The translations under genes and the position numbers were made by a program. Positions 1-64,000 of a stretch of 64,000 nt of DNA are shown here, piece by piece (the stretch's first letter is position 1; each line of letters starts with the position of its first letter). Source of the DNA: Reinekea blandensis MED297 (lineage in GTDB: Bacteria; Pseudomonadota; Gammaproteobacteria; Pseudomonadales; Natronospirillaceae); the NCBI RefSeq assembly GCF_000153185.1, contig NZ_CH724151.1:325154-389153 (forward strand), written 5' to 3'. The notes beneath the pieces were generated by a model. The model saw only the letters and a program-made list of their open reading frames with translations, was not told the DNA's origin and did not search any database.

Positions 1-625
1 CTTCTTCCAGGAACATAAACTTGCGGGTCACCGGCAACAGCGCCATCTGGTCAGACGCAACAAAGTTCTCACCGATACCCAGACCAATCACCAGCGGCGA
101 ACCGGAACGCGCAACCACCAGGTGCTCCGGTTGGTTCTGATCAATAACAGCCATTCCGTAAGCACCCGTCATTTCTTTACGGGCTTCCTGTACAGCCTGC
201 AATAACGAACCAGTCGCTTTCAGCTTATCCAGGACGAGGTGGGCAATAACTTCGGTATCGGTATCGGAAACAAACTCATAGCCCTTGCCTCGCAGCATCT
301 CCCGCAACGACTCGTAGTTTTCGATAATCCCATTGTGTACCACCGCAATGTCTTCGGATCGATGCGGGTGAGCATTCACTTCATTCGGTTCACCATGCGT
401 TGCCCAGCGGGTATGTGCGATGCCCGTACCACCCGCATGCGGCTGCGACTGCAGCGCGTCCGCCAGTTCTGAGACCTTCCCGACCCGACGAACCCGGCTG
501 AGTTCACGATTGTTAATGATGGCAACTCCCGCGGAGTCATATCCGCGATACTCTAATCGTCGCAGTCCTTCTACCAGAATTTCAGCGACATCCCTTTGCG
601 CTACTGCACCAACGATTCCACACAT
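1..625 (-). CDS. glmS: Glucosamine-6-phosphate synthase (isomerising), N-terminal part
   Basis: Makes glucosamine-6-phosphate from fructose-6-phosphate and glutamine, the first step to UDP-GlcNAc. The start codon is at 625 on the minus strand and the protein opens [12 protein letters not shown], so Cys2 is the N-terminal nucleophile of the class II glutaminase domain. The gene runs off the left edge; only about 208 codons, essentially the glutaminase domain, are present. An AAGGAAG ribosome site lies just upstream of the ATG. It follows glmU on the same strand with a 139-base gap holding repeats and hairpins (see 648-752). Identification is from the motif and the glmU neighbour and is very secure. 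Confidence 0.95.
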
Positions 626-647
626 AGTTTTCTTCCTTCTTAGCTAT

Positions 648-752
648 GCCCGGCTTAATGGTTATGTTCTTAAAGCCGGACGGGGTATAAAGCCGGACAA
701 CTCACTGGTTCGGGCCCGGAACACTAAGATCCAGCAGGCTACTGCGGCCTGC
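648..752 (-). promoter_or_regulatory. Structured glmS leader with alternative hairpins
   Basis: Directly seen: the 11-base repeat TAAAGCCGGAC occurs at 671-681 and again at 688-698 (plus-strand reading). The segment GCCCGGCTT at 648-656 is complementary to either copy, giving about 9 base pairs including one G-U. Only one pairing can form at a time, and the proximal hairpin ends about 22 bases before the glmS start. A separate 6-bp hairpin (GCAGGC 734-739 with GCCTGC 747-752) lies just after glmU. Inference: an attenuator-like or sRNA-target leader, or a glmU terminator plus leader. glmS is post-transcriptionally controlled in other bacteria, by GlmZ/GlmY or a ribozyme. Confidence 0.4.
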
Positions 753-764
753 CGGACGTTTAAT

Positions 765-2123
765 TTATTTCTTAACGGGTTTTTTCCAGTTGGCCAGCGA
801 CACCTGACGAGCGCGACCGACGGTCAGTTGATCCGCGGGCGCGGTTTTGGTCAGTACCGATCCGGCACCAATGAACGCACCGTCTTCGACTGTCACTGGC
901 GCAACCAGCGTTGAGTTAGAGCCCACAAAAGCACCATGACCGATCTGAGTCTGATGCTTATTCACACCGTCGTAATTACAGGTGATGGTACCCGCACCGA
1001 TGTTAGCGCCGTTCCCGACAGTGGTATCACCAATGTAACTCAGATGATTCACTTTGCTGCCGGCACCGATGTAAGCTTTTTTGGTTTCGACAAAGTTACC
1101 GACTTTGGCGCCGGCCTCTAGCTCGGTACCCGGGCGCAGTCTGGCATAAGGACCCACGGTAGCGTTATCGCCAATACGAGCATCTTCAATGACGGAGTTC
1201 GCTTCAATTACCGAGCCGGAAGCAATGGTTGCGTTTCGAATCAAGCAGTTCGAACGGATCACCACATTGTCCCCGAGGGTCACGTCGCCTTCAAAGACAC
1301 AGTTAACATCAATCCAGCAATCTTCGCCGGTCGTCAGGGTCCCTCGAACGTCAATGCGGTTCGGATCCTGCAGCGTGACCCCATTAGTCATTAATTGATC
1401 GGCCACCTGTAACTGATACCAGCGTTCCAGCTCGGCCAGTTGAATCCGGTTATTGACGCCCAGCGTTTCCTCTTCATCACAGGGGTGTACCGTTTGCACA
1501 GCCACCCCATCGGCCACCGCCATGGCGATCAGATCGGTCAGATAGTACTCACCCTGAGCATTGTTGTTCGACAGTCTGGGTAACCATTCATGCAGCATCC
1601 AGGCAGGAACGGCAATAATGCCGCTGTTGATTTCCTTAACCTTCAACTGCTCAGTATCGGCATCTTTATGTTCAACAATTTTCTGAACGTTGCCACCGTG
1701 GTCTCGAATAATGCGGCCGTAACCAGTCGGATCGGCCACATTCACCGTCAACAACCCCATGCTGTGCTGACCAACCTTAGACACCAGAACGGTCAGGGTT
1801 TCAGGCTTAGTCAGGGGAACATCGCCATAGAGAATCAACACGGCGCCTGCTTTTGGCAACTCAGGCAGCGCCTGAGCGACCGCATGACCAGTCCCTAGCT
1901 GTTCAGATTGCACACAAAACTTGATCTGCTGGTCATCAAAATATTGCCGGACTTCTTCCGCACCATGTCCAATCACCATGGAAATGTCCGATGTAAATTG
2001 ACGTGCAGTATTAATAACATGCGCGGCTAACGGAATACCGGCAAGACGATGGAGAACTTTCGGCTGCTTAGACTTCATCCTTGAGCCTTGACCCGCCGCT
2101 AAAACAACTACACTGACATCCAT
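765..2123 (-). CDS. glmU: Bifunctional GlmU (GlcN-1-P acetyltransferase / GlcNAc-1-P uridylyltransferase)
   Basis: Makes UDP-GlcNAc from glucosamine-1-phosphate in two cytoplasmic steps, for peptidoglycan, lipid A and here probably the EPS. The 452-residue length is normal. The N-terminal uridylyltransferase half opens with [13 protein letters not shown], the nucleotide-binding loop, and continues with the GDVPL motif. The C-terminal half is a left-handed beta-helix of hexapeptide repeats, with the acetyl-CoA-site region [11 protein letters not shown] and [11 protein letters not shown]. It starts at ATG 2123 with a GAGG-type ribosome site and is followed by glmS, so the two probably form one supply unit. 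Identification is secure. Confidence 0.97.
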
Positions 2124-2519
2124 TTCGTTTCCTCTTTAACTATTCATTGCAGGTTATCTGCGCCCATTCTAGACCGCATTCCCGTCAACGCAACCCGCCT
2201 TATGTCAAAATATTTCTGACAAAAATCAAAATCACATACTCGGATAGCTCTCTCTGACTGAGGCTGAAAGCCCAAACAAGTACAACCTAACCGCCAAAAC
2301 TGTCAAAAGTCCGTTCTCTCCTCCGAACCAGGCCTCACACAGGTAATACAGGGTTATTTCAGTCAAAAAGCCAACATTACAAACCGCCGAAGGCGTCAAA
2401 GCTCAGGCATTTGACGCTAATTTGTCACCGATTGAACTCAGTTGAACCCTGTCACACGCCTCAGAAGCCCGCCCTCGTATCATTTGCTCATCTTTAGAAC
2501 AAACTTCGGACTACGCTTC
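2124..2519. other. Divergent intergenic region with GTCAAA-type repeats
   Basis: This 396-base gap separates glmU (minus) from the first Fn3-like lipoprotein (plus). No convincing gene was seen. It holds two inverted repeats: TGTCA-N9-TGACA at 2203-2221 and GCGTCAAA-N9-TTTGACGC at 2393-2417. GTCAAAA also recurs at 2204-2210, 2302-2308 and near 2362. No good sigma-70 or sigma-54 promoter could be fixed by eye. The half-site TTTGAC/GTCAAA arrangement suggests operators for a dimeric regulator, but that is inference. Confidence 0.35.
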
Positions 2520-2942
2520 ATGACACGACATTCATTTACACTGCTGGTATTGCTTACATCGGTTTTGATGGGATGTCAGATTGAGCTCACGCCGATCTCA
2601 TCATCCGACAATACGACTAACCTAGCTGGCAATAACAGCTCCGGCTCAGTGGGCGATGGCTCAGTACCGATCAGTTCAAACTCTGCGACCGCAACGCTAT
2701 ATTGGTCTGCGCCGGTTGAGAGAATCAGTGGCGACATACTCACAGCCACGGATATTGGAGGATATGAGATCCGATACAAGAAAACAGACGAGACTACGTA
2801 CTCGACAATTGTCATCGAAGGTTCACAAACTGACCAGTACGCCATCACTGACCTTGAAGCCGGTGCGGATTACACCTTCGAAGTAGCGGTATTCGATACT
2901 GATGGCGTATACAGTCAGTTCGTTACCGCCGCACTTAACTGA
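2520..2942 (+). CDS. Fn3-like lipoprotein, paralog 1
   Basis: The start at 2520 is preferred over an upstream in-frame start at 2442 because it gives a clean lipoprotein signal (Arg3, hydrophobic stretch, lipobox LMGC with Cys19). No clear ribosome site is visible. A Ser/Asn/Gly-rich linker (about 25-55) is followed by one fibronectin-III-like domain with YWSAP near its start and the signature DIGGYEIRY. The product is about 140 residues, probably anchored in the outer membrane. It is the first of three tandem paralogs upstream of prsK. Function is unknown. The Fn3 call is by eye and suggests binding to polysaccharide or another envelope protein. Confidence 0.75.
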   Translation: MTRHSFTLLVLLTSVLMGCQIELTPISSSDNTTNLAGNNSSGSVGDGSVPISSNSATATLYWSAPVERISGDILTATDIGGYEIRYKKTDETTYSTIVIEGSQTDQYAITDLEAGADYTFEVAVFDTDGVYSQFVTAALN

Positions 2943-2954
2943 CATACTGATCGC

Positions 2955-2980
2955 AAATCCGCCGCTACAACGGCGGATTT
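2955..2980 (+). terminator. Hairpin terminator after lipoprotein 1
   Basis: A perfect 10-bp stem AAATCCGCCG (2955-2964) / CGGCGGATTT (2971-2980) with a 6-base loop starts 13 bases after the stop codon. The T-tract is only the TTT at the stem end. It probably separates lipoprotein 1 from lipoprotein 2. Confidence 0.6.
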
Positions 2981-3164
2981 ACTCGTTCCATCCGCCAAAC
3001 ACAACGACCTCATCACATTTCACTTAAAGCCAGATCACAGCTTCTTCAAACAATGATCACATCATGACAACTTGCTGAAAACCTTTGTTTTTTCGGTGAA
3101 AAACATCACACATTAGAACGTTTCGGTCACGCATAGTGTCGTAATATTTTACACATGAGTGACC

Positions 3165-3578
3165 ATGACGTTGAAACACATCTCATCAATCAGTTTAGCT
3201 GGCTGTCTATACTTACTTCTCACTGGTTGTCAGATCGAGCCTCTGCCGAAAAACACTGATTCATCATCGAGTGCATCAGATTCAGCTCCATCAGACACCC
3301 CGAGTACTAGGCCCGGGCAGACCCATGACATCATGGTATATTGGCAGGCACCAACAATACGCGTTAATGGAACCGCAATGCCGCAAGAACAAATTGCCGG
3401 TTACGAACTTCGTTTCCGAAACGAACTGACGACTGCTTATCAATCCATCATTCTGTCGCCCACAACCACGCAGTATCTGTTAGAGGATCAACCCACAAGC
3501 GACCAGCTGTCTATTGAAGTTGCAGTATTCGATCAGGAAGGCGTTTACAGCAGCTTTATTCCGGCGGCCATAAACTGA
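3165..3578 (+). CDS. Fn3-like lipoprotein, paralog 2
   Basis: 137 residues from ATG 3165. A GTG at 3159 in the same frame is possible, but GAGTGA sits suitably ahead of the ATG. The lipoprotein signal ends in LLTGC (Cys22). A Ser/Asp/Pro-rich linker (about 30-50) leads to a domain matching its neighbours: YWQAP, then RVNG, then IAGYELRFR, ending with EVAVFDQEGVYSSF, almost the same ending as paralog 1. The tandem position and shared motifs indicate duplication. It has its own 5' gap of 222 bases, so it is probably transcribed separately. Function is unknown; an envelope role linked to the EPS or PEP-CTERM system is inferred only from position. Confidence 0.75.
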   Translation: MTLKHISSISLAGCLYLLLTGCQIEPLPKNTDSSSSASDSAPSDTPSTRPGQTHDIMVYWQAPTIRVNGTAMPQEQIAGYELRFRNELTTAYQSIILSPTTTQYLLEDQPTSDQLSIEVAVFDQEGVYSSFIPAAIN

Positions 3579-3684
3579 AGAATGAACAAAAACAAAACTT
3601 GATCACATTTTAATTAAGAATCAGAAGCATTCATGGCATCATCCCCCTAAACTGGCCGCTAATAAGTTTTGTGTATCCCGTCAC

Positions 3685-4035
3685 ATGCCATACCCTTTTA
3701 ATCGCTCAATCATCGCAACGTTAGCAGCAGTGCTTTTGGTAAGCTCGTGCGAACTAACGCCGTTCGAGACGCTTCGCAAGGGAAACATTGCTCTTTACTG
3801 GACAGTGCCCTCCAGTCGGTTGAATGGCGACACACTCGCTATGGATGATATTGGCGGATACATCATTCGGATTTCCAATCGACGTTACGCTTTTTTTGAA
3901 ACCTATCGAATCAGCGATCCGAGACTTGAACAACTCCAGATTAACGATGTTCCAATCAACGGTAGCGAACTTGAGATTGCAACCTACGACACATCAGGAA
4001 GGCAAAGTCCATTTATCCGGGTCGATCTGCCTTAA
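3685..4035 (+). CDS. Fn3-like lipoprotein, paralog 3 (short)
   Basis: 116 residues with a signal ending LLVSSC (Cys22). Unlike its two neighbours it lacks the low-complexity linker and goes straight into the Fn3-like domain: YWTVPSSRLNGD, then DIGGYIIRIS, ending YDTSGRQSPF. No good ribosome site is visible before ATG 3685, so translation may be weak or the start uncertain. It is the most divergent of the three and could be degenerating or specialised. Function is unknown. Confidence 0.65.
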   Translation: MPYPFNRSIIATLAAVLLVSSCELTPFETLRKGNIALYWTVPSSRLNGDTLAMDDIGGYIIRISNRRYAFFETYRISDPRLEQLQINDVPINGSELEIATYDTSGRQSPFIRVDLP

Positions 4036-4080
4036 AACTCAGGTTTGTTAAAAAAACCGTCACCTTGTGTAGGATTCGAT

Positions 4081-4110
4081 TGTTATCTGCCCTACCTGCC
4101 CGCTATACTA
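4081..4110 (+). promoter_or_regulatory. Possible sigma-70 promoter for prsKRT
   Basis: TTGTTA (4081-4086) and TATACT (4105-4110) are separated by 18 bases, 64 bases before the prsK start. The -10 matches 5 of 6 and the -35 matches 4 of 6 consensus bases. Prediction by eye only. Confidence 0.4.
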
Positions 4111-4174
4111 CTACCGTTTCTCGCTCATGGATGAACCCGACGATAGACCTCTGTCGACGGGAAGAGATTAGGCA

Positions 4175-6190
4175 ATGGATTACCTGACCGTCGCACTTGC
4201 GGCAAATTTGACATCATTGGTCGCCACTGGCTGCTTACTTGCGCTTTTGGCATTCCAAAGCATCGCTCAGTCCTGGAAACGGATTGTTTTAGTCGGTGTC
4301 ACCGGACAATTTATCTGGGCACTTTCGACACTTTTAAGTTATTCCACCCAAATCGACCCGACTCTGCACCTGTACTCAGAGGTTTTACGATTTTCTCTTT
4401 GGCTGTTTTGCCTGTTCCTCTTATTAACTAAGCGAATATCACTCCCATCATGGCCGCTTAGCATGAAGCTGGCGGCGTCAACAGCCACCTTACTGATCCC
4501 CTTTAGCCTGGTGGTTATCCACAGCGCACAATCCTCGGTGTTATTGATTCGGTTTGGATTTGTGTTACTGGCCTGTGCGGCACTGATTTTTACCGAACAA
4601 GTAGTCCGGAACCTCAACACCCATAGAATGCTTAAACTTCTTGGACTCTGCTTGGCATTCCTCTTTGTTTACGACGTCTTGGCCTTTGGCCTGGATATTT
4701 CACTGACCAGCGTTTCTTCCCTTTTTATTCAAGGTCGATCCGCCTTGGCTTTTACCATTGCCATCGCATTAGCCATGGGTGCTCTGGTTTTCAATGATAA
4801 GAGTGATGCCGTCGCAATCTTTAGTGTTTCACGACCGGCTGCATTCTTTTCAACAGCGATTGTCTTTTCTGTCGTCTTGCTGGTATTGCTGTCGCTAGCC
4901 AATCTTTTTATTAAAAACCAGGGGTTTCTAGGGTCCTACTTATTTGCTTTAGCGCTCGCTGCAGCCTTATTTGTTTTTTTTGCGCTACTGGTCTCGAAGA
5001 CGCTTCGGCAGCATGCTGAAGTATTCTTAAGTAAACATTTTTTCAGCTTGAAATATGACTACCGTCAAGAATGGTTGAACGCATTACGCAAGCTATCTGA
5101 GCTCCAGTCGGCTCAGACCAATTACTATGACCAAATTCTAAAAATTCTTAAAGATGCCATGCGTGCTCCCGCAGGCAGCCTTTGGCTTAAACAAGGTTCG
5201 GAGCTTCGCATGGTCGCAGGAGACCGACCTAACGATGACAATGCTTCTGCCGTGCAAATCAACGAGCCGTTCATTCGTAAAATGGTAAAATCATCCTGGA
5301 TCTATGTTCCAAACTCACCATCGACCAGCCTTGCAGAAAACAATGAGCTACTGCCCGCCTGGGCGAAGACAGACACTTCGATCTGGCTTATTTCTCCACT
5401 CATTATTCAGATGAAGTTCATCGGTTTTGTCATATTGAACCGCCCAAGAGTGCATACCGATGTCACTTTTGAAGATCGTGACTTGATGACCAACCTGTCA
5501 ACTCAAATCGCCAGCCATATCCTTTTGCAACAGCAGGAAAGGGTAATCAGTGATTCGAAACAGCTGGAAACTTACAACCGCTTATCAGCCTTTGTCATGC
5601 ATGACATTAACAACGTTATCGCTCAGCTGTCACTCATTGGAAAGAATGCCGATCGTCATAAATCAAACCCCGCTTTCATTGACGATATGATCAAAACCGT
5701 AGGGAATGCGACTCAACGGATGCAGTCTTTAGTGCAAAAATTTAATCCGGGTTCTAAAGAAAAGCGCGAGACGATATTGGTTAGCCAATTAATATCCGAA
5801 TTGGAAAAAACCTTAGGAGATACGCGCCCTTCCCTGATCGTAGAAATTACCGATGACTTTTCTATAGAGGCGGACAAACAACGCCTGGCACTGGCCATTA
5901 AGAACTTAGTCCGCAATGCACAAGAAGTTAGCCCAAATGAAGGATCGGTCATCCTAAGTGCGAAACAAACGGCCTATGGCCCATCGATCACTATCAGCGA
6001 CGACGGACCGGGTATGACCCAACAGTTCATTAGCGAAGAGCTGTTCCGGCCATTCTCTACAACAAAAGAAGAATCTGGTATCGGCATTGGTGCCTACCTG
6101 ACTAAATCCTATCTCGAACATCTTGGTGCGGCCTTAAATGTCGTCAGTCATATTGGTAAAGGCAGCAAATTCGAGATTCTGTTTCCATAA
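4175..6190 (+). CDS. prsK: PEP-CTERM/XrtA system histidine kinase PrsK
   Basis: Membrane sensor kinase pairing with PrsR. The N-terminal ~270 residues are hydrophobic with multiple membrane helices. A GAF-like segment follows (about 300-455), then the dimerisation/phosphoacceptor region with His476 in FVMHDINNV and a HATPase domain showing N-box NLVRNAQEVSP, DDGPGM and the G2 region GIGIGAYL near the C-terminus. At 671 residues and followed 11 bases later by a sigma-54-type regulator, it matches the known PrsK architecture. The signal sensed is unknown. PrsK/PrsR are proposed from comparative genomics to control PEP-CTERM protein genes together with RpoN. Confidence 0.9.
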   Translation: MDYLTVALAANLTSLVATGCLLALLAFQSIAQSWKRIVLVGVTGQFIWALSTLLSYSTQIDPTLHLYSEVLRFSLWLFCLFLLLTKRISLPSWPLSMKLAASTATLLIPFSLVVIHSAQSSVLLIRFGFVLLACAALIFTEQVVRNLNTHRMLKLLGLCLAFLFVYDVLAFGLDISLTSVSSLFIQGRSALAFTIAIALAMGALVFNDKSDAVAIFSVSRPAAFFSTAIVFSVVLLVLLSLANLFIKNQGFLGSYLFALALAAALFVFFALLVSKTLRQHAEVFLSKHFFSLKYDYRQEWLNALRKLSELQSAQTNYYDQILKILKDAMRAPAGSLWLKQGSELRMVAGDRPNDDNASAVQINEPFIRKMVKSSWIYVPNSPSTSLAENNELLPAWAKTDTSIWLISPLIIQMKFIGFVILNRPRVHTDVTFEDRDLMTNLSTQIASHILLQQQERVISDSKQLETYNRLSAFVMHDINNVIAQLSLIGKNADRHKSNPAFIDDMIKTVGNATQRMQSLVQKFNPGSKEKRETILVSQLISELEKTLGDTRPSLIVEITDDFSIEADKQRLALAIKNLVRNAQEVSPNEGSVILSAKQTAYGPSITISDDGPGMTQQFISEELFRPFSTTKEESGIGIGAYLTKSYLEHLGAALNVVSHIGKGSKFEILFP

Positions 6191-6201
6191 GGGAGTATGA
6201 A

Positions 6202-7593
6202 ATGGACGATATGGAAAAAACGTTACTGATCATTGAAGATGACGAAGGGCTCCAAAGTCAGCTTAAATGGCATTTTGATGATTTCGATACCACCATCATA
6301 ACCGCAGGAACACGGCAGGAAGCATTGACCGCCGTAAAAAACTACCAACCTACGGTAGTTCTTCAGGATCTTGGTTTACCTCCCGATGATGAGGGCGTTG
6401 ATGAAGGATTTCGATGCATCCAGGACATACTTAAAGTCGCACCAGACAGTAAAATTGTTGTTTTAACCGGGAAAAACGATCACAAAAACGCTTTAAAATC
6501 GATTCAGTATGGTGCCTATGATTTTTATTTTAAGCCGGTTGATACAGATAAACTTGACCATGTCGTTGATCAAGCGTTTCGAATTGCACGATTAGAGCAG
6601 GAGAATCGTGAACCTTCAGAACTGGACAACTCCATCAACGGCATCATTACCGCAAACAGCAAAATGAAATCTGTTTGCCGGATGATCGAAAAAATTGCAC
6701 ACACCAACGTCACAGCGACACTCATCGGCGAAAGCGGTACAGGCAAAGAGCTGCTGGCACGGTCAATCCACCGCCTGAGTGAACAGGCACAACAGCCGTT
6801 TATTGCAATTAACTGCGCAGCCGTACCTGAAAACCTCATGGAAAGTGAGTTATTCGGTTATGAAAAAGGCGCTTTTACCGGCGCAGCCTCCACTACCGTT
6901 GGTAAAGTGGAACAGGCGAATGGAGGAACCCTGTTTCTGGATGAAATAGGAGACATGCCGTTACCGTTACAAGCAAAACTTCTTCGTTTTCTTCAGGAGC
7001 GTACGATTGAACGAGTCGGTGGCCGAAAAGAAATCGCAGTTAATCTGCGTGTTATCTGTGCGACTAATAAAAATCTGGATGAGATGGTAAAAGACGGTTC
7101 TTTCCGTGAGGATCTTTATTATCGAATTTGTGAAATCGTAGTCGATATCCCTGCCTTGCGTGAACGCGGAACCGACAGTCTGCTGATTGCCAAGCACATG
7201 TTAAGCCGCTACTCGAAGAGTATGGGTACCCGAAACATGAGCTTTTCAGATCAGGCTTTGAACGCTATCGAAGCCTACTCCTGGCCTGGAAACATCCGTG
7301 AGGTTGAAAACAAAGTCAAACGCGCCGTCGTATTGGCCGATGGTGCCAATATTGGCGTGGAAGACCTGGGCATTCCACAGTCTGAAGACATCACGTCAAC
7401 AATCAATTTAAAAGAAGCCAGAAGAACTGCTGAAATCGAAGCGATTTCATCTGCTTTGCACATGACAGATCAGAATATTTCAGCGGCGGCCAAATTACTC
7501 GGAGTAACGCGACCAACACTCTATGACATGCTGAAAAAATATAATCTTTCGGCAGGGAACGGAAGCAATATTGCAGGAGAAAGTAAGTCATGA
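6202..7593 (+). CDS. prsR: PEP-CTERM-box response regulator PrsR (sigma-54 activator)
   Basis: Three-domain NtrC-type activator. The receiver domain (1-120) has acidic pair Asp13/Asp14, phosphoacceptor Asp56 in LQDLGLP and Lys111. The AAA+ domain (about 145-370) has Walker A GESGTGKE (176-183), the sigma-54 contact loop GAFTGA (223-228) and Walker B LFLDEIGDM. A Fis-type helix-turn-helix closes it (SAAAKLLGVTRPTLYDML). Intact GAFTGA means it should activate RpoN promoters. I found no convincing -24/-12 element beside the local genes, so targets may lie outside the window. It is co-transcribed with prsK and overlaps prsT by 4 bases. Confidence 0.93.
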   Translation: MDDMEKTLLIIEDDEGLQSQLKWHFDDFDTTIITAGTRQEALTAVKNYQPTVVLQDLGLPPDDEGVDEGFRCIQDILKVAPDSKIVVLTGKNDHKNALKSIQYGAYDFYFKPVDTDKLDHVVDQAFRIARLEQENREPSELDNSINGIITANSKMKSVCRMIEKIAHTNVTATLIGESGTGKELLARSIHRLSEQAQQPFIAINCAAVPENLMESELFGYEKGAFTGAASTTVGKVEQANGGTLFLDEIGDMPLPLQAKLLRFLQERTIERVGGRKEIAVNLRVICATNKNLDEMVKDGSFREDLYYRICEIVVDIPALRERGTDSLLIAKHMLSRYSKSMGTRNMSFSDQALNAIEAYSWPGNIREVENKVKRAVVLADGANIGVEDLGIPQSEDITSTINLKEARRTAEIEAISSALHMTDQNISAAAKLLGVTRPTLYDMLKKYNLSAGNGSNIAGESKS

Positions 7594-10199
7594 TTACGCC
7601 GAAACCATGGATCGCAGCGACTCTTCTCATTTCACTATTAATGGGGTGCTCGAGTGATAATGCATCGATCGAGGCGCAGGATCACTTAGATCGCAGTTTG
7701 GCCTATCAGCAACAGGGGCAGTTTCGTGCAGCCATGATCGAAGCTCGAAATGCGCTTCAGGTCGACCCCGCTGATGACGCTAACCTATTGCACTACGCAA
7801 ACTTACTGCAAGAAGTCGGTTCATCCAGCCAGGCAGAACAATTGTTGGAAAAACGATCTAATTCAAACAACCCTGAACTTTTACTGACGCTTGCCGAAGT
7901 AATGCTGGATCAGGGCAAATACATATCTGCGGGCGAAGTGCTCAGTAATCTGGATGAAAAGGAGTTATCAAACGATACTGAGTACCAACGGCTGCAAGCT
8001 ATTCAAAGCTACCTGTCTGGCCAACACCAGGAAGCATTAGAGATCTATGCCGACTTGCTGGATACTCACCCCGATGATCCACAGCTGGTTGGCGACTACA
8101 TCGAGCTGCTTCTGCAAAGTAATCAACTGACAACGGCTAGGACTGCGATCAGTTCAGCACTCGGGAAATTTTCAGATAACCCAGAATTTCTTTACCAAAG
8201 CGCGTTGCTCGCTTACCGTCAGAATGATTTAAATACCGCCGAAGTGCAGTTAACTGAAGCGCTTTTCAATCTCCCAGAAACGGACATCATGTTACCCGGT
8301 CGGATCAACACCCTTGAGTTGTTAGCCGATACACTCACACGCCAGGGCAAACCAGATGAAGCGCTGATATACAGCCGTGCAATTCGGGACGCCAATCCCG
8401 AGGCGTACGCTGCCCGACAGCAGTACTTGGATGCGCTGAATGCCGCCAGCCTGGGAGATTTGGCGACAGCACGTTCCACCTTCGAAGATATCCTGAACCA
8501 GTTCCCCAACAACCGTCAGGCTGCGCTCTTACTCGGGTTACTCCGGCTGGAAGAAGGGAATATCGACGAAGGGGAAGCTTTGCTCAGTCAAAACATTGAA
8601 GCCGAAACAGCGCCGGTTAACATTATTCGCGCCACGGCATTAGCACAGGCAGAACAAGGCAAGCCTAAACAAGCCCTTGCGGTCTTAGAAAAAGCCCTTC
8701 TTGCTCGTCCCGATGATCCAACTCTGCTTTCGCTCTATGGTGTCATCGCCTTAAGCCAGGGAGAGGAACAAGCCGGCATTCGCAGCATTACCAAAGCGCT
8801 CACACTCAGTCCGCAACAAACCCGACTGCACTTACTGCTGGCTCAGCACTATGAGGAGACAGATCAGATTGATCTGGCACTGGGTCACTACCGTTCAGCT
8901 TTCGAGAAGAATCCAGCAGACTGGCCCACTACCGGCGCCTATTTGGTTCTGCTCACCAATGCAGACTCGACCGACACCAGCGGTGTTATGGATACTCTGG
9001 CTACTCAATACAGCGACCAAGTAGACGCACTCTGGCTCATGGCCATGACTCATTACCGTCAAGGTAATCTGGACCAGGCGCAATCCCGACTTAACCAACT
9101 ACTTGAAATTGACCCACATCGAACCGATGCGTTAATTGCCAAGGCCCGACTGTTATCGCAAGAAGGTAATGCAAGAGCCGCCGTACCTTATTGGTTGTCA
9201 GTACTCAATGTAAACCCAGAGAATCGGACTGCACTCAACGAACTAGTTCGCATTCAATCCCGTCAACTCAGCTCTCAAGAGCTGATCAATTGGTTGGTAG
9301 CACAACAACAATCCTATCCACAGGCCGCGATAGCCTTACGCTCGGTCTCTGTAGAACTGGCCGTAAATGAAGGCCGCCTGGATCAAGCCAAGCAGATTGC
9401 GCAACCAGATCTTCATTCCGAAGATCCATACGCCAGGCGCATCCGTGCCAACCTGCTGCGAGGAGAAGCCATCGTGGCAGCCAACGACCTGCAATGGACG
9501 ATTGCTATTCAAAAAACGAATGAAGCGTTGGCCATCCTGCCCGACAATACCGGACTGCTAACATTAGCGAGTCGTCTCTATCAACAAACGGGTGATTCGG
9601 AAAAGGCGATAACCCTGCTTGACCGGGGCATTGCCTATGCTCCTGACAACTTACGTTTGATAATGGAGAAAACCGAGCTACTCCAGCGGGGTTCTCCAGC
9701 ATCGGCACTCAGTTATTTGCAACCGCACTGGGAGAAAAACCCTAGCGAGCAACTCGCAGTTCAATACTTTCCACTGCTTTCCCAGCTGCGACCTGAAGAC
9801 ATGCCTGCAGCGGCGAACCTTTTGCTGGACAATCAACCCAACAGTGTCAGCGCGCACATGGTTCTAGCCAGTCATTCTCTGAATAATGGCGATCACGACG
9901 TCGCGGTCAATCATTATGAAACCGCACTGACTTTCTCACCCGAATTAGTACCTGCATTAAACAATCTGGCCTGGCTGAAACGAGATGCAGATCCAGAACG
10001 CGCGTTGAGCCTGGCTAAAAAGGCCGCGAACTTAGCGCCGGAATCTGCTTCTGTGCTGGACACCTATGGATGGTTGCTGCATCTGAACGGTGAAAGTGAA
10101 CAGGCCATATCGGTCTTGGATCGAGCATTGGCTCTGGAGCCTGACAATGCCGATATTCGTACGCACCGGGAACAAATCGAACTATCGACTCAAGGATAA
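7590..10199 (+). CDS. prsT: PEP-CTERM system TPR-repeat lipoprotein PrsT
   Basis: 869-residue lipoprotein. The signal ends LLMGC (Cys20) and most of the rest is helical repeats of the TPR type, seen as repeated patterns such as ALAxxPDDPxLLxLYG and ALALEPDNADIRTHREQ. It starts inside the last codons of prsR (ATGA overlap), so it is translationally coupled to prsKR. The family is a standard partner of exosortase-A loci and probably acts as an envelope scaffold for polymer or PEP-CTERM protein handling; the exact role is not established. It is convergent with the next gene 12 bases away. Confidence 0.9.
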   Translation: MITPKPWIAATLLISLLMGCSSDNASIEAQDHLDRSLAYQQQGQFRAAMIEARNALQVDPADDANLLHYANLLQEVGSSSQAEQLLEKRSNSNNPELLLTLAEVMLDQGKYISAGEVLSNLDEKELSNDTEYQRLQAIQSYLSGQHQEALEIYADLLDTHPDDPQLVGDYIELLLQSNQLTTARTAISSALGKFSDNPEFLYQSALLAYRQNDLNTAEVQLTEALFNLPETDIMLPGRINTLELLADTLTRQGKPDEALIYSRAIRDANPEAYAARQQYLDALNAASLGDLATARSTFEDILNQFPNNRQAALLLGLLRLEEGNIDEGEALLSQNIEAETAPVNIIRATALAQAEQGKPKQALAVLEKALLARPDDPTLLSLYGVIALSQGEEQAGIRSITKALTLSPQQTRLHLLLAQHYEETDQIDLALGHYRSAFEKNPADWPTTGAYLVLLTNADSTDTSGVMDTLATQYSDQVDALWLMAMTHYRQGNLDQAQSRLNQLLEIDPHRTDALIAKARLLSQEGNARAAVPYWLSVLNVNPENRTALNELVRIQSRQLSSQELINWLVAQQQSYPQAAIALRSVSVELAVNEGRLDQAKQIAQPDLHSEDPYARRIRANLLRGEAIVAANDLQWTIAIQKTNEALAILPDNTGLLTLASRLYQQTGDSEKAITLLDRGIAYAPDNLRLIMEKTELLQRGSPASALSYLQPHWEKNPSEQLAVQYFPLLSQLRPEDMPAAANLLLDNQPNSVSAHMVLASHSLNNGDHDVAVNHYETALTFSPELVPALNNLAWLKRDADPERALSLAKKAANLAPESASVLDTYGWLLHLNGESEQAISVLDRALALEPDNADIRTHREQIELSTQG

Positions 10200-10211
10200 C
10201 AAAGCCGAAAC

Positions 10212-11336
10212 TCAGCCCATCAAATCTAAAAGCTGATCACAAATTTGATGGGCATGCTCGGGTTTCATACGCGGGTGAGTCGGGAGAGTAAGGAATCGTT
10301 GCGCAAAATCTTTTGCGTTTGGCGTACTGGCAGCAAGCATACTGGGTTGTGGCAGGCCATCAATATCAAGAAGCGCTTTGGCGTAGAAGCAACTGCTCCC
10401 TAATCCGCTCGACTGCAACCGGCGATGGGCTTCATCTCGAGCGCGCCTATTTGCAAATAAAAGTGGAAAGCGTAACAGCCGCTCGTCCTGTTGCGCCAGT
10501 CGATGGCTAAGCAGGCTTCCACTTAATCGACGACGATAGATAGCTTCAACTTCACGAGACAGGCCTGAGTATTGTTGCAGGTTTGCGGATAAATAAGGTT
10601 TCTTGAACGCTGGGAACGACGCCAGCTCAGTTAAAACATGATACTCCGTTCGACCTAATCCAAGAAAAGGCAGCATTTCTAACCAGCGATAGACAGCCGG
10701 CAAAGTAAGCACATTTAATAACCGACCTTTGATTTGCCAGATCAGCGCCTCTGTCAACACGGCTTGCTCAGCTGGCTCAGGAACAGCCCACTCACGGCAA
10801 CAAAGTGCTAAGCCTCCTCCAAGTAGGTTCAGTGCTTTACCACGACCAAATGAAAAAGTCGCATAATCACCTTGCATTGAGTATTCGCTGGGGTTCATAG
10901 GGAACCATTGAGCATTGTCTTCAATGATCGGTACTCCGTATGGCTCTACCAGAGACCTCAGCACATTGATGGGCTCAGGCATCCCCAAAAAGTTAATCGC
11001 GATGACAGCCACGGTTTGAGAGCTGAGTGCCGAGGTTAAATCTTGTTTCGCATAGCAGGTATCGTCATATGCCAAGTCCACAGGCCGGGCCTTAAAACCA
11101 GCATAGTTAACTGCGGAAACCAGGTCAGGACAACAATACCCCGGAATAATGACTTCTTTCTTATTGGGATCGGCCGATTTATTTTGAATATCCAGAAGCG
11201 CTAACGCCAGGGCCGAAGTACCTGAGCTGACCCATCGCTGATTTAAACCCTGGAACAACTCATCTACCGCACTAACCTCTGGATTCCGGCGAAAAGAAAT
11301 CGGTTGACCTACCGGTGGGTAACTCCGTATCTTCAT
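10212..11336 (-). CDS. DegT/DnrJ/EryC1-type PLP-dependent aminotransferase
   Basis: 374 residues with the fold-type-I aminotransferase pattern of sugar aminotransferases: SSGTSALALAL near 37-47 (phosphate binding), IIEDNAQ with Asp140 and the PLP Schiff-base lysine Lys167 in FSFGRGKALNLLGGG. Enzymes of this family usually convert 4- or 3-keto nucleotide sugars to amino sugars, but the PLP neighbourhood is atypical enough (FGRGK rather than the usual SF.xxK) that the substrate is open. It overlaps the upstream glycosyltransferase by 4 bases, so the pair is an operon. Likely role: an amino sugar or similar building block of the EPS. Confidence 0.8.
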   Translation of the reverse strand: MKIRSYPPVGQPISFRRNPEVSAVDELFQGLNQRWVSSGTSALALALLDIQNKSADPNKKEVIIPGYCCPDLVSAVNYAGFKARPVDLAYDDTCYAKQDLTSALSSQTVAVIAINFLGMPEPINVLRSLVEPYGVPIIEDNAQWFPMNPSEYSMQGDYATFSFGRGKALNLLGGGLALCCREWAVPEPAEQAVLTEALIWQIKGRLLNVLTLPAVYRWLEMLPFLGLGRTEYHVLTELASFPAFKKPYLSANLQQYSGLSREVEAIYRRRLSGSLLSHRLAQQDERLLRFPLLFANRRARDEAHRRLQSSGLGSSCFYAKALLDIDGLPQPSMLAASTPNAKDFAQRFLTLPTHPRMKPEHAHQICDQLLDLMG

Positions 11337-12475
11337 CGTGCCGACGGCTTCCAGGTGGTCATCTTTTTACCGGTAAAGAACTTAATCGCGGAATCCATCA
11401 AAGCAATATTGACCTGCACGAAGAAGTAAATAAGTTTGGCTATTGGGTTTGATCTCACACCCGAATGAAAATGTGCAGCAATCGCAGTACCATAAAATGC
11501 CACTTGAAGAACAAACGCTAACGAGTAAACCCAGCCTTGCCCTAAAAGGAGCCAGGTCACCAGCAGTAACAATGCCAGAAACCAGGGCACTCCCCAGCGC
11601 ATTAACTTGTGACTGAAGACCTGAAAAGAAAACAGGCCCAAACGAGAAACATTGAGTACCTCTGGATGCCTGGCTAACCCGGTCATACCACGCAGAACAG
11701 TACGAACTTTCCGGGCATATTCTTTAGACGGGTCTTTGAGATCCTGATAAAAGCCCAGTACATCGGGCGCTGAGACCGAGCGAAAGCCTGCTTTAGCACA
11801 GTTTAACGCCGTATTAAAATCGGACGGCGAATAGATATCCCAATCTCTGCAAATTTCTTTGCGCGTTGCAAAAAAAGAACCACTCAGCCCGACCAGTCCA
11901 CCCAGCCGACTTTCCTGTTTGCGCAACCACATTTCATACTTTACGTAAGCTCCTTCCCCCGCAACCGAACCATCTTGGCTGATAAAACGGTCTTCACTGG
12001 ACACTGCACCGACTTCCGGATCGTCGAAATGCTTCTCGAGTTTTGAAAGTGCATCGGGCTCCATAATGGTCGCCACGTCGGAAAACACCAAAACATCGCC
12101 TTTCGCCGACTTTATCGCCGCCAACTGAGCATTTTCCTTACCCAGCCGTTCTGTAGCCCGGACCAACATAATCCCTTGATCCTGATAGGTTTGAACAATC
12201 TCATCGGTACCATCATCACTACTATCGGAAGCAATGATGATTTCAAGGCGCTCACGGTCAAAATCCAATGACAATAGGTTCTGTAATTTTTCCTCAATTC
12301 GGTGCTTTTCGTTGTAAACGGTAACAATTAAGCTGTAGGTTCGGGTCGAGTCTTGTTGAAAAGCCGTGCTTACGTGACGACGTTGGCGAGATAATACTTG
12401 TAGAATAATAGGATAGATAAAATAACTATAAATCGAGGCTATCGCAAATAACCAGAATAATAAGACCAACATCAC
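11333..12475 (-). CDS. Family 2 glycosyltransferase, membrane associated
   Basis: 380 residues. One N-terminal membrane helix (about 2-23) is followed by a GT-A fold domain: SLIVTVYNEKHRIEEKL, then IIIASDSSDDGT and the acidic motif VFSDVATIMEPDAL. Later comes the acceptor-side LSGSFFATRKEI and two or three C-terminal membrane helices (about 290-365). The layout resembles processive or lipid-acceptor GT2 enzymes. It probably transfers a sugar to the lipid-linked EPS intermediate at the inner face of the membrane. It is the first gene of a two-gene minus operon, divergent from the GT4 gene at 12577. Confidence 0.85.
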   Translation of the reverse strand: MMLVLLFWLFAIASIYSYFIYPIILQVLSRQRRHVSTAFQQDSTRTYSLIVTVYNEKHRIEEKLQNLLSLDFDRERLEIIIASDSSDDGTDEIVQTYQDQGIMLVRATERLGKENAQLAAIKSAKGDVLVFSDVATIMEPDALSKLEKHFDDPEVGAVSSEDRFISQDGSVAGEGAYVKYEMWLRKQESRLGGLVGLSGSFFATRKEICRDWDIYSPSDFNTALNCAKAGFRSVSAPDVLGFYQDLKDPSKEYARKVRTVLRGMTGLARHPEVLNVSRLGLFSFQVFSHKLMRWGVPWFLALLLLVTWLLLGQGWVYSLAFVLQVAFYGTAIAAHFHSGVRSNPIAKLIYFFVQVNIALMDSAIKFFTGKKMTTWKPSAR

Positions 12476-12576
12476 TCAACTCCTTTTGAATGCAGCAACG
12501 GGATTAACTGGGGGCTATGAAATCATCAGCTAATTAATGCATAATGGAATTATAGCGAAACACGGATGTTGTTTAC

Positions 12577-13671
12577 ATGACTATTTCCCAGACCACGGAG
12601 CGGCTGAGGGTTCTACATGTCATTTCAGGTGATCTTTGGGCCGGTGCTGAAGTTCAAGCCTATACCCTAATTAGTTATTTACAACCGTTCTGCGACCTTC
12701 AAGTGGTTGTTCTTAACGAAGGCAAGCTTTCCGAGTCCCTGCGAGACCGGGGCATCAATGTTCTTGTTTTCGATGAATCTGCAAGCTCAAGCCTGTCCAT
12801 ACTGTTCAAGCTGCGTCGTTCTATGCTGGCCTTTAAACCAGATATTGTTCACACTCACAGAGAAAAAGAAAATGTTCTAGGGGCTATTGCAAACTTACTT
12901 GCGACCAGAGCAAAGAGCATTCGTACAGTTCATGGTGATATAGAAGTTAGCGCGAACTGGAAAACAATGCTGCAACAAAAAATTGATCAATTTGTCGGAA
13001 ATCACCTACAGAACGCACTTATCTCGGTAACTCACGATCTGAAATCTAAACTGGAAAAAGACTACCAGGCCGAAAACATACACGTCATTCACAATGGCAT
13101 AAGTCTAGAGTCTTCTTCTCAAGGTAATGCTTTTGCTGACTTCAAACGTCTAGCACCAGATACGAAACATATCGGCATTATTGGCCGACTTGTGCCTGTC
13201 AAGCGGATCGATATATTTCTCCAGATAGCCTCCCTTTTATCTAACGAGAACATTCAGTTCCACATCATCGGCGACGGCCCTTTGTCAGGATCACTGCAAG
13301 AACTCACCAAAAATCTAAACCTCGAAGACTGCGTAACCTTTCATGGGTTCCGGGGTGATGTCCCAACCTGCATTAGATCACTGGATGCCGTCATTATTTG
13401 CAGTGACCACGAGGGTCTACCGATGACAGCGTTGGAAACCATTGCCTCAGGAAACACGCTCATCGCCCACGCGATTGGAGGACTCGTAGAACTCACCGAA
13501 TATAGTAATCTGATATTAGTTCAGCAAAACAGTGCCGAAGCATATGCGCAAGCTATTCGGAGTACGCTATCAAGTTCAATGCCTACGCCAAAAAAACACT
13601 TTAAACATACTAGCGAACGCAACGGCGAAGAAACATTACTTCTATACCAGGAGCTGGCTATAACACCATGA
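12577..13671 (+). CDS. Family 4 glycosyltransferase
   Basis: 364-residue GT-B enzyme. The N-terminal half opens VLHVISGDLWAGAEVQ, the usual GT4 opening. The C-terminal donor domain has GIIGRLVPVKRIDIFL, FHIIGDGPLSG, VTFHGFRGDV and the E-x7-E-like region SDHEGLPMTALETIASG. The sugar donor and linkage cannot be read from the sequence. It starts a plus-strand unit of three genes (12577-15767) in an AT-richer stretch and overlaps the next gene by 4 bases. Confidence 0.88.
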   Translation: MTISQTTERLRVLHVISGDLWAGAEVQAYTLISYLQPFCDLQVVVLNEGKLSESLRDRGINVLVFDESASSSLSILFKLRRSMLAFKPDIVHTHREKENVLGAIANLLATRAKSIRTVHGDIEVSANWKTMLQQKIDQFVGNHLQNALISVTHDLKSKLEKDYQAENIHVIHNGISLESSSQGNAFADFKRLAPDTKHIGIIGRLVPVKRIDIFLQIASLLSNENIQFHIIGDGPLSGSLQELTKNLNLEDCVTFHGFRGDVPTCIRSLDAVIICSDHEGLPMTALETIASGNTLIAHAIGGLVELTEYSNLILVQQNSAEAYAQAIRSTLSSSMPTPKKHFKHTSERNGEETLLLYQELAITP

Positions 13672-14849
13672 AAAATAATGCCATATTGATAATGCTGCAC
13701 TGCGAACAAGATACCGGCTATGCCATAGCATCTCTTGAACGGGTGTTCGAGAAAAGTGCACTAGCAGCGGGCTTTAACATAGAAGATATATATTGGTCAT
13801 TTTCCAAGGTTCACAAACCTGGTTCAAATGTGTTTGAGTTAAAATATGACTCAATCGAAGACTCCCATCGCTTTGAAAAACTCCATTCAGAGATTAGGTT
13901 TACATCAATTTTAGCCTTTGATATGCCCTTCCCAAATCGAATCGCTAAAAAAGCTAGATGCTTGGGAATCCACGCCGTAATTTCATATTGGGGTGCCAGT
14001 ATGAGCTCCATCAATAAGGGCGCTAAGCTTTTCTTGAAACGTCTGGAATGGAAAATCCATGAGCGCTATGCCCCTATCCATTTTGTGTTTGAATCCCAAG
14101 CCATGCGCGAAACGGCGACCTTGGGCAGAGGGATACCTGAAAAAAGAACAAGCGTGGTACCTTTGGGAGTTGATATCGAACGTTTCTACCCAAAAGACCA
14201 TGACCTTTATGCGCATGAGCAGTTCAATATTCCTACAAACAGAAAGATTATTTTCTACTCCGGTCATATGGAAGAAAGAAAGGGTGTTCGAGTCTTAATC
14301 GAGGCTATGAAAAATCTCGAATCAAAAAAGAACTTGGAACCATTTCACCTTTTAATATGCGGAAATAAGGGTACCGAAAGCGAAGTTTTTAAACCACTTT
14401 ATGAAGCGCTCTCTGTAAAAGATCATATTACTTTTGGCGGCTATCGAGAAGATATACCCGAACTAATGAGATCTGCCTTTGTCGGAGCCATTGCTTCAAC
14501 AGGCTGGGATTCCTTTACTATGTCTAGTGTTGAAATGCTTGCATCAGGCTTGCCTCTCATTGTCTCAGAACTCCAAGGCTTGAAAGAAACCATCGAACCT
14601 GGCGTGACAGGCCAATATATTCAACCTGGTAACGCTGAAGAGCTGGCCGAAAAGTTAACTTATTATGTTAGCAATCCTGAAATATATGAAAGACACCGCA
14701 AGTCTGCTCGCGATCGAGCTATCAGCTGCTTTTCCAAAGAAAAACAAATCACAACTCTAAGTGATCTGATAAAGTCGTTGTTAAACCAACACAGCACGGT
14801 TACTGAGGCTTCTAAACGCACACAGCTATCTCAAGCGGAAGTTGATTAG
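13668..14849 (+). CDS. Family 4 glycosyltransferase
   Basis: 393-residue GT-B enzyme with the C-terminal donor-binding pattern VPLGVDIERFYPKD, FYSGHMEERKGVRVLIEAM, LLICGNKGTESE, ITFGGYREDIPELM and the EMLASGLPLIVSELQGLKE region. The N-terminal half is less typical (VISYWGASMSS), suggesting an unusual acceptor. It is translationally coupled to the upstream GT4 by an ATGA overlap. Donor and acceptor are unknown. Confidence 0.85.
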   Translation: MKNNAILIMLHCEQDTGYAIASLERVFEKSALAAGFNIEDIYWSFSKVHKPGSNVFELKYDSIEDSHRFEKLHSEIRFTSILAFDMPFPNRIAKKARCLGIHAVISYWGASMSSINKGAKLFLKRLEWKIHERYAPIHFVFESQAMRETATLGRGIPEKRTSVVPLGVDIERFYPKDHDLYAHEQFNIPTNRKIIFYSGHMEERKGVRVLIEAMKNLESKKNLEPFHLLICGNKGTESEVFKPLYEALSVKDHITFGGYREDIPELMRSAFVGAIASTGWDSFTMSSVEMLASGLPLIVSELQGLKETIEPGVTGQYIQPGNAEELAEKLTYYVSNPEIYERHRKSARDRAISCFSKEKQITTLSDLIKSLLNQHSTVTEASKRTQLSQAEVD

Positions 14850-14858
14850 TAGTGACAT

Positions 14859-15767
14859 TTGACAAAGAAAACGCAATCGGATCTTTGGATGATAAAAAAA
14901 AGTATAAAGAAACTTACAAAAAAAGCGGGCATTGAAGTTCGCCGTATTAATAACGCACCCCCTGAAGTGATGTTTTTCGATACAATGAAAGAAGCCTTAC
15001 TTTATAGTCAGGGAGGAAAACAAGCGGGATTTCAATGTTCGTTTGAAAAAACAACACATCACTCAGCATTGGGGTTTGCCAGCAAAGATTGGCATCCCTT
15101 CGTAGAGTCAGCTCGACAACTTAAAGACGCATTCAATACTGAATATGTCGATTCTATTCTGTATCGTTTCTATCAGACCTTTCAACCAAAGAGTGCTTCA
15201 GCCGCCATTGCAGGCTTTGAAGATACGCCGAACGAGTTTCAAAACCTATCACCACATTTGTTATTTCTGTCTCCCTGGGTCTCACAGAATGCGGCTGAAG
15301 TTGAACTCGACACGCGCTGGTGGAATGAAAAAGACAATGTCGAACATGGCGCCCCGCATCTCAATGTTGATGTCGATGGCTGGGCATATTCCGGCCCAGT
15401 CAGCAACGCGAAAGGCGAACTGGAGTTTAAACGACTTAAGTTGCTCCTCAAGTCTTTGCAGGAAAACGGCTATAACTTAAAGTACGGAGGCATAGGAACG
15501 ACAATATTGAAGCGCGGCTCGGAATATCGCTTTCTTGTCGGAGGTGGCGGTTATCATCGAGCTTCCGCCCTCAAAGCTCTAAACTACGAAAGTTTTCCGG
15601 CAACTTTTCATCGAAACTCAATAGTAGACATTGATGACGCTAGTGATTGGCCAAACGTTAAGAATGGGCTCTGGACAGAAAGCAAGGCAAAAGCCTATGT
15701 TCATCACTTATTTGATTTCATTAGCAAAGACTGGGCGCTGAACATTGGATTACCTACCCAGCCATAA
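14859..15767 (+). CDS. Uncharacterised protein with a ParB-like motif
   Basis: 302 residues from a TTG start at 14859, or 292 from ATG 14889; neither has a strong ribosome site. No family is recognised with certainty. Residues about 205-260 contain GGIGTTILKRG, then GGGGYHRASALKAL and a following beta strand. This recalls the GHRRxxAxxxLG motif of ParB/Srx-fold domains. It has no signal peptide or membrane helix. It follows two GT4 genes closely, so it probably serves the same glycan pathway, perhaps as a small-molecule or nucleotide-using enzyme. That role is inference. Confidence 0.65.
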   Translation: MTKKTQSDLWMIKKSIKKLTKKAGIEVRRINNAPPEVMFFDTMKEALLYSQGGKQAGFQCSFEKTTHHSALGFASKDWHPFVESARQLKDAFNTEYVDSILYRFYQTFQPKSASAAIAGFEDTPNEFQNLSPHLLFLSPWVSQNAAEVELDTRWWNEKDNVEHGAPHLNVDVDGWAYSGPVSNAKGELEFKRLKLLLKSLQENGYNLKYGGIGTTILKRGSEYRFLVGGGGYHRASALKALNYESFPATFHRNSIVDIDDASDWPNVKNGLWTESKAKAYVHHLFDFISKDWALNIGLPTQP

Positions 15768-15801
15768 TAATGATTTAAATATTGAGATTTAGGTCTGAAT
15801 A

Positions 15802-15835
15802 ACCCTGTTATTTATGCCAGATTAAATAACAGGGT
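15802..15835. terminator. Long bidirectional hairpin between convergent genes
   Basis: A perfect 13-bp stem ACCCTGTTATTTA (15802-15814) / TAAATAACAGGGT (15823-15835) with an 8-base loop sits midway between the stop codons of the plus gene ending 15767 and the minus gene ending 15845. No long T-tract, but the position supports a shared terminator. Confidence 0.65.
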
Positions 15836-15844
15836 ATATAATCA

Positions 15845-17353
15845 CTACTCCTCAACCACAGCCCTCACTGGCACAGGACCCTTTGGCTCATTACCTAACT
15901 GGTGCCCCATGACTCCAAGGAAATCCTTATACGTTTCAGTCAAGGCACCCTCTCCTGTCAACAAATTGTCTGAGCGATCGCCAACAAGATTGTTCTCAAT
16001 AACCACGGTATCTGTACTCGAGTCTCCACCTTCAAAAGTGATTTTATCCGGCGAATTACTGTCATTGATAATAATATTGTTTTCTAATACCCAAGGGCCA
16101 TTCGAGTCCCGAGCGGACTGCATGATCACGTGACCGATAAACGTGTTGCGATTCACGTAGATCGCTCCACCCGGGTCAGAGGACAGCAGTTTCAACGCAA
16201 CATCATCATCACCTGACATCTCAATGTAATTGTGATTGATTTCGATGTTCCCTGAATATTCATACTCTTGGTTCCAAATCGCACCAAGCCTCGTACTTCC
16301 TTTGATTGTATTTCCCCGGATGGTCCAGTTTTGAATATTGGTTTTTGGGCCGATTGGCAGCGGAATATCGGATAGAATTTCATTGTTTGCAACCAAGGTT
16401 TTGTGTGAATCGTAGCCTAACAACCAGTACCCACATGACTCATATGCCCGGTTACCTACGACAGCCGTATATTGTCCATTACCGCCATTGAAGAAAACAT
16501 GAGAGTTATTGCCACCGCCCTGGCAATTGTTCAGCCCGTAAAACAGGTTGTTTCGAATGGTCGTATTGCCCCCATTGGTAATCGACAGCCCAATACCACG
16601 CTGATTGCTATTAAAATTGAACTCAAAGCCTTCTATGTACAAGTTCTGGGTTGTGTTCGAAAACAATATATACGCATTGCGCCCTTCGGTATTAAAGTTC
16701 AATAAAGGTGTTTCACCTGGGTATGCCATCCATACAATTGGTTTACGGCTACCATACCAAGGCACCCGGCAACCACCGTCAGTATGACAATCCTCAAATC
16801 CGGCATCTAGTTTATAGTTTCCTTCACGCCAATATACGAACGAGTTAGGGTAATGAGTATCAAACTTCCCGTCGCCGCCGAAAACATCACGCATTGTTTT
16901 CCAAGGGTTGTCCAATGTTCCTGTGCCGCCATTTTCAATAGTTCTACCATTAACCGCGTCAACAAAGAGGAACCCGTCTTTAGTGACTTCAATCTGCCAA
17001 CTGACCGACACGACAGCTCCTTCAGAGTCCGTCACTTCAACAGTGATATCCTGTGTCCCAGACATGGATACAGGCACCTGCCATTTCACAACTCCGCCAA
17101 TTCGGGACACCTCCATTGCTGACGGCCCATCAGTAAGGGTGTAAAAGTAGGGGTAGGTACCACCGACAACTGCAACCTGAACGTTGTACTCCAATCCAGG
17201 GTAGGCGTGATAATAGCGATTCTTTGCGTTATAGCCGTCAAGCGGCTGGTATATTTCCAGCGGCATGTTCGCGGCATTAGCTGACAGCGCAAACAAAACC
17301 GTATAGACGACCAAGGTGGCTATTCTGACGGCCTTGAGCGATAACGTATTCAT
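15845..17353 (-). CDS. Exported right-handed beta-helix protein
   Basis: 502 residues from ATG 17353, chosen because GGAGAA lies 7 bases upstream; an in-frame GTG at 17377 lacks this. The signal peptide ends near ALSANA-AN. Residues about 35-120 form an Ig-like putative domain (GGTYPYFYTLTDGP, then DSEGAVVSVSW). A parallel beta-helix follows, with repeats such as ILFSNTTQNLYIEGF, TTIRNNLFYG, LVANNEIL, IEINHNYIEM and VIENNLVGD. No PEP-CTERM, LPXTG or other anchor at the C-terminus. Helices of this type are found in polysaccharide lyases, epimerases and adhesins; which applies is unknown. It is a single-gene unit. Confidence 0.8.
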   Translation of the reverse strand: MNTLSLKAVRIATLVVYTVLFALSANAANMPLEIYQPLDGYNAKNRYYHAYPGLEYNVQVAVVGGTYPYFYTLTDGPSAMEVSRIGGVVKWQVPVSMSGTQDITVEVTDSEGAVVSVSWQIEVTKDGFLFVDAVNGRTIENGGTGTLDNPWKTMRDVFGGDGKFDTHYPNSFVYWREGNYKLDAGFEDCHTDGGCRVPWYGSRKPIVWMAYPGETPLLNFNTEGRNAYILFSNTTQNLYIEGFEFNFNSNQRGIGLSITNGGNTTIRNNLFYGLNNCQGGGNNSHVFFNGGNGQYTAVVGNRAYESCGYWLLGYDSHKTLVANNEILSDIPLPIGPKTNIQNWTIRGNTIKGSTRLGAIWNQEYEYSGNIEINHNYIEMSGDDDVALKLLSSDPGGAIYVNRNTFIGHVIMQSARDSNGPWVLENNIIINDSNSPDKITFEGGDSSTDTVVIENNLVGDRSDNLLTGEGALTETYKDFLGVMGHQLGNEPKGPVPVRAVVEE

Positions 17354-17925
17354 TTTCAACTTCTCCAAATCATTCACAACAACACAGGTCAGGTAAAATC
17401 GAACCCATGTTGGCCTCGTCCTTCTAGACTACGAAAGCGTAGTTGCTTTTTATTGAAATCACTCACAATGCTACAAGAAACTACATTAGAGGTAGCAAAA
17501 AGCCAATAGCGACAGAAACTCAGCGCCATTTCCCTTCAAATATTGGGCAGGGTCTCTCTCGTAAGCGTCAAATAAACTCACACACTTCCCACCCCTAGGT
17601 TTCATTCATATCCGGTTCTACACTAGCACAACCGCACTCATCCTCAACAACAAGGCAATAAGAACGAAAAGCGGTATTTTCATTGTTCTGGTGTGGTGAA
17701 AACGGCATAATACCACCCGGTTCTGAGACAAGCTCAAACTGCGAAATTCCACAAAACATGGACGTTATGTAGAGAATGGACACGAATACCCCACTCCGTC
17801 AAAAATTACCTAACGCTGACAACTATCGGTATCGGCACATCCCACTTTAAAACACCGTTAGCCATTGATTTTAAAGAGTCCTAAGGATACATACGACTCT
17901 GACTTTAAAGAGCAAGGAGCCATAC
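17354..17925. other. 572-base divergent intergenic region
   Basis: It separates the beta-helix gene (minus) from the ABC transporter (plus). No supported gene: the only ORF (17595-17783, minus, 62 codons) has no recognisable feature. It holds a small hairpin ACTACG-AAAG-CGTAGT (17428-17443). Near the transporter is a direct repeat TTTAAAGAG at 17870-17878 and 17904-17912, with GAGTC (17876-17880) and GACTC (17895-17899) between. The length suggests regulated promoters for both genes. Confidence 0.4.
17865..17893 (+). promoter_or_regulatory. Weak candidate promoter for the ABC transporter
   Basis: TTGATT (17865-17870), 17 bases, TACATA (17888-17893), 33 bases before the ATG. The -35 fits moderately and the -10 poorly. 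It overlaps the TTTAAAGAG repeat. By eye only. Confidence 0.25.
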
Positions 17926-19725
17926 ATGTACATCTTGAAAGTTGTCCGCAGTATTTTCGAACTACTGGATCCCAAAGCCAAGACGCGAGTCCTGATCCTG
18001 CAAGTGTTTTTTACTCTGGCTGCATTAGTCCAGGTGACAGGTATCGCCAGCATTGGGCCGTTTATCGCTGTTTTATCCAGCCCTCAGGTTATCCACACAA
18101 ATGCGTTATTAAACTACTTATATGAACTGGGTCAGTTCGACAACGATGCTCTATTTATCTCAGCGCTTGCGGTTGGCTCTTTACTGATGATCATCGCGTC
18201 TAATGCGATCGCCGCACTTAGCCTATGGGTAACATTTCGACTCTCTGTATCATTAGGTGGCTCTCTTCAGAATCAGGCTTATATTGACTTCTTAAACAAA
18301 GACTATCTTTTCCACAAGACCACCGACTATAACGTTCCGATAGCGGTTATCACGCAACAGATTCCACGATTTGTCTATATGGTCTTTCAGCCTTTTCTGC
18401 TGCTGACCAGTCACGCATTTATAGGGGTACTGATCATAGTAGGATTGGTAATTCTGGACCCTCTGCTAGCATTATTTGCTGCATCAATTCTAGGTGGGGC
18501 TTACACACTGATCTATTACGGCCTAAAACCACGATTGAAGCGACATGGAAACTCAATCAGCATTCGAAATACTCGGATTCAATCGATACTGTCAGAATCA
18601 TTTACAGGCATTAAGGAAATTAAGCTGGGTAGTTTTGAACAGGATTATCAGGATCGATTTTCGAAGATAAACCGCAAAGGGCTGAACTCCCAAGCTTACA
18701 TATCTTTATCAGCTGAAATGCCACGCTTTTTATTGGAATCCATCTCATTCGGTGCAATTCTAGGGTTGGCTATGGTTTTGTTGTCATCCGATCGGGGGAT
18801 GGCATCCATCGTACCGATACTTAGTCTCTATGCACTAGCCGGTTACAAGCTATTACCCACTCTGCAGCAAATTTATAAATCTGTATCAAGCCTCAGTGGT
18901 CATGGCGAGGTAGCGATTGAACTTGTTAAAGCGCTGGATTTTCAACAATACAAGAGAACGACTACTCCAGCGCAACCGATGGACATTAGCTCCATCGAGT
19001 TGGACGGTGTTTCATATCGCTACCCTGACGCCAAATTCTCAGCAGTTAATAGCGTTCACACTGTACTAAATAAAGGAAACATATACTCCTTGACCGGTCA
19101 TTCAGGGTCAGGAAAGTCGACTTTAGCCGATATTATTCTTGGGTTAATAAAGCCTTCTGAAGGGCATATTAAGATAAACAATCAACCTCTCACTGATGAC
19201 TCCCTTCAGTCATTTCGTGCGAACGTCAGCTACATCGGGCAAAGTATTTTCTTACTCAATGATACGGTGACCCGAAACGTAGCGTTCGGCATCAAGGATC
19301 AAGACATCGATCACGACAAAGTCATTGAAGCACTGAAACTAGCCAATGCATACGATTTTTCCATGGCATTGCCTCAGGGTATTGACACAAAGCTAGGTCA
19401 AGACGGGAAAATACTCAGTGGGGGGCAACGTCAGCGTATCGGCATAGCCCGAGCACTCTACAAATCCTGCGACGTGCTGGTACTTGATGAACCAACCAGC
19501 GCACTAGACATTGAATCAGAATACCTTCTGCTGCAAACACTAAACAGTCTCAAAGAAGACCTTATAGTGTTACTGATTTCTCATCGCCCAGCATCAATTC
19601 GTATGTCAGACATTATTCTGTTCCTCAAGGATGGTCAGATTGCTGATGAAGGCAGTTTTTCTGAACTTAAAGCCCGAAGCAATGAGTTCATTGAGATTAT
19701 GACCAAGACTGAAACAGTTGCCTAG
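17926..19725 (+). CDS. ABC exporter, fused membrane and ATPase domains (PglK/MsbA-like)
   Basis: 599 residues; AAGGAG lies just before ATG 17926. The N-terminal ~330 residues carry the membrane helices of a type IV (MsbA-fold) half-transporter. The ATPase domain has Walker A GHSGSGKST (391-399, Lys397), signature LSGGQRQRIGIARAL, Walker B VLVLDEPTSALD and an H-loop ISHRPAS. It works as a homodimer. In glycan loci such proteins flip lipid-linked oligosaccharides (PglK type). No Wzx-type flippase is visible in the window, so this is the best candidate for moving the EPS repeat unit across the inner membrane. Confidence 0.88.
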   Translation: MYILKVVRSIFELLDPKAKTRVLILQVFFTLAALVQVTGIASIGPFIAVLSSPQVIHTNALLNYLYELGQFDNDALFISALAVGSLLMIIASNAIAALSLWVTFRLSVSLGGSLQNQAYIDFLNKDYLFHKTTDYNVPIAVITQQIPRFVYMVFQPFLLLTSHAFIGVLIIVGLVILDPLLALFAASILGGAYTLIYYGLKPRLKRHGNSISIRNTRIQSILSESFTGIKEIKLGSFEQDYQDRFSKINRKGLNSQAYISLSAEMPRFLLESISFGAILGLAMVLLSSDRGMASIVPILSLYALAGYKLLPTLQQIYKSVSSLSGHGEVAIELVKALDFQQYKRTTTPAQPMDISSIELDGVSYRYPDAKFSAVNSVHTVLNKGNIYSLTGHSGSGKSTLADIILGLIKPSEGHIKINNQPLTDDSLQSFRANVSYIGQSIFLLNDTVTRNVAFGIKDQDIDHDKVIEALKLANAYDFSMALPQGIDTKLGQDGKILSGGQRQRIGIARALYKSCDVLVLDEPTSALDIESEYLLLQTLNSLKEDLIVLLISHRPASIRMSDIILFLKDGQIADEGSFSELKARSNEFIEIMTKTETVA

Positions 19726-19755
19726 TTCCTTTAGACTCGATTATATGGACATAAA

Positions 19756-21174
19756 ATGAGTAAACAGAAAGAGTATTCAACGGCAAGGCTTATTAAGTAT
19801 CTGACTAAGCAAGAAATGGTGGCGATTACCCATACTAAGCTGCGTAAGCCTATTGCCCTAACATTCTACCTTCTATCTAAGTTGTTCTTTTTACTTGGCA
19901 GCAAAGAGAAAGGAGTTCAATACGCACTAAAATCACGAAGAGTAGCATCCATAAACAAAAACAATCTTCAGATTGCGGCGTTCATGAGATCGGAATGGAT
20001 TAAACCTGTTTTATATACATTACTACCCGAGTTACCTTCCGGGATGGACATAACTCGACTGAACGCTCGGATCCTCATCACTGCGATTCCTGAAGTTGAA
20101 GAAAATATCGTTAAAAGCAAAGGAATTCTCATAATCAAGTTTTCCGAAACGTTCGGATTTCTTGCTCATTTAGCTGACTTACCGAGATTACAAAAGTACT
20201 TCCATGTGGTATTGGAGCCTAGCTGGGTGGGTTATGCTCTGCCTGAAATCTTAATTTGGGCAACAGAAAACACGAGCGAAAAAGTATTTGTTATGTCGGC
20301 TTACCATGACGACTTTACCTTTATTAAAAGTCTTAACAGTAACTTGGTTCCTTGTACAATCGGTCCTGCTGATTGGGTTAATCCTACAGTTTTCAAACCC
20401 AAAATGGACGCTGACTATAAATATGACGCGGTGTATCTTGCGAACTACGACAACATGAAACGCGTGGATCGCTACTTAAGGGCAGTCGTCAAATTAAGTA
20501 AGAAGCACCCCGGTTATAAAGCAGCATTAGTTTGTGCCGGTCATGGAGGAAACAAACAGGATCTTAACAACGCGATAGCCTGGGCAAAGAACAAATCAAA
20601 CTTATCATTTTTTCCTGGCGTCCCTCAGCATGAGCTCAGCAAAATTGTCGCCCAATCAAAAGTAAACGCCTTGTTCTCCCTTCGAGAGGGCGCCAACAAG
20701 GGGCTGGCAGAGGGCTTGTGGTGCAATACACCCGCTTTGTTATTAAAAGACTGTATTTGTGGGAATCACCGTCACATTAATGCCCAAACAGGCCTTTCGG
20801 TGAGTGATAGTAGTATCGTTGATGCTTTAGAGAGCTTTTATCTTAATAAAGTTAAAACAGATCCGCGAGCATGGGTTGAAAAAAACATCGCACCTCAAAT
20901 CTCGACACAACATATCACTGACCTGGTTCAAAAGAGCACTGAAAAACCACTCTTAACACGGGCCTTAGTTAAAACCAACACTCCAGAGCTTAATTATCTC
21001 GACTCAAAATGTCAGCCGTTTTTAGGTCTTCGGAAAGCATTTTTAACGGCCTGTGCCAAAACATACAACTCCGAAGAAAAGCTACTAGACGTCATTCATG
21101 ATCATCACAGACTATTTGCTAGACTGGATGCAGAAGTCTCAGAAACTACCTCTCTCCAGAAGCAGGCACGATAA
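19756..21174 (+). CDS. Glycosyltransferase-like protein (GT-B fold)
   Basis: 472 residues. The N-terminal ~90 residues are basic. The central and C-terminal region shows a GT4-like donor-binding pattern: YDAVYLANYDNMKRVDRYLRAV, ALVCAGHGGNK, LSFFPGVPQHELSKIV and LFSLREGANKGLAEGLW, where the E-x-N-K-G-L-A-E part sits where GT4 enzymes have their catalytic E-x7-E. It lies 30 bases after the ABC transporter and 2 bases before another GT-like gene, so all three are probably one operon. Donor and acceptor are unknown. Confidence 0.75.
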   Translation: MSKQKEYSTARLIKYLTKQEMVAITHTKLRKPIALTFYLLSKLFFLLGSKEKGVQYALKSRRVASINKNNLQIAAFMRSEWIKPVLYTLLPELPSGMDITRLNARILITAIPEVEENIVKSKGILIIKFSETFGFLAHLADLPRLQKYFHVVLEPSWVGYALPEILIWATENTSEKVFVMSAYHDDFTFIKSLNSNLVPCTIGPADWVNPTVFKPKMDADYKYDAVYLANYDNMKRVDRYLRAVVKLSKKHPGYKAALVCAGHGGNKQDLNNAIAWAKNKSNLSFFPGVPQHELSKIVAQSKVNALFSLREGANKGLAEGLWCNTPALLLKDCICGNHRHINAQTGLSVSDSSIVDALESFYLNKVKTDPRAWVEKNIAPQISTQHITDLVQKSTEKPLLTRALVKTNTPELNYLDSKCQPFLGLRKAFLTACAKTYNSEEKLLDVIHDHHRLFARLDAEVSETTSLQKQAR

Positions 21175-21176
21175 CA

Positions 21177-22232
21177 ATGACTGACGCTACTCAGCCCATT
21201 TTGAACTTTTATCTGCCATATCACTTGGATGGCATTGCCGACTTACCCAGATCCATTGAGGAGTATTGGGACTGGGTCTGTAAGAACAGCAGTAATGGCG
21301 AAGGTAAGTATTCCTGGACCTTACAGACATATTTATATCTCAAAGAATCGGGGGTTCCTTGTCGCATCGCAACACAACTCCCCGGTACCGGCATAGTTAT
21401 CTCGCATCGAGACTTTCTACCTTCGACATTAATTCCTAACCCAAACCTCTTTCTTGTTTGCATCAAACCCGACAGAAAACCTCATACTTGGGCAAACTAC
21501 TACATTCTACAAAGCAGCTATGATCCAATAACCAGAAAACTTAGAAATAACCAATATCAAGTCACACCCTCTTGGCCTCAGCCGTCGCTAAAACCAAGGA
21601 CTGTGTCAGAAAGTCGAGTTAAGCATATTGCTTTTTTTGGCAGGACTAACAATCTAGCAACTGAACTTAATACAGATGAATGGGTATCTAAACTAAAGAA
21701 ACTAGGCTTTAACTGGATGGTTATTCCAATGACTGAATGGGATGACTATTCGGACATTGACGTTACTGTATCGATTCGGGGCTGGAATGAAATACTTCAT
21801 TCGAACGCCAGAGATACCGTATTCGACTGGAATGTAAAACCCCCTGCAAAACTTACCAACTCCTGGCTAGCAAAAGTACCTGCCATTGTTGGTGACGAGA
21901 AAGTATTTTTAGATACCGGAGAGGAGGGTCAAGACTTCCTCGTAGCCAGAGACAGCGAAGACTTAATAAAAAAACTATTAACTCTGAGGTCTGACCCTGG
22001 TTTGTATAATAGACTACAAGTCAATGGTCTAGCGAAGGCCTATAATTACTCTCCAGAAAAACTCATCGACGATTGGCGAACACTTTTCGAAAAGACTCTG
22101 TTGCCTGAATACCGAAGCTGGATGGAACGCCCTTATATTACAAGGTCGATGGTAAACTGGTGGAAATGCTTATCCTTTTTTATAAAACCTAAAAACATAC
22201 TGGATCCAATAAAAGGCCTACTGCGCGGTTAG
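21177..22232 (+). CDS. Putative glycosyltransferase-like protein
   Basis: 351 residues, not confidently recognised. Features resembling a GT-B C-terminal half are HIAFFGRTNNLATEL, VSIRGWNEILHS, KPPAKLTNSWLAKVPAIVGDE and LVARDSEDLIKKLLTL with a final YSPEKLIDDW helix, as in sugar transferases that choose the donor with a KPxxK..N loop. No signal peptide or membrane helix. It is the last gene of the plus unit 17926-22232 and ends 14 bases before the convergent amidotransferase gene. A role in assembling the same glycan is inferred. Confidence 0.6.
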   Translation: MTDATQPILNFYLPYHLDGIADLPRSIEEYWDWVCKNSSNGEGKYSWTLQTYLYLKESGVPCRIATQLPGTGIVISHRDFLPSTLIPNPNLFLVCIKPDRKPHTWANYYILQSSYDPITRKLRNNQYQVTPSWPQPSLKPRTVSESRVKHIAFFGRTNNLATELNTDEWVSKLKKLGFNWMVIPMTEWDDYSDIDVTVSIRGWNEILHSNARDTVFDWNVKPPAKLTNSWLAKVPAIVGDEKVFLDTGEEGQDFLVARDSEDLIKKLLTLRSDPGLYNRLQVNGLAKAYNYSPEKLIDDWRTLFEKTLLPEYRSWMERPYITRSMVNWWKCLSFFIKPKNILDPIKGLLRG

Positions 22233-22246
22233 CTCTGTGGCCTACC

Positions 22247-24220
22247 TTAAGCAATCTCTTTTTTAAGTTCACTGAAACTCAGACCTCTGCTGATCATCCA
22301 CTTTTGAAACACATAAGCGGACCAAATAGCATTATCGTAAAATGCATTTCCGCGTTTAGATTCTTTAAGCATAAAGGACACTGCATTTTGATCTAATACT
22401 CCAACTGCGTCGAGATTCTTGCCATTCAGGTAGAAGTAAACATCCCGACTCAACGCACCATTTATCCAATCGCTTATCGGGACTGTGAAGCCCATTTTCG
22501 GTCGATCAAACAAGCGCTCTGGAACATACCGCTTCAACAAGGCCCTTAGCAACGCTTTAGGCTGTTGTTCATGCAACTTAACTTCAACCGGAATTTGCTT
22601 AGAAAAGTTAACTATACGGCGATCCAACAACGGAACCCGTACCTCTAATGAGTTTGCCATAGCCATTCGATCTGTCTTATATAGGCAATCACCAGGCAAA
22701 TAGTATTGTGTATCCCAGTCGGAGGCCGCTTTAATAAAGTTCTGATCAAAGTCAAACTGACCTTCACCATACAAGCTATCTGACGGTGGTAAAACAGTCA
22801 TACATTTATCAGAACTATAACTCAATAACGCGCTGTAGAGCGCCTCACTAGATGAAGATCGATTAACGAGTCGTAACTTACGAATTTTCGCATTGAGGTT
22901 TACGCCAAGTCGGACGGAAGTATGTCTAGAAATGTAACCGGCCATCGCATCAATTGGGATATGACTGACTAATCCGAGTGCAATATCGACTGGTTTTTTA
23001 GCAGCCGCTGGAACATCTTTAGAAAGATTCCTGAGTTGACTCGCTTTTTGATAGCGATTGTAACCCAGAAATAGTTCATCGCCTCCATCCCCTGCCATAC
23101 AGACAGTAACCTTCTTCTTTACAAACTCGGTTAACAAATAGGTTGGAATGGCCGACGCATTACCAAAGGGTTCATCCAGATGTTCAATGACCTTTTGAGA
23201 ACAATCAAGTAAGTCCTCCTCGTCGATACGGATCACATTGTGGTTTACACCTAAATGAGTAGCTATGTCACCAGCCTTTTCAGACTCGTCGAACTGTGGG
23301 TTGTTAAACCCAATGGTAAAGGATTCGACGGGGTGGTCGGTACGATTAGACAAGACCGCAGTAACGAGACTCGAATCGATACCTCCGGATAAAAAACAAC
23401 CCAGCTCGACATCCGCAATTTTCTGATCATCAATTACATCACTCAACAAGGATTCTAAGTGATCGACCACCTTTGTAAACTCGACACCGTTGATCCTAGG
23501 CATTGGTCGTTTTTGCGCCTTATGGTCAAACTCAGCACATGATTTTTCAACCATCTCTCCGCTCGTACAGTCTATGCACAACAAGGCTCCGGGGCTTAAC
23601 TTATAGACATCCTCGTATGGTGTGAGAACTCCAGGATAATAGCCGTAATCGAAGTACCGCTGAGCGGACTTCGAAGAAGGCCGCAGTATGTCTTTTGACG
23701 CTTTTTCAAGCGCTGTTAACTCTGAAGAAAAAAGGAAACGATTAGGCATCAATCCATAGTAAAGGGGTTTTTCTCCAGCAGCATCCCGAGCTAAATATAG
23801 CTTATTCTCATGGCTGTCAAAAAGTGCAAACGCAAACATCCCGGCCAACCTAGCCAAGGTACTTTCAAGTCCGTGCTCATCAATCAACTGCAATAGGACT
23901 TCAGTGTCTGATCCAGAGTTCCAATCTTTAAATGAGACCTGTGCTCTCAAGTGCTGAAAATTGTAAATCTCGCCGTTGTAAACAATGGTGTAGCGGCCAC
24001 TGGATGACGTCATCGGTTGATGTCCGGCAGAGGAAGTGTCAATAATTGATAACCGTCGATGCCCCAATACAACTTTCTGGTCTGGAGATTCAAAACATCC
24101 TGAATCATCGGGTCCTCGATGAGAAAGCTCTTTATTCATTTCCTGAACAATCTGTTTCAGATTGCTGCCATCAGAAAAACCTTCTTCATTTAAACTAACC
24201 AGACCGTTTATGCCACACAT
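22247..24220 (-). CDS. Asparagine synthase-type amidotransferase (exosortase-A locus type)
   Basis: 657 residues. The N-terminal class II glutaminase domain starts MCGINGLVSLNEE with nucleophile Cys2 and continues with HRGPDDSG and YNGEIYNF. The C-terminal ATP-pyrophosphatase domain has the PP-loop FLSGGIDSSLV and AGDGGDELFLGYNRY. Family members make asparagine from aspartate, or in polysaccharide loci amidate uronic acids or other carboxyls. With a UDP-GlcNAc dehydrogenase (58684) in the window, amidation of a uronate is a reasonable guess. It overlaps the upstream GT by 13 bases, so they are co-transcribed. Confidence 0.88.
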   Translation of the reverse strand: MCGINGLVSLNEEGFSDGSNLKQIVQEMNKELSHRGPDDSGCFESPDQKVVLGHRRLSIIDTSSAGHQPMTSSSGRYTIVYNGEIYNFQHLRAQVSFKDWNSGSDTEVLLQLIDEHGLESTLARLAGMFAFALFDSHENKLYLARDAAGEKPLYYGLMPNRFLFSSELTALEKASKDILRPSSKSAQRYFDYGYYPGVLTPYEDVYKLSPGALLCIDCTSGEMVEKSCAEFDHKAQKRPMPRINGVEFTKVVDHLESLLSDVIDDQKIADVELGCFLSGGIDSSLVTAVLSNRTDHPVESFTIGFNNPQFDESEKAGDIATHLGVNHNVIRIDEEDLLDCSQKVIEHLDEPFGNASAIPTYLLTEFVKKKVTVCMAGDGGDELFLGYNRYQKASQLRNLSKDVPAAAKKPVDIALGLVSHIPIDAMAGYISRHTSVRLGVNLNAKIRKLRLVNRSSSSEALYSALLSYSSDKCMTVLPPSDSLYGEGQFDFDQNFIKAASDWDTQYYLPGDCLYKTDRMAMANSLEVRVPLLDRRIVNFSKQIPVEVKLHEQQPKALLRALLKRYVPERLFDRPKMGFTVPISDWINGALSRDVYFYLNGKNLDAVGVLDQNAVSFMLKESKRGNAFYDNAIWSAYVFQKWMISRGLSFSELKKEIA

Positions 24221-25473
24221 TCTTCAGTCTCCATCGACTCAAGTGATTGAGAAAACACGTCTGCGATCACTTTATAACTGTATTGAGCCTCTGCGATTTG
24301 GTAAGCACGCTCGGACATTTGATCGGCCATTTTCCGATTGTCCAGTAAAGCCTTTATGCCTTCAACAAATGCATCAGGATTTTGCGCAAACTTAACGTGC
24401 CGATCATCAACTTTAATACCTTCGCAAGATATCGGGTCCACTACACAGGGAATTTTGTGAGCGAATGCTTCTATTAACTTAAGCTTAGTTCCTCCCCCAT
24501 CACGGATAGGGCACACGAAGACGGAGGCCTGCGCTAAATACGGTTCAATGTCCTGAACAAACCCTCGAATTTTCACCGAAGGATCGGACTTTGATAGCTC
24601 AACCAGATCTGCCGGTGGCTTGCTCCCAATCACATCAATTATCACCTCTGGGCGCTGTTGTTTTAGATTTGGCCATACTTCGTTTAAAAAATACCTTACT
24701 GCATCTACATTTGGGTACCAGTCCATAGTGCCAATAAATAGAAGATGATTAAGCTTTGGGGCTCGACAAAAACCGTCGAGCAACCGGAAATCGAACCCAT
24801 TTGGAACGACAAAGTGGTCTCGATAGCCTGTCGATATACCAAGTAGTTCAGAATCTTCAGCAGAGCAAACAATTTGTCGATCAAATTCTAAAGAAGCTAT
24901 TCTCTCCAAACGTTTTAGCTTGAGGTACTCAATGTAGAATATGAACTTGAGTAACAAATTTTTGGTTCTTTCAGAACGACGTCTGATCATTTCTGATTCA
25001 ATATTATGATGCCCCAAAATCAGCTTTTCATGTGTATAACGTTGGCTTTCCACATTTGAAATCAACGAGATGGAGTCTACATAAATGTAATCATAATCCT
25101 GACTATCTCTTATGGCTTTAATCTGATTTGCAAAGGACTTTCTATTCAACCACTCCGTGGAATAAGGCTTGGTGCTAAACAAAGACTTAAATGTCAAAAT
25201 CATTTTTGAAAACGAACTTACTCGTACTGGATCAGGCTCTATATACAAACTACTACAGTATTTTGAAAGTTCATCTTTCGCCTTTGTCAACCCTTGCTCA
25301 AAGCTATCAAAGTATGGCGTAATCAGGTTTTCTTGGTTTAGACAATACAAGTCAATATCATAGATCTCAGATAACTCTCTGATAATGTTATAGCTTCGAT
25401 TCAACAAGCCGGCCTTAGGCGGATAAGGAACCATATGAGAAACCCAAAGAAGTCTTTTTTTAACGGTGTCCAT
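24208..25473 (-). CDS. GT4-like sugar transferase (TIGR03087-like)
   Basis: 421 residues, GT-B fold. The opening LLWVSHMVPYPPKAGLLNRSYNII resembles exosortase-A-associated sugar transferase 1 (TIGR03087), recalled from memory. The donor domain has VPNGFDFRLLDGF, LLFIGTMDWYPNVDAV, IIDVIGSKPP, IRGFVQDIEPYLAQASVFVCPIRDGGGTKLKLIEAFAH and PCVVDPISCEG. It lies between the polymerase-like gene and the amidotransferase on the minus strand. The sugar is unknown. Confidence 0.82.
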   Translation of the reverse strand: MDTVKKRLLWVSHMVPYPPKAGLLNRSYNIIRELSEIYDIDLYCLNQENLITPYFDSFEQGLTKAKDELSKYCSSLYIEPDPVRVSSFSKMILTFKSLFSTKPYSTEWLNRKSFANQIKAIRDSQDYDYIYVDSISLISNVESQRYTHEKLILGHHNIESEMIRRRSERTKNLLLKFIFYIEYLKLKRLERIASLEFDRQIVCSAEDSELLGISTGYRDHFVVPNGFDFRLLDGFCRAPKLNHLLFIGTMDWYPNVDAVRYFLNEVWPNLKQQRPEVIIDVIGSKPPADLVELSKSDPSVKIRGFVQDIEPYLAQASVFVCPIRDGGGTKLKLIEAFAHKIPCVVDPISCEGIKVDDRHVKFAQNPDAFVEGIKALLDNRKMADQMSERAYQIAEAQYSYKVIADVFSQSLESMETEECVA

Positions 25474-25554
25474 AGCAATTCATACCTTCCATGATACATT
25501 TCTTTCCAACGTTAAAAGTAATAAAAGCTAGCAAACCAGTTATAGTGATCCTCA

Positions 25555-26856
25555 CTAACTAGCTGCTTGGCTTAAATCACGTTCTTTTTTACTTGTTAGT
25601 AATGTCTGCTTGATTGAAGTAATCAACGCAGCTGATACCCAGAAAAACGGATAGTAACCAACTGTGACAAACTGTCCTGCAATTAGAAATCCGACAACGC
25701 CCAGATAAAGTCCCGCGTGGATTTCTTTAAATGCTACCCAATCCGATTGAACCTTATTTCGACTTTTTAAACTCAACACAATGAGGATATAAAACATAAG
25801 AGCAGGAACCCCTGCATCCGTTCCTATCTGTATGAAAATATTGTGAGGAAGTTCTGCAACCCTCTCCCCTTGACGATTTACAAAGTGCATATCGTTAGGA
25901 TAAACATCGGTATAGTAGGGTATGAAGTTGTAATAGCCCACACCTGTCATAGGATGGTCGGCAATCATGTCTATCCCATTAGTCCAGTACAACATTCGCT
26001 GTACCGATGTTTGGTCTTCGCCCATGTTTTGAAACCGACCCAATTGCTCTTCAGGTAAAATCACCCATAACATTGCCAATATTATCGAAAAAGAGACTAA
26101 TATTTTTGGTTTAAATAGCGACCAACGGAAATAGTAGATTAGTACCGCAACTAGAGCAAGTTGCGAACCGCGGCTACTCGCACCCATTATTGTCAATGCT
26201 GGTGTAATTAGGGTTGCTAACAAAATCAACCGTTCGAAACGATTCGACTTCTTCCAGTAAGCACGCATCAAGTAGATCGCCAGGCAAAATTGAACGACCA
26301 TCTGAATGGCTAACTCTCCCGAATTTTGAAAGTAGCCAGGCGGCCCCATTAAACCCCAGCTTGTAAATGAGAAGCCTCTTGAAGCAAACACAACTGCCGT
26401 ACCAATTGAAATCTTCAGTGAGCAAATTATGAATACCAGTAAAAATACATAAAACCTTTCTTTTGTCGTTACTATCTGACACACCAAAAAATAGATAATA
26501 ATCCATTGTAAGTACTGAATCTGGTAACGCTCTGACCAGGATGGATCATAGGCAAAGAAGAAGGAAAGTTTTATCTGCAATGCAAATAATAGAAGCCAGG
26601 TATGTGTCCAGCACCATTGAAGTCTGGATTTCTTGTCAAAAAACTGTGCGACGATCGCTCCGGCCAGGAAGGATTGCGCCCACGGCAACACATCAATCGC
26701 CGGGTAAATAGCCTGTGGACGGAAATATTCGAAGAATAAATAGGCGCATATAAACCAAAACGCAGGATGCTCTGACCAGAAATATTGCCAGAGTTGACGA
26801 ACTTTAAAGAAACTAAGATCTTCAACTTTTAATTCGACTTGGTTACTTCTTGACAT
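25555..26856 (-). CDS. O-antigen ligase/polymerase-like membrane protein (Wzy-like)
   Basis: About 433 residues from ATG 26856 (MSRSNQVEL). An in-frame start at 26889 would overlap the upstream gene more. About ten hydrophobic helices are visible. A large periplasmic loop holds GVGYYNFIPYY and ELPHNIFIQIGTDAG, and the H-N-x-x-x-x-x-x-x-x-G pattern is that of the Wzy_C/WaaL superfamily. Exosortase-A loci usually carry one such protein (TIGR03097). It is the likely EPS polymerase, acting on lipid-linked repeat units in the periplasm. It overlaps the phosphatase gene by 14 bases. Confidence 0.85.
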   Translation of the reverse strand: MSRSNQVELKVEDLSFFKVRQLWQYFWSEHPAFWFICAYLFFEYFRPQAIYPAIDVLPWAQSFLAGAIVAQFFDKKSRLQWCWTHTWLLLFALQIKLSFFFAYDPSWSERYQIQYLQWIIIYFLVCQIVTTKERFYVFLLVFIICSLKISIGTAVVFASRGFSFTSWGLMGPPGYFQNSGELAIQMVVQFCLAIYLMRAYWKKSNRFERLILLATLITPALTIMGASSRGSQLALVAVLIYYFRWSLFKPKILVSFSIILAMLWVILPEEQLGRFQNMGEDQTSVQRMLYWTNGIDMIADHPMTGVGYYNFIPYYTDVYPNDMHFVNRQGERVAELPHNIFIQIGTDAGVPALMFYILIVLSLKSRNKVQSDWVAFKEIHAGLYLGVVGFLIAGQFVTVGYYPFFWVSAALITSIKQTLLTSKKERDLSQAAS

Positions 26857-27412
26857 AGGCGACCAATGCCTTAGTACGATCAACCACAAGTTGTTCTGTT
26901 TTCTTAAAAAAGCTCAATCTAGTATTAAACGGATCATGTATGTAAGGGCAAGCGAAATCGTTATCAGTCAGACCTAACAATACTGTAGGAACTTGAACGC
27001 CAGATTGGCGCAATAGTTTTAAATGGTAAGGTTCCATAGCAACTAAAAGGTCACCCTCTTCCGCCACAAACTCAGCAATAGGCGTCGTTCTGTGCTCAGA
27101 ACAATCGATGCCATAGCTCTCGGCAAAAGCTAATGCCCGAGCATCGGCTTTATCATTTCCCCTAGTATCTAAACCGAAAGAACAAACCTCCATACCCAAT
27201 TGCGCGGCTACTGCCTCAGCAAGTGGGCTTCGACAGATGTTCCCAGCGCAAACAAACACCAATCGTTTAGGCCTGTAATTAATAGCGCTTAATCGGTTCC
27301 GGCGATAAGCACCACAACGATACAAAACACCAAACCAAAAATGTTTCAGCATACCCTGCTTAGAACCATACCGCTCTTCGATAGCGTCTTGCATCTTAGG
27401 AGGAAACCACAT
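26843..27412 (-). CDS. Low-molecular-weight protein tyrosine phosphatase (Wzb-like)
   Basis: 189 residues. The catalytic P-loop CX5R-S is Cys55-AGNIC-Arg61-Ser62 (VFVCAGNICRSPLAEAV), and the general acid is in YIHDPFNT near the C-terminus. About 48 extra residues precede the usual LMW-PTP start. In EPS loci this enzyme dephosphorylates the tyrosine autokinase that drives chain-length control. The local autokinase (52908) looks catalytically dead, so the substrate here is unclear. It overlaps the upstream GT4 by 17 bases and the downstream polymerase-like gene, forming one minus operon. Confidence 0.88.
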   Translation of the reverse strand: MWFPPKMQDAIEERYGSKQGMLKHFWFGVLYRCGAYRRNRLSAINYRPKRLVFVCAGNICRSPLAEAVAAQLGMEVCSFGLDTRGNDKADARALAFAESYGIDCSEHRTTPIAEFVAEEGDLLVAMEPYHLKLLRQSGVQVPTVLLGLTDNDFACPYIHDPFNTRLSFFKKTEQLVVDRTKALVAYVKK

Positions 27413-28535
27413 TATCTGTTTCCATTTTAGCCATAAAGTTAACAGCCAGGTTACGATACTGAGTTATCATAATGTCCATGCTGAAGTCTGACTTCACTCT
27501 CTGCAAAGCTTCATTCGTATAATCAACACGACCGTCCAATATGGCTTTGATACCTTCTGCCAAAGCTTCTGGTTTTTTTATAGGAATCATTATTCCGTCC
27601 AGGTCTGGTCTTATGATTTCTTCGGGACCACCACTACGGGTGACAACAACAGGGACTCTTGATGCCATGGCCTCAAGGGTAGCTATTGAGAAGCCCTCAG
27701 TTTCAGAAGATAGTGCAAAACAATTAAGCTGTTTCAAATAGTCCGAAGTATTATTTCTAAAACCTATAAAATGAACATTTTCAGATAGTTTCAGATCTTT
27801 CACTAAATTGATGAGCGATGCCATCAACGGTTCTTTTTGGTGACCCGCAATAACGAAGTGTCGCTCCGGATGATCAGCAATGACCATAGCGGCAGCACGA
27901 ATTAATGTCGGATAATCTTTTGCCGGCCGGATGTTACCAAGACATCCAATAAGCTTTGCGTCGGAAGGCAAGCCAAGGTCTTTTCGAAGATCAGAGTCTG
28001 GCGAATCAAGATATCGATCAACCTTGACCCCGTTGTGAATGACGGTCACTTGACTCGATGCGAACAACTTTCGGGATTCCAAGTAATGAGCAAGCTGTCG
28101 ACTGACGACTACGATGCGCTTCAAACCACGCTTCAACAACCAACGCTTTATCGACACCAGTCGCTCACGATCACCTACATCAACTTGCCCATGCAATGTG
28201 GCAATTGCAGGAATCCGTGTCAGTAGACTGACAATAGAAACCGTTAACGCTGAGCCTAGCAAGTGGGCTTGGATAAATCGTACGTTTTTTTCACGACACA
28301 ACCTAACGACCGAAAGGTAGTAAGGAATTGACAACCAGCCATAGGGTGGCCTTACAACATAAGGGATTTCTCGAGCATCCAGTTGCTGTTGAACCCAACC
28401 GTTTCCGGTAATTAGTGCCAGAGTCTCGAACCCTTTTATTTCCAGCTGCTCAGCAAGATCAAGAAATACGGTCTCCGCGCCACCCGGGCCGGTCGTGTCG
28501 ATGACATGAAGAATTGTCGGTTTTGCAGTACTCAT
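27396..28535 (-). CDS. Family 4 glycosyltransferase
   Basis: 379 residues from ATG 28535, preceded by AAGG; a TTG at 28559 is in frame but less likely. The opening ILHVIDTTGPGGAETVFLDLA is the standard GT4 glycine-rich start, similar to exosortase-associated sugar transferases. The donor side shows VIHNGVKVDRYLDSPD, LIGCLGNIRPAKDYPTLIRAA, FVIAGHQKEP, VHFIGFRNNTSDYL and SSETEGFSIATLEAMASRVPVV. It is the first gene of the minus operon 22247-28535 (GT4, phosphatase, polymerase, GT4-like, amidotransferase). Confidence 0.88.
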   Translation of the reverse strand: MSTAKPTILHVIDTTGPGGAETVFLDLAEQLEIKGFETLALITGNGWVQQQLDAREIPYVVRPPYGWLSIPYYLSVVRLCREKNVRFIQAHLLGSALTVSIVSLLTRIPAIATLHGQVDVGDRERLVSIKRWLLKRGLKRIVVVSRQLAHYLESRKLFASSQVTVIHNGVKVDRYLDSPDSDLRKDLGLPSDAKLIGCLGNIRPAKDYPTLIRAAAMVIADHPERHFVIAGHQKEPLMASLINLVKDLKLSENVHFIGFRNNTSDYLKQLNCFALSSETEGFSIATLEAMASRVPVVVTRSGGPEEIIRPDLDGIMIPIKKPEALAEGIKAILDGRVDYTNEALQRVKSDFSMDIMITQYRNLAVNFMAKMETDNVVSS

Positions 28536-28716
28536 CCCTGTTACCTTGTGGCTGGTCAATCCATTGATCCAGTCCCCTGTATGAATGGGGCAGAGCTATA
28601 CTATAACCGCTAAGAGGTGACAATTCTATGGACAGAGAGAGAATTCCAGTTACTGTTCTTAGCCCTTATAACGTGGTAACCGGGCGTGCAATTGTTTAAA
28701 CTGCCCGCAGACACTG

Positions 28717-29898
28717 ATGATGATCTTTCGAATGGACTCGAAAACACACCGAATACTGGTTTTGGATGCTAACCAGCGCAGCGGCCTTGCGGTCATACGC
28801 TCTCTCGGCAGGGCCTTTCCCATGGCGGATATTACGGCCGCCGATGAAACTCCAAGCGCGATTGGGGGTGCGTCCCGTTATACCAAACATTACCTGCACT
28901 ACCCCAGCCCAACATCCGAGCCACAGGCTTTTCTGGACTGGATCAGTTCCCACAACAACAGTCGGCGCTATGATCTGATCCTCCCCACTACCGAAGTCAC
29001 CAGCCAGCTACTGCTTCAAGGCACAGATGCTCTGCCCATTCCGTTTGCAGGTTATAACACCGTCATGGCACTGGCCAATAAAGCCCGGTTGGTTGAAACG
29101 GCACAGAAAATCGGCATTCCAGTTCCGGAAAGCCAGTTCTTTGCAAACGCTGCAGCACTGGATCCCCGACAACTGACTTACCCTTGTGTACTCAAGCCGG
29201 CACAGTCAAAGATATTCACAGGATCAGGCTGGGTAGCTACCACCGTAAGATTACTTAAGGATGAGACCGACCTGAATCAGGCACTGAGTGGAGACGATTA
29301 TCTGGCTGAACATCCCTTCATGATTCAGGCGTTTATCCCAGGTCACGGAGCTGGGGTTTTCTGCCTATATGACAAGGGGGCAGCAGTTCAGTTCTTTGCT
29401 CACGAGCGGTTGCGTGAAAAGCCACCTGAAGGCGGTGTCAGCGTTTTATCTCAATCGGCACCGCTAACACCCCAATTGGTTGAGTACAGTCGCCAGCTTC
29501 TGGATCAGGTTCACTGGCATGGCGTTGCCATGGTCGAGTTCCGGATCGCCCCCGACGGTCAGGCCTATTTAATGGAAGTAAATACTCGCTTCTGGGGATC
29601 ACTTCAGCTTGCGATTGACAGTGGCGTTGACTTCCCGGCGCAACTGGCAAAACGGCACCTTGGTCTACCGACAGAGCCGGTGACCGACTACAAGGTCGGC
29701 CAACGTCTGCGATGGCTTCTGGGCGATCTGGACAGCCTGTATATTTTTTTGAAACGACCGCATCCGCTGTCGGCTAAGTTCAAACGTGTCCTGCAGTTCC
29801 TTACCCCTCGCTTTCGGGGGCAGAAACACGAGGTCAATCGATTGCATGATTTTAAACCCTTTATTGAAGAACTGCGTCAGTACGTGAGGAATCTGTAA
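28717..29898 (+). CDS. ATP-grasp ligase-like protein
   Basis: 393 residues. The N-terminal pre-ATP-grasp part opens with RILVLDANQRSGLAVIRSLG. The ATP-grasp core shows PCVLKPAQSKIF (nucleotide-binding lysine region) and the metal-binding end MVEFRIAPDGQAYLMEVNTRFWGS, with Glu and Asn of the usual E-x-N pattern. Members join a carboxylate to an amine via an acyl phosphate. In EPS loci they sit with deacetylases and may add an amino acid or modify a sugar acid. The substrate is unknown. Next gene starts 3 bases on, so the pair is an operon. An alternative start is ATG 28732. Confidence 0.75.
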   Translation: MMIFRMDSKTHRILVLDANQRSGLAVIRSLGRAFPMADITAADETPSAIGGASRYTKHYLHYPSPTSEPQAFLDWISSHNNSRRYDLILPTTEVTSQLLLQGTDALPIPFAGYNTVMALANKARLVETAQKIGIPVPESQFFANAAALDPRQLTYPCVLKPAQSKIFTGSGWVATTVRLLKDETDLNQALSGDDYLAEHPFMIQAFIPGHGAGVFCLYDKGAAVQFFAHERLREKPPEGGVSVLSQSAPLTPQLVEYSRQLLDQVHWHGVAMVEFRIAPDGQAYLMEVNTRFWGSLQLAIDSGVDFPAQLAKRHLGLPTEPVTDYKVGQRLRWLLGDLDSLYIFLKRPHPLSAKFKRVLQFLTPRFRGQKHEVNRLHDFKPFIEELRQYVRNL

Positions 29899-29901
29899 GT
29901 C

Positions 29902-30882
29902 ATGCCAAGCATCAAATCATTGTTACGCCACAGCTATCAATGGAGCGCCGCGACTTTCGGAGCACATAACCGTCGTCACTCAGAACCCCGTCTCTGGGTA
30001 CTGATGTACCATCGCATCCTGCCGGAACATGACCCAAGATATCGCTTAGAAGAACCCGGCATGGTCGTCACACCCGATTCTTTTCGGATGCATCTGGAGG
30101 AATGTCAAAAGCTTTTTGACATGGTCGCTCTGAACGACTGGGTTGAGGACGTCAGAAACGGTCGACCGATACCATCGAAAGCCTGTGCGGTGACCTTTGA
30201 TGATGGCTGGCAGGACAACCTCGACTACGCCGCCCCCATATTGGAGCAAACAGGAATTCCAGCAACTCTATTTGCGGTGGTGGATAAGATCGGGACCGAT
30301 TTTCGTTTCTGGCCAAACATCGTTATGGAGCTGCTTGCACGCGACAGTGAGATATTCAAACAGCACCCACTGTTTCAGAACCTACCGGGTGTCGGTGACT
30401 CTCGCCTCACTCGCGATACGCTGGCCGCAGCGATTGATCACCTGAAACAATACTCCGAAGCCGAACTCTTCGACGCATTGGAAAGTCTCAACTGGCGGAA
30501 GTTGCTTGAAGATACACCTCCGTCATTGATGAACTGGACGGATATGAAGCGCTCCCCATTCGCGGTCGGATGCCATACACAGACTCACCGTCGTTTAACG
30601 TCCTGGTTAACAGAGGACGACCTGGACTACGAAATCATCGACAGTGCAACATCATTGAAACAACAGGTACCAAACAGTCTCCCTCTGTTTTGTTACCCAA
30701 ATGGCGATTACGATGCGCGGGCATTGCAACGGGTCAGCACCACCTACCGTGCGGCCGTGACCACACAAAAAGGGATTAACACCGTCAGCAGCCTGAACCT
30801 GCATGAACTTAAAAGAATCCCCATCCATGATGATATGGCTAACACCCGGATGAAGTTCCGGGCACGACTTGCGGCATGGTAA
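29902..30882 (+). CDS. Polysaccharide deacetylase family protein (NodB domain)
   Basis: 326 residues. Carbohydrate esterase 4 features include LWVLMYHRILPEHD, motif 1 AVTFDDGWQDN with the catalytic/metal Asp pair, and a HxxxH-like VGCHTQTHRRLT metal site, plus FCYPNGDYDARA. No signal peptide, so it probably works in the cytoplasm or at the inner face. It removes N-acetyl or O-acetyl groups from the growing glycan. It is coupled to the ATP-grasp gene, suggesting a deacetylate-then-conjugate pair, and is convergent with xrtA. Confidence 0.85.
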   Translation: MPSIKSLLRHSYQWSAATFGAHNRRHSEPRLWVLMYHRILPEHDPRYRLEEPGMVVTPDSFRMHLEECQKLFDMVALNDWVEDVRNGRPIPSKACAVTFDDGWQDNLDYAAPILEQTGIPATLFAVVDKIGTDFRFWPNIVMELLARDSEIFKQHPLFQNLPGVGDSRLTRDTLAAAIDHLKQYSEAELFDALESLNWRKLLEDTPPSLMNWTDMKRSPFAVGCHTQTHRRLTSWLTEDDLDYEIIDSATSLKQQVPNSLPLFCYPNGDYDARALQRVSTTYRAAVTTQKGINTVSSLNLHELKRIPIHDDMANTRMKFRARLAAW

Positions 30883-30894
30883 GACGAAAATCCG

Positions 30895-32382
30895 TCAATA
30901 GAGTTGCAGCGGTGAAATCAACGCTGCCCGAATGCTCTCGATGTTGTTTTCCACATTAGCCAGCTCAGCCCGACAGCCTGCGTCAGAGCACACGATCCGA
31001 GCATGCCACAAAGCGACAACCGATTCCCCATTCAACAACGCAGTCAGCTGCATCAGTTTGCCCTGAATCGGATCAGTCGTTACAGCAGAACCAATCTGAT
31101 ATTGCCAGAGGTGCAGTTCCGGCTGACGCGCATTCACCTGAATTGCCTGTAAACTGTTTTCAGACAGGATCGCCGAAGGCAACCGCTGGTAGGAGTATTC
31201 GGTTACCTGATTGGAATGACTGATCAGTTCTTTGCCTTGCGATTGGTTAAGATAAATAAGTCGCGCCACGGTCCAACGGCTGGACGCCACCAAAGCCTCA
31301 TAATACTCAGCCTTGTCCGTACCTTCGTATCTATGTCGGAACAATGCGGCCCCTCGAACCGGGTCTATTGGCTGTAAAATATCTGACTCAACGGATCGAA
31401 TGGACGTTGAAGGCCCCGTCTGTACCTGTACAAACAATGGCAAAGCCCAAAGCCCCATTGCCAATACCGCTCCGAACAGGACATAGGTTTTCAGACTTTT
31501 AGTGACCAGTGAAAACCGACTGGGAACGGACCGTTTTTCGGACCCATGAAACCCTGAAACCAACCACAAATACGCGGCAAACAAGGCGGCAAAAATCCAC
31601 CAGCCAAACATGCCATGATCATAAACCAGTGAACTTTGCATCTGAGACTGGTAAGCAATAAGAATTAAGGCGATCACGCGGCCCCAGTTTCCGACAACCG
31701 CCAGAGCAACAAGCAAACCGATACTCACAACACCCTGTCGCCATGACATCTGCCGGTAAAGCGCATTCAGTCCGCTGAGCGCCAACCCTATCATAAAGTA
31801 ATTCAAACCTGCACAGCCACCAGCAATGACAACAGTGCCGGATGGCAGCGTAAACGAGTTGCCTTGAATAAATGCAGGGACGTCCAACAAGCGAATAAAC
31901 CAGGTTGCTACCCATGTGGTCAGCGCCTGCAGTGGACTGATCAGCACTTCCCAGACCGGCAGGCTGAGTGTAAGCAATGCCAAAGGGAAGGCCGCTGACC
32001 AAGCCCCCGACCAACCGGCTATGGAGACTACCACGACCAACAAAGCACCGTAGACCGCAAGTTGGGATACCGCACCGACCTGAGTCGCGAAACCGATCGA
32101 CCACAGAACTCCGACGGACAACGCGAGCAGAATCACGAGGAGTCGCCAACGCGGCATCACCCACTGAGGCGGCAGCCTTGTAAAGACCACAGCCAAACAC
32201 AACGCCACCATGATATAGCCATGCGCGTAGGAACCATCCCATTGAGTCCAGCGCTGATGCAAAGTAATCAGCGTCGACCAGAAGACGGTAATCACACCCA
32301 GCATGAGAATGACAAACCAGAGGCGGGAAGAGCATTGCCAACGTCGGGAAGGTGAAGCGGTTAACTTCAGGGGTTGCTGCAT
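30895..32382 (-). CDS. xrtA: Exosortase A with fused EpsI domain
   Basis: 495-residue inner-membrane transpeptidase-like enzyme that cleaves PEP-CTERM signals and releases or attaches the proteins. About eight membrane helices occupy 1-280. The catalytic triad is present: Cys190 in GGCAGLNYF, Arg235 in GNWGRVIA and His256 in DHGMFGWW. The C-terminal ~200 residues are the soluble EpsI-type domain, as in type 1 exosortases. No protein in the window ends with a PEP-CTERM signal, so substrates are elsewhere. It is a single minus gene, divergent from the FemAB-like gene. A 271-codon antiparallel-phase ORF inside it is an artefact. Confidence 0.93.
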   Translation of the reverse strand: MQQPLKLTASPSRRWQCSSRLWFVILMLGVITVFWSTLITLHQRWTQWDGSYAHGYIMVALCLAVVFTRLPPQWVMPRWRLLVILLALSVGVLWSIGFATQVGAVSQLAVYGALLVVVVSIAGWSGAWSAAFPLALLTLSLPVWEVLISPLQALTTWVATWFIRLLDVPAFIQGNSFTLPSGTVVIAGGCAGLNYFMIGLALSGLNALYRQMSWRQGVVSIGLLVALAVVGNWGRVIALILIAYQSQMQSSLVYDHGMFGWWIFAALFAAYLWLVSGFHGSEKRSVPSRFSLVTKSLKTYVLFGAVLAMGLWALPLFVQVQTGPSTSIRSVESDILQPIDPVRGAALFRHRYEGTDKAEYYEALVASSRWTVARLIYLNQSQGKELISHSNQVTEYSYQRLPSAILSENSLQAIQVNARQPELHLWQYQIGSAVTTDPIQGKLMQLTALLNGESVVALWHARIVCSDAGCRAELANVENNIESIRAALISPLQLY

Positions 32383-32454
32383 CCAGGTACTCCATTACCA
32401 GGAAGAAAAAACAAAGCCAATGCCAATCAAGCATCGCCTGGCGGGTATCGCTGT

Positions 32455-32483
32455 TGGGCTTTGCACCAAACTCCGATACAATC
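32455..32483 (+). promoter_or_regulatory. Possible sigma-70 promoter for the FemAB-like gene
   Basis: TTGGGC (32455-32460), 17-base spacer, TACAAT (32478-32483), about 50 bases before ATG 32534. The -10 matches 5 of 6. By eye only. Confidence 0.4.
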
Positions 32484-32533
32484 CGAATGATTGTAAACAG
32501 AAAACATCGACAACTGAACAGCGGATTTCAAAC

Positions 32534-33925
32534 ATGGATGTGAAGAAACTGCTTAAGTGCCCTGGTGCATTTGCAGACCTGACTGACCCGACATTGCCTG
32601 CTGAGATGCAGGTCTCTCTGGAAGCATTGGGTGAAGCCTATCGTCAGACGGCAAGCGATCTGAAAGGGCACTCCCGGCAAAAACAAGCGGTCGCTAAACA
32701 GTTCAAAAAACCTGACTTATCTGAAACTGAACGTGCGCAACTTAAACAATCGATGCAAACGGTCAGTGCTGAAGTAAAAAAAACTGAACAGCAACTGAAA
32801 CACTTGGTCCGATCCGCGCAAGATCTTATCAGCTCATCTCAAGATGAATCTGAACTTCCCGGCCAGTTCAACCCCTTGACCGCAACACTGGGAAAATCGC
32901 TGACCTTTGGCTGGCTCGAGAATGACAGCCAGGCATGGGCGGAGTTTTTGCAGGAACATCGCGAACTTCAGAGTCACTACCATCTGCCCGCCTTCAGCCA
33001 GGCCATTCAGTCCAGCTTTGGCTACGAAACCCGGGTATTCGGAGCCTACCAGGGTCAACAGCTGGTGGGCGCATTGCCGATCACCCTGATCCAATCGTCT
33101 CTCTTTGGTCACAACGCGGTGTCACTACCCTACTTTAACTATGGCGGTCCGATATCGCGGTATCAGGATGTCATTGCAGCGTTGCTTGAACAATCCGATC
33201 AAATCCTGGCGGACACCGGCGCCGAGCAACTGGAGGTGCGAACCACCCGACCGGGCCTGGCCGCAAACTTTTCAGATAAAAAAGCCAGCATGATCTTACG
33301 CCTCCCAAGCTCTCAAGAACGTCTCGATGACCAACTTGGCGCGAAAGTGCGTGCCCAGATCAATCAGGCGGTCCGGCATCACCCAACCAACCGAATCGGA
33401 GGTGAAGAGCTGCTCGATGACTTTTATAGAGTGTTTGCACACAACATGCGCGATTTAGGCACGCCGGTTTACAGTCAAGACTGGTTCAGAGCGCTGCTCA
33501 ATAACAAAAAGACCAACAGTCGCCTGATTGTGTGTTACCTGAACGCAAAACCGGTCTCTTGCGGATTTCTCTGTGGCGGTGAATATTTGCTGGAAATTCC
33601 CTGGGCGTCCACGCTCAAATCGGCAAATGCCTTTAATATGAACATGTGGATGTACCGACAGATCTTAGGGTTCGCCATCGAGCACGGATACCAGTTTTTC
33701 GATTTTGGCCGTTCATCCAAAGATGCCGGCACTTATAAGTTCAAAAAACAGTGGGGTGCAAAACCCGTCCAACACTTTTGGTACTTTTTCCGACGCGATG
33801 GTGCCCCAATTGGTGCCGCAAACCCGGACAACCCAAAATATCGACTGCTCATCAACATCTGGAAACGCCTGCCGGTCTGGCTAACCCGGCTCATCGGACC
33901 GCCGATCGTAAAACAGATTCCCTGA
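32534..33925 (+). CDS. FemAB-like GNAT protein (exosortase-A associated)
   Basis: 463 residues from ATG 32534; the open frame continues upstream to 32303, but that would run into the xrtA start. A helical N-terminal region (about 20-100) is rich in Lys/Gln/Glu. A FemAB/GNAT acyltransferase domain follows, with TFGWLENDSQAW, ALPITLIQSSLFG, LPYFNYGGPIS, the helix KSANAFNMNMWMYRQI and FDFGRSSKDAGTYKFKKQWGA. Exosortase-A loci typically contain such a protein (TIGR03019). These enzymes transfer aminoacyl or acyl groups from tRNA or CoA to a glycan amine. The acceptor here is unknown. Confidence 0.85.
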   Translation: MDVKKLLKCPGAFADLTDPTLPAEMQVSLEALGEAYRQTASDLKGHSRQKQAVAKQFKKPDLSETERAQLKQSMQTVSAEVKKTEQQLKHLVRSAQDLISSSQDESELPGQFNPLTATLGKSLTFGWLENDSQAWAEFLQEHRELQSHYHLPAFSQAIQSSFGYETRVFGAYQGQQLVGALPITLIQSSLFGHNAVSLPYFNYGGPISRYQDVIAALLEQSDQILADTGAEQLEVRTTRPGLAANFSDKKASMILRLPSSQERLDDQLGAKVRAQINQAVRHHPTNRIGGEELLDDFYRVFAHNMRDLGTPVYSQDWFRALLNNKKTNSRLIVCYLNAKPVSCGFLCGGEYLLEIPWASTLKSANAFNMNMWMYRQILGFAIEHGYQFFDFGRSSKDAGTYKFKKQWGAKPVQHFWYFFRRDGAPIGAANPDNPKYRLLINIWKRLPVWLTRLIGPPIVKQIP

Positions 33926-33944
33926 CCCTGCTGTGTACGTAAAG

Positions 33945-33973
33945 CCCCGAATACGGAGATTCCGGGTGGTTTT
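33945..33973 (+). terminator. Candidate terminator after the FemAB-like gene
   Basis: Imperfect hairpin CCCGAAT (33946-33952), 6-base loop, ATTCCGGG (33959-33966) with one bulge, followed by TGGTTTT. It begins 20 bases after the stop codon. Confidence 0.45.
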
Positions 33974-34097
33974 CAATGGTCTTCAACCGTCGTCAATAGC
34001 ATGGACTAATGAACCATATTGACAAATACACACAGTTTGCACCTTTCACAGAACGGATTTTTGTGACAGAGTTAAAAACTCTAAATTCGACCCAGCG

Positions 34098-35141
34098 ATG
34101 AAGATGTTAAGGAAAACACTCAGCAGCCTGGCCATAAGGACATTAGGCAGTCGACCCGCTTCTGCGCTTATGGCATCCGTAAGGAAGCCATGTGTGCCAG
34201 TGTTTATGCTACACCGACTTGCAAACTCCGACACCGGTATCCGAGGACACCAGCGTGATGTTCTGAACGGTGCTCTGGACTATATCGAGACACACGGTTA
34301 TCACCCGATCTCCTTGCGCTCTTTAATGTCGGCCCTCATTGATCAATCACCGTTGCCACCTAACGCCGTGGTGTTTACCGTCGACGATGGTTTTAAGGAT
34401 CAGGCCGACAGCATCTTACCGATGTTTGCAGAACGGCAGGTACCCATCACCCTGTTCGTTGCAACCGACCTGATCGACAATCAGGGTTGGTCCTGGGATT
34501 TTAAACTCGATCATGTCATTCATCAGGCGTCAGCACAGCATTTTGATATTCGCCCTTTTGGTTTTGATTGCGAGCCGATCCTGCTGGACTCTCATGAAAA
34601 CCGACGCACGGCTTTACGCAAAGTTCGCAGCGCCCTAAAAGACCTTCACCCAAGCGGGGCCTTGCAAGGCGTCAGTGATGTTGCCCGAACGCTTAGCTCA
34701 CCGATTCCCGATACAGCCCCTCCGGCCTTTTCAGCAACCGACTGGAGAACGTTGCGGAATCTCGAATCCGACCTGATTGATATCGCCCCACACGGCATCA
34801 ATCATGTGATCCTGTCTCGATTGTCGATAGAGGACGCAACCCGGGAAATCGTCGACGGCTGGAACCGGGTTCGGCAGGAAATGACAAACCCCTTACCAGT
34901 CTTCTGCTACCCGACAGGTCGAGAAGGCATCGACTTTTCCGAGCGCGAACAAACCATTGTGCAGCAGGCCGGATTGCTCGGCGCAGTATCGACGGACCCT
35001 GGGTACGTTCGAGCCGAACTGTCAACCAGCCATCGCTATCGCCTACCGCGGTTCAGCATGCCAACCGATGATCTCGATGAGTTCATCAAATGTTGCTCCT
35101 GGATCGAACGCGGCCGAGAACTCGTTACCGGTAAGGTTTGA
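34098..35141 (+). CDS. Polysaccharide deacetylase family protein
   Basis: 347 residues, second NodB-type deacetylase in the locus. It has PVFMLHRLANSD, motif 1 VVFTVDDGFKDQ, FVATDLIDNQGWSWDFKLD, the metal-site region IAPHGINHVILS and PVFCYPTGREG. No clear signal peptide; the N-terminus is basic (KMLRKTLSSLAIR). It starts a plus unit with the GNAT protein, small membrane protein and caspase-like protease. Its substrate is probably the EPS intermediate. Confidence 0.83.
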   Translation: MKMLRKTLSSLAIRTLGSRPASALMASVRKPCVPVFMLHRLANSDTGIRGHQRDVLNGALDYIETHGYHPISLRSLMSALIDQSPLPPNAVVFTVDDGFKDQADSILPMFAERQVPITLFVATDLIDNQGWSWDFKLDHVIHQASAQHFDIRPFGFDCEPILLDSHENRRTALRKVRSALKDLHPSGALQGVSDVARTLSSPIPDTAPPAFSATDWRTLRNLESDLIDIAPHGINHVILSRLSIEDATREIVDGWNRVRQEMTNPLPVFCYPTGREGIDFSEREQTIVQQAGLLGAVSTDPGYVRAELSTSHRYRLPRFSMPTDDLDEFIKCCSWIERGRELVTGKV

Positions 35142-35225
35142 TACCGATCAATCCTGTTTGCTGAAAAGCGCTTACCATGACATCTGTTTCAATCCGTCAG
35201 AATGGAATCAGACTCAGGATTGCCT

Positions 35226-36383
35226 ATGAAGCAGACCGTCTATCACACCGGATTAGTGTGTACCGGCAGTGCCCTTATGGATATCAAGCAAGAGTGGTGC
35301 GAATTAAGCACCAGGTGCATTGATGCATCGTTGCATCATGATTGGTATTGGCATCATGCACTGTCTGTCTACCTGTCAAGGAACATACAGTATCTGACCA
35401 TCCGCTTTGGTACGACGCTAATCGCTGTTGTCCCATTAGACCTCACTCAAACGAAGTCGCTTCGCGGCCCGGCCTGCAACGAAACGCCTTTGGCAGACAT
35501 GTTACTCGACCCAAACCACTGCACCCCCGAACTGTTTACAGTACTCGTGCAGGAACTCACCCGTCATGCACCACAGTGGCGCACGCTTAAGCTGAGTAAC
35601 CTGCCAGAGAACAGCGCCTGGTTAACCATGATCGCTCTTGTAAAGTGGCCCAGTCATCGGGAGCAGAGTGGTACCAATGCCTATTTTCGGAATGACGGTG
35701 ATGAAGGCTTAAACCCACCAAAAAAACTGAAAAGAAATCTTACGCGCCTGCATCGTCGGTTAACGGATCAGTATGGCGAACCCACGCTGTGCGCTGGTGA
35801 TTTAAACGATTATCTCAGCGTGAACCAGCACAGCTGGAAGCAACTGAACAGCCGTACCGGCTTAGTGAGTGATGAACAGGCGAGAACGTTTTATGAGTCA
35901 CTGCTGTCGTCTTACGGATTGTCGGACCGGGCTTGGGTCAGCATCATGAAAATCGGTGACGTTGCCATCTCAGCCCAACTCGGACTCCGGTATGGTCGCT
36001 GTTTTTCTCTGTTAAAAATCACCTATCACGAAGATTTTGCAGCTTTCGGCGTAGGCAGTCAGCACCTCTGGAAAGCACTGGAGTGGGCGCAAACCCAACC
36101 ATTGGACACCGTCAACCTAACCACAGGTCCTGGCTGGGCCGATCGCTGGCATCCTGATCGCCGTCCTGTTTACGAGTTGTGCTTGTATCGCAAATCCCTG
36201 TTCGGGTATGGTAATTATGGTTTTGAGAAAATTAAGACACGTCTTCGACCATTGAAAAAAGCTATTCAGGCAGGGATTCGCCGTGTTCATCCGAACGTTT
36301 CTACCTCATCTGTTCATCGGGGCCATCACGATCGCCCTGTACACCGGGCTGACGCTCCTACCCGATGTGATTCTGGGTCTTAA
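35226..36383 (+). CDS. GNAT-family (BioF2-like) acyltransferase
   Basis: 385 residues from ATG 35226; an in-frame start at 35202 has no better support. The C-terminal half has the Acetyltransf_6/BioF2 pattern: KKLKRNLTRLHRRLTDQYGEP, HSWKQLNSRTGLVSDEQARTF, AISAQLGLRYGRCFSLLKITY and VGSQHLWKALEWA. Usually such enzymes acylate or aminoacylate a sugar amine. The last ~34 residues (HPNVSTSSVHRGHH onward) are low-complexity and are encoded in the 101 bases overlapping the next gene, so they may not be functionally important. Confidence 0.75.
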   Translation: MKQTVYHTGLVCTGSALMDIKQEWCELSTRCIDASLHHDWYWHHALSVYLSRNIQYLTIRFGTTLIAVVPLDLTQTKSLRGPACNETPLADMLLDPNHCTPELFTVLVQELTRHAPQWRTLKLSNLPENSAWLTMIALVKWPSHREQSGTNAYFRNDGDEGLNPPKKLKRNLTRLHRRLTDQYGEPTLCAGDLNDYLSVNQHSWKQLNSRTGLVSDEQARTFYESLLSSYGLSDRAWVSIMKIGDVAISAQLGLRYGRCFSLLKITYHEDFAAFGVGSQHLWKALEWAQTQPLDTVNLTTGPGWADRWHPDRRPVYELCLYRKSLFGYGNYGFEKIKTRLRPLKKAIQAGIRRVHPNVSTSSVHRGHHDRPVHRADAPTRCDSGS

Positions 36384-36648
36384 TACCCTGCATTACCAAT
36401 GGCTATTCGGCTCTCGCCGAACGCTTGCTGAGTCGTTGATGCTGCTAATGGCGTCTGGCTATGCGCTGATGTTGCCTGGATTGCTGATTCACATCGTGCT
36501 GACCAAGCGCATCAAAAACCCTCATTGGTTGGCCTTGCTGTATGCCTTGTTACCAATACTCGTATTGCGTCCTCCTGTGACTTTTGCTGCCGCCTGGCTC
36601 ATCGCCTTCGCTTTTTTTGTTATGGCCAGCAAGAGGGTTCTGAAATGA
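36283..36648 (+). CDS. Small three-helix membrane protein
   Basis: 121 residues from GTG 36283 preceded by CAGGGATTC. It has three hydrophobic segments (about 6-28, 50-73, 82-115), with SRRTLAESL and LTKRIKNPHW as polar loops. No family is recognised. It overlaps the previous gene by 101 bases and shares an ATGA with the next, so it is coupled to the exported protease. It may be a membrane partner of that protease or an exosortase-locus accessory. No in-frame ATG occurs before the second helix, which supports the GTG start. Confidence 0.6.
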   Translation: MFIRTFLPHLFIGAITIALYTGLTLLPDVILGLNTLHYQWLFGSRRTLAESLMLLMASGYALMLPGLLIHIVLTKRIKNPHWLALLYALLPILVLRPPVTFAAAWLIAFAFFVMASKRVLK

Positions 36649-38084
36649 ATCGACTCTTACTGTTAGCGTCCTGTTTAATGAGCCTGGCACACGCACAAAA
36701 CACAGCAGTCATCATCGGAGGCGGTCACGAACCACTGGCAAATGAAGCCGCCCTGGAGCGCACCTTTTCAGGCTATCAAGAGGCGGCGCAACAACTGAGT
36801 ATTGAACGTGTCACAGCGCTGTTTGCTGACGGTACAGAATCATCATACGCCATCCGAAACGACGACACCCGATGGGTCACCCGCCAATCGGATCCTTTGG
36901 GCCTGGTGCTGTACCCAGATGATCTGCGTCCGGGCACTTTCCGGCCAACCCAACTCGGCTCGATTCAACCAGCAACCAAAGCAAATGTGCTGACGGCCTT
37001 GAACGAAGCGCTTCAACCAACGGCTGACATGCAATCGGCGTTACTGATTTTCAGCGGGCATGGGCAAAAATCCGCAAGAGCACAAAATAATGCGCTTCGC
37101 CTATGGCACGATGACCGCTTTACGACCAACGAGCTCCATCAACTTACCTCGAACAGCACGGCTTCGGTAACACGCTTCATTGCATCTCATTGCTACTCCG
37201 GAAGTTTCCATGACGCTGCGCTAACCATGAGTTTGCAACCGGACGCTCACGGGGCTGCACCTATGTGTGGCTTTACCTCAGTGCCACGTTGGGATCTTAC
37301 CGAGGAATGCACGGCTGCCGTGCAATCTCAGACTTATCAGGAGTATGGGCTGGACCTGATGCAGCAAGTCTCACGATCAGCAACGACGAACCTGAGTTTT
37401 GATTTAAACAACGATCAACAACTTTCGCTGTACGAAGCCCACCTAACGGTTATCAGCACGATGCAGGACCGCATGGATTTACCATTGTCATCCAGTGAAG
37501 CCTATCTGCTCGATTCAGAACACTGGTATGAACAGTGGTCTCTTCAGCCCCGGTATATCGCAAGCAACCCGTACTACCGTCTTGTTCAACGGCTATCAAC
37601 GCCAATGGAAGCCGCCATCGGCACGGCAGATTATTTCCGTGAACTTAATCAAAAACTGACCGCAGCCACAGAAGCTCAGGCGCAGGCTGCGCGTGTAGAG
37701 TACGACAATATGGACGGGGCGGTACTTTTACGAAGAAAGATCCACAACGACTTGCTGCTGTCCTGGCCACAACTAGCCGCGCCGGCGTCACCCGCGGCAC
37801 GGCAGTTACTGGGCACACGCGGTGACGAGGTTCGACGGTGGTTGTTAAACCACCCCGACCTATCTCAACTTTACGACTATGAAACTCGATCTGCTGAGCT
37901 TTCCGAACAGTGGATAAAGGCAACACGTGAACTGGCTGGTTTGCGTCGCCTGCACCAGAGCTGGCAACTGGCCAATCGATACGAGCAGGTTATGAACGGA
38001 CGTGCAGAACAAAAACAGCAGTATCTCAGTCTTCGTCGCTGTGAAAACTGGACGCCGACGCTGAAGGCGCCGTTCGGTCAGTGA
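36645..38084 (+). CDS. Exported caspase-like (clan CD) cysteine peptidase
   Basis: 479 residues from ATG 36645, overlapping the upstream stop by 4 bases. The signal peptide ends near SLAHA-QN; the short hydrophobic stretch before ASC makes lipidation less likely. The catalytic pair of clan CD is visible: His139 in LLIFSGHGQ and Cys183 in FIASHCYSGSF, each after a predicted beta strand and 44 residues apart, as in legumain/caspase-like families. The C-terminal ~200 residues are helical. It is probably a periplasmic or extracellular protease cutting after Arg, Asn or Asp; substrate unknown. Confidence 0.72.
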   Translation: MNRLLLLASCLMSLAHAQNTAVIIGGGHEPLANEAALERTFSGYQEAAQQLSIERVTALFADGTESSYAIRNDDTRWVTRQSDPLGLVLYPDDLRPGTFRPTQLGSIQPATKANVLTALNEALQPTADMQSALLIFSGHGQKSARAQNNALRLWHDDRFTTNELHQLTSNSTASVTRFIASHCYSGSFHDAALTMSLQPDAHGAAPMCGFTSVPRWDLTEECTAAVQSQTYQEYGLDLMQQVSRSATTNLSFDLNNDQQLSLYEAHLTVISTMQDRMDLPLSSSEAYLLDSEHWYEQWSLQPRYIASNPYYRLVQRLSTPMEAAIGTADYFRELNQKLTAATEAQAQAARVEYDNMDGAVLLRRKIHNDLLLSWPQLAAPASPAARQLLGTRGDEVRRWLLNHPDLSQLYDYETRSAELSEQWIKATRELAGLRRLHQSWQLANRYEQVMNGRAEQKQQYLSLRRCENWTPTLKAPFGQ

Positions 38085-38165
38085 TTGAAATCACGGTAGT
38101 CAAAAGCAAGACTGTAAAAATGTTCGACACCAAACTTCGACCATCGTCTTTTTGCAGCGAAACAA

Positions 38166-38194
38166 TTGGAAATAGTTTAAATAAGAATTAGAAT
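38166..38194 (+). promoter_or_regulatory. Candidate sigma-70 promoter for the ACP operon
   Basis: TTGGAA (38166-38171), 17-base spacer, TAGAAT (38189-38194; 5 of 6), 49 bases before the first ACP start. It would drive 38243-49528. Confidence 0.5.
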
Positions 38195-38242
38195 GAGTTC
38201 ACAATTTGGTATTACCGACCTGACTTCTAAGGGAATAGAAAC

Positions 38243-38482
38243 ATGTCAATGGATCGAATCCGCGCTATCGTTGCGCAAACCGTCAAGCTCTCCAAAGATA
38301 TTTCCGACATCAGCGACAATGACGACCTTTACTCTCTGGGGTTAACTTCGCTGACAACTGTCAACCTGATGCTCTCTATCGAAGACGAGTTCGACATCGA
38401 ATTCGACGACAACATGCTGTCACGACAAACGTTTGAAAGCATCACATCACTCGCCGAGGCTATCGACGAACTCCAGGACTGA
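38243..38482 (+). CDS. Acyl/peptidyl carrier protein 1
   Basis: 79-residue carrier protein. Ser36 in LYSLGLTSLTTVNLML is the predicted phosphopantetheine site. The motif reads GLTSL rather than the GxDSL of fatty-acid ACP. Acidic helices II-III (SIEDEFDIEFDDNM) are typical. It is the first gene of the nine-gene unit and is followed 17 bases later by an acyl-CoA dehydrogenase-like gene, so it most likely carries the substrate of that flavoprotein. A phosphopantetheinyl transferase from elsewhere in the genome would be needed. Confidence 0.9.
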   Translation: MSMDRIRAIVAQTVKLSKDISDISDNDDLYSLGLTSLTTVNLMLSIEDEFDIEFDDNMLSRQTFESITSLAEAIDELQD

Positions 38483-38499
38483 GACATAAGGACACGCAC

Positions 38500-39678
38500 A
38501 TGGAAGCGCTCGCACAACGAACCTTTGAAGATATTAAAGCCACCCTTCACAAACTGGGCACCGATGTTGTCGCACCGGCGGCAATACTGGTTGACCAAGA
38601 CGCTCGGTTTCCGGAAGAAGCCTTTGCGGCTTTTCGCGAACATCAGCTGCTGTCTACTTACATTCCACAAGAGTTTGGTGGCGACGGCCTGAGCATTAGT
38701 CAGATCTGCGAGCTGTGTCGAATTCTGGGTTCCTATTGTGGATCGACGGCGATGATTTTCGCCATGCATCAAATCCAGGTGGCCTGTATTGTTCACCACG
38801 CTGGCGGCAGCGAGTATTTCCGACAGTTCATGGCTCGGATTCATAGCGAACAGCTGTTGCTGGCATCCGCCACAACAGAAATCGGTGTGGGTGGCGATTT
38901 ACGCTCAAGCATCTGTCACGTCGATGTTGCCGACGATGGCAACTTCACTCTCGAGAAGAAAGCGCCGGTCATTTCCTATGCCCTGAATGCCGATGCCATT
39001 CTGGTCACCTGCCGCACCAACGCCGAAGCGCCGGCCAGTGATCAGGTTCAGGTTGTCCTCAATAAAGGACAGTACGAACTTGAACCCATCAGCGGCTGGG
39101 ACACCATGGGTTTTCGTGGGACCTGCAGCTCAGGGTTTGTCATCAAAGGCACCGGACATAAAGATCAGATTCAGCCAATGCCGTTCTCGCAGATTCTCGC
39201 CCACTCCATGCATCCGGTATCCCATCTGACCTGGGGTTCGTTGTGGACTGGGCTGGCTCAGGGTGCGGTTAACAAAGCCCGTCAATCGGTCCGCGATATG
39301 ATGCGCCGTTCCAATGAGCTGCCTCAGATTACCGCAACACGACTCGCTGAACTCGACGAAGTCATGTTCAGCATGAAAGGCGGCCTGTTCAGCGCTCTTG
39401 AGGAATATCAGGATATTCTCGACAGCGGTAATCTGTTCCGGGCGGAAAAATACGGATTTTCCATTCAGGTCAACAATGTCAAAACCCGATGCTCAGAAAT
39501 GATCGTAGATATCATCAGCCGAGCCATGTTAATCGTAGGCATTGGCGGTTATCGAAATGATGGTAAGTACAGTCTCTGCCGCGAGCTTCGTGATGCCTAT
39601 GGCGCTGCATTAATGGTCAACAATGATCGTATCCGCGGACACAACGCGACGATGCAGGTTGCCATCCGGGAAAGCTAA
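38500..39678 (+). CDS. Acyl-CoA dehydrogenase-like flavoprotein
   Basis: 392 residues with the ACAD layout: N-terminal helices with FPEEAFAAFREHQLL and IPQEFGGDGL, the central FAD/substrate segment LLASATTEIGVGG and the C-terminal helical bundle. In normal ACADs the catalytic Glu lies in YEGT close to the end. Here the equivalent stretch after RDAYGAAL reads MVNNDRIRG, with no Glu, and the alternative helix-G Glu is also not evident. It may be a carrier-bound-acyl oxidase or flavin hydroxylase (the family includes HpaB/DszC types). It lies directly after an ACP, as in PltE or FkbI-type pathways. Confidence 0.8.
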   Translation: MEALAQRTFEDIKATLHKLGTDVVAPAAILVDQDARFPEEAFAAFREHQLLSTYIPQEFGGDGLSISQICELCRILGSYCGSTAMIFAMHQIQVACIVHHAGGSEYFRQFMARIHSEQLLLASATTEIGVGGDLRSSICHVDVADDGNFTLEKKAPVISYALNADAILVTCRTNAEAPASDQVQVVLNKGQYELEPISGWDTMGFRGTCSSGFVIKGTGHKDQIQPMPFSQILAHSMHPVSHLTWGSLWTGLAQGAVNKARQSVRDMMRRSNELPQITATRLAELDEVMFSMKGGLFSALEEYQDILDSGNLFRAEKYGFSIQVNNVKTRCSEMIVDIISRAMLIVGIGGYRNDGKYSLCRELRDAYGAALMVNNDRIRGHNATMQVAIRES

Positions 39679-39707
39679 CAACTCGAAATAACGAAACGGA
39701 TTTTGTT

Positions 39708-40685
39708 ATGCCAAGTGTAAGAACATTGGACGTTCAGGCCTATAGGCCGCATGCCATTCACGGCGCAGATCGCATCTGGGCCGAAACCAACTGCTACGTC
39801 GATGTGGTTCTGGAACTGATTCACGCGTTAGGATTTGAGCCCATCGCAGCATTGCCGTTTACGTTGTCCATCAGCTACGAAGGCGATCAATGGACATTTT
39901 TCAAGTTCCCGCCGTTCGATCTTTTTGACCTGTACGGCCTGGAGCTTCAGGAATTGAACCCCTGGAACAATCTGGCAGAACATATTGAAACTCAAGTCTC
40001 GCTCGGGCGGCCGGTTCTGGTTGAACTGGACTCATGTTATCTGCCGGATACACAGGGGACCACTTACCGACATGAGCATGTTAAATCGACCGTTGCGGTG
40101 AACTTCATTGACCGTCAGCAAAAACGTCTGGGCTACTTTCATGGCCAGTCGTATTACGAACTCGACGGTGACGATTTTGATTTGGTTCTGCAAACAGAAG
40201 GCCTCGTACACGAGCGCATGTTACCGCCCTATATTGAACTGGTGAAATGCCATCGAACGGCAGAGGAAGCCAACGCGGCTCTGGTTGAACGATCGATTGA
40301 TGCTTTGCGTCGACAACTTCGTTACCTGCCGGCCAGCAACCCGTTCTCGTCTTTTGCGGTGCAGTTTGAGAAACAATTACCAGATATCAAAGCCAAGGGG
40401 TTGGAGCATTTTCATCAGTACTCGTTTGCCACCTTACGTCAGTTTGGTGCCTGTTACGAGCTGAGCGCAACCTATTTGAAATGGCTGACCGAGAAGACCT
40501 CGAAAGACTTCAGCCTGGCCGAACAGAACTTCCTAGACATCAGCCAGGGAGCTAAAACGCTGCAGTTTCAACTGGCACGTGCAGTGGCCCGCAACCGTGA
40601 TATTGATCTGAGACCTCTGCAGGTCATGGCTGAACTCTGGCAGCAGGCGATCGACTCGATTAAAACGCAGGTGGCGGCGCTGTGA
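39708..40685 (+). CDS. DUF1839 family protein, possible BtrH-like acyltransferase
   Basis: 325 residues matching my recollection of DUF1839, a family found beside ACP and GH2 genes. The N-terminal ~200 residues contain Cys29 in ETNCYVDVVLELIHALGFEP and a later HEHVKSTVAVNFID with hydrophobic strands. This C-then-H layout recalls BtrH, which moves an acyl group from a carrier protein to an aminoglycoside. It has no signal peptide. Context: right after ACP and the flavoprotein, overlapping the GH2 gene by 4 bases. It may transfer the carrier-bound group to a sugar amine. The fold assignment is by eye and tentative. Confidence 0.65.
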   Translation: MPSVRTLDVQAYRPHAIHGADRIWAETNCYVDVVLELIHALGFEPIAALPFTLSISYEGDQWTFFKFPPFDLFDLYGLELQELNPWNNLAEHIETQVSLGRPVLVELDSCYLPDTQGTTYRHEHVKSTVAVNFIDRQQKRLGYFHGQSYYELDGDDFDLVLQTEGLVHERMLPPYIELVKCHRTAEEANAALVERSIDALRRQLRYLPASNPFSSFAVQFEKQLPDIKAKGLEHFHQYSFATLRQFGACYELSATYLKWLTEKTSKDFSLAEQNFLDISQGAKTLQFQLARAVARNRDIDLRPLQVMAELWQQAIDSIKTQVAAL

Positions 40686-43096
40686 ACGACCAGCAGACAC
40701 CGATACAAACCTGGTTCATTACTGGTTTTACGCCTGACATCGATCAGGGCGTCTGTCAGATCGAAGCAGACTATGCCGCGCCGGTGAACAAGCTGTTTCC
40801 CGATCGCCAGGATCATCAGGCACTCATCTGGCATTACGAAACCCGCCTGACGCTGCCGGCCCCGGTCACTGTGGAATTTCCACGGTTGTCACCTCTGTGT
40901 CAGGTGCACTGCAACGATGTTGTTCTGGGTTCTGCTAACAATGCCTTCCACCCGCATCGATTTGCTTTGCCGGACTCCGAATCGGGCCAGTACCATATTC
41001 GCCTGGTCTTTAATGCCATTGATGCCTTCCTGGCACAGCGACAACCGAGACCAACATGGAAGACCGCGCTGGCTAACAACAATCTCCGGTCTTTACGCAC
41101 GGGATTGCTCGGTGCTATTCCCGGCTGGGCCAATGACGGCATTGCGATTGGCGTATTGGACAACCCGGTTGTCATAGCAGAAACCAATCTTTGCCACAGG
41201 GTCTCAATCGTTCCGGAGTTCCGAAACAATGAAGCCCAGTTAAAAGTGGCAAGCCTGGTGGCGGAGCTGGCCGTTAAACAGGTAACCGTGCGCCACCAAG
41301 GACAGGTTTTAGCTCAGGAAAATCTATCCGATACCGTGACCACCACAATATCCCTAGGTCCATTAGCGCCCTGGTGGCCTCACACCCATGGCAAACCCAT
41401 CCGCCATCTACTGGACATCGAGATAGTCACGTCCGCCGGTACCTTAACGATCACCAAAACATTGGGGTTTAAGTCGGTAGAACTGTCATCCCTACAGTCA
41501 CCAACGTTTCACATTAACCAAGAACCGACGTTTTTGCGTGGTGCCTGTTGGACGAGTTCAGACTATCCTGAACACGGATTTAATGAAGCCAAAACACGGC
41601 AAGTGTTAGAACAGGCGCGTCACATAGGTTTTAACGTCATACGCATCAGTGGTCCAATGCCCTATGAAGTCGAGACATTCTACGATATCTGTGACGAGCT
41701 TGGGCTTTTGGTCTGGCAAGATTTCAGTTTCGCCAACTTTGACTACCCAAATGATGCGGAGTTTCTCGACAATGTCATGACTGAGACCGCTTACCAGGTA
41801 CAGCGGTTAAGCGGACACGTCAGCCTACTGACTTTTTGTGGGAACAGTGAGGTGGAACAACAGGGCGCTATGGCGGGCGCAGCTCTGGATCAGTTGGCGC
41901 ATTCACTGTTCCATCAGCATTTACCTGAACAGGTGGCCTCATTGGCTTCGGCCATCCCTTATGTTCCATCCTCACCATTTGGCGGCATTGTGCCCTTTCA
42001 GACGGACCAGGGGTTTAGTCACTATTTTGGCTATGGAGCTTATCTGCAACCAGAATCCGATCTGGTCCTGGCCGATGTGAAGTTTGCTTCGGAATGCCTG
42101 GGCCTGTCACATGTCCCCGAAGAAACGTTCTGTAAACACCATTTCCAATCGCCCAACCCGGCACCGCATTTACCAAAATGGAAAAACGGCGTGTCACGGG
42201 ATGCTGCGACCGGTTGGGATTTTGAAGACATCCGGGATCACTATCTGGGTGAATACTTTCAAGTCAATGTCGCAGACTTACGCGCACGCGATCTGGAACG
42301 TTACCACCAGTACAGCCGTGTACTGACGGGTTACATGATGACCCGCGCCTATAATTATTGGCGCTCCAGTACTTCGGCTTGCTCTGGCGCGATCAGTTGG
42401 TGGCTGAATGATTTAAAACCGGGCGCTGGCTGGGGGATTATCGACAGTGACGGTCAGCCTAAACCAGCCGCTCACATTCTGGCGAGGCAACTGCAGCCGT
42501 TACATGTCGGCTTGCTCAATCAGGGGCTTAACGGGATGGCCGTCAGCCTGATCAATGAGCGCCGGGAATCGGTCTGCGCAAACTTGACCGTCATGTGTTT
42601 GCATTCCGGTCGAAATACTCAGATGGCCGAATCACTGACGTTAACATTAGCCCCTCAATCGAACCAGGTCATGTCGCTCAATCAGCTGTTCAACCGATTC
42701 ATCGATTCCACAAATAGGTATCGATTTGGCGCGCAATCCTTTGATGTGATTGCCGTGGCTCTGGAGTTTGACGGCGAAACCGTCACAGATGCAGCCTTTC
42801 CTTCAGGCCTGAATCTGCCAACACATTTTAATCCAGAAAGTCTGACGTTGGAGGGTCATCTGAATGTCCGAGACGGCCATAGCGAACTGAACATTACGGC
42901 CAACCAGGTGGTCAGCTTTGCCGATGTCCAAGTTCGTAAGCATAGGGTTTGGAATAACTATCAGACGCTGCTGCCCGGCATCCCAGCCTGTTTCCGATTG
43001 GAGGGACCGGTTCAGGGCGATCTCAACATCGTTGTCAGTGGTTTAAACCTGGCGTTTCGATCCCGGCTGAACATTCCTGGAGCTGACCATGAATGA
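40682..43096 (+). CDS. Glycoside hydrolase family 2-like (beta-mannosidase type)
   Basis: 804 residues. An N-terminal jelly-roll (to about 180) is followed by an Ig-like domain and a TIM barrel with GACWTSSDYPEHG and LVWQDFSF. Both catalytic Glu residues appear intact: acid/base Glu390 in FCGNSEVEQQ and nucleophile Glu471 in KFASECLGL. A C-terminal beta-rich part follows. No signal peptide, so it is probably cytoplasmic. The family cleaves beta-mannosides or beta-glucosaminides. In an assembly operon it may trim or turn over a glycan or glycolipid intermediate. It overlaps neighbours at both ends (4 and 8 bases). Confidence 0.85.
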   Translation: MNDQQTPIQTWFITGFTPDIDQGVCQIEADYAAPVNKLFPDRQDHQALIWHYETRLTLPAPVTVEFPRLSPLCQVHCNDVVLGSANNAFHPHRFALPDSESGQYHIRLVFNAIDAFLAQRQPRPTWKTALANNNLRSLRTGLLGAIPGWANDGIAIGVLDNPVVIAETNLCHRVSIVPEFRNNEAQLKVASLVAELAVKQVTVRHQGQVLAQENLSDTVTTTISLGPLAPWWPHTHGKPIRHLLDIEIVTSAGTLTITKTLGFKSVELSSLQSPTFHINQEPTFLRGACWTSSDYPEHGFNEAKTRQVLEQARHIGFNVIRISGPMPYEVETFYDICDELGLLVWQDFSFANFDYPNDAEFLDNVMTETAYQVQRLSGHVSLLTFCGNSEVEQQGAMAGAALDQLAHSLFHQHLPEQVASLASAIPYVPSSPFGGIVPFQTDQGFSHYFGYGAYLQPESDLVLADVKFASECLGLSHVPEETFCKHHFQSPNPAPHLPKWKNGVSRDAATGWDFEDIRDHYLGEYFQVNVADLRARDLERYHQYSRVLTGYMMTRAYNYWRSSTSACSGAISWWLNDLKPGAGWGIIDSDGQPKPAAHILARQLQPLHVGLLNQGLNGMAVSLINERRESVCANLTVMCLHSGRNTQMAESLTLTLAPQSNQVMSLNQLFNRFIDSTNRYRFGAQSFDVIAVALEFDGETVTDAAFPSGLNLPTHFNPESLTLEGHLNVRDGHSELNITANQVVSFADVQVRKHRVWNNYQTLLPGIPACFRLEGPVQGDLNIVVSGLNLAFRSRLNIPGADHE

Positions 43097-44768
43097 ACGG
43101 CAACTGCCTGGGTGGTTTGCTACCGATGCCAACCGGCTGTTTCACTGGTACCTGGAATCGGAAGAGTCCGCTCGAGCGTTGGTCGTACTGATCCCGCCAC
43201 TCGGCCATGAAGCTTTCCACAGTCATCGGTTTTATCGTTTACTGGCGGATGAATGTCAGCGTAACGGCTTTGATGTCATCCGCTTTGACCTCCCTGGCCA
43301 TGGTGACTCAACCGGCGACCTGGCAGATCCGGCTTGTCACGTCTCCTGGCTATCTGACATCCAACAACTGATTCAGCACTATCGTCAGGATCGTCCCCTG
43401 ATCGTTGGCGGTTTACGGTTTGGCGCCAACCTAGCGTCGATGATTCAAGCAGACCATTACCTGCTAATTGAACCGGTTTTATCCCCCAAGCGGTACGTCC
43501 GGGAAATCAGTGTTTCTGCACGCATCGGCGCGTCTGACAGCGGTGACTCCATAGGCGTTGAGTCGGGCGGTTACACCTACACTCAAGCATTACTCGATTG
43601 GATAAAGTCCAGTGATACCCAATTTGCTTCCGGGCAGGCCAGCGGTCAAATCATTCTGAGTCAACCCGATCGGCTGAAGTCAGCTTTCGGCAACTTACCC
43701 TCACTCGAAGTTGATTCGGCTACCGGCCTCGATGGTTTGCTAGCCGAACCACAATACTCTGATATTCCTGACGGGTTATTCGGTCAGGTTTTAGGCCCGT
43801 TACTTGATTGGCCAGCACACATGGCGCCGGTAAACCTACCGGCCCCCGATCGGGCTATTGAGGAAACGGAGTGGACTGAATCCTGCTATCAGGACAGCAT
43901 CGGCCAGTTTGGCATTCTCTGCGAACCTTCTGAATGCCAGCATAACAATGTGTTGGTGTTTTTAAACTCGGGCAGTGGTCCGCATACCGGCCCTAACCGT
44001 TTATACGTCGAGCTTTGTCGCACCTTAGCAACGCATGGCATCCGCACCCTTCGAGTCGATATTAAAAACCTGGGTGACAGCGCGAACATTGAAACTGAAC
44101 AGGAAAATCATTGCTATCCCCATCGCGCAACTGAATATTGCAATGCGCTGTTAACCGATCTTTCTGAGCATGAATGGGCACAGCACATTTCTCTGGCGGG
44201 TATTTGTTCCGGCGCCCATCACGCGTTCCACAGTGGCGTCGCCGGTCATCCGAAGTTAAGTCAATTGATTCTGATTAATCCACTGACTTTTTACTGGCAC
44301 GAAGGAATGTCACTGGCCACACCGACGGAACAACAGGTGACGGTTGATTCGCATTATTACGCGCGCACCCTGCGCAGCGGTGCCGCCTGGAAAAAACTGT
44401 TTTCCGGCAAAGTAGACTACAGCTACATCGCCAAGTTTGCATTTCGCTTCGGCATTAAAAAAGCCGGCGCTTCGATTGGCGCGCTGAAGCGATTGGTCGC
44501 CCCGGTCCCAGCCAATCAATTTACACGGGACTTAGCAGTACTGAAACAACGTGGTATTGAGACCAGCCTGATTATTGCAGAATATGATCCCGGCTGGGGG
44601 TTGCTAAACGATGCCAGCCAAATGAAACCCTCGTCCGTGTTTGCGAGATTCCCGGTCAAAGGGCTGACGATACCTAAAGCGAACCACACCTTTTCGAAAC
44701 GATCGACAAGACCGCTGCTGGTCGAGGCACTCGTCAGCAGCCTGCAGCAAGCGGAGGTCAGCCCATGA
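43089..44768 (+). CDS. Tandem alpha/beta-hydrolase, exosortase-A hydrolase fusion, copy 1
   Basis: 559 residues made of two alpha/beta-hydrolase domains. Domain 1 (about 15-240) has LIPPLGHEAFHSHR and VIRFDLPGHGDSTG, but the nucleophile elbow reads GLRFG (108-112), with Arg instead of Ser, like exosortase-A hydrolase 2 as I recall it. Domain 2 (about 275-550) has LNSGSGPHTGPNRLY, TLRVDIKNLGDSAN and the elbow GICSG with Cys373 in place of Ser, like exosortase-A hydrolase 1. A Cys elbow suggests a thioester-type reaction. It may release or transfer carrier-bound acyl groups. The two-family assignment is from memory. Confidence 0.72.
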   Translation: MNERQLPGWFATDANRLFHWYLESEESARALVVLIPPLGHEAFHSHRFYRLLADECQRNGFDVIRFDLPGHGDSTGDLADPACHVSWLSDIQQLIQHYRQDRPLIVGGLRFGANLASMIQADHYLLIEPVLSPKRYVREISVSARIGASDSGDSIGVESGGYTYTQALLDWIKSSDTQFASGQASGQIILSQPDRLKSAFGNLPSLEVDSATGLDGLLAEPQYSDIPDGLFGQVLGPLLDWPAHMAPVNLPAPDRAIEETEWTESCYQDSIGQFGILCEPSECQHNNVLVFLNSGSGPHTGPNRLYVELCRTLATHGIRTLRVDIKNLGDSANIETEQENHCYPHRATEYCNALLTDLSEHEWAQHISLAGICSGAHHAFHSGVAGHPKLSQLILINPLTFYWHEGMSLATPTEQQVTVDSHYYARTLRSGAAWKKLFSGKVDYSYIAKFAFRFGIKKAGASIGALKRLVAPVPANQFTRDLAVLKQRGIETSLIIAEYDPGWGLLNDASQMKPSSVFARFPVKGLTIPKANHTFSKRSTRPLLVEALVSSLQQAEVSP

Positions 44769-45898
44769 CAACCCGTGCTTACATCTATTTGTTCAATAAC
44801 CAGCCTACCTTTCTGCGGCACCGATATGCAGAGTTGGATTTGTTCCGGTTTATTGCCGCCATGATGGTCCTGCTCTATCACTTCACGGCGAGTGGCGTCG
44901 GCAATACCATGCACGCTGATCGTTATAACTTAATTGCAACCAACAGCCTGTTCCCAACTTTAACCGAGGCCACCCGATTTGGTTTTCTGGGCGTAAACCT
45001 GTTTTTTATGATCAGCGGCTTTATCATTTTCGCCTCGGCGTCTTCACGCTCGGCCGTTAACTTTGCAGTGAACCGGGCGATCCGTTTGTACCCTACCTAC
45101 TGGCTCTCTATTCTGTTTACCCTGGCCGTGCTTTATGGATTTCTGGGCACCAACTTTAGTTTGCCGTTAAAAGACATCATCTTAAACCTGACGATGATTC
45201 AACCTTATCTGGGTGTCGGGCATCTTGATCCAGTCTATTGGACGCTCGTAGTTGAACTTCATTTTTATTTTCTGGTGTTCTTTCTGCTGCTGGCAAACCA
45301 AATTAAAGCATGGCGGTTCTGGCTCACTCTGTGGCTAGTGATGAGTTGGGCATACGTGCTCACCGGTCAACCATTTTTTTACGCCTATCTGTTTGATGCC
45401 CAGTATGCGGGATACTTTATTGCCGGAATTTTGTTCTGTACTCACTATAAACAGCGCTGGGACTATTGGTCTTTAGTGATGCTTTGCGGAGCTTTTTTAT
45501 TGTGCCTGTACAGCTTGCCACAACAGGTTGCTCTGTATAACGCGGGAGAGGCCTCGATTTCGATGATCATTACCGGCGATCTCATCATCACCGGTCTATT
45601 TGCTGCGTTCGCGCTCTTTTCCAGCGGTCGGGTAACCTTGTCCAGCCATCCAACCCTGATTTTACTTGGTGCGATGACTTATCCACTGTATCTGACACAT
45701 CATCAGTTTGGCCGCTACCTGATCGACCGAGTCGCCCCCATGATTGGGAGCCACGCCAGTGTCATTCTGGCAATCGTACTGTCATTAGCCATTGCCTATA
45801 TTTTTGTCATCATCATTGACCGAAATATAACACCGGCTCTTAAAACCCTATCCGGAAAACTGTTCACCCTTAAACCCACTCGTAAGGAAGCGATATGA
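44765..45898 (+). CDS. Acyltransferase-3 family membrane protein
   Basis: 377 residues with about ten membrane helices. The N-terminal RYAELDLFRFIAAMMVLLYHF holds the conserved Arg/His of the AT3 (OafA/NodX) family, and LGVNLFFMISGFIIF is the second signature. No SGNH domain is fused at the C-terminus; the separate SGNH lipoprotein at 49464 could serve that role. It moves an acyl group across the inner membrane onto a sugar. Between a hydrolase and an ACP gene, it is the likely terminal acyltransferase of the decoration pathway. Confidence 0.88.
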   Translation: MTTRAYIYLFNNQPTFLRHRYAELDLFRFIAAMMVLLYHFTASGVGNTMHADRYNLIATNSLFPTLTEATRFGFLGVNLFFMISGFIIFASASSRSAVNFAVNRAIRLYPTYWLSILFTLAVLYGFLGTNFSLPLKDIILNLTMIQPYLGVGHLDPVYWTLVVELHFYFLVFFLLLANQIKAWRFWLTLWLVMSWAYVLTGQPFFYAYLFDAQYAGYFIAGILFCTHYKQRWDYWSLVMLCGAFLLCLYSLPQQVALYNAGEASISMIITGDLIITGLFAAFALFSSGRVTLSSHPTLILLGAMTYPLYLTHHQFGRYLIDRVAPMIGSHASVILAIVLSLAIAYIFVIIIDRNITPALKTLSGKLFTLKPTRKEAI

Positions 45899-46134
45899 CC
45901 AAATCCGATATTGAATCGATCCTATTAGAGATTTTCGAAAGTCTGTTCCCTCAAGTCGCGTCAGAACAGTTACCGCAGTTGAAACAGACCGATATCGAGC
46001 AATGGGATTCTATGGCTCAGGTCAATCTCATCGCGGCCATTGAAGGCGAGTTCGATCTGGTCATCGACATCGATTCTGCATCAAAACTGCAGTCATTCGA
46101 CGAATGCGTGCAGTACGTGCACGGCCAGGTCTGA
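45895..46134 (+). CDS. Acyl/peptidyl carrier protein 2
   Basis: 79-residue carrier with phosphopantetheine site Ser39 in IEQWDSMAQVNLI. The WDSM form is common in carriers that pair with FkbH-type enzymes. It overlaps the acyltransferase by 4 bases and is 9 bases before the FkbH-like gene, so it is the probable glyceryl or hydroxyacyl carrier of that enzyme. It differs clearly from carrier 1 (GLTSL), suggesting separate partners. Confidence 0.88.
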   Translation: MTKSDIESILLEIFESLFPQVASEQLPQLKQTDIEQWDSMAQVNLIAAIEGEFDLVIDIDSASKLQSFDECVQYVHGQV

Positions 46135-46143
46135 GGTCAGATC

Positions 46144-47775
46144 ATGAAGTATTTGGAGGCGGTTCGAACTCTAAAAGGGTTGAAGGAAACCGCAGACACT
46201 ACGTCCGTGTTGATTGCCTCCTCTTTTCAGAGTGAAGCCTGGAACCTGTATATTCAAGCGTTCTATGCCCGCCAGGGTGTTCGCGCTCAGGTTTCACACC
46301 TGCCATTCGGATCTCTTCAGCAACACGCCCGCAGCACCGGGTTAAGCGATAACAAGACGCTGTTGCTTTTAGCACCCTGGGATTTTTTCCCAAAGTGGGA
46401 TTGGCGAATGGGCTACGATCAGGGGCTAGACTCACTTGATTCTATTTTATCGACGGTAGAGGACAATGCCGCAGCGATCCTGTCATGCCATCCTGAAGGC
46501 CTGTTGTATGTTGATGCGCCGGTTCGCCCTCTCTTCAGCCAACCCGAAGATGAACTGCCTATTCACGCAGCTATTCATCAGGCACTTAACAGCGCCAAAT
46601 GTCCCAAAGCCCTATGTTCCGCTGCGGACATTGACCTGTATCTACAAACCGGCCAGCTGCTCAACGGTCATCAAATTGGGGACGCCATCGATCACTACAT
46701 TCGCGCCGATGACGAGTTCCGGCTTGCAGGAAAAAAGCTGATTGTCACGGATTTAGACAACACACTTTGGGCGGGCGTTATCGGAGAAGATGGCCCTGAA
46801 GGCATCGCTTACCAGAATCACGACCGGGGCTACCCGCATTACCTTTATCAGTCTCTGCTCAAACAGCTGAAGGCTTCGGGCGCCCTGATCGCAGCGGTGA
46901 GCAAAAATGACCCTGATCTCGCCGAGTTGCCCTTTGTGCAAGGCGGCATGAGTCTTAACAAAACAGATATGGTAACGATCACCGCCAGCTACGAGGCAAA
47001 GTCAGCACAAATTCTCGCTTTGTCCGAACAACTCGATTTACCGACCAGCAGCTTTGTATTTGTCGATGACAATCCAGTTGAACTGGAAGAGGTCCGACAG
47101 GCGTTGCCCGATGTGGAGATATTGCACTTTAAAGCGAATGCGGCCGATTTGAGCCGCCTGCTACAGTGCTTGCTGAAACATTTTCCGAGATCCATCCACA
47201 CGCAGGAAGACAGCGATCGGACCCGACTTTATCAAACCCGGTTAAAAGGTCAGATACATCGACCTGCTCAGGGCAGCGATCTGACCAAATACCTGAAGTC
47301 GCTGAACATGACGCTGAAGATTTCAGAGCGTGGATCCGATGATTACCAACGTGCACTTCAGTTAATAAATAAAACCAATCAGTTCAATTTGAATGGACTG
47401 AGGCTGACCGAGGATCAACTGCGCTCAGAGCTTGCATCCGGCGCACAACTTTGGACGGCTGAACTGACTGATCAACATGGCAGTCACGGCGAAGTCATCA
47501 GTTGTCTGATAAAAGGCAGTCGGATCAGTCATTTGGTTATGTCCTGCCGGGTACTTAACCGGGATGCAGAGTACGCCTTTATCCATGCCATTAAAACTCG
47601 GCAATCGGATCAATCTCTCAACTTTGATTTTCAGGCGACTGAACGCAATACACCCATGCAAAAATTTATTGGTGCCATAACCGATAACGGAGTCCTAAGT
47701 GTTGATAACTCCGTTCAAGAAAAACTCAACAAAGCATCTTCTTTATTTACGGTGGCCTTCAGTCATGGCAGTTAA
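46144..47775 (+). CDS. FkbH-like HAD-IIIC enzyme
   Basis: 543 residues. The HAD phosphatase motif I is Asp203-LDNT in LIVTDLDNTLWAGVIGEDG; motif FVFVDDNPVELEEV follows. The C-terminal GNAT-like end includes NKTNQFNLNGLRL, the FkbH-family signature. FkbH enzymes dephosphorylate 1,3-bisphosphoglycerate and load D-glyceryl onto a partner ACP for polyketide extender units. Here there is no polyketide synthase, so the glyceryl-ACP, or a product derived from it, may decorate a glycan. It is directly preceded by carrier 2. The next gene starts inside its last 11 bases. Confidence 0.85.
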   Translation: MKYLEAVRTLKGLKETADTTSVLIASSFQSEAWNLYIQAFYARQGVRAQVSHLPFGSLQQHARSTGLSDNKTLLLLAPWDFFPKWDWRMGYDQGLDSLDSILSTVEDNAAAILSCHPEGLLYVDAPVRPLFSQPEDELPIHAAIHQALNSAKCPKALCSAADIDLYLQTGQLLNGHQIGDAIDHYIRADDEFRLAGKKLIVTDLDNTLWAGVIGEDGPEGIAYQNHDRGYPHYLYQSLLKQLKASGALIAAVSKNDPDLAELPFVQGGMSLNKTDMVTITASYEAKSAQILALSEQLDLPTSSFVFVDDNPVELEEVRQALPDVEILHFKANAADLSRLLQCLLKHFPRSIHTQEDSDRTRLYQTRLKGQIHRPAQGSDLTKYLKSLNMTLKISERGSDDYQRALQLINKTNQFNLNGLRLTEDQLRSELASGAQLWTAELTDQHGSHGEVISCLIKGSRISHLVMSCRVLNRDAEYAFIHAIKTRQSDQSLNFDFQATERNTPMQKFIGAITDNGVLSVDNSVQEKLNKASSLFTVAFSHGS

Positions 47776-49528
47776 TCAGTTCCACGGTTGGGTAAACGCT
47801 GGCCAACATTCTATTTTCGTATCGGAGTTCTTGCCTGAAAACGGCAACAGTCGAGGCAACGTTATTATTGCCCCACCCTTCGGGCCGGAATATATGCATT
47901 GTAAAGCGTCGATACGAAAGCTGTGTTTTCAATTGGCTCAGGCAGGCTTTAGTACAATAAGTTTCGATTGGCCAGGGTACGGTAACAGCACGGGTCGCTT
48001 ACCCGAGCCGCAATGGCTGCAATGCGCACAGGAATGTCTAACACAAATGATACAAACCCTGAGTGATAAAAGCGGTACACCGCCATCACTTATTTGTCTC
48101 AGAAGTGCGTCCCTACCGGCGATAGAGGTTGCCAATGGCAGCCCGTTGAACCATTTATTTTTTTGGTATCCCTATACTCAGGGTAAAGCCCTTATTCGCG
48201 ATTTTCAGTTAATTGATCACGCCATGAGGGTCTCGCCGGATCACGATACTCTGACCGCCGGCGGATATCCGCTGGCCCAATCCGAAGTTGAGAGCATCGA
48301 AACGCTAGCGATGACTCAGCTCTCACCATCGGCGTGCACCAGCGTATTTACCATTCACAGTCCGGAAGCCAAACGTCTGGCGTATCAAACGGCGCTAAAA
48401 GAGCAGAACATACCCTTTTCTTCGGTTGTCTCGACCGAACTTCGCGCGATGGCACGACAGGCAGAGTTGTCCACCCCGCCGGAAACCGATATGCAGTGCA
48501 TTGTTCAAACCTTACTGAATAATCCGGCAACGTCCGGCTATGTTGACCGGCTGTCGCAACCTGAGCTGATTTCGGATCAATGGCGAGAGCGTGTGGTTAA
48601 ATATGGGCCATGGACTGGCTTTGGCATTTTATCTGAACCGAATGAGCCCTCATCGATACAGGATTGCCTCGTCATTCCCAATACCGGCTCCGGTCATCAT
48701 TGTGGCCCTAACGGACTTCATACCCGTTTGGCTCGTGAACTCTGCCAACAAGGCATCGCCGCCATGCGGTTTGATCTTCGACACCTGGGCAACAGTGGTA
48801 TCCAGCCGAACGATAACCGTACTGATGCCTATTGTTCGCATGCTGGTGAAGATGTCGGACAGGTGGTTTCTGCACTAACCAACGAGGGTTATCAGCGCCC
48901 TTCGCTGTTTGGCATCTGCGCCGGAGCCCACAGTTGCTTCCAGTACCTGACCCGCCAACATCCCCTTCATTCGTTGGGCAATATTTTCCTGGTCAATCCT
49001 AATACGCTGTACTGGGCTGAGGGGGACGATGCCTGGCAACCGGAAAAAAACAACGATGAGCATGAAGCGCACTATCATCGGCAGCAGGCAACCAATGTCC
49101 ACGCTTGGCTCAATCTGCTGAAATCGCCGTCGAAATGGGCACGCATTGCCGAAGTCGCGGTTACGCGGGCATTCTCAATACTGAAACGTTTAGTTCGATC
49201 TGGTGATAAAACTCAAAATAGGTTTGTAGAGGATTGTCGTACTTTCCTGAACGCTGCACAGTCACTTTACTTTATCTTCTCACCCGATGAGCCGGGGGAA
49301 CAGATTCTTGAAGCTAAAGGAGGGGCTCAGCTTAAACAGCTGGGTCGGCAAAGTCAGATGCACTGGTTGCAACTGATCAACGGCGATCATACCTTTACCA
49401 CCACAGCCGACCGTGACGAGCTAATAAGAGTTATCCGATCGGCCTTTACCGATGCCTCGCCGATTAAAAAACCGACTCAAAAGCGGGCTGCCACTGTGTC
49501 AGCCATTGCTGGTAACCGTATGGGCTGA
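47765..49528 (+). CDS. Tandem alpha/beta-hydrolase, exosortase-A hydrolase fusion, copy 2
   Basis: 587 residues from ATG 47765; an earlier in-frame start at 47699 would overlap FkbH by 77 bases. It is built like the protein at 43089. Domain 1 has VIIAPPFGPEYMHC and TISFDWPGYGNSTG, with a degenerate elbow CLRSA instead of GxSxG. Domain 2 has IPNTGSGHHCGPNGLH, AMRFDLRHLGNSG and the elbow GICAG with Cys385. The two fused hydrolases are paralogs. The last 65 bases overlap the convergent SGNH lipoprotein gene. Confidence 0.72.
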   Translation: MAVNQFHGWVNAGQHSIFVSEFLPENGNSRGNVIIAPPFGPEYMHCKASIRKLCFQLAQAGFSTISFDWPGYGNSTGRLPEPQWLQCAQECLTQMIQTLSDKSGTPPSLICLRSASLPAIEVANGSPLNHLFFWYPYTQGKALIRDFQLIDHAMRVSPDHDTLTAGGYPLAQSEVESIETLAMTQLSPSACTSVFTIHSPEAKRLAYQTALKEQNIPFSSVVSTELRAMARQAELSTPPETDMQCIVQTLLNNPATSGYVDRLSQPELISDQWRERVVKYGPWTGFGILSEPNEPSSIQDCLVIPNTGSGHHCGPNGLHTRLARELCQQGIAAMRFDLRHLGNSGIQPNDNRTDAYCSHAGEDVGQVVSALTNEGYQRPSLFGICAGAHSCFQYLTRQHPLHSLGNIFLVNPNTLYWAEGDDAWQPEKNNDEHEAHYHRQQATNVHAWLNLLKSPSKWARIAEVAVTRAFSILKRLVRSGDKTQNRFVEDCRTFLNAAQSLYFIFSPDEPGEQILEAKGGAQLKQLGRQSQMHWLQLINGDHTFTTTADRDELIRVIRSAFTDASPIKKPTQKRAATVSAIAGNRMG

Positions 49529-50135
49529 AGTGAATACCATCGTCTTGGTAAAATTCAGAGTTGAGGTAGAAACTTGAGCTTTCCATCGGCGCCATCGGTG
49601 GAACTAAGCGGACATGCTCGCTATCAGCATAGACCTTCTGAAGGCGTCGATTCAAATCCAGTAATTCTTCATTAAAGCCCTTAAACCCTTTGTCGCGCGA
49701 CAAGGGGTTTAACAAAGCTAAAAGAAAAGTCTTCTCCGGATACTGATCGGTCAGCTCCTGAATCTGCTTAACGGTTGTTCGGTTGGAAACGTTTTGAGCT
49801 ACGTTATTTGTGCCGAGGCTCAAAGCAATAATGTCGGCTTGCCGAACGGTCTGATAATCGCTCATGCGCTGTCGAATGGCATATACAGTATCGCCACGAA
49901 TCCCCAGGTTTATCGCGGGTACCGGTAATTGTTCGATGTCCATAAACTCAAAATGACTGTCTCCCAGCAGCACCAAGTCGACGTCCTCAGACTGACGGTC
50001 ATTGGCCAATAGCAATGGCATGCGCTTTTCTGCATGTTCGTCAAACATCGGATCTCGAAGCACCATACTGTCCGACGACTCGCACGAAGTCATCAGAAAC
50101 ATCGCAATCATGGTGGTCAACAGCACACGAATCAT
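49464..50135 (-). CDS. SGNH/GDSL hydrolase lipoprotein
   Basis: 223 residues. Lipobox FLMTSC gives Cys18. SGNH blocks are complete: LLGDSHFEF (catalytic Ser), INLGIRGD (Gly), SLGTNNVAQ (Asn) and DDGIHFSPYGY (Asp/His). It is an outer-envelope esterase or acyltransferase. SGNH proteins often work with AT3 acyltransferases to O-acylate polysaccharides, so it may be the periplasmic partner of the AT3 at 44765. It overlaps the ligase upstream by 4 bases (ATGA), making it the last gene of the minus EPS operon. Confidence 0.85.
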   Translation of the reverse strand: MIRVLLTTMIAMFLMTSCESSDSMVLRDPMFDEHAEKRMPLLLANDRQSEDVDLVLLGDSHFEFMDIEQLPVPAINLGIRGDTVYAIRQRMSDYQTVRQADIIALSLGTNNVAQNVSNRTTVKQIQELTDQYPEKTFLLALLNPLSRDKGFKGFNEELLDLNRRLQKVYADSEHVRLVPPMAPMESSSFYLNSEFYQDDGIHFSPYGYQQWLTQWQPAFESVF

Positions 50136-51667
50136 GACAGTTCCTTAACCAGCTGCAGTGTCTGTTTCCGATCGTATTTTCCGTTAGGTGTACGAGGCAT
50201 GTCATCAGAACAATAACGAACCACCGTCGGTATCATATAAGGGGGTAGCAAGGTTTGCATAATGGAAGTTAACTCTCTTTGTTCCAACGTCTCCGTGGGT
50301 TTGATCAGAGCTCCAATAAAATCATCGCCATTGGTAATAGACTGACCAAAAACCACAACCACTTCCGATAGTTTCTCATTGGTCAACAGTCGGGATTCAA
50401 TCTCACCCAGTTCAATCCGATAGCCGAGGTACTTTATCTGATTGTCTTTGCGGCCAATAAAATGAAAGTTACCGTCAGCATCAATATCGACAATATCACC
50501 GGTACAGTAGAGAGCATCCGGATACAGATTATGATTGGGGTTCTGAATAAAGACGGCTGAGGTTTTATCCGGGTCATTCAAGTAACCATAGGAAACCGCA
50601 TTACCACGAACAAGTAGTTCACCGCGAGCACCGGGTTCAGAAAGTAACTCGCCAGACTCTGTTCTGACAAACAGGCTCATATTATGCCGCGGTTTGCCGA
50701 TGGGCACACTGGTACAGTCGACCTCGGGTATCTCAGTAAAGGTGTGAAAACTGCAATCGACCGTAATTTCGGTCGGTCCATACATGTTAGTAAAGGTAAT
50801 GTGCGGATACAGCAGCATCCATTCTCGAAGCACCTGAGGCGGCAATGCCTCACCAGCCGCGAGTATGTGGCGCAGTGCTGGGAACGAATCCTCTTTGAGA
50901 CGTCGCGATTTCAGCAACATCGTCAACACGGATGGGACACAAAAGAAAACGCTGATCTGACTCGCGTTCAACCATTTGATCATTCTCGGTAGCACCGCAT
51001 TCAAAGACTCTGGTACCAAATGCAACGTGGCACCGGCCTTGAATGCTGTATAAATATCGAAGGTCGAATTATCAAAGTAAAGCGGCGCATGATTAGCAAC
51101 CTGATCGTCAGCGTTGATGCCATAGTTATCAACGCACCAATCAATATAATCGACAATTGCCCGGTGCGGGATCATTACGCCCTTGGGCACTCCAGTTGAG
51201 CCGGACGTAAACAACACATACGCCAGGTCGATAGACAGTACATCGGGAGGCACAAACGCTGGTGCCGTCGATGGCAACTTCTGTACATTCACTATCTGAC
51301 AGTCAGAATTTGTCAATGCTTGGCGAACCATCGCTTCGGTCTCGTCAACAACGAGTACAACACCGGCTGAAGCCGCATCAACAATGGACGCTAACCGAGC
51401 CGCCGGGCTGTTGGTATCAATCGGAATATAAGCCTGACCACTTTTCATTATGGCCAATAACGCACAGATAGCCTCTATGGACTTCGGTATCACGAATGGG
51501 ACAAATGCATCCTGCGGCCGCTTAAAATGAGACAGGTGCGCTGCCAAGGCGACTGCACGTTCATTCAACGCCTGATAAGAAATTACATCCTCTGCACACC
51601 GAACCGCTGGCTTGTCCGGGTATCGTTCAGCAGATTGTTCAAAGTATTGCAGTGCATTACTGATCAT
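50132..51667 (-). CDS. AMP-forming amino acid/acyl ligase (adenylation enzyme)
   Basis: 511-residue stand-alone adenylation enzyme resembling exosortase-A-associated ligase (TIGR03098) and DltA. Core motifs: A3 LFTSGSTGVPKG (152-163), A4/A5 YFDNSTFDIY with Asp199, MYGPTEITVD, A7 YCTGDIV, A8 GRKDNQIKYLGYRIELGEIE and the A10 lysine Lys497 in NGKYDRK. Asp199 aligns with Asp235 of GrsA, which binds an alpha-amino group, so an amino acid is the likely substrate. It probably loads one of the two carriers. It has a 65-base gap to the beta-barrel gene upstream. Confidence 0.85.
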   Translation of the reverse strand: MISNALQYFEQSAERYPDKPAVRCAEDVISYQALNERAVALAAHLSHFKRPQDAFVPFVIPKSIEAICALLAIMKSGQAYIPIDTNSPAARLASIVDAASAGVVLVVDETEAMVRQALTNSDCQIVNVQKLPSTAPAFVPPDVLSIDLAYVLFTSGSTGVPKGVMIPHRAIVDYIDWCVDNYGINADDQVANHAPLYFDNSTFDIYTAFKAGATLHLVPESLNAVLPRMIKWLNASQISVFFCVPSVLTMLLKSRRLKEDSFPALRHILAAGEALPPQVLREWMLLYPHITFTNMYGPTEITVDCSFHTFTEIPEVDCTSVPIGKPRHNMSLFVRTESGELLSEPGARGELLVRGNAVSYGYLNDPDKTSAVFIQNPNHNLYPDALYCTGDIVDIDADGNFHFIGRKDNQIKYLGYRIELGEIESRLLTNEKLSEVVVVFGQSITNGDDFIGALIKPTETLEQRELTSIMQTLLPPYMIPTVVRYCSDDMPRTPNGKYDRKQTLQLVKELS

Positions 51668-51732
51668 AACTCATCCCTGTTTGTGTGTGCCGCCACCTTG
51701 CCTTTATGCTAACCGGCACGTCTTTCCCTGTG

Positions 51733-52911
51733 TTATGGCCGATAGGTCAGTCCCAATCGCCATTCATACATGTTTTCTGATCCCGGCCAGCGGTAATCGC
51801 CACCCGTTGTGAATGCCCACTGCGGGTTCAATGAAGTCTGATAGTCAACACCAAACTGATGACGATCCGACACATCATTTTGCGAGTAATCATATCCGAT
51901 CGAATATAGGGTCTCGCCTCGCCCTTGCACAGACCACCCCAGGCTTATAACCCGATTGGTTTGTTCCTGTAGATCAGAAAGCTGTGCGACGGATAACCGG
52001 GTAGACGTCTGGGTTTGTGTAAAACCCACCGATGCCTGACTGCGATCGCCCGTGCGGATATTACTGAACTCAGTAATGATCTGGTTGACCGTCACCAACG
52101 ACGACTGATCAGCTTGCACATCAACACCATCAATTGTCAGTGCCGTCACAGAATCCAGAATCGAACGACGCCATTGCAAGGCCAGATCACCGATCCAGAC
52201 TGGCCGCTGCATTCCCAAGCTGCCCTCAATGCCGTCATCATCGCCTTCGGGAGTTCTTGTTAAACTGTAGTTCAGTGCCGCAGACAGCTCGGTATCGCTC
52301 AGACGATATCCAAACTGCCAACCCAGCCTGAGCGTTTGCTGATCGGCATCTGTCAGTCGACCGGAAAGATCGAGGCTCTGAGTTTGATCAGGCGAAACCC
52401 GCCACGTCAATGCATAACTAAGGTCCACTCGCTGAACTTCAGTTACCGCCTGCGGTTCCGCGTCCAGGCGAGTGTAATCCCAAGACAATGCAGCCCGATG
52501 CAACAACGTTTCAGATAGGGGGTGTACCACCGCCGTGGTCACACCGACTGAGTCCTGAATCCTTTCTGTTGAAGCAACAGGGTCTTCACTTTGGCGGTGT
52601 TGCTGATAAAAGCCCAGTTCATAAAACCGATTCGTCGCAAACAGATCTACGGCATTGGCACTTTGCCAGGACTCAAGTGTTGGTGACTGATCAAGACCGG
52701 CGGTCCAGTTGCCATTTATCGAGCTGTTTACGGTAATCAATGGGTGTTGGTAATCCAGTAATAACGCTGGTATCAAAAACCCGGATACGGCTTCATCGGT
52801 TCCTGATACACCGACGTCCAGCTGCGGCTCAATGGAAAGTTGAGCTGCCGCATTCGCCGCTAAAACCATCCCGGCGATGCTTTGGACGATCGCTGAACCT
52901 GCCTTCATCAC
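51733..52911 (-). CDS. Outer-membrane beta-barrel, exosortase-A locus type
   Basis: 392 residues with a signal peptide ending near LAANAAA. The rest alternates polar and hydrophobic residues in amphipathic strands typical of a porin-like barrel (AALSWDYTRLD, LRLGWQFGYRLSD, LSAALNYSLTR) and ends WRLGLTYRP, with aromatic residues near the C-terminus for BAM recognition. Exosortase-A loci encode such a barrel (TIGR03016) in this position, next to the autokinase. It probably forms or supports the outer-membrane EPS channel. It overlaps the kinase-like gene by 4 bases. Confidence 0.8.
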   Translation of the reverse strand: MMKAGSAIVQSIAGMVLAANAAAQLSIEPQLDVGVSGTDEAVSGFLIPALLLDYQHPLITVNSSINGNWTAGLDQSPTLESWQSANAVDLFATNRFYELGFYQQHRQSEDPVASTERIQDSVGVTTAVVHPLSETLLHRAALSWDYTRLDAEPQAVTEVQRVDLSYALTWRVSPDQTQSLDLSGRLTDADQQTLRLGWQFGYRLSDTELSAALNYSLTRTPEGDDDGIEGSLGMQRPVWIGDLALQWRRSILDSVTALTIDGVDVQADQSSLVTVNQIITEFSNIRTGDRSQASVGFTQTQTSTRLSVAQLSDLQEQTNRVISLGWSVQGRGETLYSIGYDYSQNDVSDRHQFGVDYQTSLNPQWAFTTGGDYRWPGSENMYEWRLGLTYRP

Positions 52912-53744
52912 TGTTGATACACAACCCCTGAAACGTTCGCGGCCCCGAGGGCCTCCACACAGTCTTCAATAGCATCAATGGCTGCTCGCCCATAGGGCAC
53001 TGTCAGGACCGAACGATCACAGTACTTAGTCAGAACCCGCGCTTCACTGCTGGACAATACCGGAGGCGCGTGAATGACAATAAACCGGTCACTGTAACGG
53101 TTTTTCAGTTCATAAATCAGTTCCTGCATCGTGCGCGATGAGAACTGCTCAACGGCTGATAAGGGATTGTGCCCAGCCGGTATCACACTGACACGATCAA
53201 TACCGCTCGGGTAGATAATGTTCTCCAAACCGATTTCCCGATCCAGTACATAGTCAGTGATGCCCGCTTCTAATTTGGCACTGACCAGTTTTTGCAGGTC
53301 TGTGCCATATGGGTTGCAATCCACCAGCAACGCGGACGCGCTGACATCCAACGCAAACGAAATGGCAAGGTTCATCGCCGTCACAATCGAACTGTCTTTT
53401 GCATCCACCGAAGACATCAGGACCGCAATATTTCCCGACTCATGCTCATCGAGGAGTTTAATCCGAAGCTCCCGATAGGCATTCAAAACCGCCCGGTTTT
53501 TCATGCCGGAATACACCAGTTTATTTTTTTTCATGACAGAAGCCGATAATGGGTTGGGGTTACGAATGTCCTTAACGGAACCTTCACGCGTCAAAAGGGT
53601 GTCTGACGGCAACAGGTCATTCAGCACCTGGGTGCCAGTCTTAGGTTTGGTTTTTACCATCGACGTCTGCGTTTCCGCTTTCGTCTCGAGACTGCGTTGG
53701 GTCTTGTTGCGCTCAAAGGCTTTATAAAGCTTACTCTGATCCAC
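52908..53744 (-). CDS. Exosortase-A locus tyrosine autokinase homolog, apparently degenerate
   Basis: 278 residues, aligned with the cytoplasmic BY-kinase domain that partners the Wzz-like protein. The Walker A lysine is missing: where GEGKT is expected, the sequence is SSVDAKDSSIV. The Walker B aspartate is replaced: IVIHAPPV instead of IVIDxPPV. The Walker A' Asp remains (LLVDCNPYG). No tyrosine cluster is seen at the C-terminus. It is therefore probably a non-kinase scaffold or regulator of chain length. Position between the Wzz-like and barrel genes is exactly that of the active kinase in related loci. Confidence 0.85.
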   Translation of the reverse strand: MDQSKLYKAFERNKTQRSLETKAETQTSMVKTKPKTGTQVLNDLLPSDTLLTREGSVKDIRNPNPLSASVMKKNKLVYSGMKNRAVLNAYRELRIKLLDEHESGNIAVLMSSVDAKDSSIVTAMNLAISFALDVSASALLVDCNPYGTDLQKLVSAKLEAGITDYVLDREIGLENIIYPSGIDRVSVIPAGHNPLSAVEQFSSRTMQELIYELKNRYSDRFIVIHAPPVLSSSEARVLTKYCDRSVLTVPYGRAAIDAIEDCVEALGAANVSGVVYQQ

Positions 53745-53765
53745 AGAATACTCCCGGAGTTAAAC

Positions 53766-55277
53766 TCAGATACTCAGACCCAAGGCCTGCAATGCTGATG
53801 TTCCGGCACTGAACAGACCATAAATCGACAAATATAAAACCAGCAGCAGGCCAATCAGAATCAGACTGCGACGACTGGCCACTTCACTCACCATACTGTC
53901 GTACATGGGGATTGCGGTGATCATGGGTACGTGGCTTGGCAACTGGTCTTCCATATAACTGGCGGATCGCACGCGTGGATCGAGCAGGACCATGACCACA
54001 ATCAAGCCTAATGGAAGCATCAGTCCGAGGACCGGACCAATCGCCGCAAAATGAGTAAGTTGTAAGCCATCCGACTGCAAAGGGTAGGATGCCGGTTCGT
54101 GGACCTTGTATGACACCCCCTGGCCTTCAATATCGAGCGTCATCGACAAACGAGCACTTTCACGACGCTGCAACATATCTTCATAGACATCTTTGGTGAC
54201 ATCGTAGTCCCGCGTCAGCTCTTTATAGGTGGCCTGTTTTTCCGCCACGGTTTCGGCATTCGACAATTCAGCCTGTAGCAATCGTTCAGTATTACTCAAG
54301 CGATTCTGGCGCGCTCTGAGATCTGCGCGTTCCGCACTGATGAGCTCTTTCAGGCTGGTGAATGCCGGGTTTTCTACCTGCGTGACATTACGCTCACCTT
54401 GCTGTGCAGAGCGATCAGCCGCGACTTTAGCTTCCAGTGCCGCGATCTGGTCTTTCAGACTGATAATGTCAGGGTGGGTATCCAAATAGGTTAAACGCAA
54501 ATCCGCAAGCTGCTGTTCAAACCCTTCCAACTGCCGCTCTTGGAAACTCGGAGCCCGCTCTGTTTCTATTTCCAGAAACTCAGGTTCTGAGCGCAGTTCT
54601 GCTTCATAACTGGCCAGACGCGATTCGTTGTCCTGAATTTCCAGCCTGAGCACCTGTATGGCATCTTTATACCGGGTCACGCGTTCGGCCACACTGGCTT
54701 CGGTAATATCGATATTCTGTGCAGAGAAGTCTTTCAGCGCACTCTCTGCGGCTTCAAGCTGTTGTTTGTATTTCACAACCTGAGCATCAATAAACTCAAA
54801 AGCGCTTTGCGATTCTTCTCGTTTTTTACGGGTTGTTTCAGAGAGAAAGTTGCGGGTGACCGCATCAATTACATTGAAAGACTGGTCTCTGTCACTGGAG
54901 GTATAACTGATGTTGACGTAGTCGCCGTTGGCTGAAATTTTCATCTTTGAGCGCAAGGTCGCCACGGCTTTATCCGGATCGGCAAAACCGGCATCGATGG
55001 CCACGGCGCGTAAAATCCGATCCGTAAAAATCGTGTCCCGGGCCTCTTTAGAGCGGTCAATATTGGTGATTTCAGCCTGGCCTTCCAATAAGCCACCAAT
55101 AATGTTGGTCACGTCGGCGTAGAGTATCACGCGAGATGTATAGTTTTTCGGCATCATGTAACCAGCGGTCAACACTCCGGCCGACAGCAGAACAAACGCC
55201 CCGAGTACGATATAGCGATAGCGCAACAGCTCAACAAGACAGGCGTGTAGAAATTCCCGGATATTTGTTGGATCCAT
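53766..55277 (-). CDS. Wzz/GumC-type chain-length determinant
   Basis: 503 residues. Two membrane helices flank a periplasmic domain: about 25-45 (VLGAFVLLSAGVLTAGYMM) and about 420-440, with a further hydrophobic tail around 465-490. The centre is a long coiled coil (about 170-370; KYKQQLEAAESALKDF, QLADLRLTYLDTHPDII). The last third contains the short motif YPLQSDGLQ near the second helix. Exosortase-A loci have this type (TIGR03007). It sets polymer length in the inner membrane and joins the Wza-like exporter. Confidence 0.85.
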   Translation of the reverse strand: MDPTNIREFLHACLVELLRYRYIVLGAFVLLSAGVLTAGYMMPKNYTSRVILYADVTNIIGGLLEGQAEITNIDRSKEARDTIFTDRILRAVAIDAGFADPDKAVATLRSKMKISANGDYVNISYTSSDRDQSFNVIDAVTRNFLSETTRKKREESQSAFEFIDAQVVKYKQQLEAAESALKDFSAQNIDITEASVAERVTRYKDAIQVLRLEIQDNESRLASYEAELRSEPEFLEIETERAPSFQERQLEGFEQQLADLRLTYLDTHPDIISLKDQIAALEAKVAADRSAQQGERNVTQVENPAFTSLKELISAERADLRARQNRLSNTERLLQAELSNAETVAEKQATYKELTRDYDVTKDVYEDMLQRRESARLSMTLDIEGQGVSYKVHEPASYPLQSDGLQLTHFAAIGPVLGLMLPLGLIVVMVLLDPRVRSASYMEDQLPSHVPMITAIPMYDSMVSEVASRRSLILIGLLLVLYLSIYGLFSAGTSALQALGLSI

Positions 55278-55909
55278 CAGAATTCCCCTCTCCAGATGCT
55301 CTTTTCAGGGATGGTCAGAATATCGGCGGGCTGCAACAGATAGTTGGTGCGAATGTCGCCCTCATTCAGGATGTCGTCCAGAAAGACCGGATACTCCCGA
55401 GTTCCCTGATCGGTTTCACGATTTAAAATCGCCCGGTTCCCTGCACCATAGTCGGAAACACCACCGGCAGCCAGAACGAGATCCATCACGGTCATGCCCT
55501 CAACAAAAGCAATGGACGTTGGTTGATTGACCTGTCCCATTGCCCGAACCCGGTATTGATAGGCGATGCTGACCGGGTTAGTGACCGTTACGGTAACCTC
55601 CGGCGTTTTGATCACTTGGCGCAGCGCCACGCTGATCACTTCCGCCAGGGCTTCCGGTGTGCGCGATTCCGCCCGAACATCACCCATAAGTGGCATGGTA
55701 ATGAACCCGTCCGGTCGAACGATGACACTGCGCGACAGATCCTGATTCCGCCATACATCGATGGTCAGCTGATCGGATATACCAATGACATAAGATTGCT
55801 GTTTATAAGTCCGCTCTGGCTGGGCAATCGAATCAACACCCCGACTGGCACAACCGAACACCAGAACCGATACCAAACCAAGAGCCAAAAGGCGTAGTGT
55901 CTTACTCAT
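55277..55909 (-). CDS. Wza-type polysaccharide export lipoprotein
   Basis: 210 residues. The signal ends VLVFGC (Cys20). It carries the polysaccharide biosynthesis/export domain (YVIGISDQLTIDVWRNQDLSR, VIVRPDGFITMPLMGDVRA) and a SLBB-like second half (YRVRAMGQVNQPTSIAF). It lacks the long C-terminal helix of E. coli Wza, so the neighbouring barrel may complete the channel. It shares one base with the next gene (stop/start overlap). Confidence 0.88.
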   Translation of the reverse strand: MSKTLRLLALGLVSVLVFGCASRGVDSIAQPERTYKQQSYVIGISDQLTIDVWRNQDLSRSVIVRPDGFITMPLMGDVRAESRTPEALAEVISVALRQVIKTPEVTVTVTNPVSIAYQYRVRAMGQVNQPTSIAFVEGMTVMDLVLAAGGVSDYGAGNRAILNRETDQGTREYPVFLDDILNEGDIRTNYLLQPADILTIPEKSIWRGEF

Positions 55910-55911
55910 GG

Positions 55912-57318
55912 TTAATGCACTCCTTTACCAAGAAGAACCACTTCCACGGTTTGAATCATAATCAACAGATCCATGACAAAGCTGTGGTTCTTGGTGTAAT
56001 ACAGATCGTATTCTAACTTCCCTTTGGCGTCCTCTACCGACGCGCCATAGGGATAATTCAACTGTGCCCAACCCATTAACCCGGGTTTTACCGCATGCCG
56101 ATGCGTATAAAAGGGAATGTCGCGCTCCAGCTGTTCGACAAACTCCGGCCGCTCGGGCCGCGGTCCGACAAAACTCATATCTCCGCGGATCACATTCCAC
56201 AGCTGTGGGATCTCATCCAGACGGGTATTACGGATGAAGGCCCCTACGCGAGTCACCCTGGAATCGTTCGCTTTCGCCCAGACCGCCTTGCCACCCTTTT
56301 CGGCGTCCTGACGCATTGAGCGGATTTTATAAATCTTAAAGGGCTTTCCATTGAACCCTGTGCGTACCTGCGAATACAGAATTGGCCGACCGGTCTCAAA
56401 GAAAACGGCCAAGGCCGCTAACAGAACAAATGGCAACAGAATGATGCCAAGAAGAACACTGACGGCTAGGTCAAACAGCCGTTTGGCAAAATCGCGGGAG
56501 CGAGAGACACGGAAGCCGTCGGAAAATACGATCCAGGAGGGTTGCAGGATATCCAACTTAACCTGATTCATTTCGCGCTCATAAAAGCTTAATGCGTTCG
56601 TTACCTCCACCCCGCCGAGTTTACAGCGAATCAGCTCCTGCATAGGGAAATGGCCGCCATCCGACTGCCGGCGTTCGCGCTGCGCCACCACGATTTCGGA
56701 AACCCGATTGGTGCGGCAGAAAGCCAACCAGTCATCCGGGGTCGTCATGCAATAGCGTGGATCGATGGCTTGGTCGGCATCGCCTACATAGCCCAGTACA
56801 CGAATACTCAAGCCCCGTTTATTGCGTTCATAGTCACTTTGCAGCTGGCGAGCATGTTCACCGGTTCCGAGAATCACAATCCGACGGGCCAACTGGTCAG
56901 AATCCACCAACTGGCTGAAGACTTTACGCACCGACAGCGTCATGCCGGTCGACACCATCACCACCCAGAACAGGTTACTCCCGCCTAAGTCCAATGCGGG
57001 CCAGACAAACGACAGGATGGTCACGGCTAACGCACCCAAAAAGCAGTAAGCCACCAGCGTGCGGAAAAACATCGCCAAAAAGCCTTCACGCATCAAAGCC
57101 AGGTACACGCCCATGGCCAGCGAACCACAGCTGAACAAAAAGGCATAAACCAGCGCGATTTCCGGATTCAGGGCAATATGAGCTTCGGGAACGACATTGA
57201 GCCACTGTTGGACATTGCCAACAATGTAAAAGCTACAAAAAAGAAGAAAAAACTCGAATGCGCCCAACAGAACATAGGGCACATGCAGATAATGTTTTCG
57301 AATGCGGATATAAGACAC
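55912..57318 (-). CDS. Polyprenyl-phosphate sugar-1-phosphate transferase (TIGR03013-like)
   Basis: 468 residues. The N-terminal half has four to five membrane helices and a Rossmann-like CoA-binding-type segment ([17 protein letters not shown]). The C-terminal half is the PglC/WbaP-type catalytic domain: [55 protein letters not shown] and [14 protein letters not shown]. It starts EPS synthesis by moving a sugar-1-phosphate from UDP-sugar to undecaprenyl phosphate. It is the first gene of the minus operon reaching to 49464. Confidence 0.9.
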
Positions 57319-57724
57319 AATAGCTTCCTTGCAATGCGTTTTGGTGACGGCATCCTGCCACCGGGTATCGAATTGTCCGAGATATTCTGCGCCCTAAGAC
57401 CGCAAACTACAAGTGCTGTGAGCGTCAACGGCCTTTATATCGACGGACTGGACACCTTTAATATCAGCGTTGCACCGGGCAGAACAGGCTATCGGTCATT
57501 GTTCGTAACCGCGCGGATACTGATGTGTCATGACCAACGCTTGTGCGCATCGGGGATGAACCCGATCCTGATCATCGTTCAGTGGCGCCGCCACCTTGAT
57601 TTATCCGGGCCTTCAGGGCCAATCACGAAACCGTTGCTATACAAACACCGAGAAATGGCGTTAAAATTCTGTCTGTTATCTCACTCAGTACTCCACTGAG
57701 CCAAAACTGTTACAGGATGTAAAA
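57319..57724. other. 406-base divergent intergenic region
   Basis: It separates the divergent EPS operons (57318 minus and 57725 plus). One plus-strand ORF (57178-57699) spans it, but it begins inside the transferase gene, has no recognisable domain and is rejected. No strong sigma-70 or RpoN promoter was found by eye. Confidence 0.35.
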
Positions 57725-58648
57725 ATGTTGAACTCCACGGATCGGAACTCAGCAACATCAGCGATTCACGCGATGACGATTGATGTTGAAGACTATTTTC
57801 ATGTCGCCGCACTGAGTCGCGTTGTTCCCCCTAATCAATGGGATCGTCAACCATCACGCGTGGTCGATAATACCCGCAGGTTACTGGATTTATTTAACGA
57901 AAAGCAGATTCGCGCAACCTTCTTTGTCCTCGGCTGGGTGGCCGAACGTGAACCTGAGTTAATCCGAGATATTGCTAATGCCGGCCATGAAGTGGCCTCC
58001 CACGGTTACAGTCATCAACTTATTTATCGTCAATCACCGGAAGTTTTTCGCGAGGAAACCCGGCGTTCGAAAGAGATTCTCGAGTCGATTATCCAAAAAC
58101 CTGTCGAAGGCTATCGGGCAGCCAGTTATTCGATCACCAACAAATCGCTCTGGGCTCTGGACATACTGGCCGAGCTTGGATTTCGTTGGGACTCCAGTAT
58201 TTTTCCGATCTACCACGATAACTACGGTATTCCGGACACGCCCTGTGAGCCCTATACCATTCAGACCCGTTCCGGACAGACACTGACTGAGTTTCCAATC
58301 ACATCGGCGAAGGCGTTTGGTCTGTCCATCCCAGCCGCCGGTGGCGGTTATTTCCGTCAGTTCCCCTACCTGGTATTTCGTTATCTGTTCCGATTGGCCA
58401 GCGAAAACAACCGAACACCTAAGATCTTTTACCTGCACCCTTGGGAAATCGATCCGGATCAACCCCGATTCAATAACGCCAGTTGGCTGTCCCGGTTCCG
58501 GCATTACACCAACCTGCACCGTTGCGAAGCGCGATTGAATCGACTGATTGATGACTTTGAGTTCAGTACACTGACTGAAAGCCTGCAAAGCCATCTGCCG
58601 ACTGAGCGCTATACAAACCTGGAAAGCAATCTTGTCCGGCTGGCGTAA
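57725..58648 (+). CDS. Exosortase-A system polysaccharide deacetylase
   Basis: 307 residues, third NodB-type enzyme. It has MTIDVEDYFHVAAL near the start, FFVLGWVAEREPELIRDIANAGHEVASHGYSHQ as the metal-site region, and the later GYRAASYSIT and FYLHPWEIDPDQPR. This matches the TIGR03006/DUF3473 family tied to exosortase-A loci. It deacetylates the EPS, probably at the membrane. Followed 35 bases later by the UDP-GlcNAc dehydrogenase. Confidence 0.88.
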   Translation: MLNSTDRNSATSAIHAMTIDVEDYFHVAALSRVVPPNQWDRQPSRVVDNTRRLLDLFNEKQIRATFFVLGWVAEREPELIRDIANAGHEVASHGYSHQLIYRQSPEVFREETRRSKEILESIIQKPVEGYRAASYSITNKSLWALDILAELGFRWDSSIFPIYHDNYGIPDTPCEPYTIQTRSGQTLTEFPITSAKAFGLSIPAAGGGYFRQFPYLVFRYLFRLASENNRTPKIFYLHPWEIDPDQPRFNNASWLSRFRHYTNLHRCEARLNRLIDDFEFSTLTESLQSHLPTERYTNLESNLVRLA

Positions 58649-58683
58649 CGCCGCGGGCCGCTGCCTACATTAAGGAAAACCCT

Positions 58684-59976
58684 ATGACCGCTTCACATAA
58701 CCGCACCGTGTCCGTCATCGGCCTCGGCTACGTTGGACTCCCGGTGGCCGTCGCCTTCGGTCAGCAGTCCTTCAGCGTTGGATTCGACATTAACGCGCAG
58801 CGTATTGCCGAACTGAAAGATGGCCTGGACCATACACTGGAAGTTTCTTCTGATGCTCTGCGTTCAGCAAATGTCCTTTTCACCGATGATGCCACCGACC
58901 TGCAGAAGGCGGACTTCCACATTATCGGCGTGCCGACTCCGATTAATGATTCGAAACAGCCCGATCTGACGCCACTGATCAAGGCCAGCGAAACCCTGGG
59001 CCCTCAGTTGAAAAAAGGCGACATTGTTGTCTACGAATCCACGGTGTATCCGGGCACAACGGAGGAAGACTGTGTCCCTGTGCTCGAGCGCACATCAGGG
59101 CTGACCTGTGGTGTCGACTTCTTTGTTGGCTATTCACCGGAGCGGATCAACCCGGGCGATAAAGAACGCACCTTTACCAACATTCTGAAAATTGTGTCCG
59201 GCCAGACCCCGGAAGTTCTGGACATTGTTGCTGCGGTTTATGAATCCGTGGTCAAACCGGGCGTGCACCGTGCCGGCAGCATTAAAGTGGCCGAAGCGGC
59301 CAAGGTCATTGAGAACACACAACGAGACCTGAACATTGCGCTGATGAACGAACTGGCGATTATTTTCAACCACATGGAGATCGATACCATTGAGGTGCTG
59401 GAAGCCGCGGGTACCAAATGGAACTTCCTGCCCTTCCGTCCCGGTCTGGTAGGCGGCCACTGCATCGGCGTCGACCCCTATTATCTGACTCACAAAGCCG
59501 AAAAATTGGGCTATCATCCGGATGTCATCCTGGCTGGCCGCCGGATTAACGATGGCATGGGCGAGTACCTGGCTGGACAAATCGTCAAGCAGATGATCGC
59601 TGCTGACCAGCCGGTCAAAGGTGCACGTCTGGCGATTCAGGGCATTACCTTTAAAGAAGATTGCCCGGACATTCGCAACTCAAAGGTCATTGATGTGATT
59701 CGCGGGTTGCAGAGCTGGGGCATCGATGTCCTGGTTCAGGATCCACAGGCCAACAGTCAGGAAACGGAACATGAATATGGTATTCGCCTGGTTGATGCAT
59801 CTGAACTGACTGAACTGGATGGTATCGTTGTCTGCGTTGCACATCGTCAATATCGTGAAACCAGTGCGGCCGATTATAAAGCCCTGCTGAAACCCGGCGC
59901 GGGCGTGTATGATGTGAAGGCGATTCTGGACAGAGACGCGTTTCGCCAGCAAAACGTCCCTTTGTGGCGTTTATAA
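58684..59976 (+). CDS. UDP-N-acetylglucosamine 6-dehydrogenase (TviB/WbpA-like)
   Basis: 430 residues. The N-terminal NAD-binding Rossmann fold opens SVIGLGYVGLPVAVAFG. The central helix has KVIENTQRDLNIALMNELAI. The catalytic Cys260 is in LVGGHCIGVDPYYL, typical of UDP-GlcNAc/UDP-GalNAc rather than UDP-glucose dehydrogenases. The C-terminal ends IVVCVAHRQYRE. It oxidises C6 of UDP-GlcNAc (or UDP-GalNAc) to a uronate, using glmU product. Such a uronate would be a substrate for amidation by the protein at 22247. Confidence 0.9.
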   Translation: MTASHNRTVSVIGLGYVGLPVAVAFGQQSFSVGFDINAQRIAELKDGLDHTLEVSSDALRSANVLFTDDATDLQKADFHIIGVPTPINDSKQPDLTPLIKASETLGPQLKKGDIVVYESTVYPGTTEEDCVPVLERTSGLTCGVDFFVGYSPERINPGDKERTFTNILKIVSGQTPEVLDIVAAVYESVVKPGVHRAGSIKVAEAAKVIENTQRDLNIALMNELAIIFNHMEIDTIEVLEAAGTKWNFLPFRPGLVGGHCIGVDPYYLTHKAEKLGYHPDVILAGRRINDGMGEYLAGQIVKQMIAADQPVKGARLAIQGITFKEDCPDIRNSKVIDVIRGLQSWGIDVLVQDPQANSQETEHEYGIRLVDASELTELDGIVVCVAHRQYRETSAADYKALLKPGAGVYDVKAILDRDAFRQQNVPLWRL

Positions 59977-60000
59977 CCCACAGACCGTTGAGAGCAAATC

Positions 60001-61005
60001 ATGTATCTAGAGCACTTCGGATTTGATCGTCACCCATTCCGCATGGCCCCAGAGGAAGATTTTCTCTATATGTCGCGTCAGCACTCGCGCGCCTTTGTGT
60101 TCATGGATTCCGCCGTCTGGAGTCCGGAAGGGTTTGTGGTGATCAGTGGTGAGATCGGATCCGGTAAAACCACGCTGTTAAAAAAAATGATCTCGGATAT
60201 CAAAGACAGCGTCACCCTGTTTCACATTGCCTACACCAATCTTCAGGGCGATGATCTGTTCCAGCTGATCATGCAACAGGCCGGCATTCGTCTGACCGAC
60301 AGCAATAAGGTCACCATGCTGTTTGCCATTAACGAACACCTGAGGGCTTTGGCCAGCCGTGGCCAACCGGTCTTGCTGGCCATCGATGAAGCGCAAAACC
60401 TCAGTCATGAGAATCTCGAAGACATTCGCATGCTGGCTGGCATGGAAGGACCCAATGGTCCGGTTCTGCGCGTCATTCTGATGGGGCAGCCTGAGTTAAA
60501 AGATCAGATTGCCGGCATTCCTCAGCTCACTCAGCGGGTTAAGCTGTTCTTCCATCTGGAAGGGCTTTCTTTCGAAGATACTCAACATTACATCTACCAC
60601 CGGTTGACGGTCGCCGGGATACAAAATCAGGACCTGTTTCCTGAAAGCATCATCCGGGTTGTACACGAAAACTCGGGCGGCATTCCCCGCCTGATTAACA
60701 AAATCTGTGACGGCCTTTTGTTGTGCGCTTTTGCCGAAGATCGTCAACACCTTATCGGGTCGGACATTGATGAAATTCGCGATGAACTGCTGGTGTCGAC
60801 TGATGACATTGTGCGCACCAAAAAAGGTCAGCGCGATACCGGTCATAACACTCGCGGCCAGGGCAATCTTCAGAACTCGGCCGTTCTCGAACGTATTGCT
60901 ACGGCTCTGGAGTCCATCGATGAGCGTTTAGCTAAGTGGCAGGCGCCAGGTGATCCGAAGATAAAACTGTTCGAAGAAGCCCGGCGGCGAATTAAAGACA
61001 ACTGA
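60001..61005 (+). CDS. Exosortase-A system-associated ATPase
   Basis: 334 residues, ExeA/GspA-like AAA ATPase. It starts YLEHFGFDRHPFRMAPEED. Walker A is GEIGSGKTT (50-58, Lys56) and Walker B is LLAIDEAQN. The C-terminal ~60 residues lack a peptidoglycan-binding domain. The family (TIGR03015) is a fixed member of these loci, of unknown mechanism. It is the last gene of the plus operon from 57725 and is followed by a strong terminator. Confidence 0.88.
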   Translation: MYLEHFGFDRHPFRMAPEEDFLYMSRQHSRAFVFMDSAVWSPEGFVVISGEIGSGKTTLLKKMISDIKDSVTLFHIAYTNLQGDDLFQLIMQQAGIRLTDSNKVTMLFAINEHLRALASRGQPVLLAIDEAQNLSHENLEDIRMLAGMEGPNGPVLRVILMGQPELKDQIAGIPQLTQRVKLFFHLEGLSFEDTQHYIYHRLTVAGIQNQDLFPESIIRVVHENSGGIPRLINKICDGLLLCAFAEDRQHLIGSDIDEIRDELLVSTDDIVRTKKGQRDTGHNTRGQGNLQNSAVLERIATALESIDERLAKWQAPGDPKIKLFEEARRRIKDN

Positions 61006-61059
61006 CCCGCAAACCGATTGCGTCAGTGTTCATTGACAGACCCGCTCAGACTAAATCCA

Positions 61060-61086
61060 CCCCGCCCCTTGGCGGGGTTTTCGTTT
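61060..61086 (+). terminator. Rho-independent terminator of the tviB operon
   Basis: Perfect 7-bp GC stem CCCCGCC (61060-61066) / GGCGGGG (61071-61077), loop CCTT, then TTTTCGTTT. It lies 54 bases after the ATPase stop and closes the EPS region. Confidence 0.85.
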
Positions 61087-61226
61087 CATTCTAGGGTATT
61101 TATCAAGTCAACACGCCTGTGACCTATCAACGGTGCCGTTCATACGGTGCGCTGAGATAGAAACCATCCACAGGCTACCCTGAGTAATCAGGCTTCACAG
61201 TCATAACAAGAATGAAGAGACACGCT

Positions 61227-62078
61227 ATGAAACTGACGTCACTACTGGGCAATTCACAGAAACTAGATGGCGGCGCTATGTTTGGCAACGCCCCGAAGGC
61301 CATGTGGTCACAATGGTATCCCTGTGATGAAGAAAACCGCATCCATCTGCAGTGTCGCTGCCTGCTGGTTCAGGAAGAAGACCGGAACATTCTCTTCGAA
61401 ACCGGCGTCGGGGCATTTTTCGATCCGAAAATGAAAGACCGCTTTGGCGTCCAGGAAACCGAACATTGTCTCATTCAATCGCTTCAGGCGCTGGGACTGT
61501 CCGCGGACGACATCGACATCATTGTGCTGTCTCACCTGCACTTTGATCATGCAGGCGGACTGTTATCGGCCTATCAGCCGGATGAAGAACTGACATTGGC
61601 TTTTCCGAACGCCCGTATTATCGTCAGCGAAGCCGCCTGGCAACGCGCGATCAGTCCGCATGCACGTGACCGGGCATCCTTCATTGCACCGCTACCAGAC
61701 CTACTGGAACACAGCGGCCGGCTCGAACGCATTCAGGGTACCCGCTCCGCCACCCTGGGGGATCGATACCGTTTCCATTTCAGCGATGGACATACGCCGG
61801 GGATGCTGCTCACAGAAATCAACACCGATGACGGTCCGTTGGTGTTTGCCGCCGATCTGATCCCCGGCACCGCCTGGGTTCATGTGCCCATTACCATGGG
61901 GTATGACCGCTACCCGGAAATGCTGATCGACGAAAAACGACGTTTGCTGTCTGATTTGGCCGCCCGAAAAGGACGTCTCTTTTTCACACACGACCCAAGC
62001 ATTGCCGCCGCCCGGGTTGAAGTAAACGACAAAGGCCGTTACCTCCCCACAGACACCGTTGAGCAACTGAGTGCCTGA
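61227..62078 (+). CDS. MBL-fold metal-dependent hydrolase
   Basis: 283 residues from ATG 61227, which has GAAGAGA upstream; another start at 61212 has no ribosome site. The metallo-beta-lactamase motif is HLHFDHAGG (His103, His105, Asp107, His108). Later metal ligands are in FSDGHTPGM and FFTHDPSIA. Close in style to quorum-quenching lactonase or general Zn hydrolases; substrate unknown. Its own promoter region is the 140-base gap after the terminator. Not part of the EPS system. Confidence 0.85.
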
Positions 62079-62081
62079 AGA

Positions 62082-63032
62082 TCAGATCCACTGCCAGGCT
62101 TTCATGGCCACCAGTCCGACACTGGTGGTCAACAAACTCAAGACAGTCGTCACGGCAATAATACTGGCGGCGAGGCTGGCATTGCCGCCCATGGCACGAA
62201 CCATCATATAACTGGCCGCCGCGGTCGGCGTGGCCATCATTAAATACATAACGCCCAGCTCCATTCCCCGAAACCCGAAAAGGAAAGCCAGACCGGCGGC
62301 CATGTAGGGTAAAACAATTAACTTCAACAGGCTGGCCCAGGCCGTCACCCGCCCGGCGGAAATGAACCCCGACCACGACAAGCTCGCACCGATACTCAAC
62401 AGCGCTAAAGGCAAGGTCATCTGCGCCAAATACTCAGCAGCTTCGACCACAAAACCCGGTACCGGCACGCCCGACGTACGCCATACGCCAGATACCAGGA
62501 TGGCAATGATCAGCGGGTTGCGAATAAGACTGGAGAAGGTTGAACGAAGGATCGAACGTTCCGATTCCGAAGTGGTCCATCGGTTCAGCGTCATCACGGC
62601 CAGGACGTTATAAACCAGCGATAGCACCGCCAGATATACCGATGCGAGTGTCGCACCTTCGACCCCAAAAGCACTGTAGCAAAATGCCAGTCCCACAATG
62701 CCCATATTGCCGCGGAACGAGCCCTGCACAAACACGCCGCGCTCCTCACGTATGGGGGTCACCCATCGGCTGAGCAGGCTCAACAGGAAAAAGGATCCCA
62801 CAGTAAACAGGGCGCCAAAGCCGACAATGGTCCAGGAAACCTGTGAATCTGCATCCGCGGTCACAATGTTAACGAACAGCAACGCCGGCAACGCCACATT
62901 AAACACCAGTTTTGATGCACCCTGATTAAATGGCTCACTGATCCACTCCAAACGCCGAAACCAGACACCGAGCACAACCAGTATGGCGATAGGCAAAGTC
63001 ACCTGCAGAGAAAACAGAATCAGCTCGAGCAA
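62082..63032 (-). CDS. AEC-family transporter
   Basis: 316 residues with about ten hydrophobic helices in the two-half layout of auxin-efflux-carrier-type transporters (VTLPIAILVVLGVWFR, then the central gap and ALPALLFVNIV; later PTAAASYMMVRAMGG). It exports or imports small carboxylates or similar in relatives; the substrate here is unknown. It is convergent with the MBL gene, 3 bases apart, and unrelated to EPS synthesis. Confidence 0.85.
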   Translation of the reverse strand: MLELILFSLQVTLPIAILVVLGVWFRRLEWISEPFNQGASKLVFNVALPALLFVNIVTADADSQVSWTIVGFGALFTVGSFFLLSLLSRWVTPIREERGVFVQGSFRGNMGIVGLAFCYSAFGVEGATLASVYLAVLSLVYNVLAVMTLNRWTTSESERSILRSTFSSLIRNPLIIAILVSGVWRTSGVPVPGFVVEAAEYLAQMTLPLALLSIGASLSWSGFISAGRVTAWASLLKLIVLPYMAAGLAFLFGFRGMELGVMYLMMATPTAAASYMMVRAMGGNASLAASIIAVTTVLSLLTTSVGLVAMKAWQWI

Positions 63033-63214
63033 GACGTTCTCCTTGAAACCGAAGCACGCAAAGAGCGGTCTCGATTCGTAACGAATGGATTGGAAAGTGT
63101 CGCAGTTTACCAGAATCTTGAGGGTTGTCTGGAAGGAAAGCGCGTCATTGAAATGATCAGCATCAAGTCCGACGCAGGTACGAAAAACAGGGAAAATAAA
63201 GGGGCGTACTCATT

Positions 63215-63239
63215 AAAAACGCCCCACTTCGGGGCGTTT
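63215..63239 (-). terminator. Terminator after the DUF3461 gene
   Basis: Perfect 9-bp stem AAACGCCCC (63217-63225) / GGGGCGTTT (63231-63239), 5-base loop. On the minus strand it is followed by more T bases, making a good terminator 12 bases after the DUF3461 stop. Confidence 0.8.
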
Positions 63240-63250
63240 CAAGGCGGGTT

Positions 63251-63628
63251 TTACAGTCGTTCCAAATCCGCTTCAATTTCAGCAATTTTAGAATTGACGA
63301 CCTTTTCCAGATGACGAAGATCGGACAGGATTTTTTTCTTCACATCGGTTTCCTGCTCTTCGTGGCGGGCGATCTGATCCAGCTCTTCGATCACATAGCG
63401 CAGTGTCGGCGCAATTTCAGACATGTCGCTGTAAGAGCCGGAACCACTATCTACTTTGACCCGCTTCTGCTGGCGTGGATATTTGAATTTTTCGCTGCGG
63501 GCAAACAAGTCACCCTTGTCGCGTCGATAATAAACTTTCAATACATCGGCCCGGCCTTCCGTACGGACGGTGTATTTTTCAATTTGGTCGACATCGGTGA
63601 TGCCTATTGCTTTCAGATTTTCGTACAT
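63251..63628 (-). CDS. DUF3461 family protein
   Basis: 125 residues, cytoplasmic, starting MYENLKAIGITDVDQIEKY, a recognisable DUF3461 start. Mid-protein YRRDKGDLFARSEKFKYPRQ is basic, and the C-terminal half (about 65-125) is a charged helix with likely coiled coil (EELDQIARHEEQETDVKKKI). Function unknown; a single gene with its own terminator. Confidence 0.85.
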   Translation of the reverse strand: MYENLKAIGITDVDQIEKYTVRTEGRADVLKVYYRRDKGDLFARSEKFKYPRQQKRVKVDSGSGSYSDMSEIAPTLRYVIEELDQIARHEEQETDVKKKILSDLRHLEKVVNSKIAEIEADLERL

Positions 63629-63873
63629 TCGGATGATCCAGTCTCAGATGAGGAGTGTTGAAGCCAAGGACGCCTTCGAATGAATCCGCCATTGGACAGT
63701 TAACGATCAGATTAGACCAGTTCGCAAGCCATTCCAAGCACTGGTCGGAAGGAACGTCGCAACGCTGCAATTCTCGTCACATTCCCGCAGGAACTGTAAG
63801 GTTATGCACCGTTTTGAGTCAGCTCTCACTTCGGGTTACAGTGACCCATCGCTTTATCGATCACGGTAATTTT

Positions 63874-64000
63874 ATGGCCTTACACATGCGACTGATGCAG
63901 CAGGAAATGTATCTGCCCAACGTCACTTCCACCTCAGAACTGATGCGCGCGATTGCCCCGCTGAAGCGGTATTGCAAGGAGCAGTCCAACATCGCGCTGG
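63874..64000 (+). CDS. Start of an unidentified protein, cut by the window end
   Basis: An open frame runs from ATG 63874 (or GTG 63841) to the last base, giving about 42 residues: MALHMRLMQQEMYLP, then NVTSTSELMRAIAPLKRY. No family recognised. The frame is open further upstream, so the start is uncertain. Preceded by a 245-base gap from the divergent DUF3461 gene that holds no other supported gene. Confidence 0.4.
   Translation, partial: MALHMRLMQQEMYLPNVTSTSELMRAIAPLKRYCKEQSNIAL

Follow-up and report, generated by a model that had tools for sequence, protein, structure and literature searches.

Within the window, by which we mean the whole 64,000-nucleotide stretch of DNA analysed, profile searches of the open reading frames (ORFs) placed eleven genes inside an XrtA (exosortase A) exopolysaccharide (EPS) locus (Table 1). 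The initial annotation had listed two carrier proteins, an FkbH-like enzyme, an ACAD-like flavoprotein, DUF1839, a membrane acyltransferase (AT3), an SGNH lipoprotein, two fused hydrolases and a ligase (LIG), and profile matches and motifs recovered all of these at about the positions first assigned to them. It left unnamed an ORF of 804 aa that encodes a beta-mannosidase-like GH2 protein.

Table 1. Genes of the locus, with window positions and the matches that identify them
Feature	Position	Strand	Identification
ACP1, core carrier protein (GLTSL, Ser36)	38243..38482	+	PF00550; NF005480/PRK07081 104.7 bits, cut-off 72
ACAD-fold flavoprotein, core	38500..39678	+	PF02771
DUF1839, core; Cys29/Thr128/His145	39708..40685	+	PF08893 382.5 bits
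GH2 beta-mannosidase-like glycosidase, core, 804 aa, GTG start	40682..43096	+	5n6u beta-mannosidase E 8.5e-40
HYD-A, fused hydrolase	43089..44768	+	TIGR03101-like + TIGR03100-like, below both models' cut-offs
AT3 membrane acyltransferase, add-on	44765..45898	+	PF01757 88.6 bits
ACP2, second carrier (WDSM, Ser39), add-on	45895..46134	+	ACP matches all below cut-off
FkbH-like HAD-IIIC enzyme, add-on	46144..47775	+	TIGR01686 212.2 bits, cut-off 146.65
HYD-B, second fused hydrolase	47699..49528, probable start 47765	+	TIGR03100/TIGR03101 below cut-off; GICAGAH, CLRSAS motifs
SGNH lipoprotein	49464..50135	-	PF13472 55.1 bits; lipobox-like LMTSC (by eye)
LIG, stand-alone NRPS-type adenylation enzyme	50132..51667	-	PF00501 over cut-off; TIGR01733 364.8 bits, cut-off 317.4

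The genes are as tightly packed as first described. Intergenic gaps on the plus strand (38243-49528) range from -8 to +29 bases, the FkbH gene beginning 9 bases after the ACP2 gene ends, with a last junction of -77 that shrinks to an overlap of only 11 if HYD-B starts at the later ATG at 47765; the SGNH and LIG genes on the minus strand overlap by 4 bases. The exosortase-A setting is likewise borne out by three XrtA-associated models over their cut-offs (FemAB TIGR03019, chain-length TIGR03007 and EpsB_2 TIGR03013) and by a single exosortase in the genome, which passed TIGR02602 and missed XrtA's own model TIGR03109 (164.1 against 208). Neither a polyketide synthase nor an NRPS module occurs among the 11 ORFs of the scanned region, in agreement with the initial annotation, and LIG is a lone adenylation enzyme. 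The core proteins appear by eye to be cytoplasmic.

Comparison with other genomes separates the locus into two things, a core and an add-on, and does not uphold the single module of all genes that had been proposed. The core comprises ACP1, the ACAD-fold flavoprotein, DUF1839, the GH2 enzyme and a fused hydrolase, and the same neighbours recur in distant, unrelated phyla, so that this gene set is more than chance. In other genomes the usual occupant of the position between ACAD and DUF1839 is a SerRS-like amino acid:[carrier protein] ligase (aaCPL), by sequence a Bll0957-type amino acid--[ACP] ligase, and the order of ACAD, DUF1839 and GH2 in the window genome matches that of the loci bearing it. 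Among 79 loci on genome contigs, ACAD was present in 76, GH2 in 75 and aaCPL in 68, against 3 each for FkbH and ACP2; the co-occurrence check suggested earlier thus succeeds for the core. Loci of at least 20 kb (n=41) contained ACP1 and ACAD in all 41, GH2 in 40, aaCPL in 35 and HYD in 34, and in 15 further, independently drawn genomes ACP1, ACAD, aaCPL, DUF1839 and GH2 were each found at 15/15 loci and HYD at 9/15. No HYD was found in the Ktedonobacter loci.

The window genome itself yields no aaCPL match in a profile search of an assembly estimated to be 96.8% complete. Fourteen genomes carry the DUF1839 cassette without aaCPL at the locus; none was found genome-wide in 13 of them, and G425 has one weak, divergent partial match elsewhere. 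Twelve of the 14 possess a LIG ortholog (52-59% identity), and the two that lack both, G423 (locus L028) and G425 (L036), are metagenome-assembled. No LIG ortholog occurs in 33 aaCPL-bearing genomes (18 plus 15 independently drawn), where the best LIG match reaches 37% identity (E 2.6e-88) in the former set and 35% in the latter. At E<=1e-100, LIG is present in 4 of 57 relatives, exactly those with DUF1839, and among 369 class genomes it is confined to 2, each with DUF1839 and no aaCPL. The lack of any aaCPL match in the window genome and the confinement of LIG orthologs to aaCPL-less cassette genomes, among those searched, are new observations. On the DUF1839 tree the presence or absence of aaCPL requires at least 5 changes, 5 of them forced by starred branches; from this and the mutual exclusion, LIG most likely stands in for aaCPL and, as the sequence comparisons suggest, loads ACP1. 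The LIG pocket code reads DNFFLAMVDK, for which we know of no matching specificity code, and the pocket would offer an independent handle on the amino acid used.

DUF1839 has Cys29 and His145 in 82 of 82 aligned sequences, and Thr128 in 81 with Ser in the remaining one. Its predicted model (pLDDT 93.8) returned 18 PDB matches at E<=0.001, all of them AziU3/U2, CtaG or CcbD, aligned over the full length (323-372 columns) with TM 0.53-0.62, rmsd 5.7-6.9 and 10-14% identity; CtaG and AziU3 we take to be natural-product enzymes. The parallel of the model to CcbD, CtaG and AziU3 is new. The catalytic Cys of these enzymes has a probable counterpart in the conserved Cys29. Thr128 followed by His145 departs from the canonical Cys-His-acid order, an arrangement of DUF1839 already described in the literature (PMC10318531). 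The CcbD triad is Cys-His-Glu, and CcbD accepts a CP-tethered proline by loading on the Cys, followed by attack of a sugar amino group (PMC12945683). DUF1839 may, on the strength of its model, be a papain-like carrier-dependent condensing enzyme.

Ser36 of ACP1 is conserved in 72 of 72 aligned sequences. The ACAD-like protein (model pLDDT 93.2) reads MVNNDRI in the region of the canonical ACAD C-terminal Glu, and its best 50 Foldseek matches are a mixture of DszC/TdsC, ACADs, KijD3, DnmZ and ColB1 that does not separate monooxygenase from dehydrogenase; it is probably an oxidase/monooxygenase or dehydrogenase acting on a carrier-bound amino acid. In GH2, for which no hydrophobic N-terminal signal was seen by eye, 79 rows with a letter have Glu471 in 79 and Glu390 in 72 (Asp 5, Gln 2). 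HYD-A has Arg at the nucleophile position of its TIGR03101-like half and a GxCxG Cys in its TIGR03100-like half, with Arg110 in 67/68, Cys373 in 65/67 (Ser 2) and His533 in 65/65 rows with a letter.

The add-on, consisting of ACP2-FkbH-AT3 and a second hydrolase, is present in few loci; at L021, AT3 lies near ACP2-FkbH as cluster c11. Ser39 of ACP2 is conserved in 6/6 and the HAD residues Asp203/205/308/309 of FkbH in 9/9 aligned sequences. With its FkbH domain over the TIGR01686 cut-off and ACP2 adjoining, FkbH probably loads ACP2, and its family would point to glyceryl as the cargo. The SGNH lipoprotein, whose Ser60, Asp199 and His202 are conserved in 4 aligned rows, is possibly a partner in outer acyl transfer or deacylation.

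We consider it rather probable that the core acts as a cassette for carrier-protein aminoacylation and N-aminoacylates an amino sugar of the EPS, to which the add-on perhaps contributes a glyceryl decoration. Alongside the observed gene identities, conserved linkage, exclusivity of LIG and aaCPL in the genomes searched, and predicted fold and invariant residues of DUF1839 stands a pathway that we infer, with its reactions, amino acid, acceptor and order of steps put conditionally throughout. LIG would activate an amino acid by adenylation and load holo-ACP1 with it, a step that falls to the SerRS-like aaCPL in most relatives, and the ACAD-fold flavoprotein would oxidise the carrier-bound residue. 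Cys29 of DUF1839 could then accept the aminoacyl group and, as CcbD does, hand it to a sugar amino group; the sugar would presumably serve the XrtA-locus exopolysaccharide as a precursor or as a lipid-linked unit. Carrier thioesters may be edited by the fused Cys-type hydrolase, or handled with its help, and trimming or transfer of glycan may fall to the GH2 enzyme. For the second decoration, FkbH would load ACP2, probably with glyceryl, and AT3, perhaps with the SGNH lipoprotein, would move the group outward.

The cassette might instead make a diffusible small molecule, a lincosamide-like aminoacyl amino-sugar metabolite, and its presence in EPS loci would then reflect no more than the tendency of sugar enzymes to gather there. 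In favour of this are the natural-product enzymes that make up all 18 of the significant fold matches to DUF1839, the seemingly cytoplasmic core proteins, the PPTase-cluster genes adjoining ACP1 in 6 loci (one cluster member profile-scanned) and the PF00975 thioesterase adjoining GH2 in Ktedonobacter loci. We hold it to be unlikely, as sugar-transferase (wcaJ-like) genes occur at 12/79 loci where the PF02397 rate of 20 genomes predicts 0.57 (P 1.5e-12, ~20-fold enriched), and the only PF02397 match of the window genome lies ~4 kb past LIG; liposaccharide genes were also found by the 2010 note (PMC2922099). The sugar-transferase enrichment and the conserved co-occurrence support the earlier proposal of a decoration pathway that works through carriers and is linked to polysaccharide genes. 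Counting against a polysaccharide role, most of 118 flanking ORFs sampled have no polysaccharide family: 3 match PF02397 and 5 carry a GT1 domain.

It is quite improbable that LIG is unrelated to ACP1 and is paired with aaCPL-less genomes only by chance, through EPS loci that related lineages have in common. Most aaCPL-less rows do fall on one branch of the DUF1839 tree, and for four of the twelve genomes with LIG (G346, G426, G428, G429) the examined stretch around it lacks the core; against this, the aaCPL label needs five changes, and L064, L074 and L079 are placed among aaCPL-bearing rows yet possess LIG. In L147, moreover, LIG comes after the core and shares its strand; in L143 it immediately precedes ACP1-ACAD, and in L145 it neighbours an ACP1. 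The 365 class genomes that lack DUF1839 yielded no LIG at E<=1e-100 (at most 4 candidates scored per genome). A single Dlt-like pathway, with the ligase, the two carriers, FkbH and AT3 jointly placing one group on the polysaccharide, is highly improbable. The close packing of all plus-strand genes, the block of AT3, ACP2, FkbH and second HYD also present in L018, L019 and L032, and the DltA models among the best NCBIfam matches of LIG would fit it, but FkbH and ACP2 are rare among the loci, and the cassette loci L064, L074, L079 and L096, all from genomes with a LIG ortholog, show neither ACP2 nor FkbH within the stretch examined. The Dlt logic invoked initially does not extend to membership: LIG reached 323.6 and 305.3 bits where the DltA models require 476 and 559.85, ACP1 23.5 where DltC requires 68, and among the ORFs of the region the membrane protein matches AT3 rather than MBOAT.

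Aminoacylation of an EPS amino sugar by the core would be a widespread way of putting amino acids on polysaccharides. More tentatively, N-aminoacylation of surface amino sugars may be the physiological job of aaRS-like carrier-protein ligases, with an aaRS relative and an NRPS adenylation enzyme swapped several times on the same carrier and, in this lineage, the joining of the cassette to an FkbH-ACP-AT3 unit giving one polysaccharide two carrier-borne decorations; if so, the swap would be a direct crossing of ribosomal and nonribosomal activation machineries. Solved structures exist for aa:CP ligases, and the role of their carrier-bound amino acid is called unknown in a 2022 review (PMC9437257).

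Several known systems resemble the locus in part. The exosortase-A ligase/hydrolase set (TIGR03098, TIGR03100, TIGR03101) shares the XrtA locus and related hydrolases, whereas the hydrolases here are fused and below cut-off; LIG scored 246.4 bits as a TIGR03098 ligase against a cut-off of 592.35. Dlt shares in outline an adenylation enzyme, a carrier and a membrane acyltransferase, but has the MBOAT DltB in place of AT3 (PF01757), and the putative condensing enzyme DUF1839 looks cytoplasmic. BtrH, an ACP:aminoglycoside acyltransferase, is papain-like and carrier-dependent, as DUF1839 would be, and transfers to an aminoglycoside (PMC10318531); it belongs to another family of the papain-like superfamily and is not among the best 50 fold matches of DUF1839. 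Lincosamide synthetase (CcbC/CcbZ-CP/CcbD) shares the stand-alone adenylation enzyme, the carrier and a Cys condensing enzyme, with CcbD as a fold match (PMC12945683 and PMC4351081), while DUF1839 has 12% identity to CcbD chains, a Thr/His-swapped triad, ACAD and GH2 partners and a polysaccharide rather than antibiotic setting. The core itself, in an identification missing from the initial annotation, is the aa:CP-ligase neighbourhood for which a function was already proposed in 2010, LIG most likely having taken the place of the aaRS-like ligase. That account, a note added in proof (PMC2922099), lists an ACP, a redox enzyme, one conserved uncharacterised ORF, a glycosidase and liposaccharide genes, and predicts attachment of an amino acid to an amino sugar of the cell surface; the conserved ORF (Atu2574) is likely DUF1839. 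The window genome differs in yielding no aaCPL and in having a stand-alone adenylation enzyme, an FkbH-ACP2-AT3 unit and fused hydrolases, but shares the cognate PRK07081-type carrier, the order of redox enzyme, ORF and glycosidase, and the polysaccharide setting. It offers a test of the 2010 prediction, since its loading enzyme seems to have been exchanged naturally and its putative condensing enzyme, DUF1839, has a structural parallel of known chemistry.

The region 38243-51667 of the window holds 11 genes, and the finding is real: they represent a variant of an already predicted system. Five of them form what we call the core, namely a carrier protein (ACP1), an ACAD-like flavoprotein, a DUF1839 protein, a GH2-like glycosidase and a fused hydrolase (HYD, here HYD-A). 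A second carrier (ACP2), an FkbH-like enzyme, an AT3 membrane acyltransferase and a second hydrolase (HYD-B) form an add-on, and LIG is a stand-alone NRPS-type adenylation enzyme. The genome holding the window comprises 4.53 Mb on 10 contigs with 1 exosortase match, and the region is flanked by an exosortase A (XrtA) EPS locus with exosortase, FemAB, amidotransferase-like, glycosyltransferase, O-ligase-like, chain-length, tyrosine kinase, Wza-like and EpsB_2 genes, several of which score under their model cut-offs. The labels given in the initial annotation from sequence alone were borne out by family scans. An 804-aa ORF which it had left out has no Pfam match and is a GH2 beta-mannosidase relative; among the alignment rows of the GH2-like protein with a letter at the position, Glu471 is present in 79/79 and Glu390 in 72/79, and we take these to be the nucleophile and acid/base. 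The ORF on the upstream side of ACP1 contains FSGHGQ and ASHCYSG motifs, which by eye are caspase-like, and has a relative in L025, a Reinekea locus.

Features of the window and LIG paralogs of locus L145 (genome G427)
Feature	Position	Strand	Remark
Upstream stretch	35202-36383		no NCBIfam match
Caspase-like ORF	36525-38084	+	adjoins ACP1; no NCBIfam match
ACP1		+	1st of nine near-contiguous genes
ACAD		+	2nd
DUF1839		+	3rd
GH2-like		+	4th
HYD-A		+	5th
AT3		+	6th
ACP2		+	7th
FkbH		+	8th
HYD-B		+	9th
SGNH		-	past the nine genes
LIG	50132-51667	-	past the nine genes
L145 LIG paralog	6537-8081	-	
L145 LIG paralog	15925-17445	+	

The core is widely distributed. A search of genome_contigs with the window DUF1839 as query gave 79 loci in Pseudomonadota, Planctomycetota, Acidobacteriota, Chloroflexota, Actinomycetota, Myxococcota, Gemmatimonadota and Abditibacteriota, and ORF clustering across loci gave a recurring order of ACP1, ACAD, an unlabelled gene of ~309 aa, DUF1839, GH2 and HYD. 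The one member of the ~309-aa gene that was searched matched a Bll0957-type 'Amino acid--[acyl-carrier-protein] ligase 1' of solved structure with 250 bits, and the gene is therefore the SerRS-like amino acid:[carrier protein] ligase (aaCPL). Among 83 distinct loci, counted after removal of L020 and L023 as the same places as L025 and L064, ACP1 occurs in 76, ACAD in 80, the ~309-aa gene in 70, GH2 in 79 and HYD in 61, with several of the missing cases representing contig ends; for the 41 loci of at least 20 kb the corresponding numbers are 41, 41, 35, 40 and 34. DUF1839 was found in 16 of 398 drawn phylum genomes, window genome included, and the loci of the other 15 all carry ACP1, ACAD, aaCPL, DUF1839 and GH2 (15/15 each), with HYD in 9.

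Long frames had raised the suspicion of fused genes for DUF1839 (L027, L071 and others) and aaCPL (L185, L191, L192, L194); this reading was ruled out, as two domains never lie on one ORF and the long frames are open upstream frames. The unlabelled cluster c13 was likewise rejected as a gene of its own: we regard its members as antisense frames across aaCPL, because all 7 sit immediately ahead of DUF1839 on the other strand, in loci later shown to bear aaCPL. One locus (L184, G752) has 2 DUF1839 genes, a core copy plus another of opposite orientation, and G680 likewise gives 2 DUF1839 matches. The DUF1839 of a record titled Klebsiella pneumoniae MAG (L031), possibly a misnamed bin, falls among uncultured proteobacterial and deltaproteobacterial rows.

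In the window aaCPL was not found at its usual place between ACAD and DUF1839, nor elsewhere in the genome, and the distribution of LIG suggests what may load ACP1 instead. Among 14 genomes whose locus is without aaCPL, 13 gave no aaCPL match; the remaining one (G425, L106) gave a single partial match (E 2.7e-39) to a divergent stretch in a longer frame; this stretch lies apart from the core cassette and adjoins an ORF that by eye is GT2-like, and no core gene other than aaCPL was confidently recognised there. A LIG ortholog (52-59% identity, E below 1e-165) is present in 12 of these 14 genomes and was not found in G423 and G425. The best LIG match was 37% in 18 aaCPL-bearing genomes (G071, G203 and 16 hand-chosen among aaCPL-bearing loci) and 35% in 15 further ones; Fisher's test of 12/14 versus 0/33 gives 1.7e-9, which is not a true probability since the genomes are related. 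Across 369 class genomes, with at most 4 candidates scored per genome, LIG at E<=1e-100 occurs in 2, both with DUF1839 and without aaCPL, and DUF1839 in 4; across 57 relatives LIG and DUF1839 occur in the same 4. The 'no aaCPL' label requires 5 changes when mapped on the tree of DUF1839, 5 of them forced by starred branches, compared with 13.2 in shuffles, and three loci from genomes with LIG (L064, L074, L079) lie among aaCPL-bearing rows.

In L147 LIG comes after the core and shares its strand; in L143 it is immediately upstream of ACP1-ACAD; in L145 it adjoins an ACP1 copy. In four genomes (G346, G426, G428, G429) it was found on a stretch without the core. A ligase adjoining the L079 cassette was ruled out as the ortholog at 22% identity, the true ortholog being elsewhere in the genome. 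Neither ACP2 nor FkbH was seen in L064, L074, L079 and L096, which argues that LIG tracks the ACP1 core and not ACP2. We consider it quite probable that LIG replaces aaCPL as the ACP1 loader. A Gemmatimonadota cassette (L028, G423), whose sister row L030 has aaCPL, gave neither aaCPL nor a LIG ortholog genome-wide; a third loader may be at work, or the MAG may be incomplete.

Pocket codes were read by motif position. Eleven distinct LIGs share the common code DNFF[LI]AMVDK, and LIGs of L145 and L146 have DNLLISMVDK; Asp in the first place would fit an alpha-amino acid substrate. The two L145 paralogs differ in code (DNLLISMVDK and DNFFIAMVDK), and one adjoins an extra ACP1 copy.

The C-terminal stretch of ACAD, the usual place of the catalytic Glu, has the sequence MVNNDRI; Asn375 is shared by 81 of the 89 aligned rows, and these 89 include a few relatives from outside cassettes. 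The fold search of its model did not set monooxygenase apart from dehydrogenase: its matches are a mix of DszC, acyl-CoA dehydrogenases, KijD3, DnmZ and ColB1, the last a carrier-tethered-cysteine dehydrogenase, and the protein is thus predicted to oxidise, by one reaction type or the other. HYD has Arg at the nucleophile position of its N half (67/68 rows), and its C half keeps the GxCxG Cys (65/67) and His (65/65). In 4 Ktedonobacteraceae loci (L090-L093) HYD was not found; the neighbour of GH2 there is cluster c29, whose one scanned member is a PF00975 thioesterase, so a thioester role for HYD fits. In 6 loci ACP1 has a neighbour from cluster c15, whose scanned member is a PPTase; in L098 the two are 3.4 kb apart.

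Sugar-transferase genes are enriched at the cassette loci. The 79 loci contain 12 wcaJ-like sugar-transferase genes versus 0.57 expected (P 1.5e-12) from 42 PF02397 sugar transferases in ~98.8 Mb of 20 genomes, the loci being counted by clustering with the window gene and the background by the PF02397 model, which are unlike methods. Among 118 flanking ORFs (randomly drawn from 236 in 75 loci), GT1 domains occur in 5, PF02397 in 3, GT2 in 3 and Acetyltransf_6 in 4; all four are absent among the 25 listed of 173 families for 118 control ORFs drawn from 183, a contrast weakened by some flank ORFs that are probably spurious frames. Cluster c16, Acetyltransf_6 (GNAT/FemAB-like) in the two members with scan results listed (L077 and L021), occurs near cassettes L020, L021, L022, L025, L041 and L077.

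The add-on is the weakest part of the overall model. ACP2 and FkbH occur together in the window, L018, L019, L025 (the same place as L020), L021, L032 and L039; L018-L020 were picked for FkbH, and in the draw made irrespective of FkbH each gene is found in 3 of 79 loci. AT3 is near the pair in the window, L018, L019, L032 and, as cluster c11, L021, and none was seen in L020/L025 and L039. The known cargo of FkbH is glyceryl, and AT3 with SGNH resembles two-part O-acyl transfer; a glyceryl add-on is a tentative reading that we hold to be somewhat improbable.

A 2010 note added in proof places ACP, redox enzyme, glycosidase and liposaccharide genes, with one conserved ORF (Atu2574), in the neighbourhoods of SerRS paralogs and predicts attachment of an amino acid to an amino sugar of the cell surface (PMC2922099), and therefore the core idea is not new. 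The role is still called unknown in a 2022 review (PMC9437257). We judge the aminoacyl-sugar model as a whole to be moderately favoured. New here are the replacement by LIG, the fold link of DUF1839, the taxonomic range, the hydrolase fusion and the add-on with FkbH. Replacement of aaCPL by an adenylation enzyme is not reported in the extracts returned by queries on DUF1839, exosortase EPS, aa:CP ligases, FkbH, gellan glyceryl and CcbD/LmbD, the replacement itself not being a query. A study cited in PMC11631085 links N-acyl amino acid synthases to PEP-CTERM/exosortase systems, and an OafA-family acyltransferase is required for another EPS (PMC11340318); neither bears on the window gene set.

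DUF1839 has been classed with the papain-like proteins, its residues arranged as Cys-Thr/Ser-His (PMC10318531), and in our alignment Cys29 and His145 are each present in 82/82 rows, with Thr128 in 81 rows and Ser in 1. The 18 fold matches of its predicted model (pLDDT 93.8) at E<=0.001 are all AziU3/U2, CtaG or CcbD, near full length with TM 0.53-0.62, rmsd 5.7-6.9 and 10-14% identity. Like the window, lincosamide synthetase has a carrier together with a stand-alone adenylation enzyme (PMC4351081).
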